From Closterium sp. NIES-65 (Eukaryota > Streptophyta > Zygnematophyceae > Desmidiales > Closteriaceae): a stretch of 64,000 nt of DNA. The stretch covers positions 2,852,001 through 2,916,000 of the forward strand of contig CANXME010002096.1 of assembly GCA_948144175.1 (NCBI GenBank), in the 5' to 3' direction. The stretch's first letter is position 1, and each line of letters starts with the position of its first letter. Below the pieces are notes generated by a model. The model was given only the letters and a program-made list of their open reading frames with translations. It ran no database searches and was not told the DNA's origin. This document shows positions 1-64,000 of the stretch, in pieces. The translations under genes and the position numbers were made by a program.

Positions 1-248
1 GCCTTTACTAGAGTTATTATAGTTATAGGCACCGAACTAGGTTGAGTGCACCGAATTCTAGGCTTTTCGGTTGCCACCGAATTGCCTTCTACCGAATTCG
101 GGAAGGACCCGTTCGGGACGCTTCGCGACCCGCGGAACCTTCTAGTAACACCCGGGTTACTGCCTTTGTGTCAAGCCTATATATAGCCTCGCCTTGTACC
201 TAGGTGATTCATTCAATAGATTTATCTTTCCTGAACCAGATCCTCACA
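1..248 (+). mobile_element. 3' part of a Ty3/gypsy-type LTR, cut by the window edge
   Basis: The segment is the same family as the LTR at 11538-11895 but in the opposite orientation. Shared blocks include the stretch around the GGGACGCTTCGCGACCCGCG motif, the repeated ACCGAATTC words and the terminal ATCCTCACA. It ends at 248 with CTCACA, the family's terminal inverted repeat. No primer-binding site follows, and the next bases already read as LINE endonuclease sequence. It is therefore the right-hand end of an element or a solo LTR inserted in the LINE. A fossil; its left end is outside the window. Confidence 0.8.
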
Positions 249-1566
249 CAGCGGCTGCTTGAGGCCTGGTCAGCTTTCGATATCAAGAATGCGTTTCGAG
301 CGCTTAACCCAGGAGAGAGGTAGTACACGTTCCACGCGAGGCCGTCCGACACCAGGTCCAGGATAGACAGGGAACTCGTGTCAGCCTCGTTGCTGGGCCA
401 GCTCACGGAGGCCTGTCATGTTTGGGTGCTGAAGAAGTTGTCGGATCACGGCTTTGCTATCCGAATCAGCCTCGCGTTCAAGTCGTCGCACACGAGCGGA
501 CCGGGGATCTAGAGGTTCCATACGCCAAGGGCGAACCAAAGGGGAGTCAGAGAGGTGATTCAGAGGATCATGGGGGGACTAGAGGAGCAGCGCAGCCAAA
601 CTCTGGAGAGCAACCTTCCACGGCTTAGCGCGGCCCTGCGGGTACACGAATGGGAGGAGAGGAAGCGGGTCACGACAACCAGGAGACACTTGGAAGCAGA
701 GGTGGCAAGACTAAACCACCTGGTCATGGCGGGACCCACGGAAGCAGACATAAAGGAGAGGTTGCTGGCGAGAGAGGCGCAACTAGAAGGCTATCAGGAG
801 AGCGAGAGGGAACGGCTGCAGACGCTGGCCGGTTTGGATCTGGAGCTGCACGGAGCGATCTCGTCGCCGTACCTCTCTGCCAAGGTCAAGATGAGGAAAA
901 ATAAGACGGTGATCAAGGAGGTGTAGTACAAGGGGGAGCGCTACCACAGTTCGCAGGAGGTGCTGAGGGCGGCTTCCAACCATTTCCGGGACGCTTTCAG
1001 CGAGCAGATGGGAACAGAGAGACAGGAGGGAGGGAAGGTAGAAGTGGCCACAAGCTTACCAGGGGATGCGGCGGCGAGGCTCCGAGCCCCGTGGACAGAG
1101 GCGGAGGTGAAGGAGGTGCTCACGGGGCTGCCGAGAGGCAAATCGCTGGGCCGGGACAGGTTGCCACCAGAGCTTTTCAAGGCTCACTGGGACCTGCTGG
1201 GAGGGCCGCTGGTAGAGTTTGCGAAAAGGTTTGAACGGACGGGCCTCTTGGACGAGTCCTTGTCCACGGCGGTCACGGTCCTGCTGCACAAGAAGGGGCC
1301 GACGGACCAGTTAGGGAACTATCGACCCATCACGCTCCTCAGCACGATGTACAAGGTGCTGGCGAAGGTGCTCGCGAACAGACTCAAAAGAGAACTTCAC
1401 CTGGTGATATCGGAGGACCAGCATGGCTTCATTCCAGGAAGGAGCTTGGCGGACGCAGTGTCGGTGGTCGCAGATGCGGTGGAGGCGGCGGACAACGGGG
1501 GAGAAGACTGGTTTCTTCTAATGGTGGATTTTCAGAAAGCATACGATACCGTGGCGAGAACGTACC

Positions 1567-2175
1567 TGTCAGTAGATCTGCACTGTGGATGCCCGATTGA
1601 TCCTGGAGAGGATTACAGGCGCGTTCGCCTGGGGGGTTATGGGCGCACTGACCCGCTACTGAAACAAGCCCTTTTATCCCAGTGGTCTAGTGGCTGGGAT
1701 TCTGACATGGTATCAGAGCGGTCTCGGGTTCGATTCCCGGTGTATGCACATGTAGGCCGTTGCCGCTGTGCTTAGTCCTGGGCCTCCCATTGTGGGGGGG
1801 TGTCAGTAAATCTGCACTGTGGATGCCCGATTGATCCTGGAGAGGGTTACAGGCGCGTTTGCCTGGGGGGTTATGGGCGCACTAACCCGCTACTAAAACA
1901 AGCCCTTTTATCCCAATGGTCTAGTGGCTGGGATTCTGACATGGTATCAGAGCGGTCTCGGGTTCGATTCCCGGTGTATGCACATGTAGGCCGTTGCCGC
2001 TGTGCTTAGTCCTGGGCCTCCCATTGTGGGGGGGTGTCAGTAGATCTGCACTGTGGATGCCCGATTGATCCTGGAGAGGGTTACAGGCGCATTCGCCTGG
2101 GGGGTTATGGGCGCACTGACCCGCTACTGAAACAAGCCCTTTTATCCCAGTGGTCTAGTGGCTGGGATTCTGACA
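1567..2175 (+). mobile_element. TRIM/SMART-like miniature LTR element with three LTRs in tandem
   Basis: Structure LTR-internal-LTR-internal-LTR: LTRs at 1567-1707, 1801-1941 and 2035-2175 (141 bp each), internal segments at 1708-1800 and 1942-2034 (93 bp, identical). LTRs begin TGTCAG and end CTGACA. Each internal segment opens with TGGTATCAGAGCGG, the plant initiator-Met primer-binding site, and closes with a G-rich purine tract (TGTGGGGGGG). The unit is flanked by a 5-bp target duplication GTACC (1562-1566, 2176-2180) inside the LINE RT. By eye LTR1 and LTR3 differ at 2 sites and LTR1 and LTR2 at 6. It has no coding capacity and looks structurally whole as a non-autonomous element. An alternative reading is a tandem tRNA-derived SINE, but the missing A-tail and the exact LTR-style ends argue against it. 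Confidence 0.8.
1683..1737 (+). promoter_or_regulatory. tRNA-like internal Pol III promoter (A box and B box) straddling the LTR/PBS border
   Basis: TGGTCTAGTGG at 1683-1693 fits the A-box consensus and GGTTCGATTCC at 1727-1737 fits the B box, with tRNA-like spacing of 33 bases. The whole block resembles a tRNA-Gly/Glu gene whose anticodon arm is replaced by the LTR end and the primer-binding site. The A box lies in the LTR and the B box in the internal segment, so only an LTR followed by an internal segment makes a complete promoter. A second complete copy is at 1917-1971. The third LTR has only an A box. Transcription by Pol III is inferred. Confidence 0.6.
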
Positions 2176-4422
2176 GTACCTGTTCAAGACGATGAGGAAG
2201 CTTGGGATACCGGATGAATTCGTGAGATGGACGGAGGGGCTGCACCGCGGCTCAGGGACGTCAGTGGTAATCAACGACTGGGTCGGAGAGAGGGTGGAGA
2301 TGAAGAGGGGAGTGAAGCAAGGTTGCCCGCTCGCGCCATATCTCTTCCTCTGCGCGATCGAGCCGTTGTGCCTGAAGATTAGGAAGAGAGGGCTGGGGGT
2401 GAAGGAGAAGGAAGGGACGGTGGAGTTGGTATATGTAAGGTATGCAGACGACACAACGCTCATACTGAAAGGAGAGGAGCAACTGAGGTCGGCAGTGGAA
2501 GCTCTGGAGCAGTTCGGCAGTTTGTCAAGCTTGCGAACAAACAACGACAAGTCGGTGGTCATGCCGATCGGAAGGAACAAAGGGAAGCAGTCGGCGGAGG
2601 GGGTAACTTTTAAATGGGCGAAAGCGGGCATACCAGAACAGCTACTGGGCATCTGGATCACGCCAGACGGAGATGCGGGACCATCCTGGAAGAAGGATTG
2701 GGAGCCGGGGAAAGAGGAATTGGTTAAGTGGGAGAGTCACCATCTTCTCACAACGGCAAGAGTGACGGTGATCAACGCGTATATAATGCCCATCTTCATC
2801 TTCCAAGCGCAGGTGTGCCCTCCGCCGGAGGAACTGTGGAAAAGGATTCAAAAGACGTGCGATAACGTTGTTTCAAGTGGGGAAGCCACGGCGGAGAAAG
2901 CGTTCGTGTTGTGGAGCGGGGAGCTTGCTCGGCTCCCGCGGAAGGAAGGGGGTTTTGGGCTCGTGGACCCTAAGGTGCGAATCGACGGCATGGCGGTCAG
3001 AATGGTGGGGAAGATGCTAGCGGAAAAGAACGCAACAAAGAGATGGTTAGCGGAGAAGGCGGCTGCGCTGCCACAAGGGGAGGCAACACTATGCGCGAAC
3101 CCGTCGGCGGGGAAGCATTGGCCGGGGGGCAGCCAGAGGTGGAAAGCGGCGGTGGACGCGTTCTGGGACTCCCCGTATGCGACACTGCCGGAGCCGACGA
3201 GCGGTTGGGAGGTGGAGCAGGAGCGTCTCTGCTTTAACCGCAGGATTGTGTTTAGAGGAAAGAGCACGTACGGGAATCAACAGAGGATAGAGGAGCTAAG
3301 GAAGGCGAAGCTTGGGGACTTGGTATCAGGGGAACTGGGGGCGGAACGCAAGGTGAAAAGCAAGGAGATGTTGAGAGAGGAGTTTGGAGGTGTGGCAGTG
3401 GCGAGATGGGCACTGATGGCATACGCGGCAACATTGAAAGAATGGAAGGAATTGGCAACCGCGAGGAAGACGGCGGAAAAGCTGGCAGAAGCAACGGACG
3501 TCGTGAGGACGTTCTTACCGCGGACGCAGGAGTATCTCTATTGGAAGGTTACAGGAGTTAAAGAGGACAAAGCGACGGTGTCAAGTGTGGAGCTGAAAAA
3601 GGAGGCTAAGATGGAGGATTGGGCCGAACCAGTCAAGGCGGTGTTCAGGCCAGAGCACGTGGAACCAGTAGCTACTAGAGGTGGCAGAGTATTAGGAGCG
3701 GTGGGCGCCCCGGCAGAAAGGCTGAAGATGTCCAAGCTGTTCGAAGATGACGGAGCACCGGCGAGGACTAAGGCGATTCAACGTATGATGGCAGGGCCTA
3801 CTACGGCCTCGAGGAAAAGGAGCGAGTGGGAGGAAAGATGGGGGAAAAAGATGGACTGGAGGAAGGTGGAAAGCAGGAGGGATTCGGTGGTGATCCCCAA
3901 CAAGGCAAGGGATGTGCTGTTGAGAGTGCATTGCCTGAACCTACAAGTGGGTGGCAGACTGAAGTTCCAGGGGGGGAGGGCGAGGTGTTCACATTGCGGG
4001 GAGCCTGAAACGCTGGAACACTGCATGTTCAGTTGTCCTCTCGTCCTGCCGGTGATCGGTGCGCTGCTGCGGTCGCTGCGGATGCTGGACCCCTCCAGCA
4101 ATCTGGACTTGCTGGGGGCTCTGCTCTTTGAGTAGGGGAACACGCGGTCAGGTTTCCCCGCAGCAACACTGGTGGCGACAACGTTTCGCCACATCTGGCT
4201 GGCGAGGTGCAATATGGTTTGGCGGGGGGAGGCTTTTCAGCGGAAGAAGGTAGCAAGAGGGGCAATTCGGGAGTTTGTGCAGCATGCCCAGGTGTACCGC
4301 ACGGAGCTGACGAGGAGGGCACGTAGGAAGGGTACAGCAAAGTAACGGATAGACCCATGGCGGGACCTGAAGGGAGATGAGCGAGTGGCGGTGGCATTGC
4401 TCGGCGAACCAGGGGAAAAGGC

Positions 4423-4556
4423 TGTCAAAAGTCTAGGCAGGAATGAATGAGTTGGGAAAAGTGTTGGGTACAAGTATGAAACCCAAAAAGGGGCTATACC
4501 CCATATTGGCTACCCCACTACAGCCTAAACATATATATCATACATATAATTTAACA
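4423..4556 (-). repeat. 3' LTR of copia A
   Basis: 134-bp direct repeat of 23726-23859. On the minus strand a purine-rich tract (about 4557-4566, ending AGGGGTG) lies directly before it. It joins LINE sequence at 4422. Confidence 0.85.
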
Positions 4557-4810
4557 CACCCCTATAGGCAAAGTGGGGGAGAGCAAGGGGTCACAAGACC
4601 AGTCAAAAGAAGCAAAGCAAGCTCAGGGTGGATCATAACGTCACCACACACACTGAGCACAAGCAAAGGGCCACAAGGCCAGTTCACATGCAGAGGTACA
4701 TATGCAACAACAACCAGTGATCTCTACCTAGCAGAGCAAGCATGCAGGTATATATATAGATCACAGTACAAGCAAAGTCTACAGCAAGTGAGGAAACGTG
4801 GGCACAAGGC

Positions 4811-6760
4811 CTAACTAAGTGCAGAAACGCTGATGATCACCAGACGGAAGTGCTTTGGTGAATATATCAGCAGTGTTGGCCCGAGTGGCCATGGAAGCAA
4901 GACGAAGCTGACCACGCTGCTGCAACTCTCAAGCAGGGAAGTAACGCAGGGCGATGTGCTTCGTTCTGTGCTCCAGTCTGTGCTCCTCACACAAGGCAAT
5001 GGCAGCCTTGTTGTCGACGAACAGAACTGGAGGAGAACGAGGCCGCTCTCCAAGGTCCGTCAGCAGGTAGGTGAGCCAGTGTAACTCCTGTGCAGCCATG
5101 GCTGTGGCGTAGATCTCAGCCTCACAACTGGAGCCGAGAACAGAAGACGGGCATGAAGACCGCCAAGAAATAGAGCCAGAGCCAAGACTGAAGGTGTAAC
5201 CTTGTGAGGACCGTTGCGTAGCCAGGTCGTCAACCCAAGAAGCGTCTGAGTGACCACTGAGGACAACGTCGCCCCGTCCTCCAAGCACGAGCCCCATGCC
5301 CGATGTACTGCACAAGTAGCGTACTACCCTCTTAGCGGCATCCATGTGCACCTTTCGGTGCCGACCAGGAGCCACGTAGCGAGCCAGAAGGCCAAGAGGG
5401 TACGCGAGGTCAGGACGAGTGCAAGTCATCAGGTACATGAGGCAACCAACTAGCTCTGGGTAAGGACCACTCGGCTCTACGGACTCGTCCGAAGGTGGAG
5501 CTGAGAGCGAGTGACCTGTAGCCAGAGGAGTGGCCTGTGCTGAGGACCGGGTGAAGCCGAAGTGCTGAAGGACCTGCTGCACCATGTGTGACTGAGTCAG
5601 TGTGATGGTGCGGCGTGCTCTGTCCCGGGTGATCTGCAAGCCAAGATAGCTGCGCAGCTCACCCAGGTCTGTGCACGTGTGTCTCTTCTGCAGCTCCGAC
5701 TCCACCAGGGTGAGAGCCTTAGTGTCAGCAGTGGCAAAGACCAAGTCGTCGACGTACACAAGGATCTAGAACGGCGGCAGCAAAGTGTCGGTGCGCAGAA
5801 ACAGCGACGGGTCAGCAGTCGACGGAGCAAACCCAAGAGCCGCAAGTGTTGTTCTCAGTGTGTCGTGCCACTCACGCGGCGCCTGGCAGCGACCGTAGAC
5901 TGGCCGCCGGAGGCTCCACTGGGTACCAGGGGGGAACGACCCAGTGAAGCCAGGAGGGCGGCGCAGCCAAATCTCCTCGTGCAGGCTGCCCTGTAGGAAG
6001 GTTGTGCTGAAGTCAAGAGAGTGAAGCTCGTAGTCACGCTGAGCGACAACGTGCAGCAGCACCTGAAAAGTGGTCATCTTTGGGGTGGGGGAGAAGGTCT
6101 GGAAGAAGTCAAATCCCTCCCGCTGACTGAAGCCTCGAGCAACGTAACGAGCCTTGAAGACAGGGGGAGAACCCGGCGGCCGCTTCACCCTGAAAATCCA
6201 CATGCCATTGACGATGTCCGCCCTAGGAGGGGGAACCTCATCGATGTAGGTGCATGTGGACTTCTAGGATGCCATCTCTGCGTCCATGGCTGTCTGCCAC
6301 TGAGAGGAGTACTCACCCGCGATTGCCTCAGCGTAAGAGCGCGGGGTCGGGATGTCTGGAGCATCTGGGTCTCCCTCACGGGCAAGCAGTATGGCCACGA
6401 GATGAGGCGCAGCAGCTGCAAGACACTCAAGGTCCTCCTGCCTGTCCTCAAGGACGTCCGTGCCAAGAGCACACTCACCCCCGACGGACGGAGGACAGAC
6501 AGACTCAGACTTGGCAACAAAACTAGCGACGTAGTCTAGACGACAGGCAGCAGCAAAGTCAACAAGCTTAGCGACGAAGGCAGACGCAGCAGCAGACTCA
6601 AACGACGAGTCAGTGACAATAGTGGCTAGTAGACGCGTGACAGTAGGGTGCTCAGCACGAAACCAGTCAGACTCAGGGTCAGCAACGACAGGAAGAGAAG
6701 ACGCATGAGGAGACGGCAGAGGAACACGCTGCGGAGTAGAGAAATGACGCAGAGCCATGA
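4811..6760 (-). other. Copia A RT and RNase H region (fossil)
   Basis: Minus-strand segments show the copia RT block (WIFRVKRPPGSPPVFKARYV, the catalytic YVDD) and the RNase H end (LYVDNKAA-like and RTKHIALRY). The protein is closely similar to the same part of copia D at 24799-26750, so the two are one subfamily. Broken. Confidence 0.85.
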
Positions 6761-9741
6761 GGTGTGTGCTGGGGACAGCCGGCGGACGCGGATGAGGAAC
6801 ACGACTACTAGTACGACCAGTGCGGACAGTGCGAACAGGCGAGACAGGACGCGACGCAGGCTCACGACGCTCAGCAAGACCTCCTGGCTGCTCAGTATAA
6901 GGAGAGGGAGCAGGCAGTGGTGAGCCAGGCTATAACGGAAGACTAGTAGACGACGGGAGGCTAAGAACCTGGCGAAGCACGGAGTCGGGCGGTGGCAGAG
7001 ACGTCAGAGACGCCGGAGCAAAGAACAGTCGTGGTTGCGCAGCGCCACCAGCACCAGCAGCTCCAGCACCACCGGCACCTCCAACACCTCCAGCATCTCC
7101 AGAACCTCCAGCTTCAGCTCCACGAGCGCTAGCACCACCAGTACCAGCGTCAAGAGCAGCTCCAGAACCCCCAGCACCAGCACCTCCAGTACCAGCGTCA
7201 CCGGCAGCCCCAGAACCTCCAGCGCCAGCACCTCCACTACCAGCGGCACCAGCAGCTCTAGAACCTCCAGCGCCAGCACCTCCCGTACCAGCGTCACTAG
7301 CAGACGCACCCCCATAACCGGCACCTCCAGCCCTAGGGGCTCTAGCCTCAGCGTCTCCAGCAGCGGCACCCCCAGACTCAGTACCGCCAGCCCCAGCAGC
7401 TCCAGTACCTCCTGTACGAGCACCTCCGGAACTAGCGACTCCACCACCTCCTGTAGATTAAGTACCAGCACCACTCCCAGCTGCAGATCCCCGAGCTCCA
7501 GCAGCGCGACCCTGACAGCTAACGTACCACTTGTGCAGCTGCTGAGGGGAGAGAGGCGCACGCGGACGAAGGCGGCCTCTCCAAGGAGACCACGCACCAG
7601 CAGTCTCAATACCCTCAGGCGCCGCACCCCCAGACTCAGCACCCCCAGGCTCCTCACGCTCAGGCGCAGCACCCCCAGACGCAGCACCCCCAGGCGTAGT
7701 ACCTCCAACCTCCTCACGCTCAAGCGCAGCACCTCCAAGCTCCTCACGCTCAAGCTCAGCACCCCCAGGCTCCGTACCCCCAGGGTTAGCGCCCCCAGGC
7801 TCCTCACACTCAGGCTCTGCACCCCCAGTGTGAGGATCTCGGTAGGGCTTCAGTAGCTGGACATGGAAAGCGTTGTGAAGCTTCCATGTATCTGGTAAGC
7901 GCAAGCGGAATGTAACTGGTGTCACCTGTGCCTCAACGAGAAAAGGACCACAGAAGCGAGGCCGGAGTTTGGATGGGAGGTGAGACAGGTTCAAGTTGCG
8001 CGTGTCAAGAAGCACCTGATCTCCGACTGCTACTGAGTGATCACGTCGCTGATGATCGGCATACTGCTTCTAGGAGTTCTGCATCGTGGTGAGACGTCGC
8101 TGAGTCTTCTCCCATAGCTGCTGCATGGTGGTGACGAAGTCATGTGCGGCTTGGACGTGTGCCGGTGTAGTTGGCTGCTGTGGTGTGAGTGGTTCCCGTC
8201 CGTAACACAGGAAGAAAGGAGTTTTTTCTGTGGCCGCATGTGATGCGTTGTTGTAAGCGAACTCTAGGGTCGGTAACTGTGTGTCCCAGTGGCTGACGTT
8301 GTCCTTGCAAGCTGTGTGCAGTAACTGTTCAACCACTTGATTGAGTCGCTCTGTCTGTCCGTCAGTCTGGGGGTGGTATGCTGAAGACATTGCAAGCTTT
8401 GTCCCCAACAGTCCCATGAGCTCCTTCCAGAACTTACTGGTGAATTTGGGGTCTCTGTCTGAGATGAGTGTAGCGGGGATGCCGTGGATGGTGATGATGC
8501 GGTCGAAGAAGAGTCGAGCAGTTGCTTCAGCTGTAGCTGTGGCGTTGGTCGGTATGAAGTGACCCATTTTGGAGAACTTATCGATCACCACGAGGATGGA
8601 ATCATGTCCCCGTGAGGTCGAAGGAAGTCCTGTGATGAAGTCGAGGCTAACGACCTGCCATGGCTGCTCCGGTACGGGTAGAGGCTGAATAACCCTGCTT
8701 TTTTCTGCTTGCTACTCTTCATCCGCTGGCACGTGTCACAAGAGGTGACGAACTGCTGCACGTCTGCTGCCATCCCGGGCCAGTAGTAATACTTCGCTAT
8801 CCCTGCTAACGTCTTGTTGCTCCCGAAATGTCCCGCGTAAGGTACGTCGTGAAACTCCTCCAATAGGATCTGCCGTAGCGGGGCGTAATTCGGTACCCAA
8901 ATCTTTCCTGAACCCTTCCTTACAGCTAAGTCTTTCTCCCACTGTAATAGCTTCTTACTGAGGTAGGCGATGGGCTGCAAACTGCGTTCGTGATGCTGCA
9001 TCAGTACTGCTCCGACTGCTTGGTCACTAGCGTCTGCTTCCACCACGTAGTCCTTGTCTGGATCCGGTAAGATGAGTACTGGCGCTGTAGTCAGTGCTGT
9101 CTGTTTGTTCAGTGCGCGGTAGTCGATGCACATCCGTAAACTACCGTCTGGCTTTGGAGTGAAGAGAACTGGTGCACCGTAGGGAGAGGTGGATGGGCGG
9201 ATCAGTTGTCTGTCTAGTAGATACTCTATCTGTTTTTCATGTCTGTCAGTTCAGTTGGACTCAGTCGGTATGGTGCATGTAAGACGGGTTTCGCACCTGG
9301 TTCCTCCACGATCTCGTGCTCGTGGGTGCTTGCTGGAGATACGCCTGTGGGTAGGTCGTCGGGCATTATATCCTTGTACTTCTCCAAGACCTCCTCCTCT
9401 GCTGCTGCTATAACCAGTGCTAAGTAATCCGTGTTACTCTCGTTCACTGTCCGTTCGAATCGTGCCAGTGTCGTTTCAGGAACGCTCCCTGTATCCGTCA
9501 AGCTTCGCAGCTCCACTCGTTTCCCGTTGTTGTAGATGCACACCTTGCTGTTGACCCAAACGATCTCGGGGTTGAACTGCTTCACGAAATCTCGCCCCAA
9601 GGTAAAATCTAATCCCTTGATGTTCGTGATCGGAAACTTCGGCTTCCACCTCAACGCCCCTATCTGCAGCTGCAGTGTTGACTTTTCGTGGATGGGAAGC
9701 TTCGTACCGTCCACCATCGTTGCTGTAAACTGGGTTTCTTC

Positions 9742-11082
9742 TTAGGATTCTCCAATTTTCTCCAACGTCCCGCGGTCGCACACCGAGTGGGACGCACCAC
9801 TGTCCACCAGGGCCTGGAGGCGACGCCCGTTGCAGATCACCTCGAGTACTAGTGGTTGCTGCTGCTCCGAGTATCCGTAGATGGTAACGCTTATAGGATC
9901 GTAGGGTACGTCGAATATGTTACCCCTAGGTCCTGCGCTCAAAGATGCAGCTTCAGTATCAGTTTTCAACTGAGAAAGGTTAGAAGGATTTATCCGAGGC
10001 CGATTCGGCTTCTCTTGGGCCTGGAACCTTCCACTAAGCCTTTGCAGCTGTGTAGGCTTCATCTGTGGGGAACAGGGAGCCTTTAAACAGTGCTGCTGGG
10101 AGAGAATATTAACTCCTCGGAACGCTTGACCCGTATTAGCGCTCTGGAGTAGGGTCCCCATAATACCCGGTACCGGTTTAATGTCTGACTCTCCCTTAAT
10201 AAAGGCTTGAAACCCACGAGAAGTAATATTCTTACTTGTCGGGGTATACGGCTGGAGTTTCCCGGTCGGTGCAGGGTCTTGTTTCGCGGATCCTCCATTA
10301 GTCTCGGCGATTTCCCCTGGTGCCGGCTGGTCGTGACGTTTTAAATTTGCGCCACCATATTCTCCTTTTTCCGCCCTCTCCGAAGTTGCCACGTTGTCCG
10401 TTTTCTGCTTCGGGGGTGCCGCACTGTTCTTGTCCTTCAGATCCGCACACCTTCTCTTCATTTTCCAACACGCCAAGATACGATGTCCTGTAGCGCCGCA
10501 AAATTTGCACGTCTCATTATTTGCTAGCCGCTGCTCCACATCGCCCTCGTCGTTCTCCATCGGGTCGGTAGTCGTGGGTGGTGCCAATTGCCCCATGCCA
10601 CTAGTTGGCTTGTTGCGTCGTGTTCCGTAGTAGCTACTGTTCAACGTGTCGAACTGTTCGATCAGTGCTGCCGGAACCTGCGCCCACGTCCCCTCGCCTT
10701 GGACTATTCTGTCGTTGATCCACTCTAGAGCTGGGCCTCGTAACAGTGTTGCTGCAAGCCGTATGCGCATTGCGTCTTTTGTCGGGGTCGTGCATCTAAC
10801 GGCTTCGAAGTAAATTTCGAGTTCAGCTACAAATCGACGAACGTCGTTCCTTTTTACTGTAGGATCGAACGCCTCCGGTAGCCTCAGCTTCACTGCTTCG
10901 AGGTTAACTGTAGCTGCTGCCGTTGTCGCATGTGGAATTGTCGGTGTAGCCGCTGCTGCTGCTGCTACTGTTGTCGCTGCTGCTGTGGCGGTTGCCGACT
11001 GGTTCGCAAGGAGTTTTTCGAGTCGTGGGAGCGCCGCATGTATTTGCTTATGCTCAGCACGTAACTCCGCGATTTTCTGCAC
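9742..11082 (-). other. Gypsy E gag and protease region (fossil)
   Basis: 446-residue open segment. The N-terminal helix-rich part is followed by a retrotransposon gag domain (LPEAFDPTVKRNDVRRFVAE, then ALEWIND), a single CCHC knuckle (CKFCGATGHRILAC) and a retropepsin motif (ALVDSGASHSVC) at the end. It belongs to the Ty3/gypsy element at 7829-11895. Confidence 0.8.
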
Positions 11083-11537
11083 TGAAATATCTCCTTTTTC
11101 CCTCCATTTGGCGATTTACAGGAAGATGCGCGACGAAAATAATCGAATTCTAGGTGCTGGTCGACTTACTGCGAGTCAAATTGACTGTAGAATTGACGAG
11201 CGCGAATTCTGTAGGTTGCGTAAATCTCCCTTAGGCGAAATTCGCGTCCGATCTTGGCCGTTGAGGAGAAAATCGATCCGACGCTCCAAATTCCAACGTT
11301 TTTGGGCGAAATTCTCTGGGCCGTTGAGATGAAACTCGATCGAACGGTCGAAACTCCAACCTTTCCACTAGTAAATCTGAGGGGTGTTCGAAAACCGAAT
11401 CGAGGGGGACTTAGAAAAATTGCGCGGAACTGGTTTTACATACCCGTATCGGCGCTTTCGTCGTCGCCCCCGCGGTTTTAAAAGGCCGGAACTAAGCGGT
11501 TGAAGACCTCGCGTGTAAACCCGCTCTGATTACCAAG

Positions 11538-11895
11538 TGTGAGGATCTCGGATCGAGCTCAGAAAAGATGATTCAAATTGAATTGAATGATCACCTGGGT
11601 ACAACACGAGGCTATATATAGGCTCGACACAAGGCCCCGTAACCAGGTGTTACGCGAAGGTTCCGCGGGTCGCGAAGCGTCCCGAACAGATCCTTACCGA
11701 ATTCGGTGGCAACCGAAAAGCCAGAATTCGGTGCACGCAACCTAGCTCGGTGCTATAACTATAATAAAATATAGGAAAGCACCTAGCCTAGGAAATCAAG
11801 CAATTCATGCATGCATATGATTATCCTATGCTAGAAATAGCATGATAAAGTAGAGGCAAGCAAGCATAGCTGGCATAAGCCGTCGTACTCTCACA
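11538..11895 (-). repeat. 5' LTR of gypsy E
   Basis: 358-bp LTR, TG...CA with TGTGAG/CTCACA ends. It contains a TATATATA stretch at about 11611 and the ACCGAATTC words shared with the LTR fragment at 1-248. The primer-binding site abuts it at 11537. Confidence 0.8.
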
Positions 11896-12001
11896 CCCAG
11901 CCTCCACACCCCCAGGCTCCTCACACTCAGGCTCCGCACCCCCAGGCTCAGCACCCCCAGAGACAGCACCCCGAGCAGGACCACCCCCAGCAGGACCTGA
12001 G

Positions 12002-12907
12002 TCACCAGTGACCTCCACAGGTGCAGGCACGGGAGGGTCTACTTGAGAAACACCTGAAGGAGCAGGACCTGGCGCGGGGAGGGGGGTCTACCAGGGGAGG
12101 ACATGGAGCGAGAAAGAGCGGCGGGGGGGGGCGAGGGGCAGTGCGGTAGGGAAAGAGACGGTAAAAGGGTACTGACTCATCAAAGGTGACGTCCTGAGAC
12201 GCAAAGACACGGCGCGAAGCGGGGTCGTAAAACTGCCAGCCAGGCGCGTCAGGGACAAAGCCAAGGAAGACGCAAGGAATGGCGCGAGGGGAGAGCTTGT
12301 CCGCAGTGGTATCACGGACAAAGGCACGGGCACCCCAAACTCGGAAACGCGTCGCATCGCCAACCTCCCCCGCCCAACACAGTGTGGGCGAAGTCTCCGG
12401 CACGGAGACACGGGGCCAGAGGTTGAGCTGATGCGCGGCGTACCGGACCGCAAACGGCCACTGAAAATGGGGGGCAGCCGCATGGATCATGGAGGTACGA
12501 GCGACCTCCATGACTAAGCCAATGCGGCGCTCAGCAACCCCATTCTGTTGCAGAGAGGCCGGAAGCGTGAACGTCTGGCGGATGTCGTGCTCCTCACAGT
12601 AGGCTCGCAAGAGGTCGGAGGAGAACTCACCACCTCTGTCAGAGTGCAGACGCAGGACAAGAAAGTCCGACTGGAACCGCTCGCGGAGCTGGAGACGAAC
12701 AGCGCGGATCTAGGGGATCAAAACATCAGGGACCTCCCCCTTGCGCTGCAAGGGAAAGACCGTGGTGTAACGCGTGTAGTCGTCGACAACCAGCAGGAAG
12801 TACCACTCGTGGCCCTGTCCCTGGACGCGGGCTGGGCCCCACACGTCCAGGTGGAGAGTCTGCAGCGGAGCCCCTGCGGGAGGAAACGAGGAGGAGTGAG
12901 GAGCGGC
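12002..12907 (-). other. Copia A integrase, second half (fossil)
   Basis: The minus strand shows integrase core residues (LHSDRGGEFSS, QNGVAERRIG) and the conserved tail up to SQDVTFDESVPFYRLFPYRT. It matches the same region of copia D at about 28000-28700. The upstream half lies beyond gypsy C, at about 20860. Confidence 0.8.
12819..12907. repeat. Left copy of an 89-bp copia A direct repeat flanking gypsy C
   Basis: 12819-12907 and 20771-20859 carry the same 89 bp of copia A with about one difference, one on each side of gypsy C. This is far longer than the 4-6 bp an integrase makes. Confidence 0.85.
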
Positions 12908-13359
12908 TAATACGGAAGTTGCACTGAGGGAAGTTGCAATTCACTGAGGGAAGTTGCAATTCATCCTAATAACGCTAATACGGTGCAATGTGATGTGCTG
13001 TAGCATATGGAGCGGGGTGTAGAATGTTATTTGACTTGTAAGCAGGTTGGTGGGCAGCAGGGAGAGTGACGCGAAGTTGGTGGCCTGGGGACCAGCGAGG
13101 CGCGCAAGAAGTGAACCCAAGAGCCTCGAGCAACTGGGGAATCACTCTGGCCAATACCAAGCTGGAGCGGCCCGAACTCAACCAGAACTCTGAGACATTG
13201 GCGACTTGGCTGGGGATAGATTTATAGCCTAGAGAAACATCACTCAATTAGTTCTCTCGTTTGTTTACTCTCTATAGTGGATTAAGTTGCTGATCTAAGC
13301 TTTCTAAGCCAGGTGACAAGGCCACTCGGGGTAGCCAAGTGTGGGGGACGGATTCTTCA
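12908..13359 (+). repeat. 5' LTR of gypsy C
   Basis: It matches 20230-20659 from the CACTGAGGGAAGTTGCAATT word to the terminal GACGGATTC-TCA. Its outer end has a short duplication of that word, so its exact left border is uncertain. I could not recognise a clear primer-binding site after it. Confidence 0.75.
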
Positions 13360-14615
13360 CAAACGAGAGAAGAAACGCGCAGTATGGACTGCCACGAGCA
13401 TCGATGGGCTAGGACCTACAGTCGACGGGGTCCTGGAGTGCAGCGGAGGATGCGCTCACGAGAGCGCGGGAGATCGCCAGTACGCTCACCGCGTACGGAA
13501 GCATACCGCGCGGATCGGGTAATGCTTGAAAGGAATCGGCGCGCGGAAGGTGAGCCTGGACGTTTTGCGGAGTCAGTTCCCAGGTCACTAACCACGCGAA
13601 GCGATCCTTGGAATCTGCCGAGTCGCAGCGAGGGCGTCCAGTGCCTCGAGGAGGTTGATGTGCGCGACCAGTTAGAGTCGTCAAGCAAGGACGACGGGGT
13701 CGACGATGACGATGTCCAAATTGCGCGGGACGGCGTGAAGGAACCTGAAGAGGGAGAGGCCGCGGATGCGGAGGAGCATGAGGACGGAGAAACGGGCCTG
13801 AAGGGAGAAGGGACGGAGCGCGACGCGACGGATCTAGTACGTGAGAACGGAGGGGAGCGTCGCGCGCGCGCGGAAGCAGATCCCTTTTCAGTCAGACGCG
13901 GTGAAGGTGTCCGCCTTAGCGCGAGCAGGCAGGGGCGTACTGTTCGCCTGAGCCGCGTGAAAGGTACGGGAGGAGGGGACGAAGGGCGATGGGCATGCGA
14001 AGGTCGCCAGAGCCGTATGAGGGAGGGGATCGCCATGAGAGAGATGCGCGAAGCGAACGAGAAGAGGGAGGAAGGTCGCGCGCGGACGCGGATGATCGAC
14101 TGCAGAGAAGAAATAAGCGTCGTGAGGAAAGGAGAGGATTATCGCGAGGAAAGTCAGAGGCGGAAAAGACACCTGAGGATGGGGTAAGAAGGAGGAAAGA
14201 AGAGGAGGAACAGAGATATGAGAGGCGGCGCCAGGAACGGGAAATTGAGACTGAGTCTGAGAGCGAAGAGGAGTATGACCGGGCCCGTCGCAGGCATGGT
14301 AAGCAAGACCGGCGCAAGGACGGAGAATCACCTGAGGTAAGGGGTCAACGCAGGGAAAGGCGAGAAGAGAGCCGCGCGAAGGCCAGCGAGAGGCGTAGCC
14401 CGAGCCCGGGATGGCAGGGAAGGTCTGAGCGTGTGAGGGAAGGCTCTAGGGGAGCAAGAGCTACGAGGGAAGGCATAGAGCTTGCGTTGTACGGAGGGAG
14501 CACAAAGAGCAGGCGATCAGGAGCAAGGGGCAGGGAGTACGGCTATCCGGCAGGAGAGGAGTCAGGGACGTGGGAGACGGGGAGATGGAGTGTGGCAGCA
14601 ATGCCACGGGTGTAG
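13360..14615 (+). other. Gypsy C leader region, Arg/Glu/Ser-rich
   Basis: Overlapping open segments between the 5' LTR and gag encode a strongly charged sequence rich in RE, RS and RR dipeptides (for example RREERRGLSRGKSEAEK). This resembles nucleic-acid-binding or SR-like tails. No known domain is recognised. It may be an N-terminal extension of gag or an untranslated leader. Confidence 0.5.
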
Positions 14616-16208
14616 GTGCCGGTGAGGTTCACGGGAGACATAGGGACAGGGAGCAACCTGAGGAACTACCTTATGCAGATAGGTAACGTGAAGTACCGCT
14701 GTGACCGTAGCGGAATGGACCCAATCGAGTTCTTCTTAAGTTTGCCTAACACCTTGGGAGGGGAGGCAGAGACGCTGTACCGCATGAAAATGAAGGAGTG
14801 GCTGAGAAGGGCGGAGGAGGATGATGAGGACCCCACGATACTGTTCCTGGAGCGCCTTCGGAAGCAGTTCCCGGGGCATACGGCGGAAAGGATTGGGGAG
14901 TTTCAGGAGTTCAGACGGGGGAAAACAGAGTCACTACTTACCTATTACGGGAGATTGATGAACCTGGCGAAAGATGTCGTATGCACGGACAGCAGCATGC
15001 TCATAAGTAAGTTCCTGGGGGGACTGGACAAGGGGTTGAGCGGGGGGCTGAGAATGCGGGTATATGAGCTAGGGGCGGAGGCCACACTAGAGGAGGTGTT
15101 TGAGCTGGCGGAAAAGGTGGAACTGGCGCAGCGGCGGTATGAGGCCTACCTGCTAAAAGCGGCAGAAGAAAGAAAACCTACCTGGGCAGCAGCAATGATA
15201 CCCGAGGAGGGGACAAGGGAGGAGAATCGGCAGGAGAGAAGGGTGGACACACGCACCTGCCACAGGTGTGGGCAACAAGGGCATATAAAGAGGGACTGCA
15301 AGAATTGTGACACATGTGGCAAGCCTGGGCACCGCCGGAGGGAATGCCCGGACGCGCCCAAATGTGAGGTGTGTGGGAAACAGGGACATCAGGCGAAGGA
15401 CTGCTATCAAAGGACAGGTGGGCCAAAGAGGTCATCCGAGGACATAGAGAAGCAGATTGGTAGGCTACAGGCACAGTTGCGGGACATGGGAGGGAAGAAG
15501 GAGAGGGAGGCAGGAATGTATGCAAGAGAGGAGGAAGAAGATGGGGAGGAGGAGGAGCAGAAACCGAAGTGGTCATTTGCGGTGCTGCGGAGCAGAGAGG
15601 AGTTAGGGTTACGAAGCGGAGGGATGGACAAGCGCAAAGAGCAGGTGATGAAGGAACGCCGCAGACCTGAGCAGAAGATAGCAAGGACAGAGGGGCAGGC
15701 AGGGACAGCCCACCGGCACCCCAAGGACAGACTGGCCAGCCAGACGACAGTGTTGGTAGTTGAAGCAGGGGCCATAACAGTAGGGGGAGAACGGGCAGGA
15801 ACAGCAATCATAGATACGGGGGCACAGAGCGTGATGCTGGGAAGGAAGATGGCACAAAAGCTGGGACTGATGGGGCCAGGCCAGTACGTTAAAAAGGGGA
15901 TGCTGGTGATGACAGCAGAGGGAGGGGCGCCGAAGTGGATGCCAAGCACAAAAACACCTGTGGAGATAGTGCTGCTGCCAGGACAAGAAGGGGAGACAAG
16001 GATCCGAGTGCAGTGCGGCATCTCAGACTCAGAAGATTTTGATGTGCTGCTGGGAACCGACTTAGTGTACAAGGTAGGAATGACAATATGCAGCTGGAAG
16101 GAGCAAGTGGAGTTCAGGAGGCAGTACTGGAATAAGCGGAGTGAGTTGGGTGAGTTACCTGTGCGGTTCGTGAAGCAGGAGCCGAGAAGGGCGTATATTG
16201 CAGGATAG
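14616..16208 (+). other. Gypsy C gag and protease region (fossil)
   Basis: 530-residue open segment. A retrotransposon gag domain comes first (about residues 40-190, with FLERLRKQFPGHTAERIGEF). Three consecutive CCHC knuckles follow (CHRCGQQGHIKRDC, CDTCGKPGHRRREC, CEVCGKQGHQAKDC), then a charged linker, then an aspartic protease (AIIDTGAQSVMLG with a downstream DVLLGTDLV block). The order gag-knuckles-protease is standard for Ty3/gypsy. Confidence 0.85.
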
Positions 16209-16275
16209 GGAGGTGAGGAAGGAGCAGAGCTGAATGGCACAGGGAACAGGAGGAGCAACTGGCTGCAGCCGATAA

Positions 16276-17257
16276 GGATGGTGGAACTATTCGGGGGGAT
16301 AGGAGCAGGATTGGCAGCAGTGTTAAAAGCAGGGGTTGCAGTCAAAGAATGGATATATGTGGAGAAGGATACACGAGTGCGGAAGATGGCGGAGAACCAC
16401 GCAAAGAAGAGTATCCAGAGCTGTTGGGAGAAGAAGTGATAGAGCGGGCCATGCGTGGGACGGTGAGAGATGTGAGACACATAACACGAGATATGGTGCG
16501 CAGCTGGGGGCACGTGGACCTACTGGTGGCAGGGTGGGAGTGCCAGGGGGTATCGAGGGCGGGAAAGGGAAAAGGCATGGAGGATCCTAGGGGGGCATTG
16601 CTGTTAGACCTGCTGCGCATTATGGACTGGATAAAGGAAGGACAAGGGGAAGTAACATACCTACTGGAGCACTTGGACCTGGAAGGGGACTTGAGAGAGC
16701 CCGTGAGAAGGGTGAGGGAACTGGTGACAAAGCGGTTGGGGAAGGGAGTCAGATATGATGCAGCAAGGTTGGGGGCACGAGCGCACCGGGTAAGGCGCTA
16801 TTGGCAGAACGTAGTACTGGAAGACCAGCTGCAGGAGGAGCTAGATGGGGTGAAGCGGTCATGGGGCAGGACAATGAAGGATATACTGGAGGTGGGGAGG
16901 ATGGCGGCACCAGTGAAGAAGGGCAGACACGAGACACAGTGTCCGTGTAACAAGGTGGGGGAGGAGCGAAGGGCGTGGCCAACTCTGGTGGCCTTTGAGG
17001 GAGCAGCGGGATTTAGAATGGAGAATGGCGAGGCAGGGGAAGGGATGGTGTACGACCACCGAAAGAAGCAGTGGGAAGAACCAACAGCGCTTGAGCGAGA
17101 GCTGGCGATGGGGTACGGGAAGGACATAACACGGGCGGAGGGAGTCACAGAGCAAGAAAGGCGCAGCGCGCTGGGAAGGGCAATGGATGGACAGGTAATG
17201 CTGTGGCTGACGCACAGGATGTGGAGGGGACTGGTTTGGGACAGCACCCAAAGATAG
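16276..17257 (+). other. C5 cytosine-DNA methyltransferase domain inside gypsy C
   Basis: Known C5-methyltransferase motifs occur in order. Motif I (SAM binding) is VELFGGIGAGLAAVLKAG from 16279, followed by the motif II-like IYVEKD. A motif IV-like block DLLVAGWECQGVSRAGKG has the Cys-Gln-Gly-x-Ser core (about 16516-16570) and EDPRGALLLDLLRI behind it. A motif VI-like YLLEHLD follows, then a motif VIII-like GARAHRVRRYWQN (about 16768-16810). Last come motif IX/X-like blocks LERELAMGYGKDIT and LGRAMDGQVMLWL (about 17090-17215). Spacing and the C-terminal block are nearer to DNMT3/DRM-type enzymes than to bacterial ones, but that is by eye. The domain lies between protease and RT, so it belongs to the element and is not a host gene. 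The cargo's role is unknown; methylating element or host DNA is the obvious idea. Treated as a fossil. Confidence 0.85.
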
Positions 17258-17284
17258 GAGGAGGCAAGGGAAGTAGCAGAGAAG

Positions 17285-19912
17285 GTGGGGGCATGGGCAT
17301 GCATGCCAGCAGGAGCAAAGGAAGCAGAATGGGAGGTGGGAGATGCAATGAGCCCTGACGGAAGGAAGGCACTGCAGGCGCTGCTGGCCAGGTTCCGCCA
17401 TGCCTTCGCCTTCACCTTGCAGGAGTTAGGGAAATGCACCGTTAAGGAGATGGAGCTGAAATTAATGACGGAGGAACCGGTGTTCCAGAGGAAGCGGCGG
17501 ATGACGCCAGGGGACGCGGATATTCGCAAGGAAAAATGCAAGGAGTTAATAGAGGCGGGGCTGATTCAGCGATCCGAGTCCGAGTATGCCGCGCCGACCG
17601 TGATAGCAGCTAGGAAGGACCTGACGGGGGAGATACTGAGCAGGCGCATGTGCGGGGACTACAGAGCGCTTAACAAGGTGACTGTGCCAGATCGCTACCC
17701 CATGCTAGCTGCGGAGGAGATCTTTGACAGGCTGGGGGCAGGAGAGATATTCAGCACGCTAGACTTAAGGCAGGGCTTCAATCAGATTCGGATTAGGAAG
17801 GAGGACGTGCGCAAGACCGCGTTTCATGGAGCGGACGGATTGTACGAATGGCTTTTCATGCCTTTCGGGCTGAGGAACGCTTCAGCAATCTTCCAGAGGG
17901 TTATGGACAGCGTGCTGCGGAGCCTGGACTGTGCCGCCAGCTACATAGATGACGTAGTCATCTTTAGCAGGACAGAAGAAGAGCACGTCAGGGACGTGGA
18001 GCGAACGCTAGAAGCGCTAGCAGTAGCGGGACTCACCTGCCACCCGAAGAAATGCAGGTGGGGAAAGGCAACGGTGCACTACATGGGCTATGAGGTGCGG
18101 GGCGGACAAATAGGGATCCAGAAAGCGAAAGTGGAGGTGTTAAACCGACTACAGCAGCCGAAAGACAGGACAGGACTCAGGGCAGTATTAGGCTTCCTAA
18201 GCTACAACCGACGTTTCGTGCCCAACTTCAGTAAGCGGGCAGCAGCACTCAACGGCTTGCTACGTGAGGACAGGAAGTGGGATTGGGGGGCAGAGCAGCA
18301 GGAGGCACTGAAGGACCTCATGGAAGCAGTAAAAACAGGGACCATACTGCAGCTGCCTCAAGCGGACAAGCCATTCTGCTTGTACACTGACTGGAGCAGC
18401 CTGGGCATGGGGGCGGTGCTATGTCAGGAAGTAGATGGGGAGGAAAGGGTGGTGGCATATGCGAGCAGAAGCTGCAGTCCAGCGGAGGCGAAGTATAGCT
18501 CTTACCATGGGGAGGGTCTCGCAGCTGTGTGGGCAGTAGGACACTTCCGGGTTTACCTGCAGGGGAGGGAATTCACCCTGGTGACAGATCACCAGCCGCT
18601 GCAGTGGTTGATGACGCACCAGGGTCACACAGGGAGGAATGCGAGATGGGCAGTAAAACTGCAGGAATATGACTTCAAGATTCGGCATAGGCCGGGGAAG
18701 ACACTCCAGCATGTGGATGGGCTTTCCAGAAACCCGCCGCCGCCAGCACCAGAGCACACGCTGATCCTATTTGTAAGGGCAGGAGAAGTGGCAGCAACAG
18801 AGAAGCAGAAGGGGCCAAGGGATATTTGGGAGGATGCAGCAGCAATGCGATGGGTCAAGGGGGAAACGGAAGCAGACGAGCATGTGCAAGAGAGAGTAAG
18901 GGCAAGGGGTGTTCACTACAGGTGGTACCAGCAGCAACTGCAGATACAGACGGAAGACGGCTGGAAACTGGTACCTGCACCAGAGGACAGGGAGGGGCTG
19001 ATCAGGGAGGTACACAACAAGCTAGGCCATTTCGGGCATGAGAGGACTATGCAGCTGCTGAAAACTGGCTGGTGGTGGGAAGGGATGAGGAAACAGGTGA
19101 AAGAATGGGTGAGCGGGTGTGAGGGTTGTCAGCGAAGCAGGGCCAGTCTGGTCCAAACAAAGCAGGAGTTGCAGTCATTGCCGATACGTGGGCTGGGGTT
19201 CAGGTGGTTATTAGATTTGGCAGGAGAGCTGCCGCTGAGCAGGGGAGGTCAGCAGTACATCCTCCTCATGGTGGAACATGCAAGCAAATGGTTGGAGGTG
19301 CGCGCTATTCCCAGCAAGAGCTCGAAGCATGTGTCAAAGGCCTTCAAGGAGCAAGTGCTATGCCGGTTTGGAGCACCAGGGGAGGTCTTGACAGACCAAG
19401 GGAGTGAATTCAGAGGGGAGTTCCAGGCATTGTTAGACCAGGCACGCGTCACGCACCGGAGGACTTTTTGGTATCATCCTCAAAGTGATGGACTCACAGA
19501 GCGGCTGGTGCAGACCTTGAAGCGGAATCTGCAGGCATACGGGGAGAAGCGGAAGAGAGACTGGGATGAGGAACTGCATTGGATTGCAGCAGGATACAGG
19601 TCCGGGAGGCAGGCATCGCTGAGGGATCACTCGCCGTATAGCCTGCTGTTTGGGCGAGAGCCAGTACTGCCAGTGGGGGCATCGCGGGTGTTAACCGACC
19701 CGGTGAGCGTGCAGGGAACCGAGAAGTGGGTAGCACTAGCGGAAGCAAGAGCACGTTACATGAAAGAGATGCTACCAGCCGCACTCGAGAACCTGCACAC
19801 AGCACAGTTGCGGGATGCACTGAGGTACCAGCAGCGGCAGCAGAAGGGAGGAGGAAAGGGGAAGGAAGCAGTGGCGGAGGGAGAAGAGGTTTATTTGAAG
19901 AGGGCCAAGTAG
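17285..19912 (+). other. Gypsy C RT, RNase H and integrase region
   Basis: 875-residue open segment. RT motifs include CGDYRALNKVTV, TLDLRQGFNQI, FMPFGLRNASAIFQ and the catalytic SYIDDVVIF. RNase H has LYTDWSSLGMGAVL and TDHQPLQW. The integrase zinc-binding HHCC is at HNKLGHFGHERT...CEGC, and the catalytic core has WLLDLAGE, VLTDQGSEF and SDGLTERLVQ. The length is normal for a Ty3/gypsy pol. No chromodomain is recognised in the short tail that follows to about 20130. Confidence 0.88.
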
Positions 19913-20117
19913 GATACCCTAGACGTGGGACTAGGAACCGTAAGGTGGAAGGTGAAAGCAGTACGCGACTCAGGGGTGCTGGTACTGGAGAACGAGAAGG
20001 GGGAACAGACAGTGGACCACCAGACCAATGCAGCGGTGGTGAGGAGCAGCCGGCCTCAGCTGGATGGTCCTGTGACTCGGGCCCGTGCAGCACGAGCACG
20101 AGCACAGGAGGGGGCAG

Positions 20118-20227
20118 GGAGTGGCTGAGAGAGGCACAAGAGAGAAGACGGGCAAGGAACAGAAGAGGGGAAGGTAATGGGGCAAAAGTTGGAGCAGGGA
20201 GACAGGTAAGGGAGGGGATTCACGACA
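20118..20227 (+). repeat. Gypsy C 3' internal end, first copy of a 110-bp repeat
   Basis: The stretch from GGGAGTGGCT to GGATTCACGACA lies just before the 3' LTR and contains the purine-rich tract. It recurs at 20660-20770, just after the same LTR. Confidence 0.8.
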
Positions 20228-20229
20228 GC

Positions 20230-20659
20230 TGTCACAGAATTCACTGAGGGAAGTTGCAATTCATCCTGTTAACGCTAATACGGTGCAATGTGATGTGCTG
20301 TAGCATATGGAGCGGGGTGTAGAATGTTATTTGACTTGTAAGCAGGTTGGTGGGCAGCAGGGAGAGTGACGCGAAGTTGGTGGCCTGGGGACCAGCGAGG
20401 CGCGCAAGAAGTGAACCCAAGAGCCTCGAGCAACAAGGGAATCACTCTGGCCAATACCAAGCTGGAGCGGCCCGAACTCAACCAGAACTCTGAGACATTG
20501 GCGACTTGGCTGAGGATAGATTTATAGCCTAGAGAAACATCACTCGATTAGTTCTCTCGTTTGTTTACTCTCTATAGTGGATTAAGTTGCTGATCTAAGC
20601 TTTCTAAGCCAGGTGACAAGGCCACTCGGGGTAGCCAAGTGTGGGGGACGGATTCCTCA
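20230..20659 (+). repeat. 3' LTR of gypsy C
   Basis: About 430 bp, starting TGTCACAG and ending TTCCTCA. It is near-identical to the 5' LTR. Confidence 0.8.
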
Positions 20660-20859
20660 GGGAGTGGCTAAGAGAGGCACAAGAGAGAAGACGGGCAAGG
20701 AACAGAAGAGGGGAAGGTAATGGGGCAAAAGTTGGAGCAGGGAGACAGGTAAGGGAGGGGATTCACGACACCCTGGACGCGGGCTGGGCCCCACACGTCC
20801 AGGTGGAGAGTCTGCAGCGGAGCCTCTGCGGGAGGAAACGAGGAGGAGTGAGGAGCGGC
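20660..20859. repeat. Repeated gypsy C tail plus second copy of the 89-bp copia A repeat
   Basis: 20660-20770 repeats the gypsy C 3' internal end (20118-20227). 20771-20859 repeats copia A 12819-12907. Together they show a local rearrangement at the 3' border of gypsy C after insertion. Confidence 0.8.
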
Positions 20860-22977
20860 GCGCTGCCGTCCCTCGACGCAAGGAATGCAAGGGGGCGCAG
20901 GCAAGGGAGGGAGGGCAGGCAGAGACCTGGGAAGACCAGAGGCCAGGGAGCGAGAGTGCATGCCACGAAGGCAAGGCAGGGAGGGGTGACCAAGGTGGTG
21001 GTGCCAAAGGAGGGTCTGGTGCGACAGGCGATGACACTCACACTGGGTAGCTACCTGAGCAGACGCATACAACTGAGGAGACAAAGGGGTAGAGCACGAC
21101 ACAGTGGTGAGGGTGTACAGACTGGACCCAGGCTCACGGGTGAACGTGGCTAGGTGGCGGCCGGTCCGAGAGCACGTGCAGATTGCCACACGCTGCCCTC
21201 CAGGAGTAAAGGTGTCAACCCAATGATCCTGAAGGACGGCATTGCTCACCAAGTTCATAGAGAACGAGGGGAGGTGGAGACCAGACAACTCACCAGACGG
21301 GACCGCTGGACACAGAAGCACAGTGGAAGACCATGCAAGCATTGGGCCCCCAGAGGGGTCAGCCAATGAGACAGGGACAGGTGCAGGGAGGGGAGTGACT
21401 GTGGTGGTGTCGCGAAAGAAACAGCGGGAAGCACCAGAGTCAAGTGTAAAGGTGTGCAAGGCCTTTGTGGACGCAGTACCAGGGAGAGCAGACTCACGAG
21501 CACCTAGAGCTGCAGGCGCTATACCTGGGGCTATACCGGGGTCAGGCGGCACACACAAGTAGCAGTCACCCTTAGCACTAATAGTCAATGTATACATGGC
21601 AGCAAGAATAGCATCATAGTCAAGATCAAAGATAGGTACATCACGCCTAAGCATGTCTGCCAAGTTGGGGAAATCAGTAGCATCAGGAAACTTGACACGC
21701 CAGGCGTCGCTAAGCCGAGCGAAGCAGCGGTACTCAGTGTGAAAGCCTGTGCACTGGCGACCAGCGCGGGGACCTGTGCGAATGATATAGGGGCAGCGAC
21801 CAGGACCCCCAGACGCCCCACGCCCGGCATACCAGTCATGAAGCTGCTGGGAAGTGGGGGTCTGGCGCTAACGCTGTTGCTGCTGTTGCTGCTGCCCCTG
21901 GCCACCACTGGTCTCACTCAAGCCCCCACCACCGCCGCCACCACCACTCCCCCCTCCGCCACCACCGTCGCCGCCACCGCCACTGCTCCCAGCACCACCA
22001 CCGCCCCCACCACCACCTCCACCCCCACGACCACCCCCACCACCTCCACATCCCCTGCCGCCTCCACCACCGCCCCCTCCACTGCCACGCCCGCCACCCC
22101 CACTACCCCTGCCTCCCCTGGAGCCGGTGCGCTTCCCACTAGGAGCGAAAGCAGCTGCAACCTTCTCAGCACCAAGGAGGTCGACAGCAGCAGCTGCGGA
22201 CGCGTAGGAGGGGGTATAAGGGGAGGGGGGCACCCCTCAAAGAGGGGAGTGCGAGGAGTACCACGAGCAGCACCTACAGCGAGGATGTTCTTCTCTGCTG
22301 CTAGGAGGTGCTTCTCGAAGTCGGCGACAGTGAGAGTGGTAGGGTCTAGGGCTAGGAAGTGGTCCCTGACGTAGTTAAGAGTGTCAGGGAGGCGGGTGAC
22401 GAGGAAATAGAGAGTGAAGTACATCGGGGGAGGGGGGGGGGGGGGGGGGGTTCTCGGCGCAGAACTCGGCTGGAAGGGCGGCACGAAAGCGAGTGTCACT
22501 AGTGCGAAGGTGAGAAATGAGGTCCTTAGCAGTGGTAAACGAGGACAGGTCTGGGAGCAGGTAGGGTAGCATGAGCCGACCTAAGGCTGCAGTGGCCGGG
22601 GAGGAGTAGTGCGCAACTACAGCGTCATACAGTGCCTTAGCAGTTTTGTGCTGGCTGAATTGCGCGTGCTTAGTGATCAGCAGATGATTTCGAATAGCTA
22701 GGCGTGCAGCAGCATCGAGAGTCTGCCACTGTGAGCGTTCGAGAGCAGTATCATCGTCAGCAGGAGCAACGGCAGTGCCAGACACGTAATCGAACAGTGA
22801 AACGCCATCTTTGGCATCAGTCAGAAGAAACAGTTGGAGATCGTCAAGCCACGTGGCGAACTCTATCGGGCGACCGTCAGGCTCAAACGCGAGAACATTA
22901 AGTATCGCCATAATCGCAGTGCAGGCAAAGGCAGTCGGCAAAGGCAGTAGGCAGCTGGCAAAGGGCGCGAGCAGCAA
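20860..22977 (-). other. Copia A gag, protease and pre-integrase region (fossil)
   Basis: Minus strand: a gag-like domain begins near 22977 (VLAFEPDGRPIEFATWLDDL, later LISHLRTSDTRFRAALP). A proline/glycine-rich stretch with a poly-C/G run at about 22430 follows. After it come the protease (FTLDSGASRCFFRD) and the pre-integrase zinc-binding region (HHLGHPSLPCLRGM...CIPCVEG). The protease and later parts match copia D. Confidence 0.8.
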
Positions 22978-23029
22978 GGGCGGCGCTCAAAGTAGGCGCA
23001 GGCAATTCAGGCAGCGCGCGGGGCAGCAG

Positions 23030-23345
23030 CAGGCTGCGCGCAGGCTGCAGAGGCGCGGCTCGAGCAGGTAGGGCGGCGCGTGTGGCTGCAGAGGGCCGCG
23101 CGCGGGCTGTCAGAGCGCAGCGCAGGCGGCGCGGACGGTGCGCGGGGCAGCTGCAAGCCGCGCGCGCGCTGCGCGGGCTTGATACGGGCTGCGCGGGCGG
23201 TGCGCGGGGCAGCTGCGGGCCGCGCGCGCGCTGCGCGAGCTCGATGCGGGCTGCGCGGGCGGTGCGCGGGGCAGCTGCGGGCCGCGTGCACGCTGCGCGG
23301 GCTCGATGCGGGCTGCGCGGGCGGTGCACGAGGCGCGACGCGAGC
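23030..23345. repeat. GC-rich imperfect tandem repeat in the copia A leader
   Basis: Units of roughly 60 bp built from GCGCGGGCTGCGCGGGC and GGGGCAGCTGCGGGCCGCG words lie between the copia A primer-binding site and gag. Copia D has a GC-rich repeat of different sequence in the same place. Confidence 0.7.
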
Positions 23346-23725
23346 AGGGAGGGCGACGCGCGGGGCAAAAGAGGGGCAGCGCGCAAGAATTCGGTCTGCG
23401 CGCGCGAAGCAGCAGCAGACAGCTCAGACAGCAGGCAGCAGGCAGACAGTGCGCGCAGCGCAGCACGTCCTAGGCACAGTCACAGTCGTGGGGTAGCGGT
23501 AGGTGGGCCCGAAAAAAAAAAAGACGGTCCTGCGCACCTACCAGGGCTCTTGCTAGGATCTGAGGGCGTCTGATTCTATCAGACGGGTCCCCCAGGCAAA
23601 ACAATTGTTTTATCTGATCTAGATTGGAAAATCAGATGGATATAAAAAAATGAGTCTGAAAATCAGACCATCAGACCAAAATGGTCTGATAACGAGAGCC
23701 CTGGGACCTACTGCTCTGAATACCA

Positions 23726-23859
23726 TGTCAAAAGCCTAGGCAGGAATGAATGAACTAGGAAAAGTGTTGGGTACAAGTATGAAACCCTAAAAGGGGCTGT
23801 ACCCCATATTGGCTACCCCACTACAGCCTAAACATATATATCATACATAGAATTTGACA
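23726..23859 (-). repeat. 5' LTR of copia A
   Basis: 134-bp partner of 4423-4556, followed on the minus strand by the initiator-Met-type primer-binding site at 23711-23725. On its outer side the LINE resumes at 23860. Confidence 0.85.
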
Positions 23860-23932
23860 ATGGCCACGTGGAGCAACGGGTTTCTCTCCATTTGGCACAA
23901 CCCCAGAACGATCAGGCAGCTTTCGTAAACGC
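23860..23932 (+). pseudogene. LINE ORF2 C-terminal tail between copia A and copia B
   Basis: 73 bp that continue the LINE frame from 4422 (TWSNGFLSIWHNP...) and end with a TAA at about 23926. The last five bases AACGC are the target site of copia B and recur at 36777-36781. Confidence 0.75.
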
Positions 23933-24369
23933 TGTTGGGAACAAATAAGTCCTAAACGCATCTGTCGTGTCGAAACTCTAAGACACAAGCGAAGCAACGC
24001 AATCGAAGCACCAGCGAGTCAACCCTTGGAGGTTGATGTAACCGCTGGAGGTTACGCGAAAGTCAAAGGTCAGCGACCTTTGACCTGACAAATACAGCGC
24101 GACAGCAAGGACATACAACTGACTCGACATTGAGCAGTTGCCCGAGTCGCACTATATCGAACCGCAACAGTAAAGTAGTTATAATGTCTCTTCATATTCT
24201 CCGTACTCATATACATATATATTCATGTATCCCTTTGTTTTAATCAACTTACTTTGCCCTCACATACTAGCGCAAGGTGGTTCAAGGACTTTATTCAAAC
24301 GCTTCCGCTATTACATAATTTTACTCAGACTTTAACTCTACAAAGATCCTAGGGCGTCTCAGCCCAACA
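23933..24369 (+). repeat. 5' LTR of copia B
   Basis: 437-bp LTR, partner of 36340-36776. It contains the palindromic word AAAGGTCAGCGACCTTTGAC and a TATATATA stretch near 24226. The primer-binding site follows directly. Confidence 0.9.
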
Positions 24370-24463
24370 TGGTATGAGAGCTGGTTAGAGTTAAAAGTTA
24401 CTCTTTTTCTTCAACACTTAATACATCAAGAAGACATGTCTGCTAGAAAGGAGAGGAGCTCCT

Positions 24464-24594
24464 TGTGAGAATAAGCGAACAGGAATGAATTGACTAAGTC
24501 AGAGTTGGGTACAAATACAACCCTAGAAAGCTGTACCCCATAGGTGCTACCCCACTATGGCCTACAAACATGCATCAGCTATGATAATCTGACA
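24464..24594 (-). repeat. 3' LTR of copia D
   Basis: 131-bp partner of 31329-31459; copia B leader sequence lies on its left side. Confidence 0.9.
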
Positions 24595-24798
24595 CACCCC
24601 CATAGGCAAAATGGGGGAGAACAAGGGGTCACAAGACCAGTTAAGCAAAGCAAAGCAAGCTCAGGGTGGATCACAAAGTCACCACACAGTCCGAGCACAA
24701 GAGCAGGGCCAGAGGCCAGTTCACATGCAGGAGTACAGACATATATATAAAACTAGACACGCAAGAGCAGGTATATATATGTCACAGTACAAGTGAAG

Positions 24799-27700
24799 TC
24801 AAGAGGAGAGCAAGTGAGGTAAGACAGGCATAAGACCCAGCTGGGTGCAAAAGCGCTGATGGTCACAAGGCGCGAGTGCCTTGGTGAACACATCAGCAGT
24901 GTTGGCCTCAGAGGCCACGTACGCAAATCGCAACTGACCACGCTGCTGCAGCTCACGAGCAAGGAAGTAGCGGAGAGCAATGTGCTTCGTTCTGTGCTCC
25001 AAGCGCTGCTCTCGACACAAGGCCAGCATGGCCTTGTTGTCTACGTACAGCACTGGAGGAGAACGAGGCGGCTCTCCAAGGTCAGTCAGCAGGTAGGTGA
25101 GCCAGCAAAGCTCCTGTGCAGCCATGGCCCTAGCGTAGATCTCAGCCTCACAACTGGAGCCGAGAACCGAAGACGAGCGAGTAGACCGCCACGAGACAGA
25201 GCCGGAACCAAGGCTGAAGGTGTAACCCTGTGACGACCGCTGTGTAGCCTGGTCGTCAGCCCAAGAAGCGTCCGCGTGGCCGGTAAGGACCACTGGACTC
25301 CGCCCTCCAAGCACTAGCCCCATGCCCGACGTACTGCACAGGTAGCGCAATACCCTCTTCGCTGCAGCCATGTGCTCTGGTCTGTGTCTCCCAGGAGCAA
25401 CATAGCGTGCAAGAATGCTCAGAGGGTATGCAAGGTCAGGTCGTGTGCAGGTCATCAGGTACATGAGGCAGCCAACAAGCTCTGCATACGGACCACTCGA
25501 CTCTACGGACTCATCCGAAGGCAGAGCTGAGAGTGAGTGGCGAGTAGACAGAGGAGTGGCCTGAGGCGAGGAGTACGTGAAGCCGAAGTGCTGAAGGACC
25601 TGCTGCACCATGTGTGACTGAGTCAAGGTAATGGTGCGGCGTGCTCTGTCCCGAGTGATCTGCAAGCCAAGGTAGCTGCGCAGTTCACCCAGGTCTGTGC
25701 ACGTGTGTCTCTTCTGCAGCTCGGACTTCACGTAGGCGAGTCCAGCAGTGTCCGGTGTGGCAAAGACCAAGTCGTCGACGTACACGAGGATGTAGAACGG
25801 CGGCAGGGAAGTGTCGGTGCGAAGAAACAGCGACGGGTCAGCAGTAGAAGGAGCAAACCCAAGGGCCGCAAGCGTAGTCCTCAGTGTGTCGTGCCACTCA
25901 CGCGGTGCCTGGCCGAGACCGTAGACTGGCCGTCGGAGGCTCCACTGGGTGCCAAGAGGGAAAGTCCCAGTGAAGCCAGGTGGACGGCGCAGCCAGATCT
26001 CCTTGTGCAGGCTACCCTGCAAGAACGCAGTGCTGAAGTCGAGAGAGTGAAGCTCGTAGTCGCGCTGAGCGGCTATGTGCAGCAGCACCCGAAGAGTGGT
26101 CATCTTCGGGGTGGGAGAGAAGGTCTGAAAGTAGTCAACTCCCTGCCGCTGACTGAAGCCACGAGCAACGTACCGCGCCTTGAAGACAGGTGGAGAGCCC
26201 GGCGGCCGCTTCACCCTGAAGATCCACATGCCACTGACGATGTTCGCCCCAGGAGGGGGAACCGCGTCAACGTAGGTGCCTGTGGACTTCCAGGAAGCCA
26301 TCTCTGCATCCATAGCTGCCTGCCACTGAGAGGAGTAGGGACCCTCTACGGCCTCCGCGTAAGAACGCGGAGTCGGGATGTCTAGTGCATCCGGGTCTCC
26401 CTCAGGGGCAAGCAGTACAGACGCGAGATGAGGTGAGGCAGCCGCTAGACACTGTAACTCCTCCTGCCTGTCCTCTATGACGTCCGTGCCAAGAGCACAC
26501 TCACCCCCGACGGACGGAGGACAGACAGACGCAGACTCAGCAACAAGACTAGCAGCGTAGTCGAGACGACAGCGAGCAGCAAAGTCAACGAGCTCAGCGA
26601 CTAGAGCAGACGCAGCAGTGGACTCAAAAGAGGGGTCAGTGACGACAGTAGCAAGCAGACGCGTGACAGTAAGACTGGCAGCGCGAAGAGAGTCCGACTC
26701 AGGGTCGGCAAGCGCAGGAAGAGAGGACTCAGGAGGAGAAGGCAAAGGGGCACGCAGAGGAGCAGTGGACGGACGCAGAGACATCCGGTGCGTGCCAGGG
26801 ACAGGAGGAGGACGCTGACGCAAACCGCGACCACTAGTGCGAGCAGCACGAACCGGCGACGCGGGACGAGACGCAGGCTCACGACGCTCAGCAAGACCTC
26901 CAGTAGGACCAGTGTAAGGAGAGGGAGCAGGCAGAGGAGAGGAAGGCTCCAGCAGTGACTGCGACTTGACAAGCTGTGAACACTCTACCGAAGGAGAAAG
27001 ACCAAGAACCTGCTGTAGGAGCGGAACGAAGTACGGCCGAGGCCGCGCGGCAGCTCCAGACTCAGCAGGGACAGCACCAGCACCCTCAGCAACAGCACCA
27101 GCGCCACCAACACCTCCAGCGGAAGGACCTCCAGCAGCACCAGCAGCAGAACCACCGCCAGGACAGACAGCAGTAGTCTCAGCACCAACACTCTCAGCAG
27201 CTCCAGCTCCAGTAGGACCCGCAGGCCCAGCAGCTCCGGGACCGGCAGCACCAGCACCCTCGACAGTCGACGAAGCTCCAGCTCCAGCAGCACTCCTCCA
27301 GCGGCGAGCAAACCACTCGCGCAGCTCCTGTGGAGAGAGGGACTCCCGGCGAGACGCAGCAGCAGGAGAAACCCCAGGCTCAGCAGCTCCAGACTCAGCA
27401 CCCCCAGGCACAGCAGCTCCAGACGTAGCACCCCCAGGCTCAGCAGCTCCAGACTCAGCACCTCCAGGCTCAGCAGCTCCAGACTCAGCACCCCCAGACT
27501 CAGTAGCTCCAGCTCCAGTAGGACCCGCAGGCCCAGCAGCTCCGGGACCGGCAGCACCCTCAGCAGGCGAAGAAGCTCCAGCTCCAGCAGCACGCCTCCA
27601 GCGGCGAGCAAACCACTCGCGCAGCTCCTGTGGAGAGAGCGGCTCCCGCCGAGACGGAAGAACCGGAGAGCCCCCAGGTCCAGCAGGCGCAGGCTCTGCA

Positions 27701-30075
27701 CCTCCAGGCCCAGCACCCCAAGGCTCAGCAGCTCCTGACGTAGCACCCTCCGGCTCAGCACCCCCCGGCTCAGCACCCCCAGACTCAGCACCCCCCGGCC
27801 TCGCACCCCCAGGCTCAGCACCCCCAGGCTCAGCACCCCCAGCAGCAGCACCCCCAGGCTCAGCACCCGCAGCAGGACCAGACTCAGCAGCAACCTCGAC
27901 TGGCTCGACCGTGTCTACCTGGGACACACCTGAAGGGGCAGAAACCTGAGGGGGGAGGGGGTCTACCGGGGGGGGAACTGGCACCAGGAAGTCCGGTGGG
28001 GGGGGGAGGGAAGGAGTACGGTAGGGGAAGAGGCGGTAGAAGGGGACTGACTCGTCGAACGTGACGTCCTGGGAGGACACAACACGGCGAGAGGAGGGGT
28101 GGTAGAACTGCCACTATGGAGCATCAGGGGGGAAGCCAAGGAAGACACAGGGAGCAGCACGGGGGGACAGCTTGTCCGCAGACAAGTCGCGGACAAACGC
28201 CCGAGATCCCCAGACACGGAACGCAGACGCATCGCCGACCTTCCCCGTCCACAGTAACACTGGGGACATCGCGGGCCGAGAGACCCTGGGGTGAAGGTTG
28301 AGCTGATGCGCCGCGTACCGAACCGCAAACGGCCACAGAAAATGGGGGGCAGCCGCATGCATCATGGACGTACGAGCGACATCCATGACCATGCCAATGC
28401 GGCGCTCAGCAATCCCATTTTGCTGTGGAGAGTCCGGAAGCGTAAAGGTCTGGCGGATCCCCTGTGCACGACAGTAGGCTCGCAGAAGGCGAGAGGAGAA
28501 CTCCCCACCTCGGTCTGAGTGCAGACGCAGAACAGGAAAGTCCGAGCCGAAGCTCCTCCTGAGCTGGAGACGAGCCTCGCGGATCCAGTCGATCAGCACC
28601 TCAGTGACAGCACCCTTGCTGCGCAAGGGGAAGACTGAGGTGTAACGCGAGTAGTCGTCAACCACCAACAGGAAGTAGCGCTCGAGACCCTGCCCACGGA
28701 CGGGGGCCGGGCCCCACACGTCCATGTGAAGCGTCTGCAGAGGAGCCTCTGTCGGGGGAAACTGGGAGGAGTGAGGAGCAGCCCTGAGGCACCCCTCGAC
28801 ACAGGGGACACAGGAAGGTCCTGGTCCTGAAGGAAGGGGAGGGAGAGACTGGGGAAGACCAGAGACAAGGACACGGGAAGCCATGCCCCGAAGACGGGGC
28901 AAGGAGGGGTGGCCTAGACGGTGGTGCCACAGAAGAGTCTCGTGAGACAGGAGGCGACACGAACAGGGGGCAGACTCAGGACCGGACCTGGACGCAGCAG
29001 CAAACACCTGACCCGACGCTGCTACCTGACCAAACGCGGGGACAGGAGGAGACTCAGTGGTCAGGGTGTAGAGGCTCGACCCCGGCCGACGAGAGAACGT
29101 GGCCAGGTGCCGGCCTGTGCGTGCGTCCGTGCAGTGGGTCACCCGCTGACTCGCAGGAGTGAACTGGTGAGCCCCCGCATCCTGTAGGTCTGCACCACTC
29201 ACCAAGTTCGTCGAGAACGAGGGGAGGTACAGGCCAGACAGGGTGCCCGAGGGGGCAGCCGGACACAGGAGGACAGTGGAGAAGTGAGCGAGGACAGGAC
29301 CCCCAGAGGGGTCAGCCAGGGAGACAGCAACCGGCCGACCAAGCGGCGTGAGTGTGGTGCGGTCCCGAAAGAAGGAGCGAGAAGCCCCAGAGTCAAGTGT
29401 AAAGGTGAGGGAGGCCGAAGCCAACGCGGTACCTGAGAGCGCAGCCTCACCCGCACCTGAGGAAGCAGACTCACTAGCACCTAGAGCAGCAGCCGCACCT
29501 GTACCTGGAGCAGGAGACTCACTAGCACCCAGAGCAGCAGCCTCACCAGTAGCTAGAGCAGCAGGTCCTATACCTGGGTCAGGCGGGACGCACAGGTGAC
29601 CGGCACGGTCAGCACTAGTAGGCAATGCATACATGGCAGTGAGAATAGCATCATAGTCAAGAGCATATATATCTACCCTCTGCCTAAGCAACTCCACCCA
29701 GTCGGGAAGCTCAGCCTCGTCGCCAAACACGGTACGCCAGGCGTCGCTCAGACGGGCGAAGCAGCGGGACTGTGTATGACTATGTGTCCCACAAGGCTGA
29801 CCAGTCCGAGCACCAGTGCGAATCACGTAAGAGCAGCGAACAGCACTGAGAGACCCTCCACTCTGAGCGTACCACTCACGAAGCTGGCGAGGCGTGAGAG
29901 ACACGCGAGAGGGTCGCGGGAGCTGCATGTGGCCGCCACCACGAGTAGAAGCAGCAGGAGTGGTAGTAGGAGTAGCGTCGCCACCCCTACAGCCCCAACC
30001 AGCGTACCACTCACGCAGCTGCTGGGGCATGAGGGACTCACGCAGGCGTCGCTGGGGCTGCATCTGGCTCCGCAA
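24799..30075 (-). other. Copia D protease-integrase-RT-RNase H region
   Basis: Two long open segments, 653 and 1093 residues. The first has a Cys/His-rich block (CSYVIRTG..CGTHSHTQSRC), protease (FTLDSGASRSFFRD), pre-integrase (HHRLGHPSLPRLRGM..CVPCVEG) and integrase (LHSDRGGEFSSRLL, QNGIAERRIGM). The second has a linker of GGAEPGGAEP-like repeats (about 27900-26980), then RT (WIFRVKRPPGSPPVFKARYV, YVDDLVFATPD) and RNase H (LYVDNKAMLAL, RTKHIALRYF). It is the best-preserved member of the A/D subfamily here. Confidence 0.88.
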
Positions 30076-30119
30076 GTAGAAGCAGGAGCAGGACTAGCAG
30101 CAGGAAGGCAGGCAGCCAG

Positions 30120-31240
30120 GCAAGCCAAAAGGCAGGCAGGCAGGCAAGCAGGCGACGCGCAGCGTGCTAGCAGGGCAAGAGCTCACCAGTGGTGGGAAGA
30201 GTAGGCTCGGCGACTCAACGGCTCGGCAGCTCAGCGGCTCGGCGGCTCGGGCGACTCGGGCGGCTCGGCGGCAAGGCGGCTCGGCAGCAACTGCACTTAG
30301 CAGCTCGGTGACTCGGCGGCTCGGCGGCAGGGCGGCTCGGCAGCAACTGCAGCTCAGCAGCTCAGCAACCCGGCGGCTCGGCGGCAGGGCGGCTCGGCTG
30401 CTGGGCGGCTCGGGTGCAGGGCGGCTCGGCGGTGGGGCGGCTCGGCTGCTGCAGGTGAGCGGCTCGGCTGCTGCAGTGGGAGATGAAGGAGGAGGAGAAG
30501 CAGGGGAGGCCACCCACCTGCCACCCCTCTGCTGCGGCCCCCGAAGGAGCCGCGACGGGCGACGGGAAAAGGGGGGGGGGGGGGGGGTGGTGGGGGCCGG
30601 TAGGTGCAGCGGCGGGGCCAGCAGGTGCAGTTGCGGGGCCGGTAGAAGGGGACGGCAGGAGCCGTCAGGAGGGGATGGCGGGGCCGTCAGGAAGGGACGG
30701 CGGGGCCGTCACGAAGGGACGGCGGGGCCGTCAGGAGGCGACCGGGCCGCGACGGGGGCAGGCGGCGGGGCCGCGTAAGGGCCTGGGCGGGGCCGCGACA
30801 GAGCCGTCGGCGGGGCCGCGTGAAAGCCGGGGTGGGGCCGCGTAGAAACCGGGGCGGGGCCGCGCGAGAGCAGGCGGCGGGGCCGCGAAGGAGCCGGGGC
30901 GGGGCCGCGTGAGAGCAGGCGGCGGGGCCGCGTAAGGGCCTGGGCGGGGCCGCGACAAAGCCGTCGGCGGGGCCGCGTGAAAGCCGGGGCGGGGCCGCGT
31001 AGAAGCCGGGGCGGGGCCGTGCGAGAGCAGGCGGCGGGGCCGCGAAGGAGCCGGGGCGGGGCCGCGTGAGAGCAGGCGGCGGGGCCGCGTAAAGGCCGGG
31101 GCGGGGCCGCGACAGAGCCGGCTGCGGGGCCGCGTGAGAGCCGGCGACGGGGCCGCGTAAGGGCCGGCGGCGGGGCCCCGTCAGAGAGGGCGGCGGGGCC
31201 ACGTCAGTGAAGGCGGCGGGGCCGCAGGGGAAATGACGAC
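30120..31240. repeat. GC-rich imperfect tandem repeats in the copia D leader
   Basis: 30200-30480 is built of GGCGGCTCGG words. 30650-31240 is built of units of roughly 35-40 bp with GCGGGGCCGCG cores alternating with short AG-rich spacers. A long G run lies near 30570-30590. They occupy the place where copia A has gag. Confidence 0.75.
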
Positions 31241-31328
31241 CCGAGGGGTCGCTAAAAAAAAATCGCGCCTCGGGGGGCGCTTCGGTGGGCCCAAAAAAAC
31301 GGTCCGTAGAAGGACCTGCTCTATACCA

Positions 31329-31459
31329 TGTGAGAATAAGCGAACAGGAATGAATTGACTAAGTCAGAGTTGGGTACAAATACAACCCTAGAAAGCTGTA
31401 CCCCATATGTGCTACCCCACTATGGCCTACAAACATGCATCAGCTATGATAATCTGACA
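31329..31459 (-). repeat. 5' LTR of copia D
   Basis: 131-bp LTR, one difference from 24464-24594. The primer-binding site is at 31313-31328 on the minus strand. Confidence 0.9.
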
Positions 31460-31598
31460 CTCCTCCAACGGCTCTCCTGGTACTACCCCTACTCCACCTC
31501 CTGCCTCTGGCCTACAGACAGAGGAAGGGACAACAACGAGACCAGCAGCTGGGTCTACTGAAACACCCGCAAACCAAGGCGCGGGCTTCGATCCAAGC

Positions 31599-34358
31599 AT
31601 GATGGAGAAATTCTTCTCCTTCATGTCCTTCTACGAGCAGCATCAGCAAGGAGTACATGCGCAATCAAACAACAGCAACAACAACAACAACGTGACGCCC
31701 ATGAGTCTTGATGGCTCATCCTACGCACGCGGGAATCAACAACAACAACAACCTACCTTCGCTCCGTACGAGCCCCAGCGCGGCTCCGTCAGCTTCATGC
31801 CACAACCACAACCTGCACCGGGACAAGAAAGAGCGTTGGACGCACTACAAGTTCAGTCGCAGCTCGCGCATGTTCTAAAACTACAAACGACAAAACCTTT
31901 TGACGGGAAGGATTTCTTTACCTGGTCGTTTGAATTCGAGCTGATGATGGAAGGAGCGCAGATCCTTGGCTTCTTCGACGGGTCCCTGCCATATCCAACA
32001 AACGGCACACAGTATGAGAAGCAGCAGTACACCTATCAATCGATGATGGCGTACACAATACTACTGAGGAACATCACCTCGACTCAACAGCAAAACATAA
32101 GGACTTACCGAGGTTACGGTAACTCCGCGGAGCTCGCGTACAACCACTTGAAGAACCTGTATCAAGCAACAGACAGTGTAAACCAAAGCCGGTTAATGGC
32201 GCAGCTGACAACGATCGAAATGAAACCAGGCGAAAAGGGAATGGCGTATATCAGTCGCTGCCGCGAGCTGCGCGACAAGCTCCTTCGATGTGGAGGATCA
32301 ATTTCAGAAGTCGCCTTCGTCACGGTCGTCATCGGCGGTCTTGGCCCTCACTGGCGCTCCACTCGCGCCATACTACGAGCACACGGGAGAATCTCCGAAG
32401 CAGCACTCTGCGCCGAAATCCATGCCGAGCAGCAGGATATGGACCTGCAAGAAGAACGACACAAGAAGAAAACGTCAGTACCAGAGTTCGCATTTCACAC
32501 TCGGCGACGCCACAACAACAACGACAACCGGCAACAACAACAAGTGAAGCCAGTACCTCCGTTCTGCCACATCTGCAAGACTTCAGGGCATCCTCGTACG
32601 CACTGCCCGTATCGTCAGCAATCGACAACACCACAGCGACAACTTCGGCCTTCAAGCTCCCAAGTCACTTCAACGCAAGCAAACCCGACAACTTCAGTCC
32701 AAGCTTCAACGACTCTTACAGGACAACCTGCACAAGGAGCAAGAAACATCGTCAACTGTATGGTGAAAATAACAGATTCTTGCACAACCGAGTCACCACC
32801 ATACTACTCACCAGAAGAACAACTCGACAACAGCACGCCTCGCCGCGAGTCACTTCAACCGAACCCGACGTACGCTGCCATCGCTCAAAGCGAACCGTCC
32901 GGAAAAGACACTTGGTTCTTGGACAGTTGCCGCGGACAACACATGTGCTCCTCAGGACGTTTCGTTCAACGCGAACACCGACTTCAACGAGAGGTCGTCA
33001 TCACAGTCGCCAACAACCAGAATCTGCGCACACGACGACAAGGAGTAGTAAAACTTCAGTCACGAGAGACAAATGTTATACTACATATGTCAAAAGTTCT
33101 AATCGCGGAGGGACTCGGCTACAACTTACTGAGCGTCAGCCAGTTGATGGCGAAAGGCATTCACTTGGAAGCCGACAGTACCACCCAGGAGTTCAAATTA
33201 TACCACGGGAAGGGCGGCCTCTACATCGGAAAGGCGGTCCTGAAGAACAACGTCTTCGTCCTTGACTTCGTCCCAGACCTGGGCACCGCAGACAGCGACG
33301 CCATCGTGAACTTCGCCGACTGGACACATCCCCCGGATCTCGACCCCGACTTCAGCCCGGAAGGCTTCTGGTATTTGCATACCATCCCTGAAGCAGAACG
33401 AACACGCGCATTAGCAACAATTCAACATTCGACAGCAGCAGAGACAACATCGGCAGCATCAGAGACAATATCGGCAGCAGCGGAAACATCATCGGCAGCA
33501 ACAGGACCAACGACACCAGTCCTCGTCGACGAAGCACCACCAACACTCGCACAGGAGCTGAACCCAACTCAACGAGAAGTCCACAGAAGCGAAAACTTCG
33601 TCGCCAGCTTCTACTCCAACTCCGATGCGTATCGACGCTCACCCGGACACCGCGCCTCCGAAGACATCTGGCACGCACGCATGGGAAATCCAAGCAACAC
33701 CGTGTTAAATAATACAATAAGAGCAGGAGTCCTAGACAAGGATTCATTACTACTACCCGACGGCAGAGAACTTCAACAGGCACGAGGAACTTGCCTCACC
33801 TGCCCCGAAGCCGACTTACCACATCGACCGTTCACTCTTCACCACAACCCGAGCGCACCCGCATACGCACCACTCGAGAAGGTGTACAGCGATATTCTCT
33901 TCAATCGAGAACCAGAACAAGTTACTTACAACTACACGATCACCTTCATCGATGCCGCCACTCGATATGTCTGGCATCTAAACCTACCCAGCCGCGACAT
34001 GGCACTCGCAGCGTTCGCCGCCTGGCTACCAGTAGCAGAGAGAGAGTCGGGAGCACAGCTGAAAAGCTTCCAGTCAGACGGAGGAGGAGAATACACCTCT
34101 CAGCGATTCAAGCAGTACCTGGCGGAAAGAGGAATCAAGCAGCTTCTCTCCCTTCCCTACGCCCATCAGCAGCAAGGTGTCGCAGAAAGAATGAACAGGA
34201 CCCTGCAGAACAGCATGCGCAACCTGCTACGTGGCATGCGGCTACCCAACCACCAGTGGCCTGCAGCAATGGACCATGCTGTCATGCTGCACAACTTGAT
34301 GTCATCGTCCTCACTTCTGAACAACGCATCACCGCATCTGCTGTGGACAGGGAAATAG
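31599..34358 (+). other. Copia B gag, protease and integrase region (fossil)
   Basis: 919-residue open segment. A Gln/Asn-rich N-terminus is followed by a copia-type gag domain (LQTTKPFDGKDFFTWSFEFE, later LYQATDSVNQSRLMAQL) and a knuckle CHICKTSGHPRTHC. Then come a protease-like block (TWFLDSCRGQHMCSS), pre-integrase (DIWHARMGNPSNTVL..CLTCPEADLPH) and the integrase core (FIDAATRYVW, FQSDGGGEYTS, QQGVAERMNR). Confidence 0.85.
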
Positions 34359-35074
34359 GGCAGCACAAAAATGTTACGAGTTTTTGGGTGCATGGTACAG
34401 TACCGACCCCCAGAGGCACGAGCGAGAAGATTTTCACAACGTGCACAGTGGGGACTACACCTCGGCATAAAAAAGAATTACAACGCGTGGAAAATCTTCG
34501 ACGTCCACTCCAACGAAGCAGTAGCAGCACGTGACGTGATCTTCTACGAACGACTCACGCTTCAGACGTACCTCGCCAACTTGCACGAAAATCAGGACCC
34601 CACAGGTGGTTTTCGTGGTGACCGAGCCTTCGCCTCAGCAGCGGACGAAGCAGACTGGGACGAGCAGACCATCGACAACGCATCAGAAGAAGCCGGACCT
34701 CTCCCGTTCTGCTCCGTCAACGTCCCCATGGACGAAGAAAATCCTCGCGAAAGCGCCAACGCCGAAGTCTTCTACCACTTCGCCGACAATGGTTACGTAA
34801 CACCTGCGACAGTCAACACCAACGAAGCAGAACGGATAGGGCCGAATTTCATACCCGACCCAGAAGCGGGAGATGAAGCAGCTTATCCCGAGGACACAGC
34901 ACTCCCCCGCTACTCACAGACTGGACTGCAGATTCTCGGCCTCGTCACCGCAGTCCACGACAACGCTCTTCCTAAAGAGCCTCGGTTCAGCAGGAGCACG
35001 GACGGGACTTCACCAAGACATTCGCCCCGGTCAGCCGACATACCTCACTCCGAATTCTCATCGCGATCGCCGCT

Positions 35075-36260
35075 ATGAAGAAAAAGAAATTGCGGCAAAT
35101 CGATGTCGCCAACGCATTCCTCTACGCACCCGTCGACGCCGAAATCTTCGTTGAGCTCCCACACGGTACCCACGGGGAACCTAATCAGGTTTGCCAGCTG
35201 CTGAAATCGCTCTACGGAATCAAACAAGCCCCGCGGCAGTGGCAACAGCACCTACACACTCGCCTCACTCGCACCGGATTCCGCCAACTGCCTCACGACC
35301 AAGGGATGTATCGACTCACCAAAAACGCCGACTATATCCTGCTGATCGTCTACGTTGACGACCTACTCTACATTGGCTCCACTGACGACATCACCACCTG
35401 GTTCGAAGGGGAGCTGCAGAGGGACCTCACACTCACGGTCTCCTCTACCGTCACTCAGTACCTCGGACTCAACATCCGCGAAGAAGAGAACGGGATCTAC
35501 CTCAGCGCCGAAAAGTATGCCAGCACTATCGCCAAACGCTTCGCGCTCACACCTACTACTATCTCCACGCCATACCGCTACACGGCAGGGAACGACAAGG
35601 GAAGTTCCGCTCTACTCAAAACCGCCGGAATACGCGACTACCAGAGAAAGCTGGGCTGCCTTCTCTTTGCAGCCGTCACCTGCCGCCTAGATCTGTCCTA
35701 CTCCGCAAGTCAACTCGCCACCTACCTCAAGAGACCCAAAACAGAACACCTGGCGGAGCTCGACCGCTCACTACACTACTTCGTAAGCACCTCAACGATC
35801 GGTCTGACATATCACAAGACTACAACTACACCGACAAAACTAATCGGCTACGTCGATGCCGATCACGCCGGCGACTCAGACAATAGGCGCTCCCGCACTG
35901 GCTACATCTACCGCCTCGAACCTATCGGACCTATCTCCTAGCAATCGAGCAAGCAGGAACTAATCGCTCTCTCTTCAGCTGAAGCAGAATATATCGCCCT
36001 CTGCTCAGCCACCAAGGAAGGACTCTATCTTCGCGAGCTGTTGGAAGAAGCGAGGTTAGCCGAGTTACCCAACTTCACTTTGTTCTGCGACAACCAATCT
36101 GCGATTCGCATTGCCAACAAGAGCGGATTCGAGAACAGAACGAAGCATATCGCTCTGCGATATTTCTTCGTGAAAGACGAGATCAAGAAAGGGAAACTCG
36201 AACTATCCTAGTGTCCCACGTCCGAGATGGCAGCCGACTACTTGACCAAGAAACTCGGAA
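35075..36260 (+). other. Copia B RT and RNase H region (fossil)
   Basis: RT motifs are QIDVANAFLYAPVD, LLKSLYGIKQAPRQW and IVYVDDLLYIGS. RNase H has YVDADHAGDSDNRRSRTGY, ALSSAEAEYIAL and RTKHIALRYFFVKDEIKKG. The order integrase-RT-RNase H is diagnostic of Ty1/copia. Confidence 0.85.
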
Positions 36261-36339
36261 AACAGAAGCTCGAGTACTGCATGCTGCTGACTGGACAAAG
36301 ACACGTCACCATCAGCGACACTCCAGAAGCGAAGGGGAG

Positions 36340-36776
36340 TGTTGGGAACAAATAAGTCCTAAACGCCTCTGTCGTGTCGAAACTCTAAGACACAAGCGAA
36401 GCAACGCAATCGAAGCACCAGCGAGTCAACCCTCGGAGGTTGATGTAACCGCTGGAGGTTACGCGAAAGTCAAAGGTCAGCGACCTTTGACCTGACAAAT
36501 ACAGCGCGACAGCAAGGACATACAACTGACTCGACATTGAGCAGTTGCCCGAGTCGCACTGTATCGAACCGCAACAGTAAAGTAGTTATAATGTCTCTTC
36601 ATATTCTCCGTACTCATATACATATATATTCCTGTATCCCTTTGTTTTAATCAACTTACTTTACCCTCATATACTAGCGCAAGGTGGTTCAAGGACTTTA
36701 TTCAAACGCTTCCGCTATTACATCATTTTACTCAGACTTTAACTCTACAAAGATCCTAGGGCGTCTCAGCCCAACA
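36340..36776 (+). repeat. 3' LTR of copia B
   Basis: 437-bp partner of 23933-24369, followed by the AACGC target duplication and LINE 3' sequence. Confidence 0.9.
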
Positions 36777-36781
36777 AACGC

Positions 36782-36901
36782 CACGTGGACCCAGGTGTAG
36801 AGCAAAGTTCTATATCCAGGGTAGGGCCTCTCCTGAAGTCAGTTACGACTGAGAATGTATGCACTTCTCGTAGTGTAATAACATTCACCTAAAAAAAAAA
36901 A
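36782..36901 (+). mobile_element. LINE 3' UTR and poly(A) tail
   Basis: Sequence after the copia B target duplication, ending in 11 A at 36891-36901. Non-coding. It marks the right border of the nested stack. Confidence 0.75.
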
Positions 36902-37314
36902 GTCCCCCAACACCCACAAGACAAGAGCCATAAGTTGCCTGATGAGGCCTCAGAAGTCAGCGAAAAAAGGCTGATTTAGGTAAAAAAGGCCGAGATTTCA
37001 GACTTCGTTTAGAACCAGGGCTGATTTTTCAGCAATTTTTTGAAAAAAAAACAGGAAAAACTATGAATTTTATAGTGTAAAATGGCATAAAATGGCTAAT
37101 TTATATGATTTTCAGCATACTTTTTTGTACCAACTCTGATTGTTCAGCCTAGCCCAAAACCAATCTGTGATTAAAAGAAGTATCGGCACGTGAAGGCTGG
37201 AGCACATGCTCGATCTATTTAGGCCCTAAGATTGAGAAAGCTCATACGGACTGCCCCAGTGCCCCACGTATTACTGATGGTGAATGTGTATTCAGTCTCT
37301 GAATGATATGCCCG
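36902..37314. other. AT-rich intergenic stretch, nothing recognised
   Basis: Lower GC than the surroundings, with several A and T runs; no ORF, RNA or repeat is recognised. It lies between the LINE tail and the exon copies 3' of gene 1. Confidence 0.6.
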
Positions 37315-37379
37315 CCCAGAGCTGCAGCAGTGCCTGGTGGATAAAGGCCAGCTCAACACAGCCAGCCAAACAGAGGAAT

Positions 37380-37416
<37 letters not shown>

Positions 37417-37730
37417 ACACTTGAAAAGCCCGATATTGGTAATAAGTATGTCATTTCCTTGCTTTCCTACATCGTTGAAAGTCACTGTACGAAGTGCCCC
37501 AGGGCTGCAGCAGCACCAGATGAATGAATGCCAGCTCAACACAGCAGTCGGGGTGCTGAGCGTTGGTTGAGAGAGGCTACTTGCTACGATGAACACTTCT
37601 AATAATGCTTCACTTGCCCCTTGCTCTCCACCTCTGATACGGTAGTCTTTGAGCGATGTGCCCCAGGGCTGCAGCAGCGCCTGCTGAATGAAGGCCGGCT
37701 CAACACAGCCAGCCAAACAGCGGAACAGCA
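37315..37730 (-). repeat. Three partial tandem copies of the last exon of gene 1, with CAG runs
   Basis: About 37315-37370, 37495-37545 and 37650-37720 repeat the 3' part of exon 5 (coding sense AFIHQ.LLQPWGTS). Each unit is about 160-180 bp, two of them with CAG/CTG runs (37381-37414, 37726-37747). They lie past the stop codon of gene 1, so they are 3' UTR or intergenic copies. Confidence 0.75.
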
Positions 37731-37776
37731 GCAACAGCAGCAGCAGCCACACCTGAAGAGCCCAATAATAAGTATG

Positions 37777-40700
37777 TCATTTCCCCCTTGCTTTCTTCCA
37801 TCTTTGAAAGTCACTGCGCGACGTGCCCCAGGGCTGCAGCAGCGACTGGTGAATGAATGCCAGCTCAATGCAGCAGTCGGGGTGCTGAGCGTTGGGCTCC
37901 ACGTGGTACAGCAGATAGCCCACGCTCTCTAAGTGGTACACCATTGGAAGGGTGATGCCGGGGTTATTGACACTGCAAAATAGCAAGGGTGAGAAGGGTC
38001 ATATTAGAAGAAGCAAGGACACGAGTTGTCACTCTTCACACACATGGGCGTTGGGCTCCACGTGGTACAGCAGATAGCCCACGCTCTCCAGGTGGTATAC
38101 CATGGGGAGGGTAATTGTGGGGTTGTAGAGGCTGGGAGATAACACGAGCGGGAGCGGGGTCAGAATCAGGGGCGTGAAGGAATTCCTTTCACACACATGC
38201 GGCATGGGGATTGGGCCGCACATGAAAGAGCAGGTAACCCACGCTCTCAAGATGGTAACCCACGCTCTCAAGATGGTAACCCACGCTCTCAAGATGGTAA
38301 CCCACGCTCTCAAGATGGTAACCCACGCTCTCAAGATGGTAACCCACGCTCTCAAGATGGTAACCCACGCTCTCAAGATGGTAACCCACGCTCTCAAGAT
38401 GGTAACCCACGCTCTCAAGATGGTAACCCACGCTCTCAAGATGGTAACCCACGCTCTCAAGATGGTAACCCACGCTCTCAAGATGGTAACCCACGCTCTC
38501 AAGATGGTAACCCACGCTCTCAAGATGGTAACCCACGCTCTCAAGATGGTAACCCACGCTCTCAAGATGGTAACCCACGCTCTCAAGATGGTAACCCACG
38601 CTCTCAAGATGGTAACCCACGCTCTCAAGATGGTAACCCACGCTCTCAAGATGGTAACCCACGCTCTCAAGATGGTAACCCACGCTCTCAAGATGGTAAC
38701 CCACGCTCTCAAGATGGTAACCCACGCTCTCAAGATGGTAACCCACGCTCTCAAGATGGTAACCCACGCTCTCAAGATGGTAACCCACGCTCTCAAGATG
38801 GTAACCCACGCTCTCAAGATGGTAACCCACGCTCTCAAGATGGTAACCCACGCTCTCAAGATGGTAACCCACGCTCTCAAGATGGTAACCCACGCTCTCA
38901 AGATGGTAACCCACGCTCTCAAGATGGTAACCCACGCTCTCAAGATGGTAACCCACGCTCTCAAGATGGTAACCCACGCTCTCAAGATGGTAACCCACGC
39001 TCTCAAGATGGTAACCCACGCTCTCAAGATGGTAACCCACGCTCTCAAGATGGTAACCCACGCTCTCAAGATGGTAACCCACGCTCTCAAGATGGTAACC
39101 CACGCTCTCAAGATGGTAACCCACGCTCTCAAGATGGTAACCCACGCTCTCAAGATGGTAACCCACGCTCTCAAGATGGTAACCCACGCTCTCAAGATGG
39201 TAACCCACGCTCTCAAGATGGTAACCCACGCTCTCAAGATGGTAACCCACGCTCTCAAGATGGTAACCCACGCTCTCAAGATGGTAACCCACGCTCTCAA
39301 GATGGTAACCCACGCTCTCAAGATGGTAACCCACGCTCTCAAGATGGTAACCCACGCTCTCAAGATGGTAACCCACGCTCTCAAGATGGTAACCCACGCT
39401 CTCAAGATGGTAACCCACGCTCTCAAGATGGTAACCCACGCTCTCAAGATGGTAACCCACGCTCTCAAGATGGTAACCCACGCTCTCAAGATGGTAACCC
39501 ACGCTCTCAAGATGGTAACCCACGCTCTCAAGATGGTAACCCACGCTCTCAAGATGGTAACCCACGCTCTCAAGATGGTAACCCACGCTCTCAAGATGGT
39601 AACCCACGCTCTCAAGATGGTAACCCACGCTCTCAAGATGGTAACCACGCTCTCAAGATGGTAACCCACGCTCTCAAGATGGTAACCCACGCTCTCAAGA
39701 TGGTAAACCCACGCTCTCAAGATGGTAACCCACGCTCTCAAGATGGTAACCCACGCTCTCAAGATGGTAAACCCACGCTCTCAAGATGGTAACCCACGCT
39801 CTCAAGATGGTAACCCACGCTCTCAAGATGGTAACCCACGCTCTCAAGATGGTAACCCCACGCTCTCAAGATGGTAACCCACGCTCTCAAGATGGTAACC
39901 CACGCTCTCAAGATGGTAACCCACGCTCTCAAGATGGTAACCCACGCTCTCAAGATGGTAACCCACGCTCTCAAGATGGTAACCCACGCTCTCAAGATGG
40001 TAACCCACGCTCTCAAGATGGTAACCCACGCTCTCAAGATGGTAACCCACGCTCTCAAGATGGTAGAGCAATGGGCAGCGTGATGCCAAATTGGTATCTT
40101 TCCTCCACCCACCCGTTCGCTTATTGTGCAGGCTTTTTTTGGATTCTTAGCAACTACCACCCACTCCCACTCATTGTTGCAAGTAAGTGAGTATCTGACC
40201 AATAGCAGCTTCTGATACGTATATCACCACTCTCTCTCGCCCACCCACCACCTATCCACCCACCCACCCACCCACCAACCCACTCCCACTCACTGGTGCA
40301 AGTCAATGAGTATCTGACCAATCGCCGGGTCCCCAAACGGCTTCACTCGGCTAAACTCCTCCAACACCTCCTCCTCCCTCCCTTCCCCTCCTCCTCCCCC
40401 TTCTCCTCTCCCTCCTCCTCCACTCCCATCCCCCACCCCTTCCCCCCCACCCTCCCTCCTTCCTGGCTTAATATCATAAACCAACCCCTCCTCACACCCA
40501 TCGCAATCCACCTTCAGAACATCCACATAGGAGTGATTATTCGCAGCCATGACCTCCCCCACAGTCATGAACTGCACTCCCGGTCGGTCCACTCTCGCTC
40601 TCTCGATCACCCCGGCCCCGGCGAGGCCGATGGGGAGGAGGCGGAGGAAGGAGAGGGCTTGCATGGAGGAGGCGAGAGAGGGGTCGAGGAATGGGTCGAA

Positions 40701-43700
40701 GGTGAGCGGACGCGTGAGGGGGAACTTGAAGAACATGTCCTTTTCAAAGGAGTACTCCCCGCCTGACCCTATGCTGGGAGGAAAGAGTGGGGGGGGGGGG
40801 GGGCTTAGATTGGAGGAAAGAGGGGGAATGGGGATATGAGGGAAGGGATAGGGGGTAGTGGAGAAGGGGAACAGGGCGAGGGGGAAAAAAACGAGGCAGC
40901 ATGAGAAATGGATGGAGGGTGAAGGGGGTGTGAGAGGCAGGAGAACTCAAAGGTGACAAAAAACACGTGCTTAGCCTCAAGGGCGTCTAAGAAGCATATA
41001 TTTTACTACGGTACTGTATTATCTGGGAAAAATACGTTCGAGACGTCTCTTGGGCAAGCACATACAGACCCCTTACCCACCTGTACACGAGAAAGAAGGA
41101 GACGTCTCAAAACACTCCTCCTTCCTTGCACATACAGACCCCTTACCCACCTGTACACGAGAAAGAAGGAGACGTCTCAAAACACTCCTCCTTGCACATA
41201 CAGACCCCTTACCCACCTGTACACGAGAAAGAAGGAGACGTCTCAAAACACTCCTCCTTGCACATACAGACCCCTTACCCACCTGTACACGAGAAAGAAG
41301 GAGACGTCTCAAAACACTCCTCCTTGCACATACAGACCCCTTACCCACCTGTACACGAGAAAGAAGGAGACGTCTCAAAACACTCCTCCTTGCACATACA
41401 GACCCCTTACCCACCTGTACACGAGAAAGAAGGAGACGTCTCAAAACACTCCTCCTTGCACATACAGACCCCTTACCCACCTGTACACGAGAAAGAAGGA
41501 GACGTCTCAAAACACTCCTCCTTGCACATACAGACCCCTTACCCACCTGTACACGACAGGGTTATCTGGCAGAAAGGTCTTCATGTTGCATAGCCACTGA
41601 GGCATGGGGGAAAAAGGAATGGGGATGGGAAGATAAGGTGGACAAGGGAAGAGAAGACAGGGAAGGGGAAAAAAGGTGGGGGAGGGAAGAGGATATGGAT
41701 GGGATGGGGATGGGAGCACATGAGCCGACCGAGGTTTGCAGAGAAAGAAGCAACTGGAACTACGGGAATGAAATGGAAAACGAGTCTGGAACTGCGGAGG
41801 AGGGAGAATCTAAAGGCCCCTGTGGGTGAACTTGACAGTACAACAACGCTCCCCCCTCCTTCCCCTCAATGCCCGCTTTTGAGAATCCTAGAAATGATGG
41901 AAAGCTTGGGGAACTGAAAGAACACGCAACGCCCCCTTCCCTTTCCCCTCCATGTCCCCGACCCCAACTCGATGCTTCCCCCTCACCTTGCGGCCGTCCG
42001 CCCACACGCCCACACGCTCCTCCTTGGGGCAGGGGAAAGTTGGCATTACCACGGAGAGCTGGCTTGCTGTGCACTGCAGCAAGAGACCCATTGCACTGAC
42101 ACGCTGCTGCTACCCCTCCACTCCACTCCCCACGCTCCCAGCGCTTTCCAACTCACCTTGCGGCCGTCCGCCCACACGCCCACGCGCTCCTCCTTGGGGC
42201 AGGGGAAGGTGGGCACGAGGATGGACAGTTGGCTCTGCAGCATGTCCAGCTGCGGCTGCATCCCCTTGAGCTGTGCGAGGCGACGGCGAAGGTTCATCTG
42301 AGGGCGAGAAATGGGAGGAGTGGGACAGGAATGGGAGGAGTGGGACAGGAATGGGAGGAGTGGGACAGGAATGGGAGGAGTGGGACAGGAATGGGAGGAG
42401 TGGGACAGGAATGGGAGGAGTGGGACAGGAATGGGAGGAGTGGGACAGGAATGGGAGGAGTGGGACAGAAATGGGAGGAGTGGGACAGGAATGGGAGGAG
42501 TGGGACAGGAATGGGAGGAGTGGGACAGGAATGGGAGGAGTGGGACAGGAATGGGAGGAGTGGGACAGGAATGGGAGGAGTGGGACAGGAATGGGAGGAG
42601 TGGGACAGGAATGGGAGGAGTGGGACAGGAATGGGAGGAGTGGGACAGGAATGGGAGGAGTGGGACAGGAATGGGAGGAGTGGGACAGGAATGGGAGGAG
42701 TGGGACAGAATGGGAGGAGTGGGACAGGAATGGGAGGAGTGGGACAGGAATGGGAGGAGTGGGACAGGAATGGGAGGAGTGGGACAGGAATGGGAGGAGT
42801 GGGACAGGAATGGGAGGAGTGGGACAGGAATGGGAGGAGTGGGACAGGAATGGGAGGAGTGGGACAGGAATGGGAGGAGTGGGACAGGAATGGTGGGTTT
42901 GAGCGTAGAGCAGAGGACAGGTGGGCATGAGAATGTCCAGCTGGCTGTGGAATGTCCAGCTGGCTGTGGAATGTCCAGCTGGCTGTAGAATGTCCAGCTG
43001 GCTGTAGAATGTCCAGCTGGCTGTAGAATGTCCAGCTGGCTGTAGAATGTCCAGCTGGCTGTAGAATGTCCAGCTGCATGACTCTTAGCTGTGAGAGGCG
43101 GCGGCGGAGGTTCATCCGAGGGCGAGAGTCGGGAGTGGTATAATATGGTTTGGAATGGTATGGTGGAAGTTTAGAGCACAGGTGGGCGCAAGAACGGAAA
43201 GCTGGCTCTGCAGCATGTCCAGCTTGGGCGGCTGCATGACGCCTAGCTGTGAGAGGCGACGCTTCAGGTTCAGATTGGAGTGGTACAGTATGGTAGGGAA
43301 TGGTATGGTGGGGTGAAAGGTTAGAGCAACCGGAGGGCACGAGGGTGGGACAGCTGGCTGTGCAGCATGTCCGGCTTGGGCGGCTGCATGACGCCTAGCT
43401 GTGAGAGGCGACGGCGTGAAGTGGAACATTGGAACGATCCGTTTGAGCCTGGAAGTGGGGAACGAGGATGGATGGACAGCTGGCTCTGCAGCATGTCAAG
43501 ATTGGGCGGCTGCATCACCTTGAGTTGTGATGTGCCTACTTTTGAGTCAACTCAAAACTAAGCTGCATGACCTTGAGTTGTGATGTGAGAGGCGATGGCG
43601 AAGGTTCATCTGAGGGCGAGAAACGGGAATATCGGGGCATTGGAACGATCAGCTTGAGCCTGCAGTGGGCACGGAATGGATGGGACAGCCAGCTGGCTCT

Positions 43701-44304
43701 GCAGCATGCCCAGCTGGGGCTGCATGACCTTGAGCTGTGATGTGCGAGGCGACGCCTTAAGTTCATCACAGGTGTTGTCGAGCATGGATGGAGGCGACGG
43801 CGGAGGTTCTCTCCGTGAAGCCCCCTTCCAGCATTTCCCTTGCAAAAGGTGGCCTTTCACAGAGGTGGGGATGGGTAGAAAGGGGTAGGAAAGGGTATGA
43901 AACAGTAGGGAGAGGTGGGAGGGAGAGGTGCACTTTCAACAAGAACGGAGAGGCTGAAAGTGCCACGTGGCAGTCACCTTGTGCACGTTATTAGCATGTG
44001 CCAGCATCTGCTGCTCCGCTATAAACGCTCTGAAGTCCTTATCGTCTGGGGGGGACGGAAAGTTGCGCACCGCGCCGCTGCTGCCGAACGGGCCGCCGCT
44101 GCCAGCCGCGCCGCCATAATTATGACCGTTGGGATACTCCCGAGGGGGCGAGAGGAGCTGCAGGGAGAGTACGACGAGAACGACGCACGCGAGAACGAAT
44201 AACGGGCCTTGCAGGGATGGATTCGGTACAGGCTTTTGGGAGAGTGGGGGGAGAGCGGGGTTGGTGGCCGGTCGCAAAAGCGCGTCGCGCGAAACCACTC
44301 GCAT
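37777..44304 (-). CDS. METTL24-like type II membrane methyltransferase, five exons
   Basis: Exons on the minus strand are 44304-43978, 42297-42157, 41596-41547, 40773-40294 and 37972-37777. All introns are GT-AG, the phases agree and the model gives 397 residues ending in TGA. Exon 1 has a cytosolic N-terminus and one membrane segment (GPLFVLACVVLVVLSLQLL, residues about 33-51), then a Gly/Pro/Ser stem. Exon 2 gives a coiled coil (NLRRRLAQLKGMQPQLDMLQ) and RVGVWADGRK. Exons 3-4 complete the family signature DGRKWLCNM...VVYSIGSGGEYSFEKDMF and TFDPFLDP, then VDVLKVDCDGCEEGLV and GQILIDLH. Exon 5 gives GYLLYHVEPN...CCIELAFIH. This signature is that of METTL24-like SAM-dependent methyltransferases with an FkbM-like fold. 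The substrate is unknown; a Golgi lumen location is inferred from topology. Exon 4 contains an in-frame Gly/Glu-rich insert of about 35 residues. Confidence 0.88.
38030..38232 (-). repeat. Partial copies of gene 1 exon 5 in intron 4
   Basis: About 38040-38137 repeats the 5' half of exon 5 (TITLPMVYHLESVGYLLYHVEPNA) and about 38190-38232 repeats the YLLFHVRPN part. Both lie upstream of the true exon 5 and lack its 3' half, so they cannot replace it. Confidence 0.75.
38233..40064. repeat. 21-bp minisatellite, about 87 copies, in gene 1 intron 4
   Basis: Unit AACCCACGCTCTCAAGATGGT (+ strand), almost perfect over 1.83 kb, with a few one-base length changes near 39640-39860. On the minus strand the unit reads YHLESVG, the same seven residues as in exon 5, so it was seeded from that exon. 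It is open in several frames on both strands because 21 is a multiple of three; this is not evidence of coding. The copy number may be misassembled. Confidence 0.95.
41040..41560. repeat. 66-bp tandem array, eight copies, next to gene 1 exon 3
   Basis: Each unit holds CACATACAGACCCCTTACCC, then CACCTGTACACGAG, then GGAGACGTCTC; the first unit is a few bases longer. On the minus strand every unit carries GTGTACAG followed by GTGGGTAAGG, that is the end of exon 3 with its splice donor. The true exon 3 is the rightmost copy (41596-41547). The array sits in intron 3. Confidence 0.9.
42301..42893. repeat. 20-bp minisatellite, about 29 copies, in gene 1 intron 1
   Basis: Unit GAATGGGAGGAGTGGGACAG, near perfect, starting just upstream (minus strand) of the acceptor of exon 2 at 42297. 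On the transcribed strand it is C/T-rich, so it extends the polypyrimidine tract of that acceptor. Confidence 0.92.
42929..43077. repeat. 19-bp tandem repeat, about 7 copies, derived from exon 2
   Basis: Unit GAATGTCCAGCTGGCTGTA. The minus strand reads CAGCTGGACATTCTACAGC, a variant of the exon 2 stretch that encodes QLDMLQS. It is an exon-seeded repeat in intron 1. Confidence 0.85.
43078..43790 (-). repeat. About five degenerate partial copies of gene 1 exon 2
   Basis: Copies of the coding sense LRRRLSQLGVMQPPKLDMLQSQLS are seen near 43075-43115, 43190-43275, 43345-43415, 43466-43530 and 43560-43770, in intron 1. They hold the 5' half of exon 2. The last one before the true exon is not joined to the PCPKEERVG half. 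Confidence 0.75.
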
Positions 44305-44719
44305 GACGGCTTCGCGATTCCTAAGTTACAAACGGAGAACAATGTGGCAAGTTGGCAACTACGGTGGCGTAACGTGCGGGAAAAGGCGGCCGAAAATACA
44401 GTTTTACTAGCTATGGGGTGGTTCGTTGGCCTGCAATGGCCGAGCAAGCCTGGATGATGGCGGTATTGCGAAGGCCTCCATTTCCGATTATTTCGTTCTT
44501 TGGGCGTAACAAGCACACGTCACTTTTCGCCGAACCGAACAAGAGTCGACGTGAGGGTGGGGTGAGGTGGGGGTGAGGGCTGGTTGTGGCTGCGAAAGAG
44601 TTCGCTGGGCGTACTCAGAGCAATGCGTTACTACATTCCGCTGAATGCAAAAGTGTTGTGTACAATCAGGCGTTTTTCTATTCAAGATCATTAGCATGAA
44701 CACTCGCTAGCTGCAGTAA
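44305..44719. other. Upstream region of gene 1, no clear promoter element
   Basis: This should hold the promoter and 5' UTR of gene 1 (minus strand). I see no convincing TATA box or other motif, and no other gene. Confidence 0.5.
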
Positions 44720-44863
44720 GGACGCGGTGAAAGTGGAGGATCTATCGCCAAAGGATCGTTTTTTAGCGCGGTTAAAAGGTTGTGTACCTTTCGTGTCCAA
44801 TATGCGAGGTTCAGTGCGGTGACCGAATCGATCTATCCCCGATCGAGCACTTTCACCGCGTCC
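44720..44863. mobile_element. MITE with 16-bp terminal inverted repeats and TAA target duplication
   Basis: 144 bp. The left end GGACGCGGTGAAAGTG is the exact inverse complement of the right end, and TAA flanks both sides (44717-44719, 44864-44866). A 3-bp TAA duplication and G-initial inverted repeats fit the PIF/Harbinger superfamily. It is non-coding and non-autonomous, and lies upstream of gene 1. Confidence 0.8.
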
Positions 44864-44866
44864 TAA

Positions 44867-45643
44867 GAACGAGGGGAGATTGTCAGCTTTTGAAAGTGAA
44901 CATCATATGGCAGTTGAAATCGATGAATGGATAAATGTGTGGGAATACATTTGCTCCATATGCCACTACATGCATAGCAACTCTACAGGCAGCACGCCTG
45001 GATGGTACGTTCAGCAGCACTTCTATATGAACAATGAATACGCCATTGCCATTCCGACCCATCTCGAGGTGCCAAATTAGGCGTGCTACATGCTACACCG
45101 AACAAAAATACCAGCATAAACACAAGTGTGGTGTACCACAGTCCACCAGCACTATTCCTCCTACAAAGTTGATATGCACTGCAGTGCTCAGAGAAACTTT
45201 GGAAAGGCCGAGAAAGTGCAGCTGCAGAAGAATCTGTGCCCAAGACAACACCGCTTCCTGCAAATGTGCAGACAAGCAGCACCACAAGCTCGCTCCTGCC
45301 CATCAGTGCAGTTCAGGGGTAGCTCCCTTCACTAGCAACCAGCAGCCCGTTACCAGGACACCAGGTTACCAGTCATCATGGTCCCATGGTGTTACATTAC
45401 TCCGTAACCAGCAGCTCACTCAGGCGGATGCCTCGTGTGGCAGGCTGATGAGAGTCAGCAACGTGGCACTGGTGTATGCACATCACACGTCACAGGCCCA
45501 CCCTGTTGCCACGTCACCAGCATAGACTTCATGCATTGGGTTCGTGCGGCAGGCTGATGAGACTCAGCCCCGTGGCAATGGCCGAGTACACAGTAGCAGA
45601 GCAGCGTGCGGTTACCACGTTACCAGCATGCTGATGATACGAT
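44867..45643. other. Region between the two genes, with partial copies of gene 2's last exon
   Basis: About 45430-45460 and 45540-45585 repeat the end of gene 2's last exon (GGCAGGCTGATGAGACTCAG words). An open frame at 45303-44983 (minus) has no recognised domain and is not called as a gene. Nothing else is seen. Confidence 0.6.
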
Positions 45644-48600
45644 TCATGCATTGGGTTCATGTGGCAGGCTGATGAGACTCAGCCCCGTGGCAATGGTCGA
45701 ATCCACAGTGGCAGTGCGGCGCAGCGTGCCAGATGGCAGCTCCTCATTGGACAGATCGTGCCCGGGCGCATTCGCAGTCTCCTCCTGCAGCCATTGCAGC
45801 ACGGCGCTCAGGTCTGCCCGCCTCACCGCGATGTGGCGCCGCGACATGGTGCTGAAGGCTGCTGTTGCCAGCAGGAACTTGAGCAGTGCGTAGCGTTTCA
45901 GGGGAGACACTTGCTGGTGGGGGAAGGTGGGGGGTTGAGAGGGGTGGGGAGCGGAGGAAAGGAGGGAGGGTTTGGGAGATGGTGGTGAAGGCTGCTGTTG
46001 CCAGTAGGAACTGTTATTAGTAAACAGGTGGGCTGCTGAGGCCAGCAAGAACTTGAGGAGTATGTAGCGCTTCAGGGGGGACACTTGCTGGTGAGTGGGG
46101 TTGAGAGGGGTGAGGAGTGGTTGCAAGGTGAAAAGAGGATAAGGGTAAGAGGTGGGGCATGGTTCTGAAGGCGGCCGTGGCGAAACAAGCAAGAACTTTC
46201 TACGAATTGTGTGGGTAAGAGGGTATAGTCTTGGCAGCCAGTATAGGGGAGATGCCCACCTTGGCTAATCTGGTAAGAGGGCATAGTCTTGGTGTGTAAA
46301 TGGTAATCTGGCTGGCAAGGTGAGATGCCCACCTTGGCAAGAAGAAGGTCGAAGACGCCTGGGCGGAAGAACTGGCAGCCGTTCACCACTGACTCCTGGC
46401 GTGCCTGTCAGGACACACATGCAGGACACGCATGAATAGAAGCTGCTCTGCCTGCGGACTGGTGTGTGATCGTCTGTGTCTGAGTGTGTACAAGCGCTGC
46501 GCGCATACAAGCGCATGGCTCAAGGGCATCTGGCAGCTTGAGCCGGTGCAGCAGCAGCGAGAGAACAAGTGTGGGAAGAACCAGGGATACTTGTGTGTGT
46601 GTGTTGGTGGATGCGCGCGTGTTTGTGTGTGAGTGTGTGTGAGTGTGTGTGTGTCTGTGTGATTGTGTGTGAGTGTGTGTGAGTGTGTGTGAGTGTGTGT
46701 GAGTGTGTGTGTGTGTGTGAGTGTGTGTGTGTGTGTGTGAGTGTGTTGGTGTGTGCATGAAGGTCTCACTTCTTGAAGGGCATCTGGCAGCTTGAGCCGG
46801 TGCAGCAGCAGTGAGAGAACAAGTGTGGGAAGGGACCAGGAATGTAACTGCATGCGTGTGGAAGTGCGCGTGTGTGAGCGTATCTGTGACTGCATGTGAG
46901 CGTATCTGTGACTGCATGTGAGCGTATCTGTGACTGCATGTGAGCGTATCTGTGACTGCATGTGAGCGTATCTGTGACTGCATGTGAGCGTATCTGTGAC
47001 TGCATGTGAGCGTATCTGTGACTGCATGTGAGCGTATCTGTGACTGCATGTGAGCGTATCTGTGACTGCATGTGAGCGTATCTGTGACTGCATGTGAGCG
47101 TATCTGTGACTGCATGTGAGCGTATCTGTGATTGCATGTGAGCGTATCTGTGACTGCATGTGAGCGTATCTGTGATTGCATGTGAGCGTATCTGTGACTG
47201 CATGTGAGCGTATCTGTGATTGCATGTGAGCGTATCTGTGACTGCATGTGAGCGTATCTGTGATTGCATGTGAGCGTATCTGTGACTGCATGTGAGCGTA
47301 TCTGTGATTGCATGTGAGCGCATACCTCTTGAAGGGCATCTCGCAGCTTGAGTAGGTGCAGCAGCAGCAAAGGGAGAACATGTGTGTGAAGGGACCAGGG
47401 ATCATAGTGATTGTGTGTTGAAGTGCGTGTGCGTATGAGTGTGCGCGCGCATGTATATGTGTGCGATACCTCTTGAAGGGCATCTGGGAGCTTGAGTAGG
47501 TGCAGCAGCAGAGAGAACATGTGTGTGAAGGGACCAGGGATACTACTAGCGTGTGCATGTCTGAGCATGTGTGCGCAGGTGAGCATGTGTGCGCACACCT
47601 CTTGAAGGGCATCTGGCAGCTTGAGTAGGTGCAGCAGCAACGAGAGAATGCGACGAGACGATGTGACTGCTGCTCGTTGCAATGAGCTCATGGCCTCCCG
47701 AAGCACAGTCTGTGAAAAACGAGCACGATTAGGGGAGGGGGGGGGGGACGGGACGAAAGAGGGTCAGGCTTGAGAACCATGGGACGACGTGACTGCTTCT
47801 ATGGCCTCGGAGAACAGTCTATGGAACCACACACGCGCACAGTTCAGGGCACAATCAGGGAAGGTGGGGAACGGGACGAAGAGGGCCGGGTCAGGCTTGA
47901 GAGCAATCGGACGATGTGACAACAGCACACTGCAGAGAGCAATCGGACGACGTGACAACAGCACACTGCAGAGAGCAATCGGACGACGTGACAACAGCAC
48001 ACTGCAGAGAGCAATCGGACGACGTGACAACAGCACACTGCAGAGAGCAATCGGACGACGTGACAACAGCACACTGCAGAGAGCAATCGGACGACGTGAC
48101 AACAGCACACTGCAGAGAGCAATCGGACGACGTGACAACAGCACACTGCAGAGAGCAATCGGACGACGTGACAACAGCACACTGCAGAGAGCAATCGGAC
48201 GACGTGACAACAGCACACTGCAGAGAGCAATCGGACGACGTGACAACAGCACACTGCAGAGAGCAATCGGACGACGTGACAACAGCACACTGCAGAGAGC
48301 AATCGGACGACGTGACAACAGCACACTGCAGAGAGCAATCGGACGACGTGACAACAGCACACTGCAGAGAGCAATCGGACGACGTGACAACAGCACACTG
48401 CAGAGAGCAATCGGACGACGTGACAACAGCACACTGCAGAGAGCAATCGGACGACGTGACAACAGCACACTGCAGAGAGCAATCGGACGACGTGACAACA
48501 GCACACTGCAGAGAGCAATCGGACGACGTGACAACAGCACACTGCAGAGAGCAATCGGACGACGTGACAACAGCACACTGCAGAGAGCAATCGGACGACG

Positions 48601-51600
48601 TGACAACAGCACACTGCAGAGAGCAATCGGACGACGTGACAACAGCACACTGCAGAGAGCAATCGGACGACGTGACAACAGCACACTGCAGAGAGCAATC
48701 GGACGACGTGACAACAGCACACTGCAGAGAGCCCATGGCTTCGCGGAGCAGTCTATCAAAGGGGTGGTGCGGCTGAGGTGAGCAGTCTATCAAAGGGGTG
48801 GTGCGGCTGAGGTGAGCAGTCTATCAAAGGGGTGGTGCGGCTGAGGTGAGCAGTCTATCAAAGGGGTGGTGCGGCTGAGGTGAGCAGTCTATGAAACCAC
48901 AGACAGACACACACGTGGAAGAAGGAAGGGGAGGGGGGGAAATGCAGTGAGGAAAGGGGTGGTGCGGCTTCGGGTTGGGTTGGGAGACAGCAGCATGCTG
49001 TAGAAAACTCATTGGCCTTGCACAAACCAAGAGGAAAGGTGAGACAAACAGACGTACAATGCTTTCGCTCTCGTTGCCGAAGGAGATGTAGAGGAGGAGA
49101 GAGACGGTGTTCTGGTTGTCTAGATTCGACGTTATCTGGCGTGAGGGGGAGGGGGGAGAAGGGGGGGAGGGGGAAGGGGATGGGTGAGGGGAGTAGAAAG
49201 AGGGAATGGGGAATGGGAGACAGAAGCAAAGGAGATGTAGAGGAGGAGAGAGATGGTGTCCTGGTTGTCTAGATTCGATGTTATCTGGAGTGAGAAGGAG
49301 GGGGGAAGGAAGGGGAGTGGGCGAGGGGAGTGGGAAGAGGAAAGGGGAAACGGGAGAGGAGGTTACCAGCAAAGCAGATACTTGAGAATTTAGAAAAATG
49401 AGCAACAGAGTATCCCCTCCCGCAATCCTTCCCACACCAGCCAACAGAGTATCCAACACGTTACTGGCAACTTGACATGGTTACCACACCAACATTCCAC
49501 AGCAGCAGAGAAAGAAACTACTAACCAGCAGATTGACGTAGTCTGGGTCTGCTGCAAGCTGAGCCACACGGGGCGGCAGCACCGCCACCGGGCGGCCAAA
49601 AAAACGCCGGATTTTGCAACCCAGCGTCCTCCTCCTCCCCTCCCTCCTCTTCCACCTCCCCCACTGCCCCTGCCGCCCCTGCTGCCCCTGCAGAAGCCCC
49701 ACCATACCCCCTCCGCCTCTCTCCTCCCCCCTGCCCCGCCTTCCCCTTGCCCTTCTCCTCCCTCCCATGCAACCTCCCCTCCCCCTTCCTCCTCCCCCTT
49801 CCATGCGCCCTTGCTTCCCCTTCCCCCTCGTCCCCTTCCCCTTCCCCCTCCTCATTCCCCCCCACATCCCCCGCTGATGCAGGGGTGGAAGCGGGGGTGG
49901 GGCGGCGAGAGGGGGGAGGGCGAGGGTAGCAGGAGCGGATGAGGATGGAGAGGAGGGAGTGGAGGGGCGAGAGATGGAGCTTGGCTGCTGCTGCAATCCC
50001 CACTCGATCCAGGTAGTCCAGCTGGGAAGGGGGAGAGGGGAAGGGGGCGGGGTGAAGGAAAATGTGAAGGTGAGTCAAGAGACTGGGGACAACAGGGGGC
50101 GGCAGGAGCAGATGAGGATGGCAAGGGGGGATTGGAGGGGCGAGAGATGGAGCTTGGCTGCTGATGCTGCGATCCCCACTCGATCTAGATAGTCCAGCCG
50201 CAATGGGTAAGAGGGGAAGGGGGGTGGGGGGAGTGACTTTTGAGTCGACTCAAAAGTCGCCTTGCTGCTGCAATGCCCACTCGGTCGAGCGAGATAGTCC
50301 AGCTGGGGACGGGGGCGAGGGTAGGACGAGCCGGCAGAAGGCATCGAGGACAGCAAAGCACAATGGGAAAAGCATAAGACGAACATACTCTTTCCGGGTT
50401 ACTTCCAACTCTCACTTCTAATAGCACTTCCAGCAGTCAACGCAAGCTCACTCTCCAAGTATAGGTGAGTGAGGCGGGCAAGTGTTGGTGGATAAGAATT
50501 GAGACGTCTCAAAACACCAGCCAAGGCAGAGGGAGGCTGGGCCGCCTCACGGCACTTATTACGACAACTCAGGGCGTATCCATGTTTGGGTCATGGGCAC
50601 TGTTCCGGGCATCCGCAATTTGCGGATGACCCAAACAACATAAAACGCCACTTTGGGTCCTCCAAACTCATGCGACCCCCAAAGAGCCGCAAAGGTTTTC
50701 GCGAACAGTCGTATCCAATGGAGGGATGCCAGAACAGTTCGAAACATCCTTAGTAAGACCCGGCCGCGCGCGGCTCGGCAGCCCACTTCGGGTCATGCGC
50801 AAATTCCGTATGACCCAAACAGTAGCCAGAACAGTGCTCATGACCCGAACATGGATATGCCCTCACAGCACCTCAAAGCACTTCACAGCACCTCACAGCA
50901 CCTCACAGCACCTCACGGCACCGCACGGCACCTCACGGCACCTCACAGCACCTCACGGCACCTCACGGCACCTCACAGAACCTCACAGCACCTCACGGCA
51001 CCTCACAGCACGTACACAGGTGGCGGGCAGCTGTCTGCGAATGAGGGAGAGGCGCTGGGTAGGGCCGATGCGTGCATACTCCACTAAGATGCTGCAGAGC
51101 TGGAGGGGGGGGGGGGGGGGAAAGGGGAGAGCGGAACGAGAGGAGAGCACAGAGTCAGGCACAAGCAGGAAGTGAAGGGCTGGATGAGGGAGAGGCGCTG
51201 GGTGGGGCCGATGCGTGCATACTCCACTAAGATGCTGCAGAGCTGGAGGGGGGGGAGCAGAAAGGCAGGAGAGGAGCAAGAGGAAGGAGGGGAGCATTTT
51301 TGTTTTTATTGTGGGCGTATTTCACCAAAACGCTGCACAGCTGCGGGGGGGGGGGAGAGGGAAGGAGAGAGCAGAAACAACAGGAGAGAGGTGGGTAGGG
51401 GAGTCTTGAACAGACAGCTTACCAGCAGTGTTGGAGTCATTCTAAGAACTCTAAAAAATGTCTTGCAAGCTACTCCCTCAAAAGCGTATCCAGCAGAAAA
51501 AGGGCAACCGAGGGAATGTAAACAGAGAAAGGTAACCAGCAGTAGCATGCCTAGCCAGCAGTAGCATGCCTAGCCAGCAGTAGCATGCCTAGCCAGCAGT

Positions 51601-54600
51601 AGCATGCCTAGCCAGCAGTAGCATGCCTAGCCAGCAGTAGCATGCCTAGCCAGCAGTAGCATGCCTAGCCAGCAGTAGCATGCCTAGCCAGCAGTAGCAT
51701 GCCTAGCCAGCAGTAGCATGCCTAGCCAGCAGTAGCATGCCTAGCCAGCAGTAGCATGCCTAGCCAGCAGTAGCATGCCTAGCCAGCAGTAGCATGCCTA
51801 GCCAGCAGTAGCATGCCTAGCCAGCAGTTCACTCACGTTGTCCACGTGGCAGGAGGGGGCACTGGCGTCTCTCAGCAGCGACACCAGCGAATCAATCAAC
51901 GCGTCCACATTCAATGCATCCCCCCCCGCTGCACCTGCCCCTGCCACCCCTCCTGCTGCCCCTGCTGTTCCAGAGACCCCAGCAGCATCCCCTGCTGACC
52001 CTTCAAGAGCCCCACCAACTGCAGCAGCAGGAGTTGCAGTGGGCAGTGCAGCAGCAGGCACTAGGGTGCGTGCGTTGAGGAAGCAGGTGGCACTGTGGCA
52101 GCTGGTTACCAGCAGGTCCGCTACAGCCTGATGGGACGGATGGGCGGGAGAGGAAGGGAACGTGCAAGGTGAGAGGAAGTGCATGGAGTCCCTGCATACC
52201 ATGGGGCAGCTGGTTACCAGCAGGTCTGCTACAGCCTGATGGGACGGATGGGCGGGAGAGGAAGGGAACGTGCAAGGTGAGAGGAAGTGCATGGAGTCCC
52301 TGCAAACCATGTGGCAGCTGGTTACCAGCAGGTCTGCTACAGCCTGGTGGAAAGGGGGAGGAAGAAAGCAGGGGAGAGGTGGACGGAGGGTGGGGGAGAC
52401 CAAACCGAGCCTCTCTAAAACCATCTGGCACCTGGTTCCCATCCCGGCAGATCACTTACAAACGCCACCCTGAGATGGTTTTTGAGGCGCCAAAAAAATC
52501 GCCTCTTAAACCATCTGGCAGCTGGTTCTCTGCCCTGCAGAACAGCTACACACGCCACCTCAGATAAACAAAGGGCGTGGATAGCATGTACCACGGATAT
52601 GACATCGACGGGGCTTCGAACCAAACCACATTCATGACATGATACATACCTAAAGAGAAGGAGGGCGCGCATAGGACAGCACAAGCATACCACAGAGATG
52701 GCGTTGATGGGGCATTTGAGGAGGAAGAGCAAGAGCCACCGCCTGTTGCCCGCCATGCACGCGTTGAAGAGGCGGCAGGCTGTGCTGTTGGCGTCGAGCA
52801 TGCGCGACAGCACATCCTGTGAGGTGGTGTGGGGTGGTGTGGGGTGGTGTGATGTTATGTATTGGGGGAATGGAACAATGAGGGGGAGCAGACTTTTGAG
52901 TCGACTCAAAAGTCACCTCGTTACAATGAGGGGGAGCACACAAGTGTTGAACGTTGACGAGGCGGCAGGCTGTGCTGTTGGCGTCGAGCATGCGAGATAG
53001 CACGCCCTGTGGGGCATTGCAATGGGATGAGGAGAATGTGCGAGGGGAGAGGAGTGAGTTGAGCCAACAAGACACATATCAGAGCGTTGCTCGCCAGCCT
53101 GGCGTTGAAGAGGCGACCAGCTGTGCTGTTGGCGTCCAGCATGTGTGACAGCACGCCCTGGGGATTCCGACAGCTGTCAGAAAACTGTAACAATCACTCC
53201 AGTTGTATGACAGAGGCTGAGGAGAAGTGGGGGTGTACCCATCTGTACATAGACCCCCCACTTCTCCCTCAATACCATTCAATTCTCTCCCCCCATCTTA
53301 CCGTCCAGAGAGGATCCTCTGTCCTTAGGCTGGCATGCGCTCTCAGGTAGACGCGGAAGAGGAACGGCAGCAGCAGCGACAGCAGCGCCTCTGCAGTCTC
53401 CTCCGCTGCTCGCTCCACCCGCAGTGCTTCGCTGCGCTGTGGTGACGCCTTCACCCCGCCCGCCCTTGCGTCTGATAACGCCGCCATTTTTCCTCGGTCA
53501 TGGCACCTGCAGTGGAGGAGCGAAGGTACGTGGAGTGGTGAGGAATATTTCGGAGTGAAGGAATGGACTCTGAGCGAGACCTGTTGAAGCCCACACCCGT
53601 CCTCTCCGCTGCTGCTCGCTCCACCCTCAGTGCTTCGCTGCGCTGTGGTGACGCCTTCACCCCGCCTGCCCTTGCGTCTGACAATGCCGCCATCTTGCCT
53701 CGATGGTCGCACCTGGTGGACGGAGGAAAGCAATGGAGTGTGAGAGTAAAACACTCGAAGTGCCTCGACTCGAACATCATCTTTCTCACGACATGTTGGG
53801 CAGGAAACAGACGGTGACCAAGTAAGGGGGAGGTGGGTCGAATTGAACTGACATTTGAAAGACGTCGAGGTTGACCCGTGCGAGCTGCAGCAGGAAGCGG
53901 AAGTATGTCTGATCCAATAGCCGTGACTCCTGCTGAAACCTGCCATGCACACAGATAGACAGAGGAATGGAAGGAGGGGGGGGAAAGGGGGTTTGTTTGG
54001 GGTGCCTCAATCACGCATAGCTGAAGAGAAAGTACATTTGGCTCAATGTCCGTGACTCCTACTGTAAGCCTGCCACGCACAAGGATAGATAGACATGCAG
54101 GAGAAGGATGGGGGTTTGTTTGAAGGTGCCTCACTAAAAAACAACCACGAACCTGAGCAGACATGACTAATGGTGCTGAAACCTGAAGAACGGATAGATA
54201 GGGGGCAGGGGGAAGTAGCTTGAGGAATATGGATGTGATCCGCTTTGAGGTGGGCTGTTGTAGCAGGCGCCCCAACCACCGGTGGTGCAGCAGCAACTTC
54301 TACTTTTGATCTACCTACCGAATTCCCTTTTCCTGTACATGAGGTTGTCCTGTCCCCTACCTGAGGTTGTCTTGCCACACGCAGTGGTGTATGCTGGGGG
54401 GGATGCTATACGGCTCCACTGCTCCATCCGCCCTCTCCTCTGCTGCTGTGCATGGGGTGATGGTGATGGCAGTGGTTGTAATGGTTGGGGCGCCTGCTGC
54501 TGTCTCTGCTGCGGCTGCCGCTGCTGGCGCCTCTCCTGTCGCCCTCATCCCTTCTGCAGTTGCAGCTGTATTGGCAGCACCACCTGTGGCAGTGGTGGAT

Positions 54601-57600
54601 GCCGTGGTATTGGCGGCCACAGGGGCAGCACTGGTAGTGCTGGTAGCAGCAGCAGCAGTGGGAGCGATTCGCTCATAGAAAAGCATGTACGCGCTGTTGG
54701 GCCGGTCAAACTCCTGTGGGGGCAGAAGGGGGGGGGAAGACAACCGAGAGACACTTTATACACGCAATTGAAGAGAGAATAGCATGCACTCGCTGCAGGG
54801 GTGGGGGAGTTTTCCTCATAAAAGAGCATGTGTGCGCTCTTGGGGGGGGGTCGAAATCATGTGGGTGGAAAGAGCGCTGAGAGAGAAAAAGGGTGCGCGG
54901 AAAGAAACAAGTGAGTGAGAGTGAGAAGACAGGGTTTAAGGTTTAGGAATGGGCGAGTGGAAGTGAGGTAATAGGTAATCTGAGTGAGAAAAAGGGTGGG
55001 TGGCAATGAGGAAAGGGAGACAGTAAGAACTGGGTGGGTGAGAGTGAGAAAATGGGTGGGTGAGAGTGAGGAAATGGGTGGGTGAGAGTGAGGAAATGGG
55101 TGGGTGAGAAAGTAATAGGGTGAGTTAGTGAGAAAATGGGTGAGTAAGAGCGAGAGAATGGGTGGTTGGTTGAGAGTGAGGAAATGGGTGGTTGAGAGTG
55201 AGGAAATGGGTGGTTGAGAGTGAGGAAATGGGTGGTTGAGAGTGAGGTCGCATCCTTTACCTGAGGCGACGTGGTCTAGATAAGGTTGGCGTACACCTCA
55301 CCTCAGCGGGTTACTTCCACTTGCGAGAGCAACAAGCATCCCTCACCTGAGGCGACGAGGCCTTGATGAGGTTGTCATATACCTCAGCGGAGTACTTCCC
55401 TTGCTTGCTAACGTGTACGGAAGAGTACAATCTTGTCTCACCAAACACACTCACCTGAGGCGACGAGGCCTTGATGAGGTTGTCATACACCTCAGCGGAG
55501 TACTTCCCTTGCTAGTGTGACCTGTATTGCAACCGTTCTTACCTTGTCACCAAATCTTCATTCACCTGAGGCTGCTCCTACTCACCTGTGGCGACGAGGT
55601 CTTGATGAGGTTGTCATACACCTCAGCGGAGTACTTCCCTCCGAAGCAGTCCTTCTCCAGCTCTCTCACGTCGTACGCCTCCACTCGCTTGTCATCGAAG
55701 CACAGCCACCACTGCCTGTAAGAACACACAGGGGGATGGCACAAGTGCATGTGCAGGTATGAGTGCACCCTCGTGGTGACCCCAAAGCCCATGCCTTCTC
55801 CAGCCCTCTCACGTCATATGCCTCCACCCGCTTGTCATCGAAGCACAGCCACCGCTGCCTGCACACACACATGGGGGTTGAGATGTTGCACACAACAGGG
55901 GTGTGAGAATGAGTTTAAATCTTCACACATGCATGCATGGGCCGCCATACCTTCTGATGCCGCTCGCTCCCGTTGACTTAGTTTGACTCTCTTCCGACCA
56001 CTCACACATCCCCTTGACCCGCTTTGACTTTGTCTGATCGGATCCACTGCAGCTCTGCTTGACCCACGTTGACTCGCTCAGACCATTTGCAGCTCTGCTT
56101 ACCTCGCTTTCACTCGTTCTGACTTTGTCTGACCCAGTGCAACTCTGCTTGACCCAATGAAACTCTGCTTGACCCAAAGCAACTCTGCTTGACCCAATGC
56201 AACTCTGCTTGACCCAATGCAACTCTGCTTGACCCACTGCAACTCTGCTTGAACCAATGCAACTCTGCTTGACCCACGTTTGACTCGCTCAGCCATCGTC
56301 TCACCCACTGCCCCTCCACTTGACTCACTTCGACCGCACGGATTGAGATGGACGACTGTGATGCAGCGGAGAATCGCCGCTCCTCTCCTTGATGTACGAG
56401 TAATAATGCCCCGCAAACGCTGTTCCAGAATGCACCACCACTCCCACCAAGCTGTACTCATAATACCCGTCGCTCCTCTCCTCCCCACCTCCAGCTCCCT
56501 TCTCCTCCACAGCCCCTTCAACCCTATCCTCTCTGGATTCCTTCACGCTTTCACCTCCTTTATCCTCCCCCTCTCCCTCCTCCCGCCCCTGCTCTAACTC
56601 TCCCCCCTCGTCCCTCCCTTCCTCCTTCCCCTCTGCACCCCCTACCCGTCCCCTTCTCTGCTCTCTCTCCTTCTGAGCAAGCCCTTCGCGGGTGAACGGC
56701 CGCATGTTGAGAGAGAGGGGGAAGGTGAATCGGTCCTTGAGCTTCAGCCGCTGCATCGTCTCATAATCAAAGTCGAATCGCTTCAGGTGGATTATCAGGG
56801 TGGGCGGCAGGGTCTTGATGCACGCACGTTTTAATGCATCGACCTGCAAGGGAGAAGGAAGTAGGGCAACGGAGGTGTTGGAGGGTGGAGTAAACAACAA
56901 GGGCAGAGAGCAGAGGACATGTTTGAGCTTCAGCCGCTGCATCGTCTCGTAGTCAAAGTCGAAGCACTTCAGGTGGATTATCAGGGTGGGCGGCAGAGTC
57001 TTGATGCATGCGCGCTTCAACGCGTCCACCTGAAAATGGTACAGGAAAAACGAGGGGCGTAACAATGGCAGGCAGAATGAGGATTTGATTTCATTAGGGT
57101 GGCCCAAATGGGAGGGTCTTGATGCTTGCACGCTTCAATGCGTCCACCTGCAGCAAGCAGTACGGGTAAAACGAGGGGTGAGTGAGGGAGGGATGTAACG
57201 AGGGGCAAAATGGGGAGCGATTTTGGCTTCTTTAGGTGGCTCAAATGGGCGTGAAGGCATAGAGCGGCTCTGCACACTTCCCTCACAAACACCACCACCA
57301 CCACCACCACCACCACCACCACCCACCAACAACCCCATCCCCTGCCACTCACCTTCTTGCCGCACTGCCCACAGAAGTAGGCGTTATCTGCCTCCAGCAG
57401 GTCGCCTTGCACAAACGCCTCTAGCGACTCCTGTCCTGCAGGCCCCCTTTGCCAGGCACCATGCAGGCATTGTGGAGAGCTGTGGTGCTTTTCTGCTTGA
57501 CTCACAAGCCCTGTACCCACCAGCCCCACAACCGCTGCTGCTTGTCACCTTCTTGCTGCACTGCCCACAGAAGTAGGCGCTATCTTATCTGCCTCCAGCA

Positions 57601-60600
57601 AGTCGCCTTGCAAGCAGCAACATAAAGACACAGCGCAAGCGTTGTGGCGCTCTGTGCTCTTCACACACCGCCCCACCCACCCACCCACCGCCCCACCCAC
57701 CCACCCTGCTGCGGCTCACCTTCTTGCCGCACTGCCCACAGAAGTAGGCGTTATCTGCCTCCAGCAAGTCCCCTTGCACAAACGCCTCTAGTGACTCCTG
57801 CAGCCCGCGCTTGCCCTTCACGTCCACACTCACTGCTGCAAATGGCTCCTCCCTCTCACTGCGATGGGGGCAGCCTCGACAGATGATCTGCACAGGGGAA
57901 AGAGGGGAGGGGAGGGAATGAGGGAGATGCGTCTCTGGTGATAAAGGGGGGAAAAAGCCTCTAGTGACTCCTGCAGCCCGCGCTTGCCCGTCACGTCCCC
58001 ACTCACTGCTGCAAATGACTCCTCCCTCTCACTGCGATGAGGACAGCCTCGACAGATGATCTGCGATGAGGACAGCTCCGACAGATAATCTGCAGCACAC
58101 GGGGAGGGAGGAGGAGTGGGGTGGGGGTGGTGGTTGAAAGTGGGGACGGGGAGGTGTGGTAGGGAGAAGATAGGGGGGGATAGGCATCACACCACATCAC
58201 ACCACATCAAACCACATCACACCACATCACACTACACTACACCCACCCCTGCCCCTCCCACCGCACCACACCACGCACCTGTTGAGCGAACGCGCCACCA
58301 AAGATAGAAGTCAGTGTGGGGGAGTGCCGTTGAGCCTTCACGCTCTCATCCAGAGAGTCATAGAGGCGGTTGAAGAACTCAAACCGTCCACACCCATACG
58401 AAACACAGGCATACACCTTGGTCTACTACTATCACACACGCACCTGCTGGGCGAAAGCCCCCCCGAATATGGAAGTTACTGTGGAGGAGTGCCGCTGTGC
58501 CTTCATGCTCTCATCCAGAGAGTCATAGAGGCGGTTGAAGAACTCAAAGGCGGTCCAACACATACATACCATAAGCATGCTGCAGGAACTACCATCCCAC
58601 GCACACACACACCTGCTGTGCAAAATGTCCGCCAAAAATGGAGGTGAGCGTGGGGGAATGCCGCTGTGCCTTCATGCTCTCATCCAGCGAGTCGTAGAGC
58701 CGGTTGAAGAACTCAAACGCGTCTTGGTGCTCCCTCAGGTTCACCGGCTGCCCGTCGTAGTCCCTGAAGGCATCCCAGAAGCCCTCTGGAACAAAGTAGT
58801 CAGGGCAGCCTGCTAGCAGATAGCTGAAAATGGCCTGCAGTGGAAGAATGGGAGAAGAGGGAAGAGAAGAGATTAAGTGGAGAAGAGTCAAAGAGAAGAC
58901 GGAAAGGGTGAGAGGAAGGGAGGTCAGGAAACAAATTAAGTCTGTCTTTGCTGGGATAGCACGTTTGTGTATGCCTGGATAGCTTTTAGAACTTCCAAAA
59001 AGAGACTGAAAGAATGCCCGCAAATTGCACTGCAGTGGAGGCTGTCTGTACCTTTTACAGCCTGTCTCAGTATAAGGCATCAGTTCCGCGCATAAACTGC
59101 ACTGCAGATCACGGACGGCATGCCTTTGCTGTCCCCCAAAGTGCCTGTAGCGTGCAATTTACTGCAGGCTGTCTGTACCCCTTAAGAGCCTTCTCCACTA
59201 AAACGCACAAGCCCCACACAATACCTGCACTTGGTAAATCACAGACAGAGGTCGGTCCGATTCGGGTGTCTCAGGGAAGGCAAGGAGGGCACGGCGCACT
59301 TGGGGCTGCATGAAGAGCTGCTGGAACACACTGTTCATGTAGCACGTGGCTCCTGGGGTGAGAGGGAGGACAAGACATTCAAATGGGGGTCAAAGAATTA
59401 ATCGTTTCAGCAACTTATAAGTCACTTGGGGCTGCATGAAGAGCTGCTGGAACACACTGTTCATGTAGCACGTGGCTCCTGGGGTGAGAGGGAGGACAAG
59501 ACATTCAAATGGGGGTCAAAGAATTAATCGTTTCAGCAACTTATAAGTCACTTGGGGGGCTGCATGAAGAGCTGCTGGAACACACTGTTCATGTAGCACG
59601 TGGCTCCTGGGACTGGGGGCAGGTAAAGCAGCGACAAAGTGGGGAAGGAAACAGGTAGCCTCAACGTTGGAGTCGACTGAACAGGCGCTGGGGGCTCCAT
59701 GAAGACATTTCATGCTGTTCATGCAACAGGCGCTGGAAATTTCATGCTGGAATACACTGTTCATGTCGCACGCTCCAATTTTGGAGCGTCAGGTGCAAGC
59801 AGCATAGCTTGAGACTGGAATAGGCTGCACGTGGCCGGGGAGGGGAGCACAGCTGGGGAGGTATTGCCATGACGGCAGCTCGTGCTCCAGAGAGGCAAAG
59901 CGCACAAGGTCCCCTACTCTGAGATTTGAGAGCAGCGGCAAGGTCTTCTAATTTTGACGGAATGCATGCAGGATGTACATGCATTATTGCACGGCCGACA
60001 ATTTTGCTACATACCTGCATTCTTGAGTCCCGCGTATCCCACCCGAGGCCGGGGGGCGCAGCTGGGGAGGTACTCCCACGATGGCAACTCGTCGTGCTCC
60101 ACAGAGGCGAAGTGCAGCTAGAGTGGACCAAGTCACTGTGAGAGCGGGAGATGCATGCATTGCACCATACCTGCACTTCGCGTCGGTGGAACGGCAAGGT
60201 CTCCTAGTCTTGGCGCAGTGCATGCAAGACAAGACTTAGTTGTGTTGTTGCCTTGCCACGCACCTGCGTTCTTGAGGCCTGCATATCCCACACGTGGCCG
60301 GGGGGCGCAGCTGGGGAGGTACTCCCACGAAGGCAACTCGTGCTCCACCGAGGCAAAGTGCAGCGGCAGCAGCAGCGAGGCGAGCTCTCGTAGGGCTTCA
60401 GGGGTCTGTATGGAAGAAACAGGGGGGAGGGGGCGGTAACAGGATAAGGGGTGGGGGTTTGCGAGGGGGAAGTGTTGTGAGGTGCCGCAAAGCTCAGCCA
60501 AAGTGCAGGCAGTGGGGCATCGAGAGGTGAGCTCCTTCAAGGCTTCTGCGATCTGCATAGAGGAGACATGGGAGAGGGGGCGGTAAGAGGAGGACACGGG

Positions 60601-63600
60601 CGGGCCTGAGATGAGAAGGGGGGTTGTGAGGAGGTGTGATCTTCAGTAACTTCATGTTGTAGGTTGTTCTTGAGATTTTCAGAAACCCTACAGCACTTTA
60701 ACATCAGGCTCACATTGTCGCAGGGTGGGGAGGGGTGTCAATGCAGCATTGCGAGAGGATGACGAGGATAGGAGTGGGCGCGGAGCCTTCGATTATACTC
60801 AAAAGTGGCAGCAACATCACCCGCAACAGTTTGAAAGCTCAATAGTAACATGATACACACAAATACCTTGGCACAGAGGGCGAGGAGGAGGGTGAAGGCA
60901 GCGTTGCGGGAGGGCGAGGCGGAGCAGAGGGGGCGGAAGACTGCAGCATCGTGGGGGCTGGCAGAGAGAAGGCCCCAGGTCGTGGGAGGCGAGGCTTCGC
61001 CTGCTGGCTGCTGCTGTTGCTGTTGCTGTCGGTGTTGTTGGTGTTGTTGTTGTTGTTGGTGGTGGTGGTGATGGTGGTTGTGGTGTTGTTGCTGCTGTGG
61101 CGGTTGTTGTTGTTGGTGGCTGGGAACGACCACCGGCCACTCGGGGAAGAGGCAGCGAGTGATGAGCTGCAAGGCGGGGGGGGCGGGAGAGGGACGCGGG
61201 GTACGGCAGGAAAAGGGAACAAACAAATTGATGAAACATCAGAAATCTGCCCGATGGTAAGTACCAGCAATGGCATCTACTGTTGGAGGGAACATTCTTT
61301 AGCTCTCGCTGTTCAACCAAAGAACTGTGCACTCACTCGATTAATATCTGAAAATTCGTATAGAATCACTTTCCACCTCTTCCATTTTTATTCACAACAC
61401 AGCATACCAGGTGCGACAGCCCATGGCCGTGGGGTGGAGGACACCCATAAACGTCAAACGCGGCATCGGCCACACACTCTCTCAACACACAGCACCCTCC
61501 CAATACTACCAGGTGCAACAGTCCATGGCGGAGGGGTGGGTGGAGACCATGAACATTGTAGAATGAGGATCGGTGAACTTGAGGCACAATGAGAAAAGAA
61601 CAATATATCCTTAGTAGGAAGATGGTACAAGCCTGAAAGGCTAGAGCAATGTCCTTTCCAAGGATGAGTTCTAGAGAAGTGGGAAGCCACATTTATGTGG
61701 CTGAACTCTTGAGGCTAGCTGCAGCACCTCAAAGCTGAGGGCAGGGCTAGCCAACCTTGCCAAGCTAGCAATTGAGGCCACATGTTGCACATGTGGGCCA
61801 GGCTGGAAAAACAGCCTACATGGCAGCATGTGGCACACCATAGGAGCCAACAAGGTGAGTATGGGATGGGTGGACAGATGGCAATGCCAACTGTGACCAC
61901 ACTTCACTGTGGGTGAGTGTGGTGGAGTGTGGGAGTGTCATGTTCGGCATAATGAGAAGAGAAGGTGCTGCCGATGAGAGTTGAACCTGCGACCACTAAG
62001 ACCAAAGGTACCCACTGGGACATTCTTGCTTCCACAACAAACATCAAACCCCTCATCATGCCGCCCCCCTTCCCCCCAGCACACAGCGTACCAGGTGCAA
62101 CAGCCCATGGCCGTGGGGTGGAGAGCAGGCCACGAGGGGGCGGCACTCCAGCACCTCCACGAGCACCTTGAGCAGCAGCAGATGACCCTCCAGCAGCTGC
62201 GGTGTGGCAAGAACACATAGGGAATAAGGTAAAGCTTGTAAGAAGTGAGAAGAGAACTCGAGGACCGCTACGAGCACTTTGAGCGGCAGCAGATGGCCTT
62301 CCAGCAGCTGAGGTATACATGGCAAGGGAGGAGAAAAATCGTTGGCATTGTTAGGTTTATTAAGTCAGGGAGCATCCCAACACCTCGATGATCAGGGAGC
62401 ATCCCAACACCTCGATGATCAGGGAGCATCCCAACACCTCGATGAGCGCTTTTTGAGGAGCAGCAACAACAATCCATCACCTCCACCAGCACTTTAAGCA
62501 GCGCCTCCAGATGGCTCTCCAGCAGCTAGGATGTGGCCAGAAAGTACAGGGAACACAGTGAGCTCTGTTAGGAATGAGCACTTTGGCACCTCTAGCTGCA
62601 CTTTGAGCAGCAGCAGATGGCCTTCCAATCCAACAGCTGGGAAGAGGAAAGATGAGGTGAGCGTAGAAGGTGAGGAGAGAAGGTTTTTTTTTTTTTTTGG
62701 TGCTCTCTCCTTTCTTCCATATTTGCTCTCCTCCTCTTCCTCCTCCATCCCCACCTCCTCTCTCCTCTCTGCACCTTTTCTCCCCGAGCCTCCTCTCCTC
62801 AATGATCTCCGTCCTCGCCTCACGATGCAAGCACGAATCTGGAAAACTTCAGAGGTCTAAGAATCCTGGAGGTCCTCGAAATTCTGCTCTCAATCTCCCA
62901 GAACTGATATGCATAAGTTATGCATCTATAAGTCGCAGATATCCTAGACCCTCAAGCGATCAACCTACCTCACAGATATCATCTCCTTGGTGCGACCTGT
63001 AGACGCATCACTTATGTTTATCAATATAATGAGATCGTGAGCAGCGATCCCCGAGGACCTCCAGGATTCCCAGACCTCTGAAGTTTCCTAGGAGAAGGCG
63101 CTCCTCGCGGCAAGAGTTGAGCACGAACCAAACTCAAATGTGTTTGGTAGAACTTTTCCTTACGTTTACATTCAGCCAAACCGAACTGGACAGGTTTGGT
63201 TGAACATTCTTCAAAGCAGCAGTATACTGTTGGGCATTTACAGTCTACCATTTGGCAGGGCGAGTGCCAGCCGTTCATAAATGGTACATGTTGGGGCCGA
63301 AATCGTGAGGCAGACTGTAAAACCCTAAACCACACTGTCAAATGTATACTGCTGCTTTAAGACTTTTTAGGGTTCGAGGTTTGCTTTGCTTGTACTAGGG
63401 CGAACCGAAACGGTTTGGCCAAACTTTTTAGGGTTCGGCCGAACTCAAACTTTCGGTTTGAGGGTCCATTTCATTTTACTCCTGAATTGAACCCTGCCTT
63501 GTCCGAACAGTCGAACCTTTCGAGATTATCTGTCAGGGGCAGAACCAAACAACTTCGGCCCGCCCAAACTTTTTCGAAGTTTGACCGAACATTTTTGGGG

Positions 63601-64000
63601 AAAACAGAAGTTCGGTTTGGTTGGAGTGCAATCGAGCACGTTCGACCGAACCGAACCAGAGTTTGGTTCGTTGCTCATCTCTACTCTCAACTCCTCACCT
63701 CCACCTTTCTCTTTCTCTACTCACAACCTCTCCCCTCACCTCTTCCCTGCCATCCATTCCCCATGTCACGTGCTGCAGCCAGCGAATCTCCTCGTCCAGA
63801 AGCTTCCTGACAACTTCCTCCTCGTCTCGAAGACACACCCCCTGCACCACCTTGCACAGCAACTCCCAGTACTGGAGGGGAGGGAGGAGCGGGTGATGGA
63901 TGAGAAGAGAGGGAGAGGAGAATGATGAATAAGTACAACACCTGAATACATCACCTTGCATAGCAACTCCCAGTGCTGGAGGGGAGGGAGGAGCGGGTGA
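45644..64000 (-). CDS. USP9X/USP24/USP34-type ubiquitin-specific protease, 5' end outside the window
   Basis: A giant C19 deubiquitinase, which removes ubiquitin from proteins. Exons I can place (minus, phases consistent where adjoining): 63873-~63772, 62196-62092, 61166-60867, 60405-60264, 59352-59225 (Cys box), 58834-58613, 57887-57720, 56843-56329 (His box), 55715-55586, 54713-54361, 53938-~53850, ~53510-53303, ~52820-52700, 52127-51837, ~51107-51010, then exons near 50000, 49570, 49440 and 49100, and 47709-47599, 46404-46333, 45913-45644 (TGA stop). N-terminal exons have helical-repeat character and one Gln/His-rich stretch. The C-terminal third after the catalytic domain is long and Leu-rich, as in USP9X relatives. 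Some C-terminal joins are unproven. Nearly every exon has partial tandem copies beside it. The cofactors and substrates are unknown. Confidence 0.85.
46583..46756. repeat. GT/GAGT microsatellite in gene 2
   Basis: Runs of GTGTGT interrupted by GAGT, in an intron. The same intron also holds copies of the 3' half of exon 47709-47599. Confidence 0.85.
46868..47320. repeat. 22-bp minisatellite, about 20 copies, in gene 2
   Basis: Unit GAGCGTATCTGTGACTGCATGT with a recurring C/T variant (GACTGC or GATTGC) in the right half that alternates from unit to unit. Intronic, between partial copies of the exon ending LLHLLKLPDALQE. Confidence 0.92.
47904..48733. repeat. 36-bp minisatellite, about 23 copies, seeded from a gene 2 exon
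   Basis: The unit starts GAGAGCAATCGGACGACGTG and ends ACAACAGCACACTGCA, essentially perfect. The minus strand reads SLQCAVVTSSDC, close to exon 47709-47599 (SLQRAAVTSSRR). The right end runs into LREAMGSLQ, a copy of that exon's start. Open in several frames because 36 is a multiple of three. Confidence 0.93.
48734..48900. repeat. 34-bp tandem repeat, about five copies
   Basis: Unit GAGCAGTCTATCAAAGGGGT followed by GGTGCGGCTGAGGT. It lies directly right of the 36-bp array, in an intron of gene 2. Confidence 0.9.
50572..50862. mobile_element. MITE with long inverted repeats, 291 bp, in a gene 2 intron
   Basis: The left arm GGGCGTATCCATGTTTGGGT and the right arm (inverse complement GGGCATATCCATGTTCGGGT) match over about 35 bp with few differences. 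TCA flanks both sides (50569-50571, 50863-50865). Inside, TGACCCAAA words repeat. It is probably a non-autonomous DNA transposon; the superfamily is not assigned. Confidence 0.75.
50863..51012. repeat. 10-bp tandem repeat CTCACAGCAC/CTCACGGCAC
   Basis: About 14 copies of CCTCACRGCA directly beside the MITE and before the exon at about 51107. Confidence 0.9.
51538..51832. repeat. 19-bp minisatellite, about 15 copies
   Basis: Unit AGCATGCCTAGCCAGCAGT, perfect, ending at the splice donor of exon 52127-51837. Intronic. Confidence 0.95.
54361..55715 (-). other. Gene 2 exons with the end of the USP catalytic domain
   Basis: Exon 55715-55586 encodes WWLCFDDKRVEAYDV...CFGGKYSAEVYDN, holding the conserved Asp/Asn region. 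Exon 54713-54361 encodes NSAYMLFYERI, the strand that closes USP9X-type catalytic domains, then an Ala/Thr-rich insert of about 70 residues, then PPSIHHCVWQDNLR. Three or four copies of the 3' half of the first exon lie at 55260-55510. Confidence 0.88.
55017..55245. repeat. About 20-bp degenerate tandem repeat (GAGTGAGGAAATGGGTGGTT)
   Basis: Imperfect copies in the intron between exons 55715-55586 and 54713-54361. No other feature is seen in 54830-55250. Confidence 0.8.
56135..56285. repeat. 20-bp tandem repeat, about 8 copies
   Basis: Unit TGACCCAATGCAACTCTGCT, in the intron just downstream (minus strand) of the His-box exon. Related TTGACC/GACTTTG words continue to about 55970. Confidence 0.88.
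56329..56843 (-). other. Gene 2 exon with the catalytic His box and an acidic insert
   Basis: Encodes ALKRACIKTLPPTLIIHLKR and FDFDYETMQRLKLKDRFTFP. An insert of about 80 residues rich in Glu, Gly and Arg follows, then YEYSLVGVVVHSGTAFAGHY and YSYIKERSGD. The catalytic His is in AGHYYSYI. The insert sits where USPs often carry variable loops. A full 5' copy of the exon start lies at 57030-56910. Confidence 0.9.
57289..57323. repeat. (CAC)n microsatellite
   Basis: Run of CAC triplets in a gene 2 intron between partial copies of the zinc-binding exon. Confidence 0.9.
57345..57610 (-). repeat. Partial copies of the gene 2 zinc-binding exon
   Basis: About 57350-57440 and 57545-57610 repeat the 3' half of exon 57887-57720 (coding sense ADNAYFCGQCGKKV with the splice donor). 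They lie downstream of the true exon and lack its start. Confidence 0.8.
57720..58834 (-). other. Gene 2 exons with the USP thumb/finger and zinc-binding region
   Basis: Exon 58834-58613 encodes YFVPEGFWDAFRDYDGQPVN, then LREHQDAFEFFNRLYDSLDE, as in USP9X and USP24. Exon 57887-57720 encodes CRGCPHRSEREEPFAAVSVD, then LEADNAYFCGQCGKK. The two CxxC pairs (CRGC and CGQC) are the structural zinc site of the USP finger. Confidence 0.9.
58280..58545 (-). repeat. Two partial copies of exon 58834-58613
   Basis: About 58280-58381 and 58438-58545 carry FEFFNRLYDSLDESMKAQRH and the donor site but not the start of the exon. Both are downstream of the true exon. Confidence 0.82.
59297..59620 (-). repeat. 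126-bp tandem duplication of the start of the Cys-box exon
   Basis: The stretch starting CACTTGGGGCTGCATG recurs at 59297, 59423 and 59549, period 126, the first two units essentially identical. Each carries GATCYMNSVFQQLFMQP with its acceptor. More decayed pieces lie at 59690-59770. Only the leftmost copy continues into the rest of the exon. Confidence 0.88.
59825..60120 (-). repeat. Two partial copies of exon 60405-60264
   Basis: About 59825-59905 and 60015-60115 repeat the coding sense SWEYLPSCAPRP with variable ends, downstream of the true exon. Confidence 0.78.
60867..61166 (-). other. Gene 2 exon with a Gln/His-rich tract
   Basis: 300 bp, phase 0 to 0, with clear acceptor and donor. 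Encodes LITRCLFPEWPVVVPSH, about 35 residues of Gln and His (CAA, CAG, CAC repeats), then WGLLSASPHDAAVFRPLC and SRNAAFTLLLALCAK. The ends resemble the pre-catalytic helical region of USP9X/USP34-type proteins. The length of the tract is likely variable. Confidence 0.8.
62092..62196 (-). other. Gene 2 exon LLEGHLLLLKVLVEVLE, with copies at 61400-61570 and 62240-62660
   Basis: The true exon (105 bp, 35 codons) has both splice sites. 5'-half copies lie upstream (62240-62330, 62460-62560, 62590-62660) and 3'-half copies (GHGLLHL plus donor) downstream (61400-61460, 61505-61560). A 27-bp repeat lies at 62371-62445. Confidence 0.78.
62841..63088. mobile_element. MITE-like inverted-repeat element, 248 bp
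   Basis: The left end GGAAAACTTCAGAGGTCTAA and the inverse complement of the right end GGAAACTTCAGAGGTCTGGG match over about 37 bp. No target duplication is clear. It lies in a gene 2 intron. Confidence 0.65.
63113..63682. mobile_element. Inverted-repeat element (hAT-like ends), 570 bp, with a smaller element inside
   Basis: The ends AGAGTTGAGCACGAACCAAA and (inverse complement of the right end) AGAGATGAGCAACGAACCAA match; the interior is full of TTCGGTTCGG-like words. Inside it, 63213-63360 has its own inverted ends (AAAGCAGCAGTATAC), which looks like a second insertion. No target duplication is certain. It lies in a gene 2 intron. Confidence 0.55.
63772..64000 (-). other. Gene 2 exon YWELLCKVVQGVCLRDEEEV with a partial upstream copy at the window edge
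   Basis: The true exon runs from 63873 (acceptor CTCCAG) to about 63772 (donor GTGACA). The start of a second copy (HWELLCKV) is at 63955-63983. The rest of the gene lies to the right, outside the window. Confidence 0.7.

Follow-up and report, generated by a model that had tools for sequence, protein, structure and literature searches.

A methyltransferase-bearing Ty3/gypsy family in Closterium sp. NIES-65 with end structures suggestive of insertion from DNA circles

Capture of DNA methyltransferases by retrotransposons was published in 2018 (PMC5890265), as the sequence-only reading of the present locus stated. The closest described system is KnitGypsy-Dnmt3 of Klebsormidium nitens, which shares with the family described here the Gypsy domain set, a Dnmt3-type methyltransferase (MTase) within the Pol polyprotein, a DIRS-like repeat order, purifying selection on the MTase and a streptophyte host; the two are compared by published text and legend (PMC5890265). 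In the portions of that paper used here the DIRS-like repeats are noted without explanation; circle integration, an attachment palindrome and a variable joint are absent from them, and "circular" gives 0 matches in the main text. The K. nitens MTase produced no methylation in yeast, a result its authors called inconclusive (PMC5890265). SymbioDIRS-Dnmt3 of dinoflagellates likewise has a Dnmt3-type MTase in Pol and A-coding-B-A-B repeats, but belongs to a distantly related retrotransposon class and uses a tyrosine recombinase in place of the DDE integrase found here (PMC5890265). Split direct repeats are also known from PAT and a circular DNA intermediate from DIRS1; an MT domain occurs in DIRS1-like elements, whereas Ngaro and Viper lack it. 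PAT and DIRS1-like elements use a tyrosine recombinase, and the DIRS1-like elements lack target duplications, whereas the present family has an rve-type DDE integrase and 4-bp duplications. Foamy-virus integrase, also a DDE enzyme, cuts the palindrome of 2-LTR circles and leaves 2-nt 5' overhangs (PMC1180852). There the palindrome is the LTR-LTR joint, whereas in the present family the palindrome is internal to the LTR, apart from a joint that varies. These comparisons draw on PMC5890265, PMC1180852, PMC12344493 and PMC3266345.

The window is a stretch of 64,000 nucleotides of Closterium sp. NIES-65 DNA. Judged by its domains, the segment 12908-20770 is what remains of a decayed copy of a Ty3/gypsy element, in which a DNMT3-like C5-cytosine MTase stands between protease and reverse transcriptase (RT). 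Its features are as follows.

12819-12907, unstranded: left copy of an 89-bp host duplication, 98.9% identity to 20771-20859
12908-12937, plus strand: filler of 30 nt replacing the first 8 nt (TGTCACAG) of A, by comparison with A2 at 20230 and with L040
12938-13359, plus strand: left repeat A1, 98.3% identity to 20238-20659 over 422 nt
13360-14615, plus strand: Arg/Glu/Ser-rich leader, the N-terminal part of the single long frame of L040, interrupted in the window copy
14616-16208, plus strand: gag-protease open frame (Pfam zf-CCHC 6.3e-13, three stretches; Asp_protease_2 3.5e-6)
16276-17257, plus strand: DNMT3-like C5-cytosine MTase domain, broken in the window copy (PF00145 1.5e-7; family profile against DNMT3A/B/C)
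16538-16546, plus strand: motif IV codons E-C-Q, with the putative catalytic Cys at 16541-16543 and the usual Pro replaced by Glu
17285-19912, plus strand: RT-RNase H-DDE integrase open frame (Pfam RVT_1 4.2e-29, RT_RNaseH 2.9e-35, Integrase_H2C2 9.2e-18, rve 4.6e-11)
20106-20114, plus strand: polypurine tract adjoining B1, putative plus-strand primer (GGGGG-CA context before B1 common to relatives)
20115-20227, plus strand: repeat B1, 99.1% identity to 20658-20770
20224-20233, unstranded: palindrome GACA-GC-TGTC at the B1/A2 boundary, putative integrase attachment site
20230-20659, plus strand: repeat A2 (repeat comparison)
20658-20770, plus strand: repeat B2, with GACA at the right end of the element (repeat comparison with B1)
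about 20658: A2/B2 joint, presumably the joined cDNA ends
20771-20859, unstranded: right copy of the 89-bp host duplication

The sequence-only reading had described a Ty3/gypsy element carrying a C5 MTase of its own, and Pfam supports it: gag, protease, RT, RNase H, integrase and DNA_methylase were all matched, the last at E 1.5e-7 (31.6 bits against a cut-off of 22) over only profile positions 48-99 of 324. The three gag knuckles that it proposed correspond to three CCHC matches, and its five MTase motifs lie in the order and places claimed: ELFGGIGAG at 16284-16310, GWECQGVS with its Cys codon at 16541-16543, HRVRRYW up to 16804 and LGRAMDGQV at 17171-17197, with EHL at 16667-16675. The RE/RS-rich leader holds as an Arg/Glu/Ser-rich stretch, which in L040 belongs to the one long open frame. 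The boundaries were misjudged. The right end is 20770 rather than 20659, and in place of two plain LTRs there are a repeat A and a second repeat B in the order A-coding-B-A-B, an unusual arrangement that had been missed. The TGTC start of the window copy is replaced by the filler, which by eye resembles shuffled pieces of A, and the copy is flanked by the 89-bp host duplication instead of a 4-bp one. Stops and frame breaks interrupt it, one of them within the MTase, with motif I in the gag-protease frame and motifs IV-X in another; in this broken state the copy cannot yield an intact MTase.

Twenty related loci were fetched, all selected by an MTase match. In 18 of these 20 MTase-selected loci the domain occupies the same place, in the order gag-protease, MTase, RT-RNase H-integrase, and MTase identities to the L006/L014 query range from about 45 to 100%. 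A close relative of the window copy is L040, at 97.8% identity, where a single frame of 2,321 codons (639-7601 of the oriented locus) contains all MTase motifs; frames of 1,774-1,953 codons occur in four of the 20. A single polyprotein would read leader-gag-protease-MTase-RT-RNase H-integrase. CCHC gag, aspartic protease, RT, RNase H and DDE integrase follow one another as in Ty3/gypsy elements, and the two identical long terminal repeats of such elements are missing, the left end having A only and the right end B only. By its proteins the family works as a Gypsy element; by its ends it is a non-standard LTR element. At C995, MTase matches spaced 7,064 bp apart suggest tandem copies.

The MTase is of DNMT3 type by motifs I, IV (Cys), VI, VIII and X in order, and the best PDB matches by sequence are DNMT3A/B/C chains (family profile, 4.5e-12 to 7.7e-10). 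With dN/dS of 0.06 in both L010/L014 and L017/L026, and a pol median of 0.13, the domain is under purifying selection. The Pro-Cys of motif IV is absent: 35 of 36 loci have WECQ, with Glu for Pro, and L032 has Gly-Cys. An ENV-type motif is present in most loci and is replaced by EHL, with His for Asn, in the subfamily of the window copy. The Glu beside the catalytic Cys and this His place the putative activity in doubt. It is conceivable, if rather unlikely, that the MTase is a passenger without an enzymatic role, serving for example only in nucleic-acid binding. Both substitutions and the inconclusive yeast result with the K. nitens enzyme are in keeping with a passenger; against it, the Cys, HRxRR, motif X and, for most loci, an ENV-type motif have been retained across deep divergence, and dN/dS is low.

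A phage or bacterial origin of the MTase is not decided by these sequences. A small tree sets the elements apart, with phage and DNMT3 sequences grouped across the branch from them; it does not place the domain closer to DNMT3 than to phage enzymes. Matches to the MTase were found in 176 phage records, the best 25 of the 176 showing 24-30% identity over 56-70% of the domain. With PHROG family 116 the L022 domain is matched over almost its full length at 1.9e-21, a stronger match than Pfam gives, which leaves an old viral source to be considered. Scans of viral contig and genome contig collections with a sequence alignment gave no relative. A piece of L025, which matches PF00145, has its best PDB matches in 9mvy, 7ubu and 4fsx (about 2e-34), followed by DNMT1-named chains at 1e-14; 4fsx is a plant chromomethylase, which points to a streptophyte as host.

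The ends of the family are distinctive. The usual order is A-coding-B-A-B, running from TGTC to GACA, and is found in several subfamilies. Exact 4-bp target duplications flank 15 of the 16 copies with both ends, and all 15 differ; the exception, L016, has both ends without a duplication. A1/A2 and B1/B2 divergence is similar in most copies, L012 excepted. The polypurine tract precedes B, so the LTR of reverse transcription would be B+A, and the palindrome at B1/A2 falls inside it. By chance, 0.16 occurrences of GACA-GC-TGTC are expected per window; two were found, the second, at 53169, with no gag/pol match nearby. Inspection by eye recognised no tRNA primer site after A1.

The joints between A and B vary among close relatives. 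Among five copies with 98.6-99.5% identity in the end pieces compared, no two share an end structure: C2075, C2100 and C802 carry three different A/B joints, C1450 is A-coding-B only, and C1728 is A/A'-coding-B. The joints of C2075 and C2100 differ by one base, as do those of the window copy and L040. L018 and L020 are 99.0% identical inside, but the former is joined at the LTR edge and the latter about 275 nt into the leader; in L021 (92%) the joint lies about 65 nt into the leader. The A-coding-B order recurs in L017 and L028, and L022 lacks both B2 and a duplication, stopping at the LTR edge of A2. At 11 of the 15 A/B joints seen, no more than a few nucleotides separate the LTR edges from a direct meeting; clear departures are limited to L020, L021 and C802, which are displaced, and L024, with 8 extra nt.

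Taken as a whole, the end structures are probably best explained by integration of a circle. Transcription would start and end within A, and reverse transcription would yield a linear cDNA flanked on both sides by B+A LTRs. Host end joining would link the two ends, in a circle or end to end, and the A/B joint would exist because of that joining. The DDE integrase would then cut after each CA of the palindrome GACAGCTGTC to give GC overhangs of 2 nt, and the opened circle would be inserted with a 4-bp stagger. With less support, the MTase from the same polyprotein may methylate the element's cDNA, with the unintegrated circle as the likeliest target; the circle could in this way be marked as self or kept silent until insertion. 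A broader proposal is made more tentatively, at a little under even likelihood: the attachment site has moved inside the LTR, the DDE integrase inserts closed cDNA circles rather than linear ends, each insertion carries its own end-joining scar, and MTases of retroelements track a known or inferred circular stage (DIRS1-like elements, SymbioDIRS-Dnmt3, KnitGypsy-Dnmt3 and the present family) and act on the circle.

The circle account is read from chromosomal copies. Edges that meet within a few nucleotides are also expected of an inherited joint. A-coding-B copies could alternatively come from post-insertion recombination of B1 with B2, the A/A' structure from local tandem duplication and the C802 joint from a deletion by slippage at a later time. 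Were circles opened at either palindrome, A-B-A-coding-B and A-coding-B-A-B would be expected equally often; the sole copy near that type is C1728, which lacks B.

It is unlikely that A-coding-B-A-B is a fixed templated design as in PAT and DIRS, in which RNA from A1 to B2 would use the B1-A2 stretch as a template restoring both ends, and integrase would insert a linear TGTC/GACA molecule. The repeat order is that of SymbioDIRS-Dnmt3 and, by its legend, of KnitGypsy-Dnmt3 (PMC5890265), the B1-A2 boundary unites both element ends like the internal complementary regions of DIRS1, and the closely meeting edges of the 11 joints fit such a design. A templated joint should be inherited, yet end structures differ among the nearly identical copies and L020 is grossly unlike L018; the DDE integrase and 4-bp duplications also depart from the DIRS1-like pattern. 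Still less probable is an ordinary LTR element with ends made odd by chromosomal recombination, whether of a circle into an older A-B remnant or by unequal exchange in tandem arrays. The spacing at C995 and the possible origin of A-coding-B as a B x B product suit it, but it does not account for a private 4-bp duplication exactly at TGTC and GACA in nearly every two-ended copy, for the same order in several subfamilies, or for the similar divergence of both repeat pairs. One-off capture of host DNA in the window copy, for which no supporting point was found, is ruled out, since this genome has a diverse family in which the MTase is under selection and occupies the same place in 18 of the 20 fetched loci.

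DNA circles of retroviruses and LTR elements are usually regarded as dead ends. The earlier suggestion that the family may be new applies to its ends, since KnitGypsy-Dnmt3 already unites Gypsy domains, Dnmt3 and DIRS-like repeats (de Mendoza 2018, PMC5890265). A limited search of open-licence literature found no published account of circle integration by a Gypsy family. Enzymology has a clear target in the Glu-Cys motif IV, which stays constant across deep divergence. Contrary to the accepted view of such elements, copies of this family appear to have been inserted from DNA circles rather than linear DNA. If true, a DDE integrase would here be integrating circles in nature, in a way that can be read from genome sequence alone, and the link between retroelements and DNA methyltransferases would gain a testable substrate, the unintegrated circle.

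The element at 12908-20770 of the window (the window copy) is a Ty3/gypsy retrotransposon that carries a C5-cytosine methyltransferase (MTase) domain between its gag-protease and reverse transcriptase (RT) frames. This placement, read from the sequence alone, was confirmed by profile search (Pfam DNA_methylase, 1.5e-7). The coding parts are:

14616-16208, gag-protease frame with three CCHC knuckles
16284-16310, MTase motif I, sharing its frame with gag-protease
16541-17197, MTase motifs IV-X, in a frame other than that of gag-protease
17285-19912, RT-RNase H-integrase frame

The window copy is 97.83% identical to a close relative, L040, over 6,951 aligned bases. Relative to L040, it has three small deletions that break the frame, one of them within the MTase, and stops stand at five codons that are open in L040 (leader, protease-MTase interval, after the MTase, end of pol). 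A single open frame runs from leader to integrase in L040 (2,321 codons) and in L041 (2,184 codons). Because of these stops and frame breaks, and of the near identity of its end repeats (98.3% between the A repeats, 99.1% between the B repeats), the window copy is, as judged from sequence, a recent relic that cannot produce an intact MTase. It is flanked by an 89-bp host duplication (within 12819-12937 on the left, 20771-20859 on the right) rather than a 4-bp one, and 30 nt of filler within 12819-12937 replace its left end. It looks as if it was inserted through repair of a staggered break, not by its integrase. Minus-strand open frames on either side (9742-11082 and 20668-22977) were judged by eye to be gag/protease-like and copia-like retroelement pieces, and the window copy lies inside one such piece. 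A near-perfect tandem array with a 72-bp unit occupies 47899-48732.

A PF00145 search of the assembly (874 Mb, 2,400 contigs) returned 901 candidates; 123 were scored, all 123 listed as above cut-off. Twenty loci of 10 kb, every one picked by its MTase match, were fetched. The order gag-protease, MTase, RT-RNase H-integrase was found in 18 of these 20 MTase-selected loci (as broken pieces in L015), so the domain is not a one-off insertion of host sequence in the window copy. L011 has MTase and pol without a gag-protease match. L025 is a piece of a host gene with no element; it holds a chromomethylase-like exon, which places the host among the streptophytes. Frames of 1,774-1,953 codons are present in L014, L022, L023 and L027. 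MTase-defective copies do persist, since L034 misses the 3' part of the MTase and L043 and L044 have no piece containing motif I. The adjoining frames of these three are at least partly retained; they are possibly non-autonomous or MTase-free derivatives. Fifteen nucleotides of right flank are identical between L058 and L040, and between L059 and the window copy (from 20771). Some contig pairs thus seem to hold one and the same insertion twice, which inflates the number of copies counted; both alleles, or duplicates, may have been retained in the assembly. MTase matches recur every 7,064 bp (three) at C995:460522-474898 and 7,088 bp apart (two) at C382:36104-43365, probably as tandem arrays of whole units.

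Self-comparison revealed two kinds of end repeat, A and B, about 375-660 nt and 110-285 nt long respectively, whose copies are here numbered 1 (left) and 2 (right). The order A-coding-B-A-B was seen in the window copy, L010, L012, L014, L018, L019, L021, L024 and L027, and also in L040 and three further copies named by contig (C2075, C802, C2100). Copies start with TGTC and end with GACA. Exact 4-bp target duplications flank 15 of the 16 copies having both true ends: eight of eight in one set (L010 TATA, L012 TGAC, L014 TGAA, L018 TCTC, L021 CTCA, L024 ACGC, L027 AGTT, L040 ACTC), three of three in another (C2075 GAGG, C802 CATC, C2100 GTCA), and four read from flanks (C1450 TACC, C1728 GCAT, L017 GAAG, L028 GGGT). 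L016, with both ends present and its flanks read, has no target duplication. The count leaves out copies missing an end (window copy, L009, L013, L019, L020, L022, L023, L026, L041), the broken L011 and L015, and C783, which was not resolved.

Of 22 sources, 15 have a palindrome at the B1/A2 boundary; it reads GATA-GC-TGTC in L018 and L021 and GACA-GC-TGTC in the other 13. The seven sources without it include L016, L017 and L028, A-coding-B copies in which an inner B/A boundary does not exist. Directly before B1, where the plus-strand primer would usually lie, is a run of purines that ends GGGGGC(A), and the leader follows A1. Reverse transcription would therefore produce a B+A repeat that contains the integrase site. 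We infer that the chromosomal order is that of a molecule with B+A LTRs closed to a circle, then opened at the palindrome. A second GACAGCTGTC palindrome occurs in the window at 53169-53178; no gag or pol match was found near it, and it is perhaps an old family fragment or chance.

Inheritance of the A2/B2 joint, where cDNA ends would be joined, from a parent copy predicts the same joint in closely related copies. Fifteen joints were compared. The LTR edges meet within a few nucleotides, in some cases overlapping or with a single base added, in 11 (window copy, L040, L010, L012, L014, L018, L019, L023, L027, C2075, C2100), and these edge joints could be inherited. The L024 joint has 8 extra nucleotides. 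Three joints are displaced: that of L020 lies about 275 nt beyond the edge into the leader, with B from position 14; that of L021 about 65 nt beyond it, with B from about 33; and that of C802 falls at a short repeat, the end of A being lost. Internal identity is 99.0% for L018/L020 and 92.1% for L018/L021. The right ends of five copies, compared over 1.2-1.8 kb, are 98.6-99.5% identical to one another, yet no two of these copies have the same end structure:

C2075 and C2100, edge joints, one base different
C802, displaced joint
C1450, A-coding-B
C1728, A|A'-coding-B

Such variety is what de novo joining of linear cDNA ends at each insertion would leave. One-LTR circles would account for the one-A-one-B copies (C1450, L017, L028, and L016 without a duplication), and a circle whose LTR was shortened would account for C1728. 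Recombination between B repeats after insertion would be simpler for the former, and tandem duplication after insertion for the latter; the case for circles therefore rests mainly on the displaced joints. L022 stops at the A2 edge, with neither B2 nor a duplication, and is not explained by circle integration.

The METHYLTRANSFERASE (MTase domain) profile, built from five copies for PDB comparison, matched DNMT3A/B/C chains best (4.5e-12 to 7.7e-10), then HhaI (1.5e-7), 4onj, a plant DRM (1.9e-6), and DRM2 (4.4e-5). In a scan of 51 loci plus the window (14 loci being end pieces without MTase), motif IV was present in 36, some of them one insertion on two contigs. The usual Pro before its Cys is replaced by Glu (WECQ) in 35 of the 36 and by Gly in L032. 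Motif VI reads EN followed by V, P, L or S in most rows showing it, EHL in the window copy and L040-L045, and KNL in L036. Selection was estimated from 14 in-frame copies; stops excluded L012, L013, L016, L019 and L021, and split frames excluded L009, L011 and the window copy. Six MTase pairs fell within the usable dS range: dN/dS was 0.06 for both L010/L014 and L017/L026 (two others nearly repeat the latter), and 0.35 for L040/L041 and 0.25 for L041/L042, at dS under 0.03. The pol median was 0.13 (7 pairs, some pol copies with stops retained). Deeper pairs are saturated at synonymous sites, and the domain is therefore old in the family. The main groups agree between MTase and pol trees; L024, L027 and L028 shift, and deep order is not resolved.

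Host DNMT3 and a virus both stand as candidate sources of the MTase. PHROG 116 covers nearly the whole domain (1.9e-21), while no relative turned up when viral and prokaryote contigs were scanned. A tree of 16 rows united the element MTases (support 100/99) but did not place them nearer DNMT3 than phage: five phage enzymes (all PCQ) and two DNMT3 lie together on the opposite side, and the tree carries a long-branch warning, so it is silent on which is nearer.

That a retrotransposon can carry its own MTase is, as the sequence-only reading noted, an established principle. KnitGypsy-Dnmt3 of Klebsormidium nitens, described by de Mendoza et al. in 2018, is an element of the same kind, with repeats "the same as that of a DIRS retrotransposon" and Ka/Ks below 0.2 (PMC5890265). 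Compared by description, both families are Gypsy with Dnmt3 in Pol and DIRS-like repeats. The 4-bp duplications, internal palindrome and variable joint go beyond that account in the sections consulted. Circle integration by a Gypsy family was not found among the titles and abstract openings listed from open-licence literature.

Based on these results, the cDNA would form a circle or end-to-end multimer, integrase would cut both palindrome strands after CA, the 2-nt GC overhangs would be lost, and insertion would follow with a 4-bp stagger. Foamy-virus integrase is a direct precedent for this proposed chemistry; it cleaves the palindrome of its own 2-LTR circle and leaves 2-nt 5' overhangs (PMC1180852). 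Methylation of cDNA was proposed for DIRS elements in the 2018 paper (PMC5890265), and the MTase of the Closterium family might act on unintegrated element DNA.
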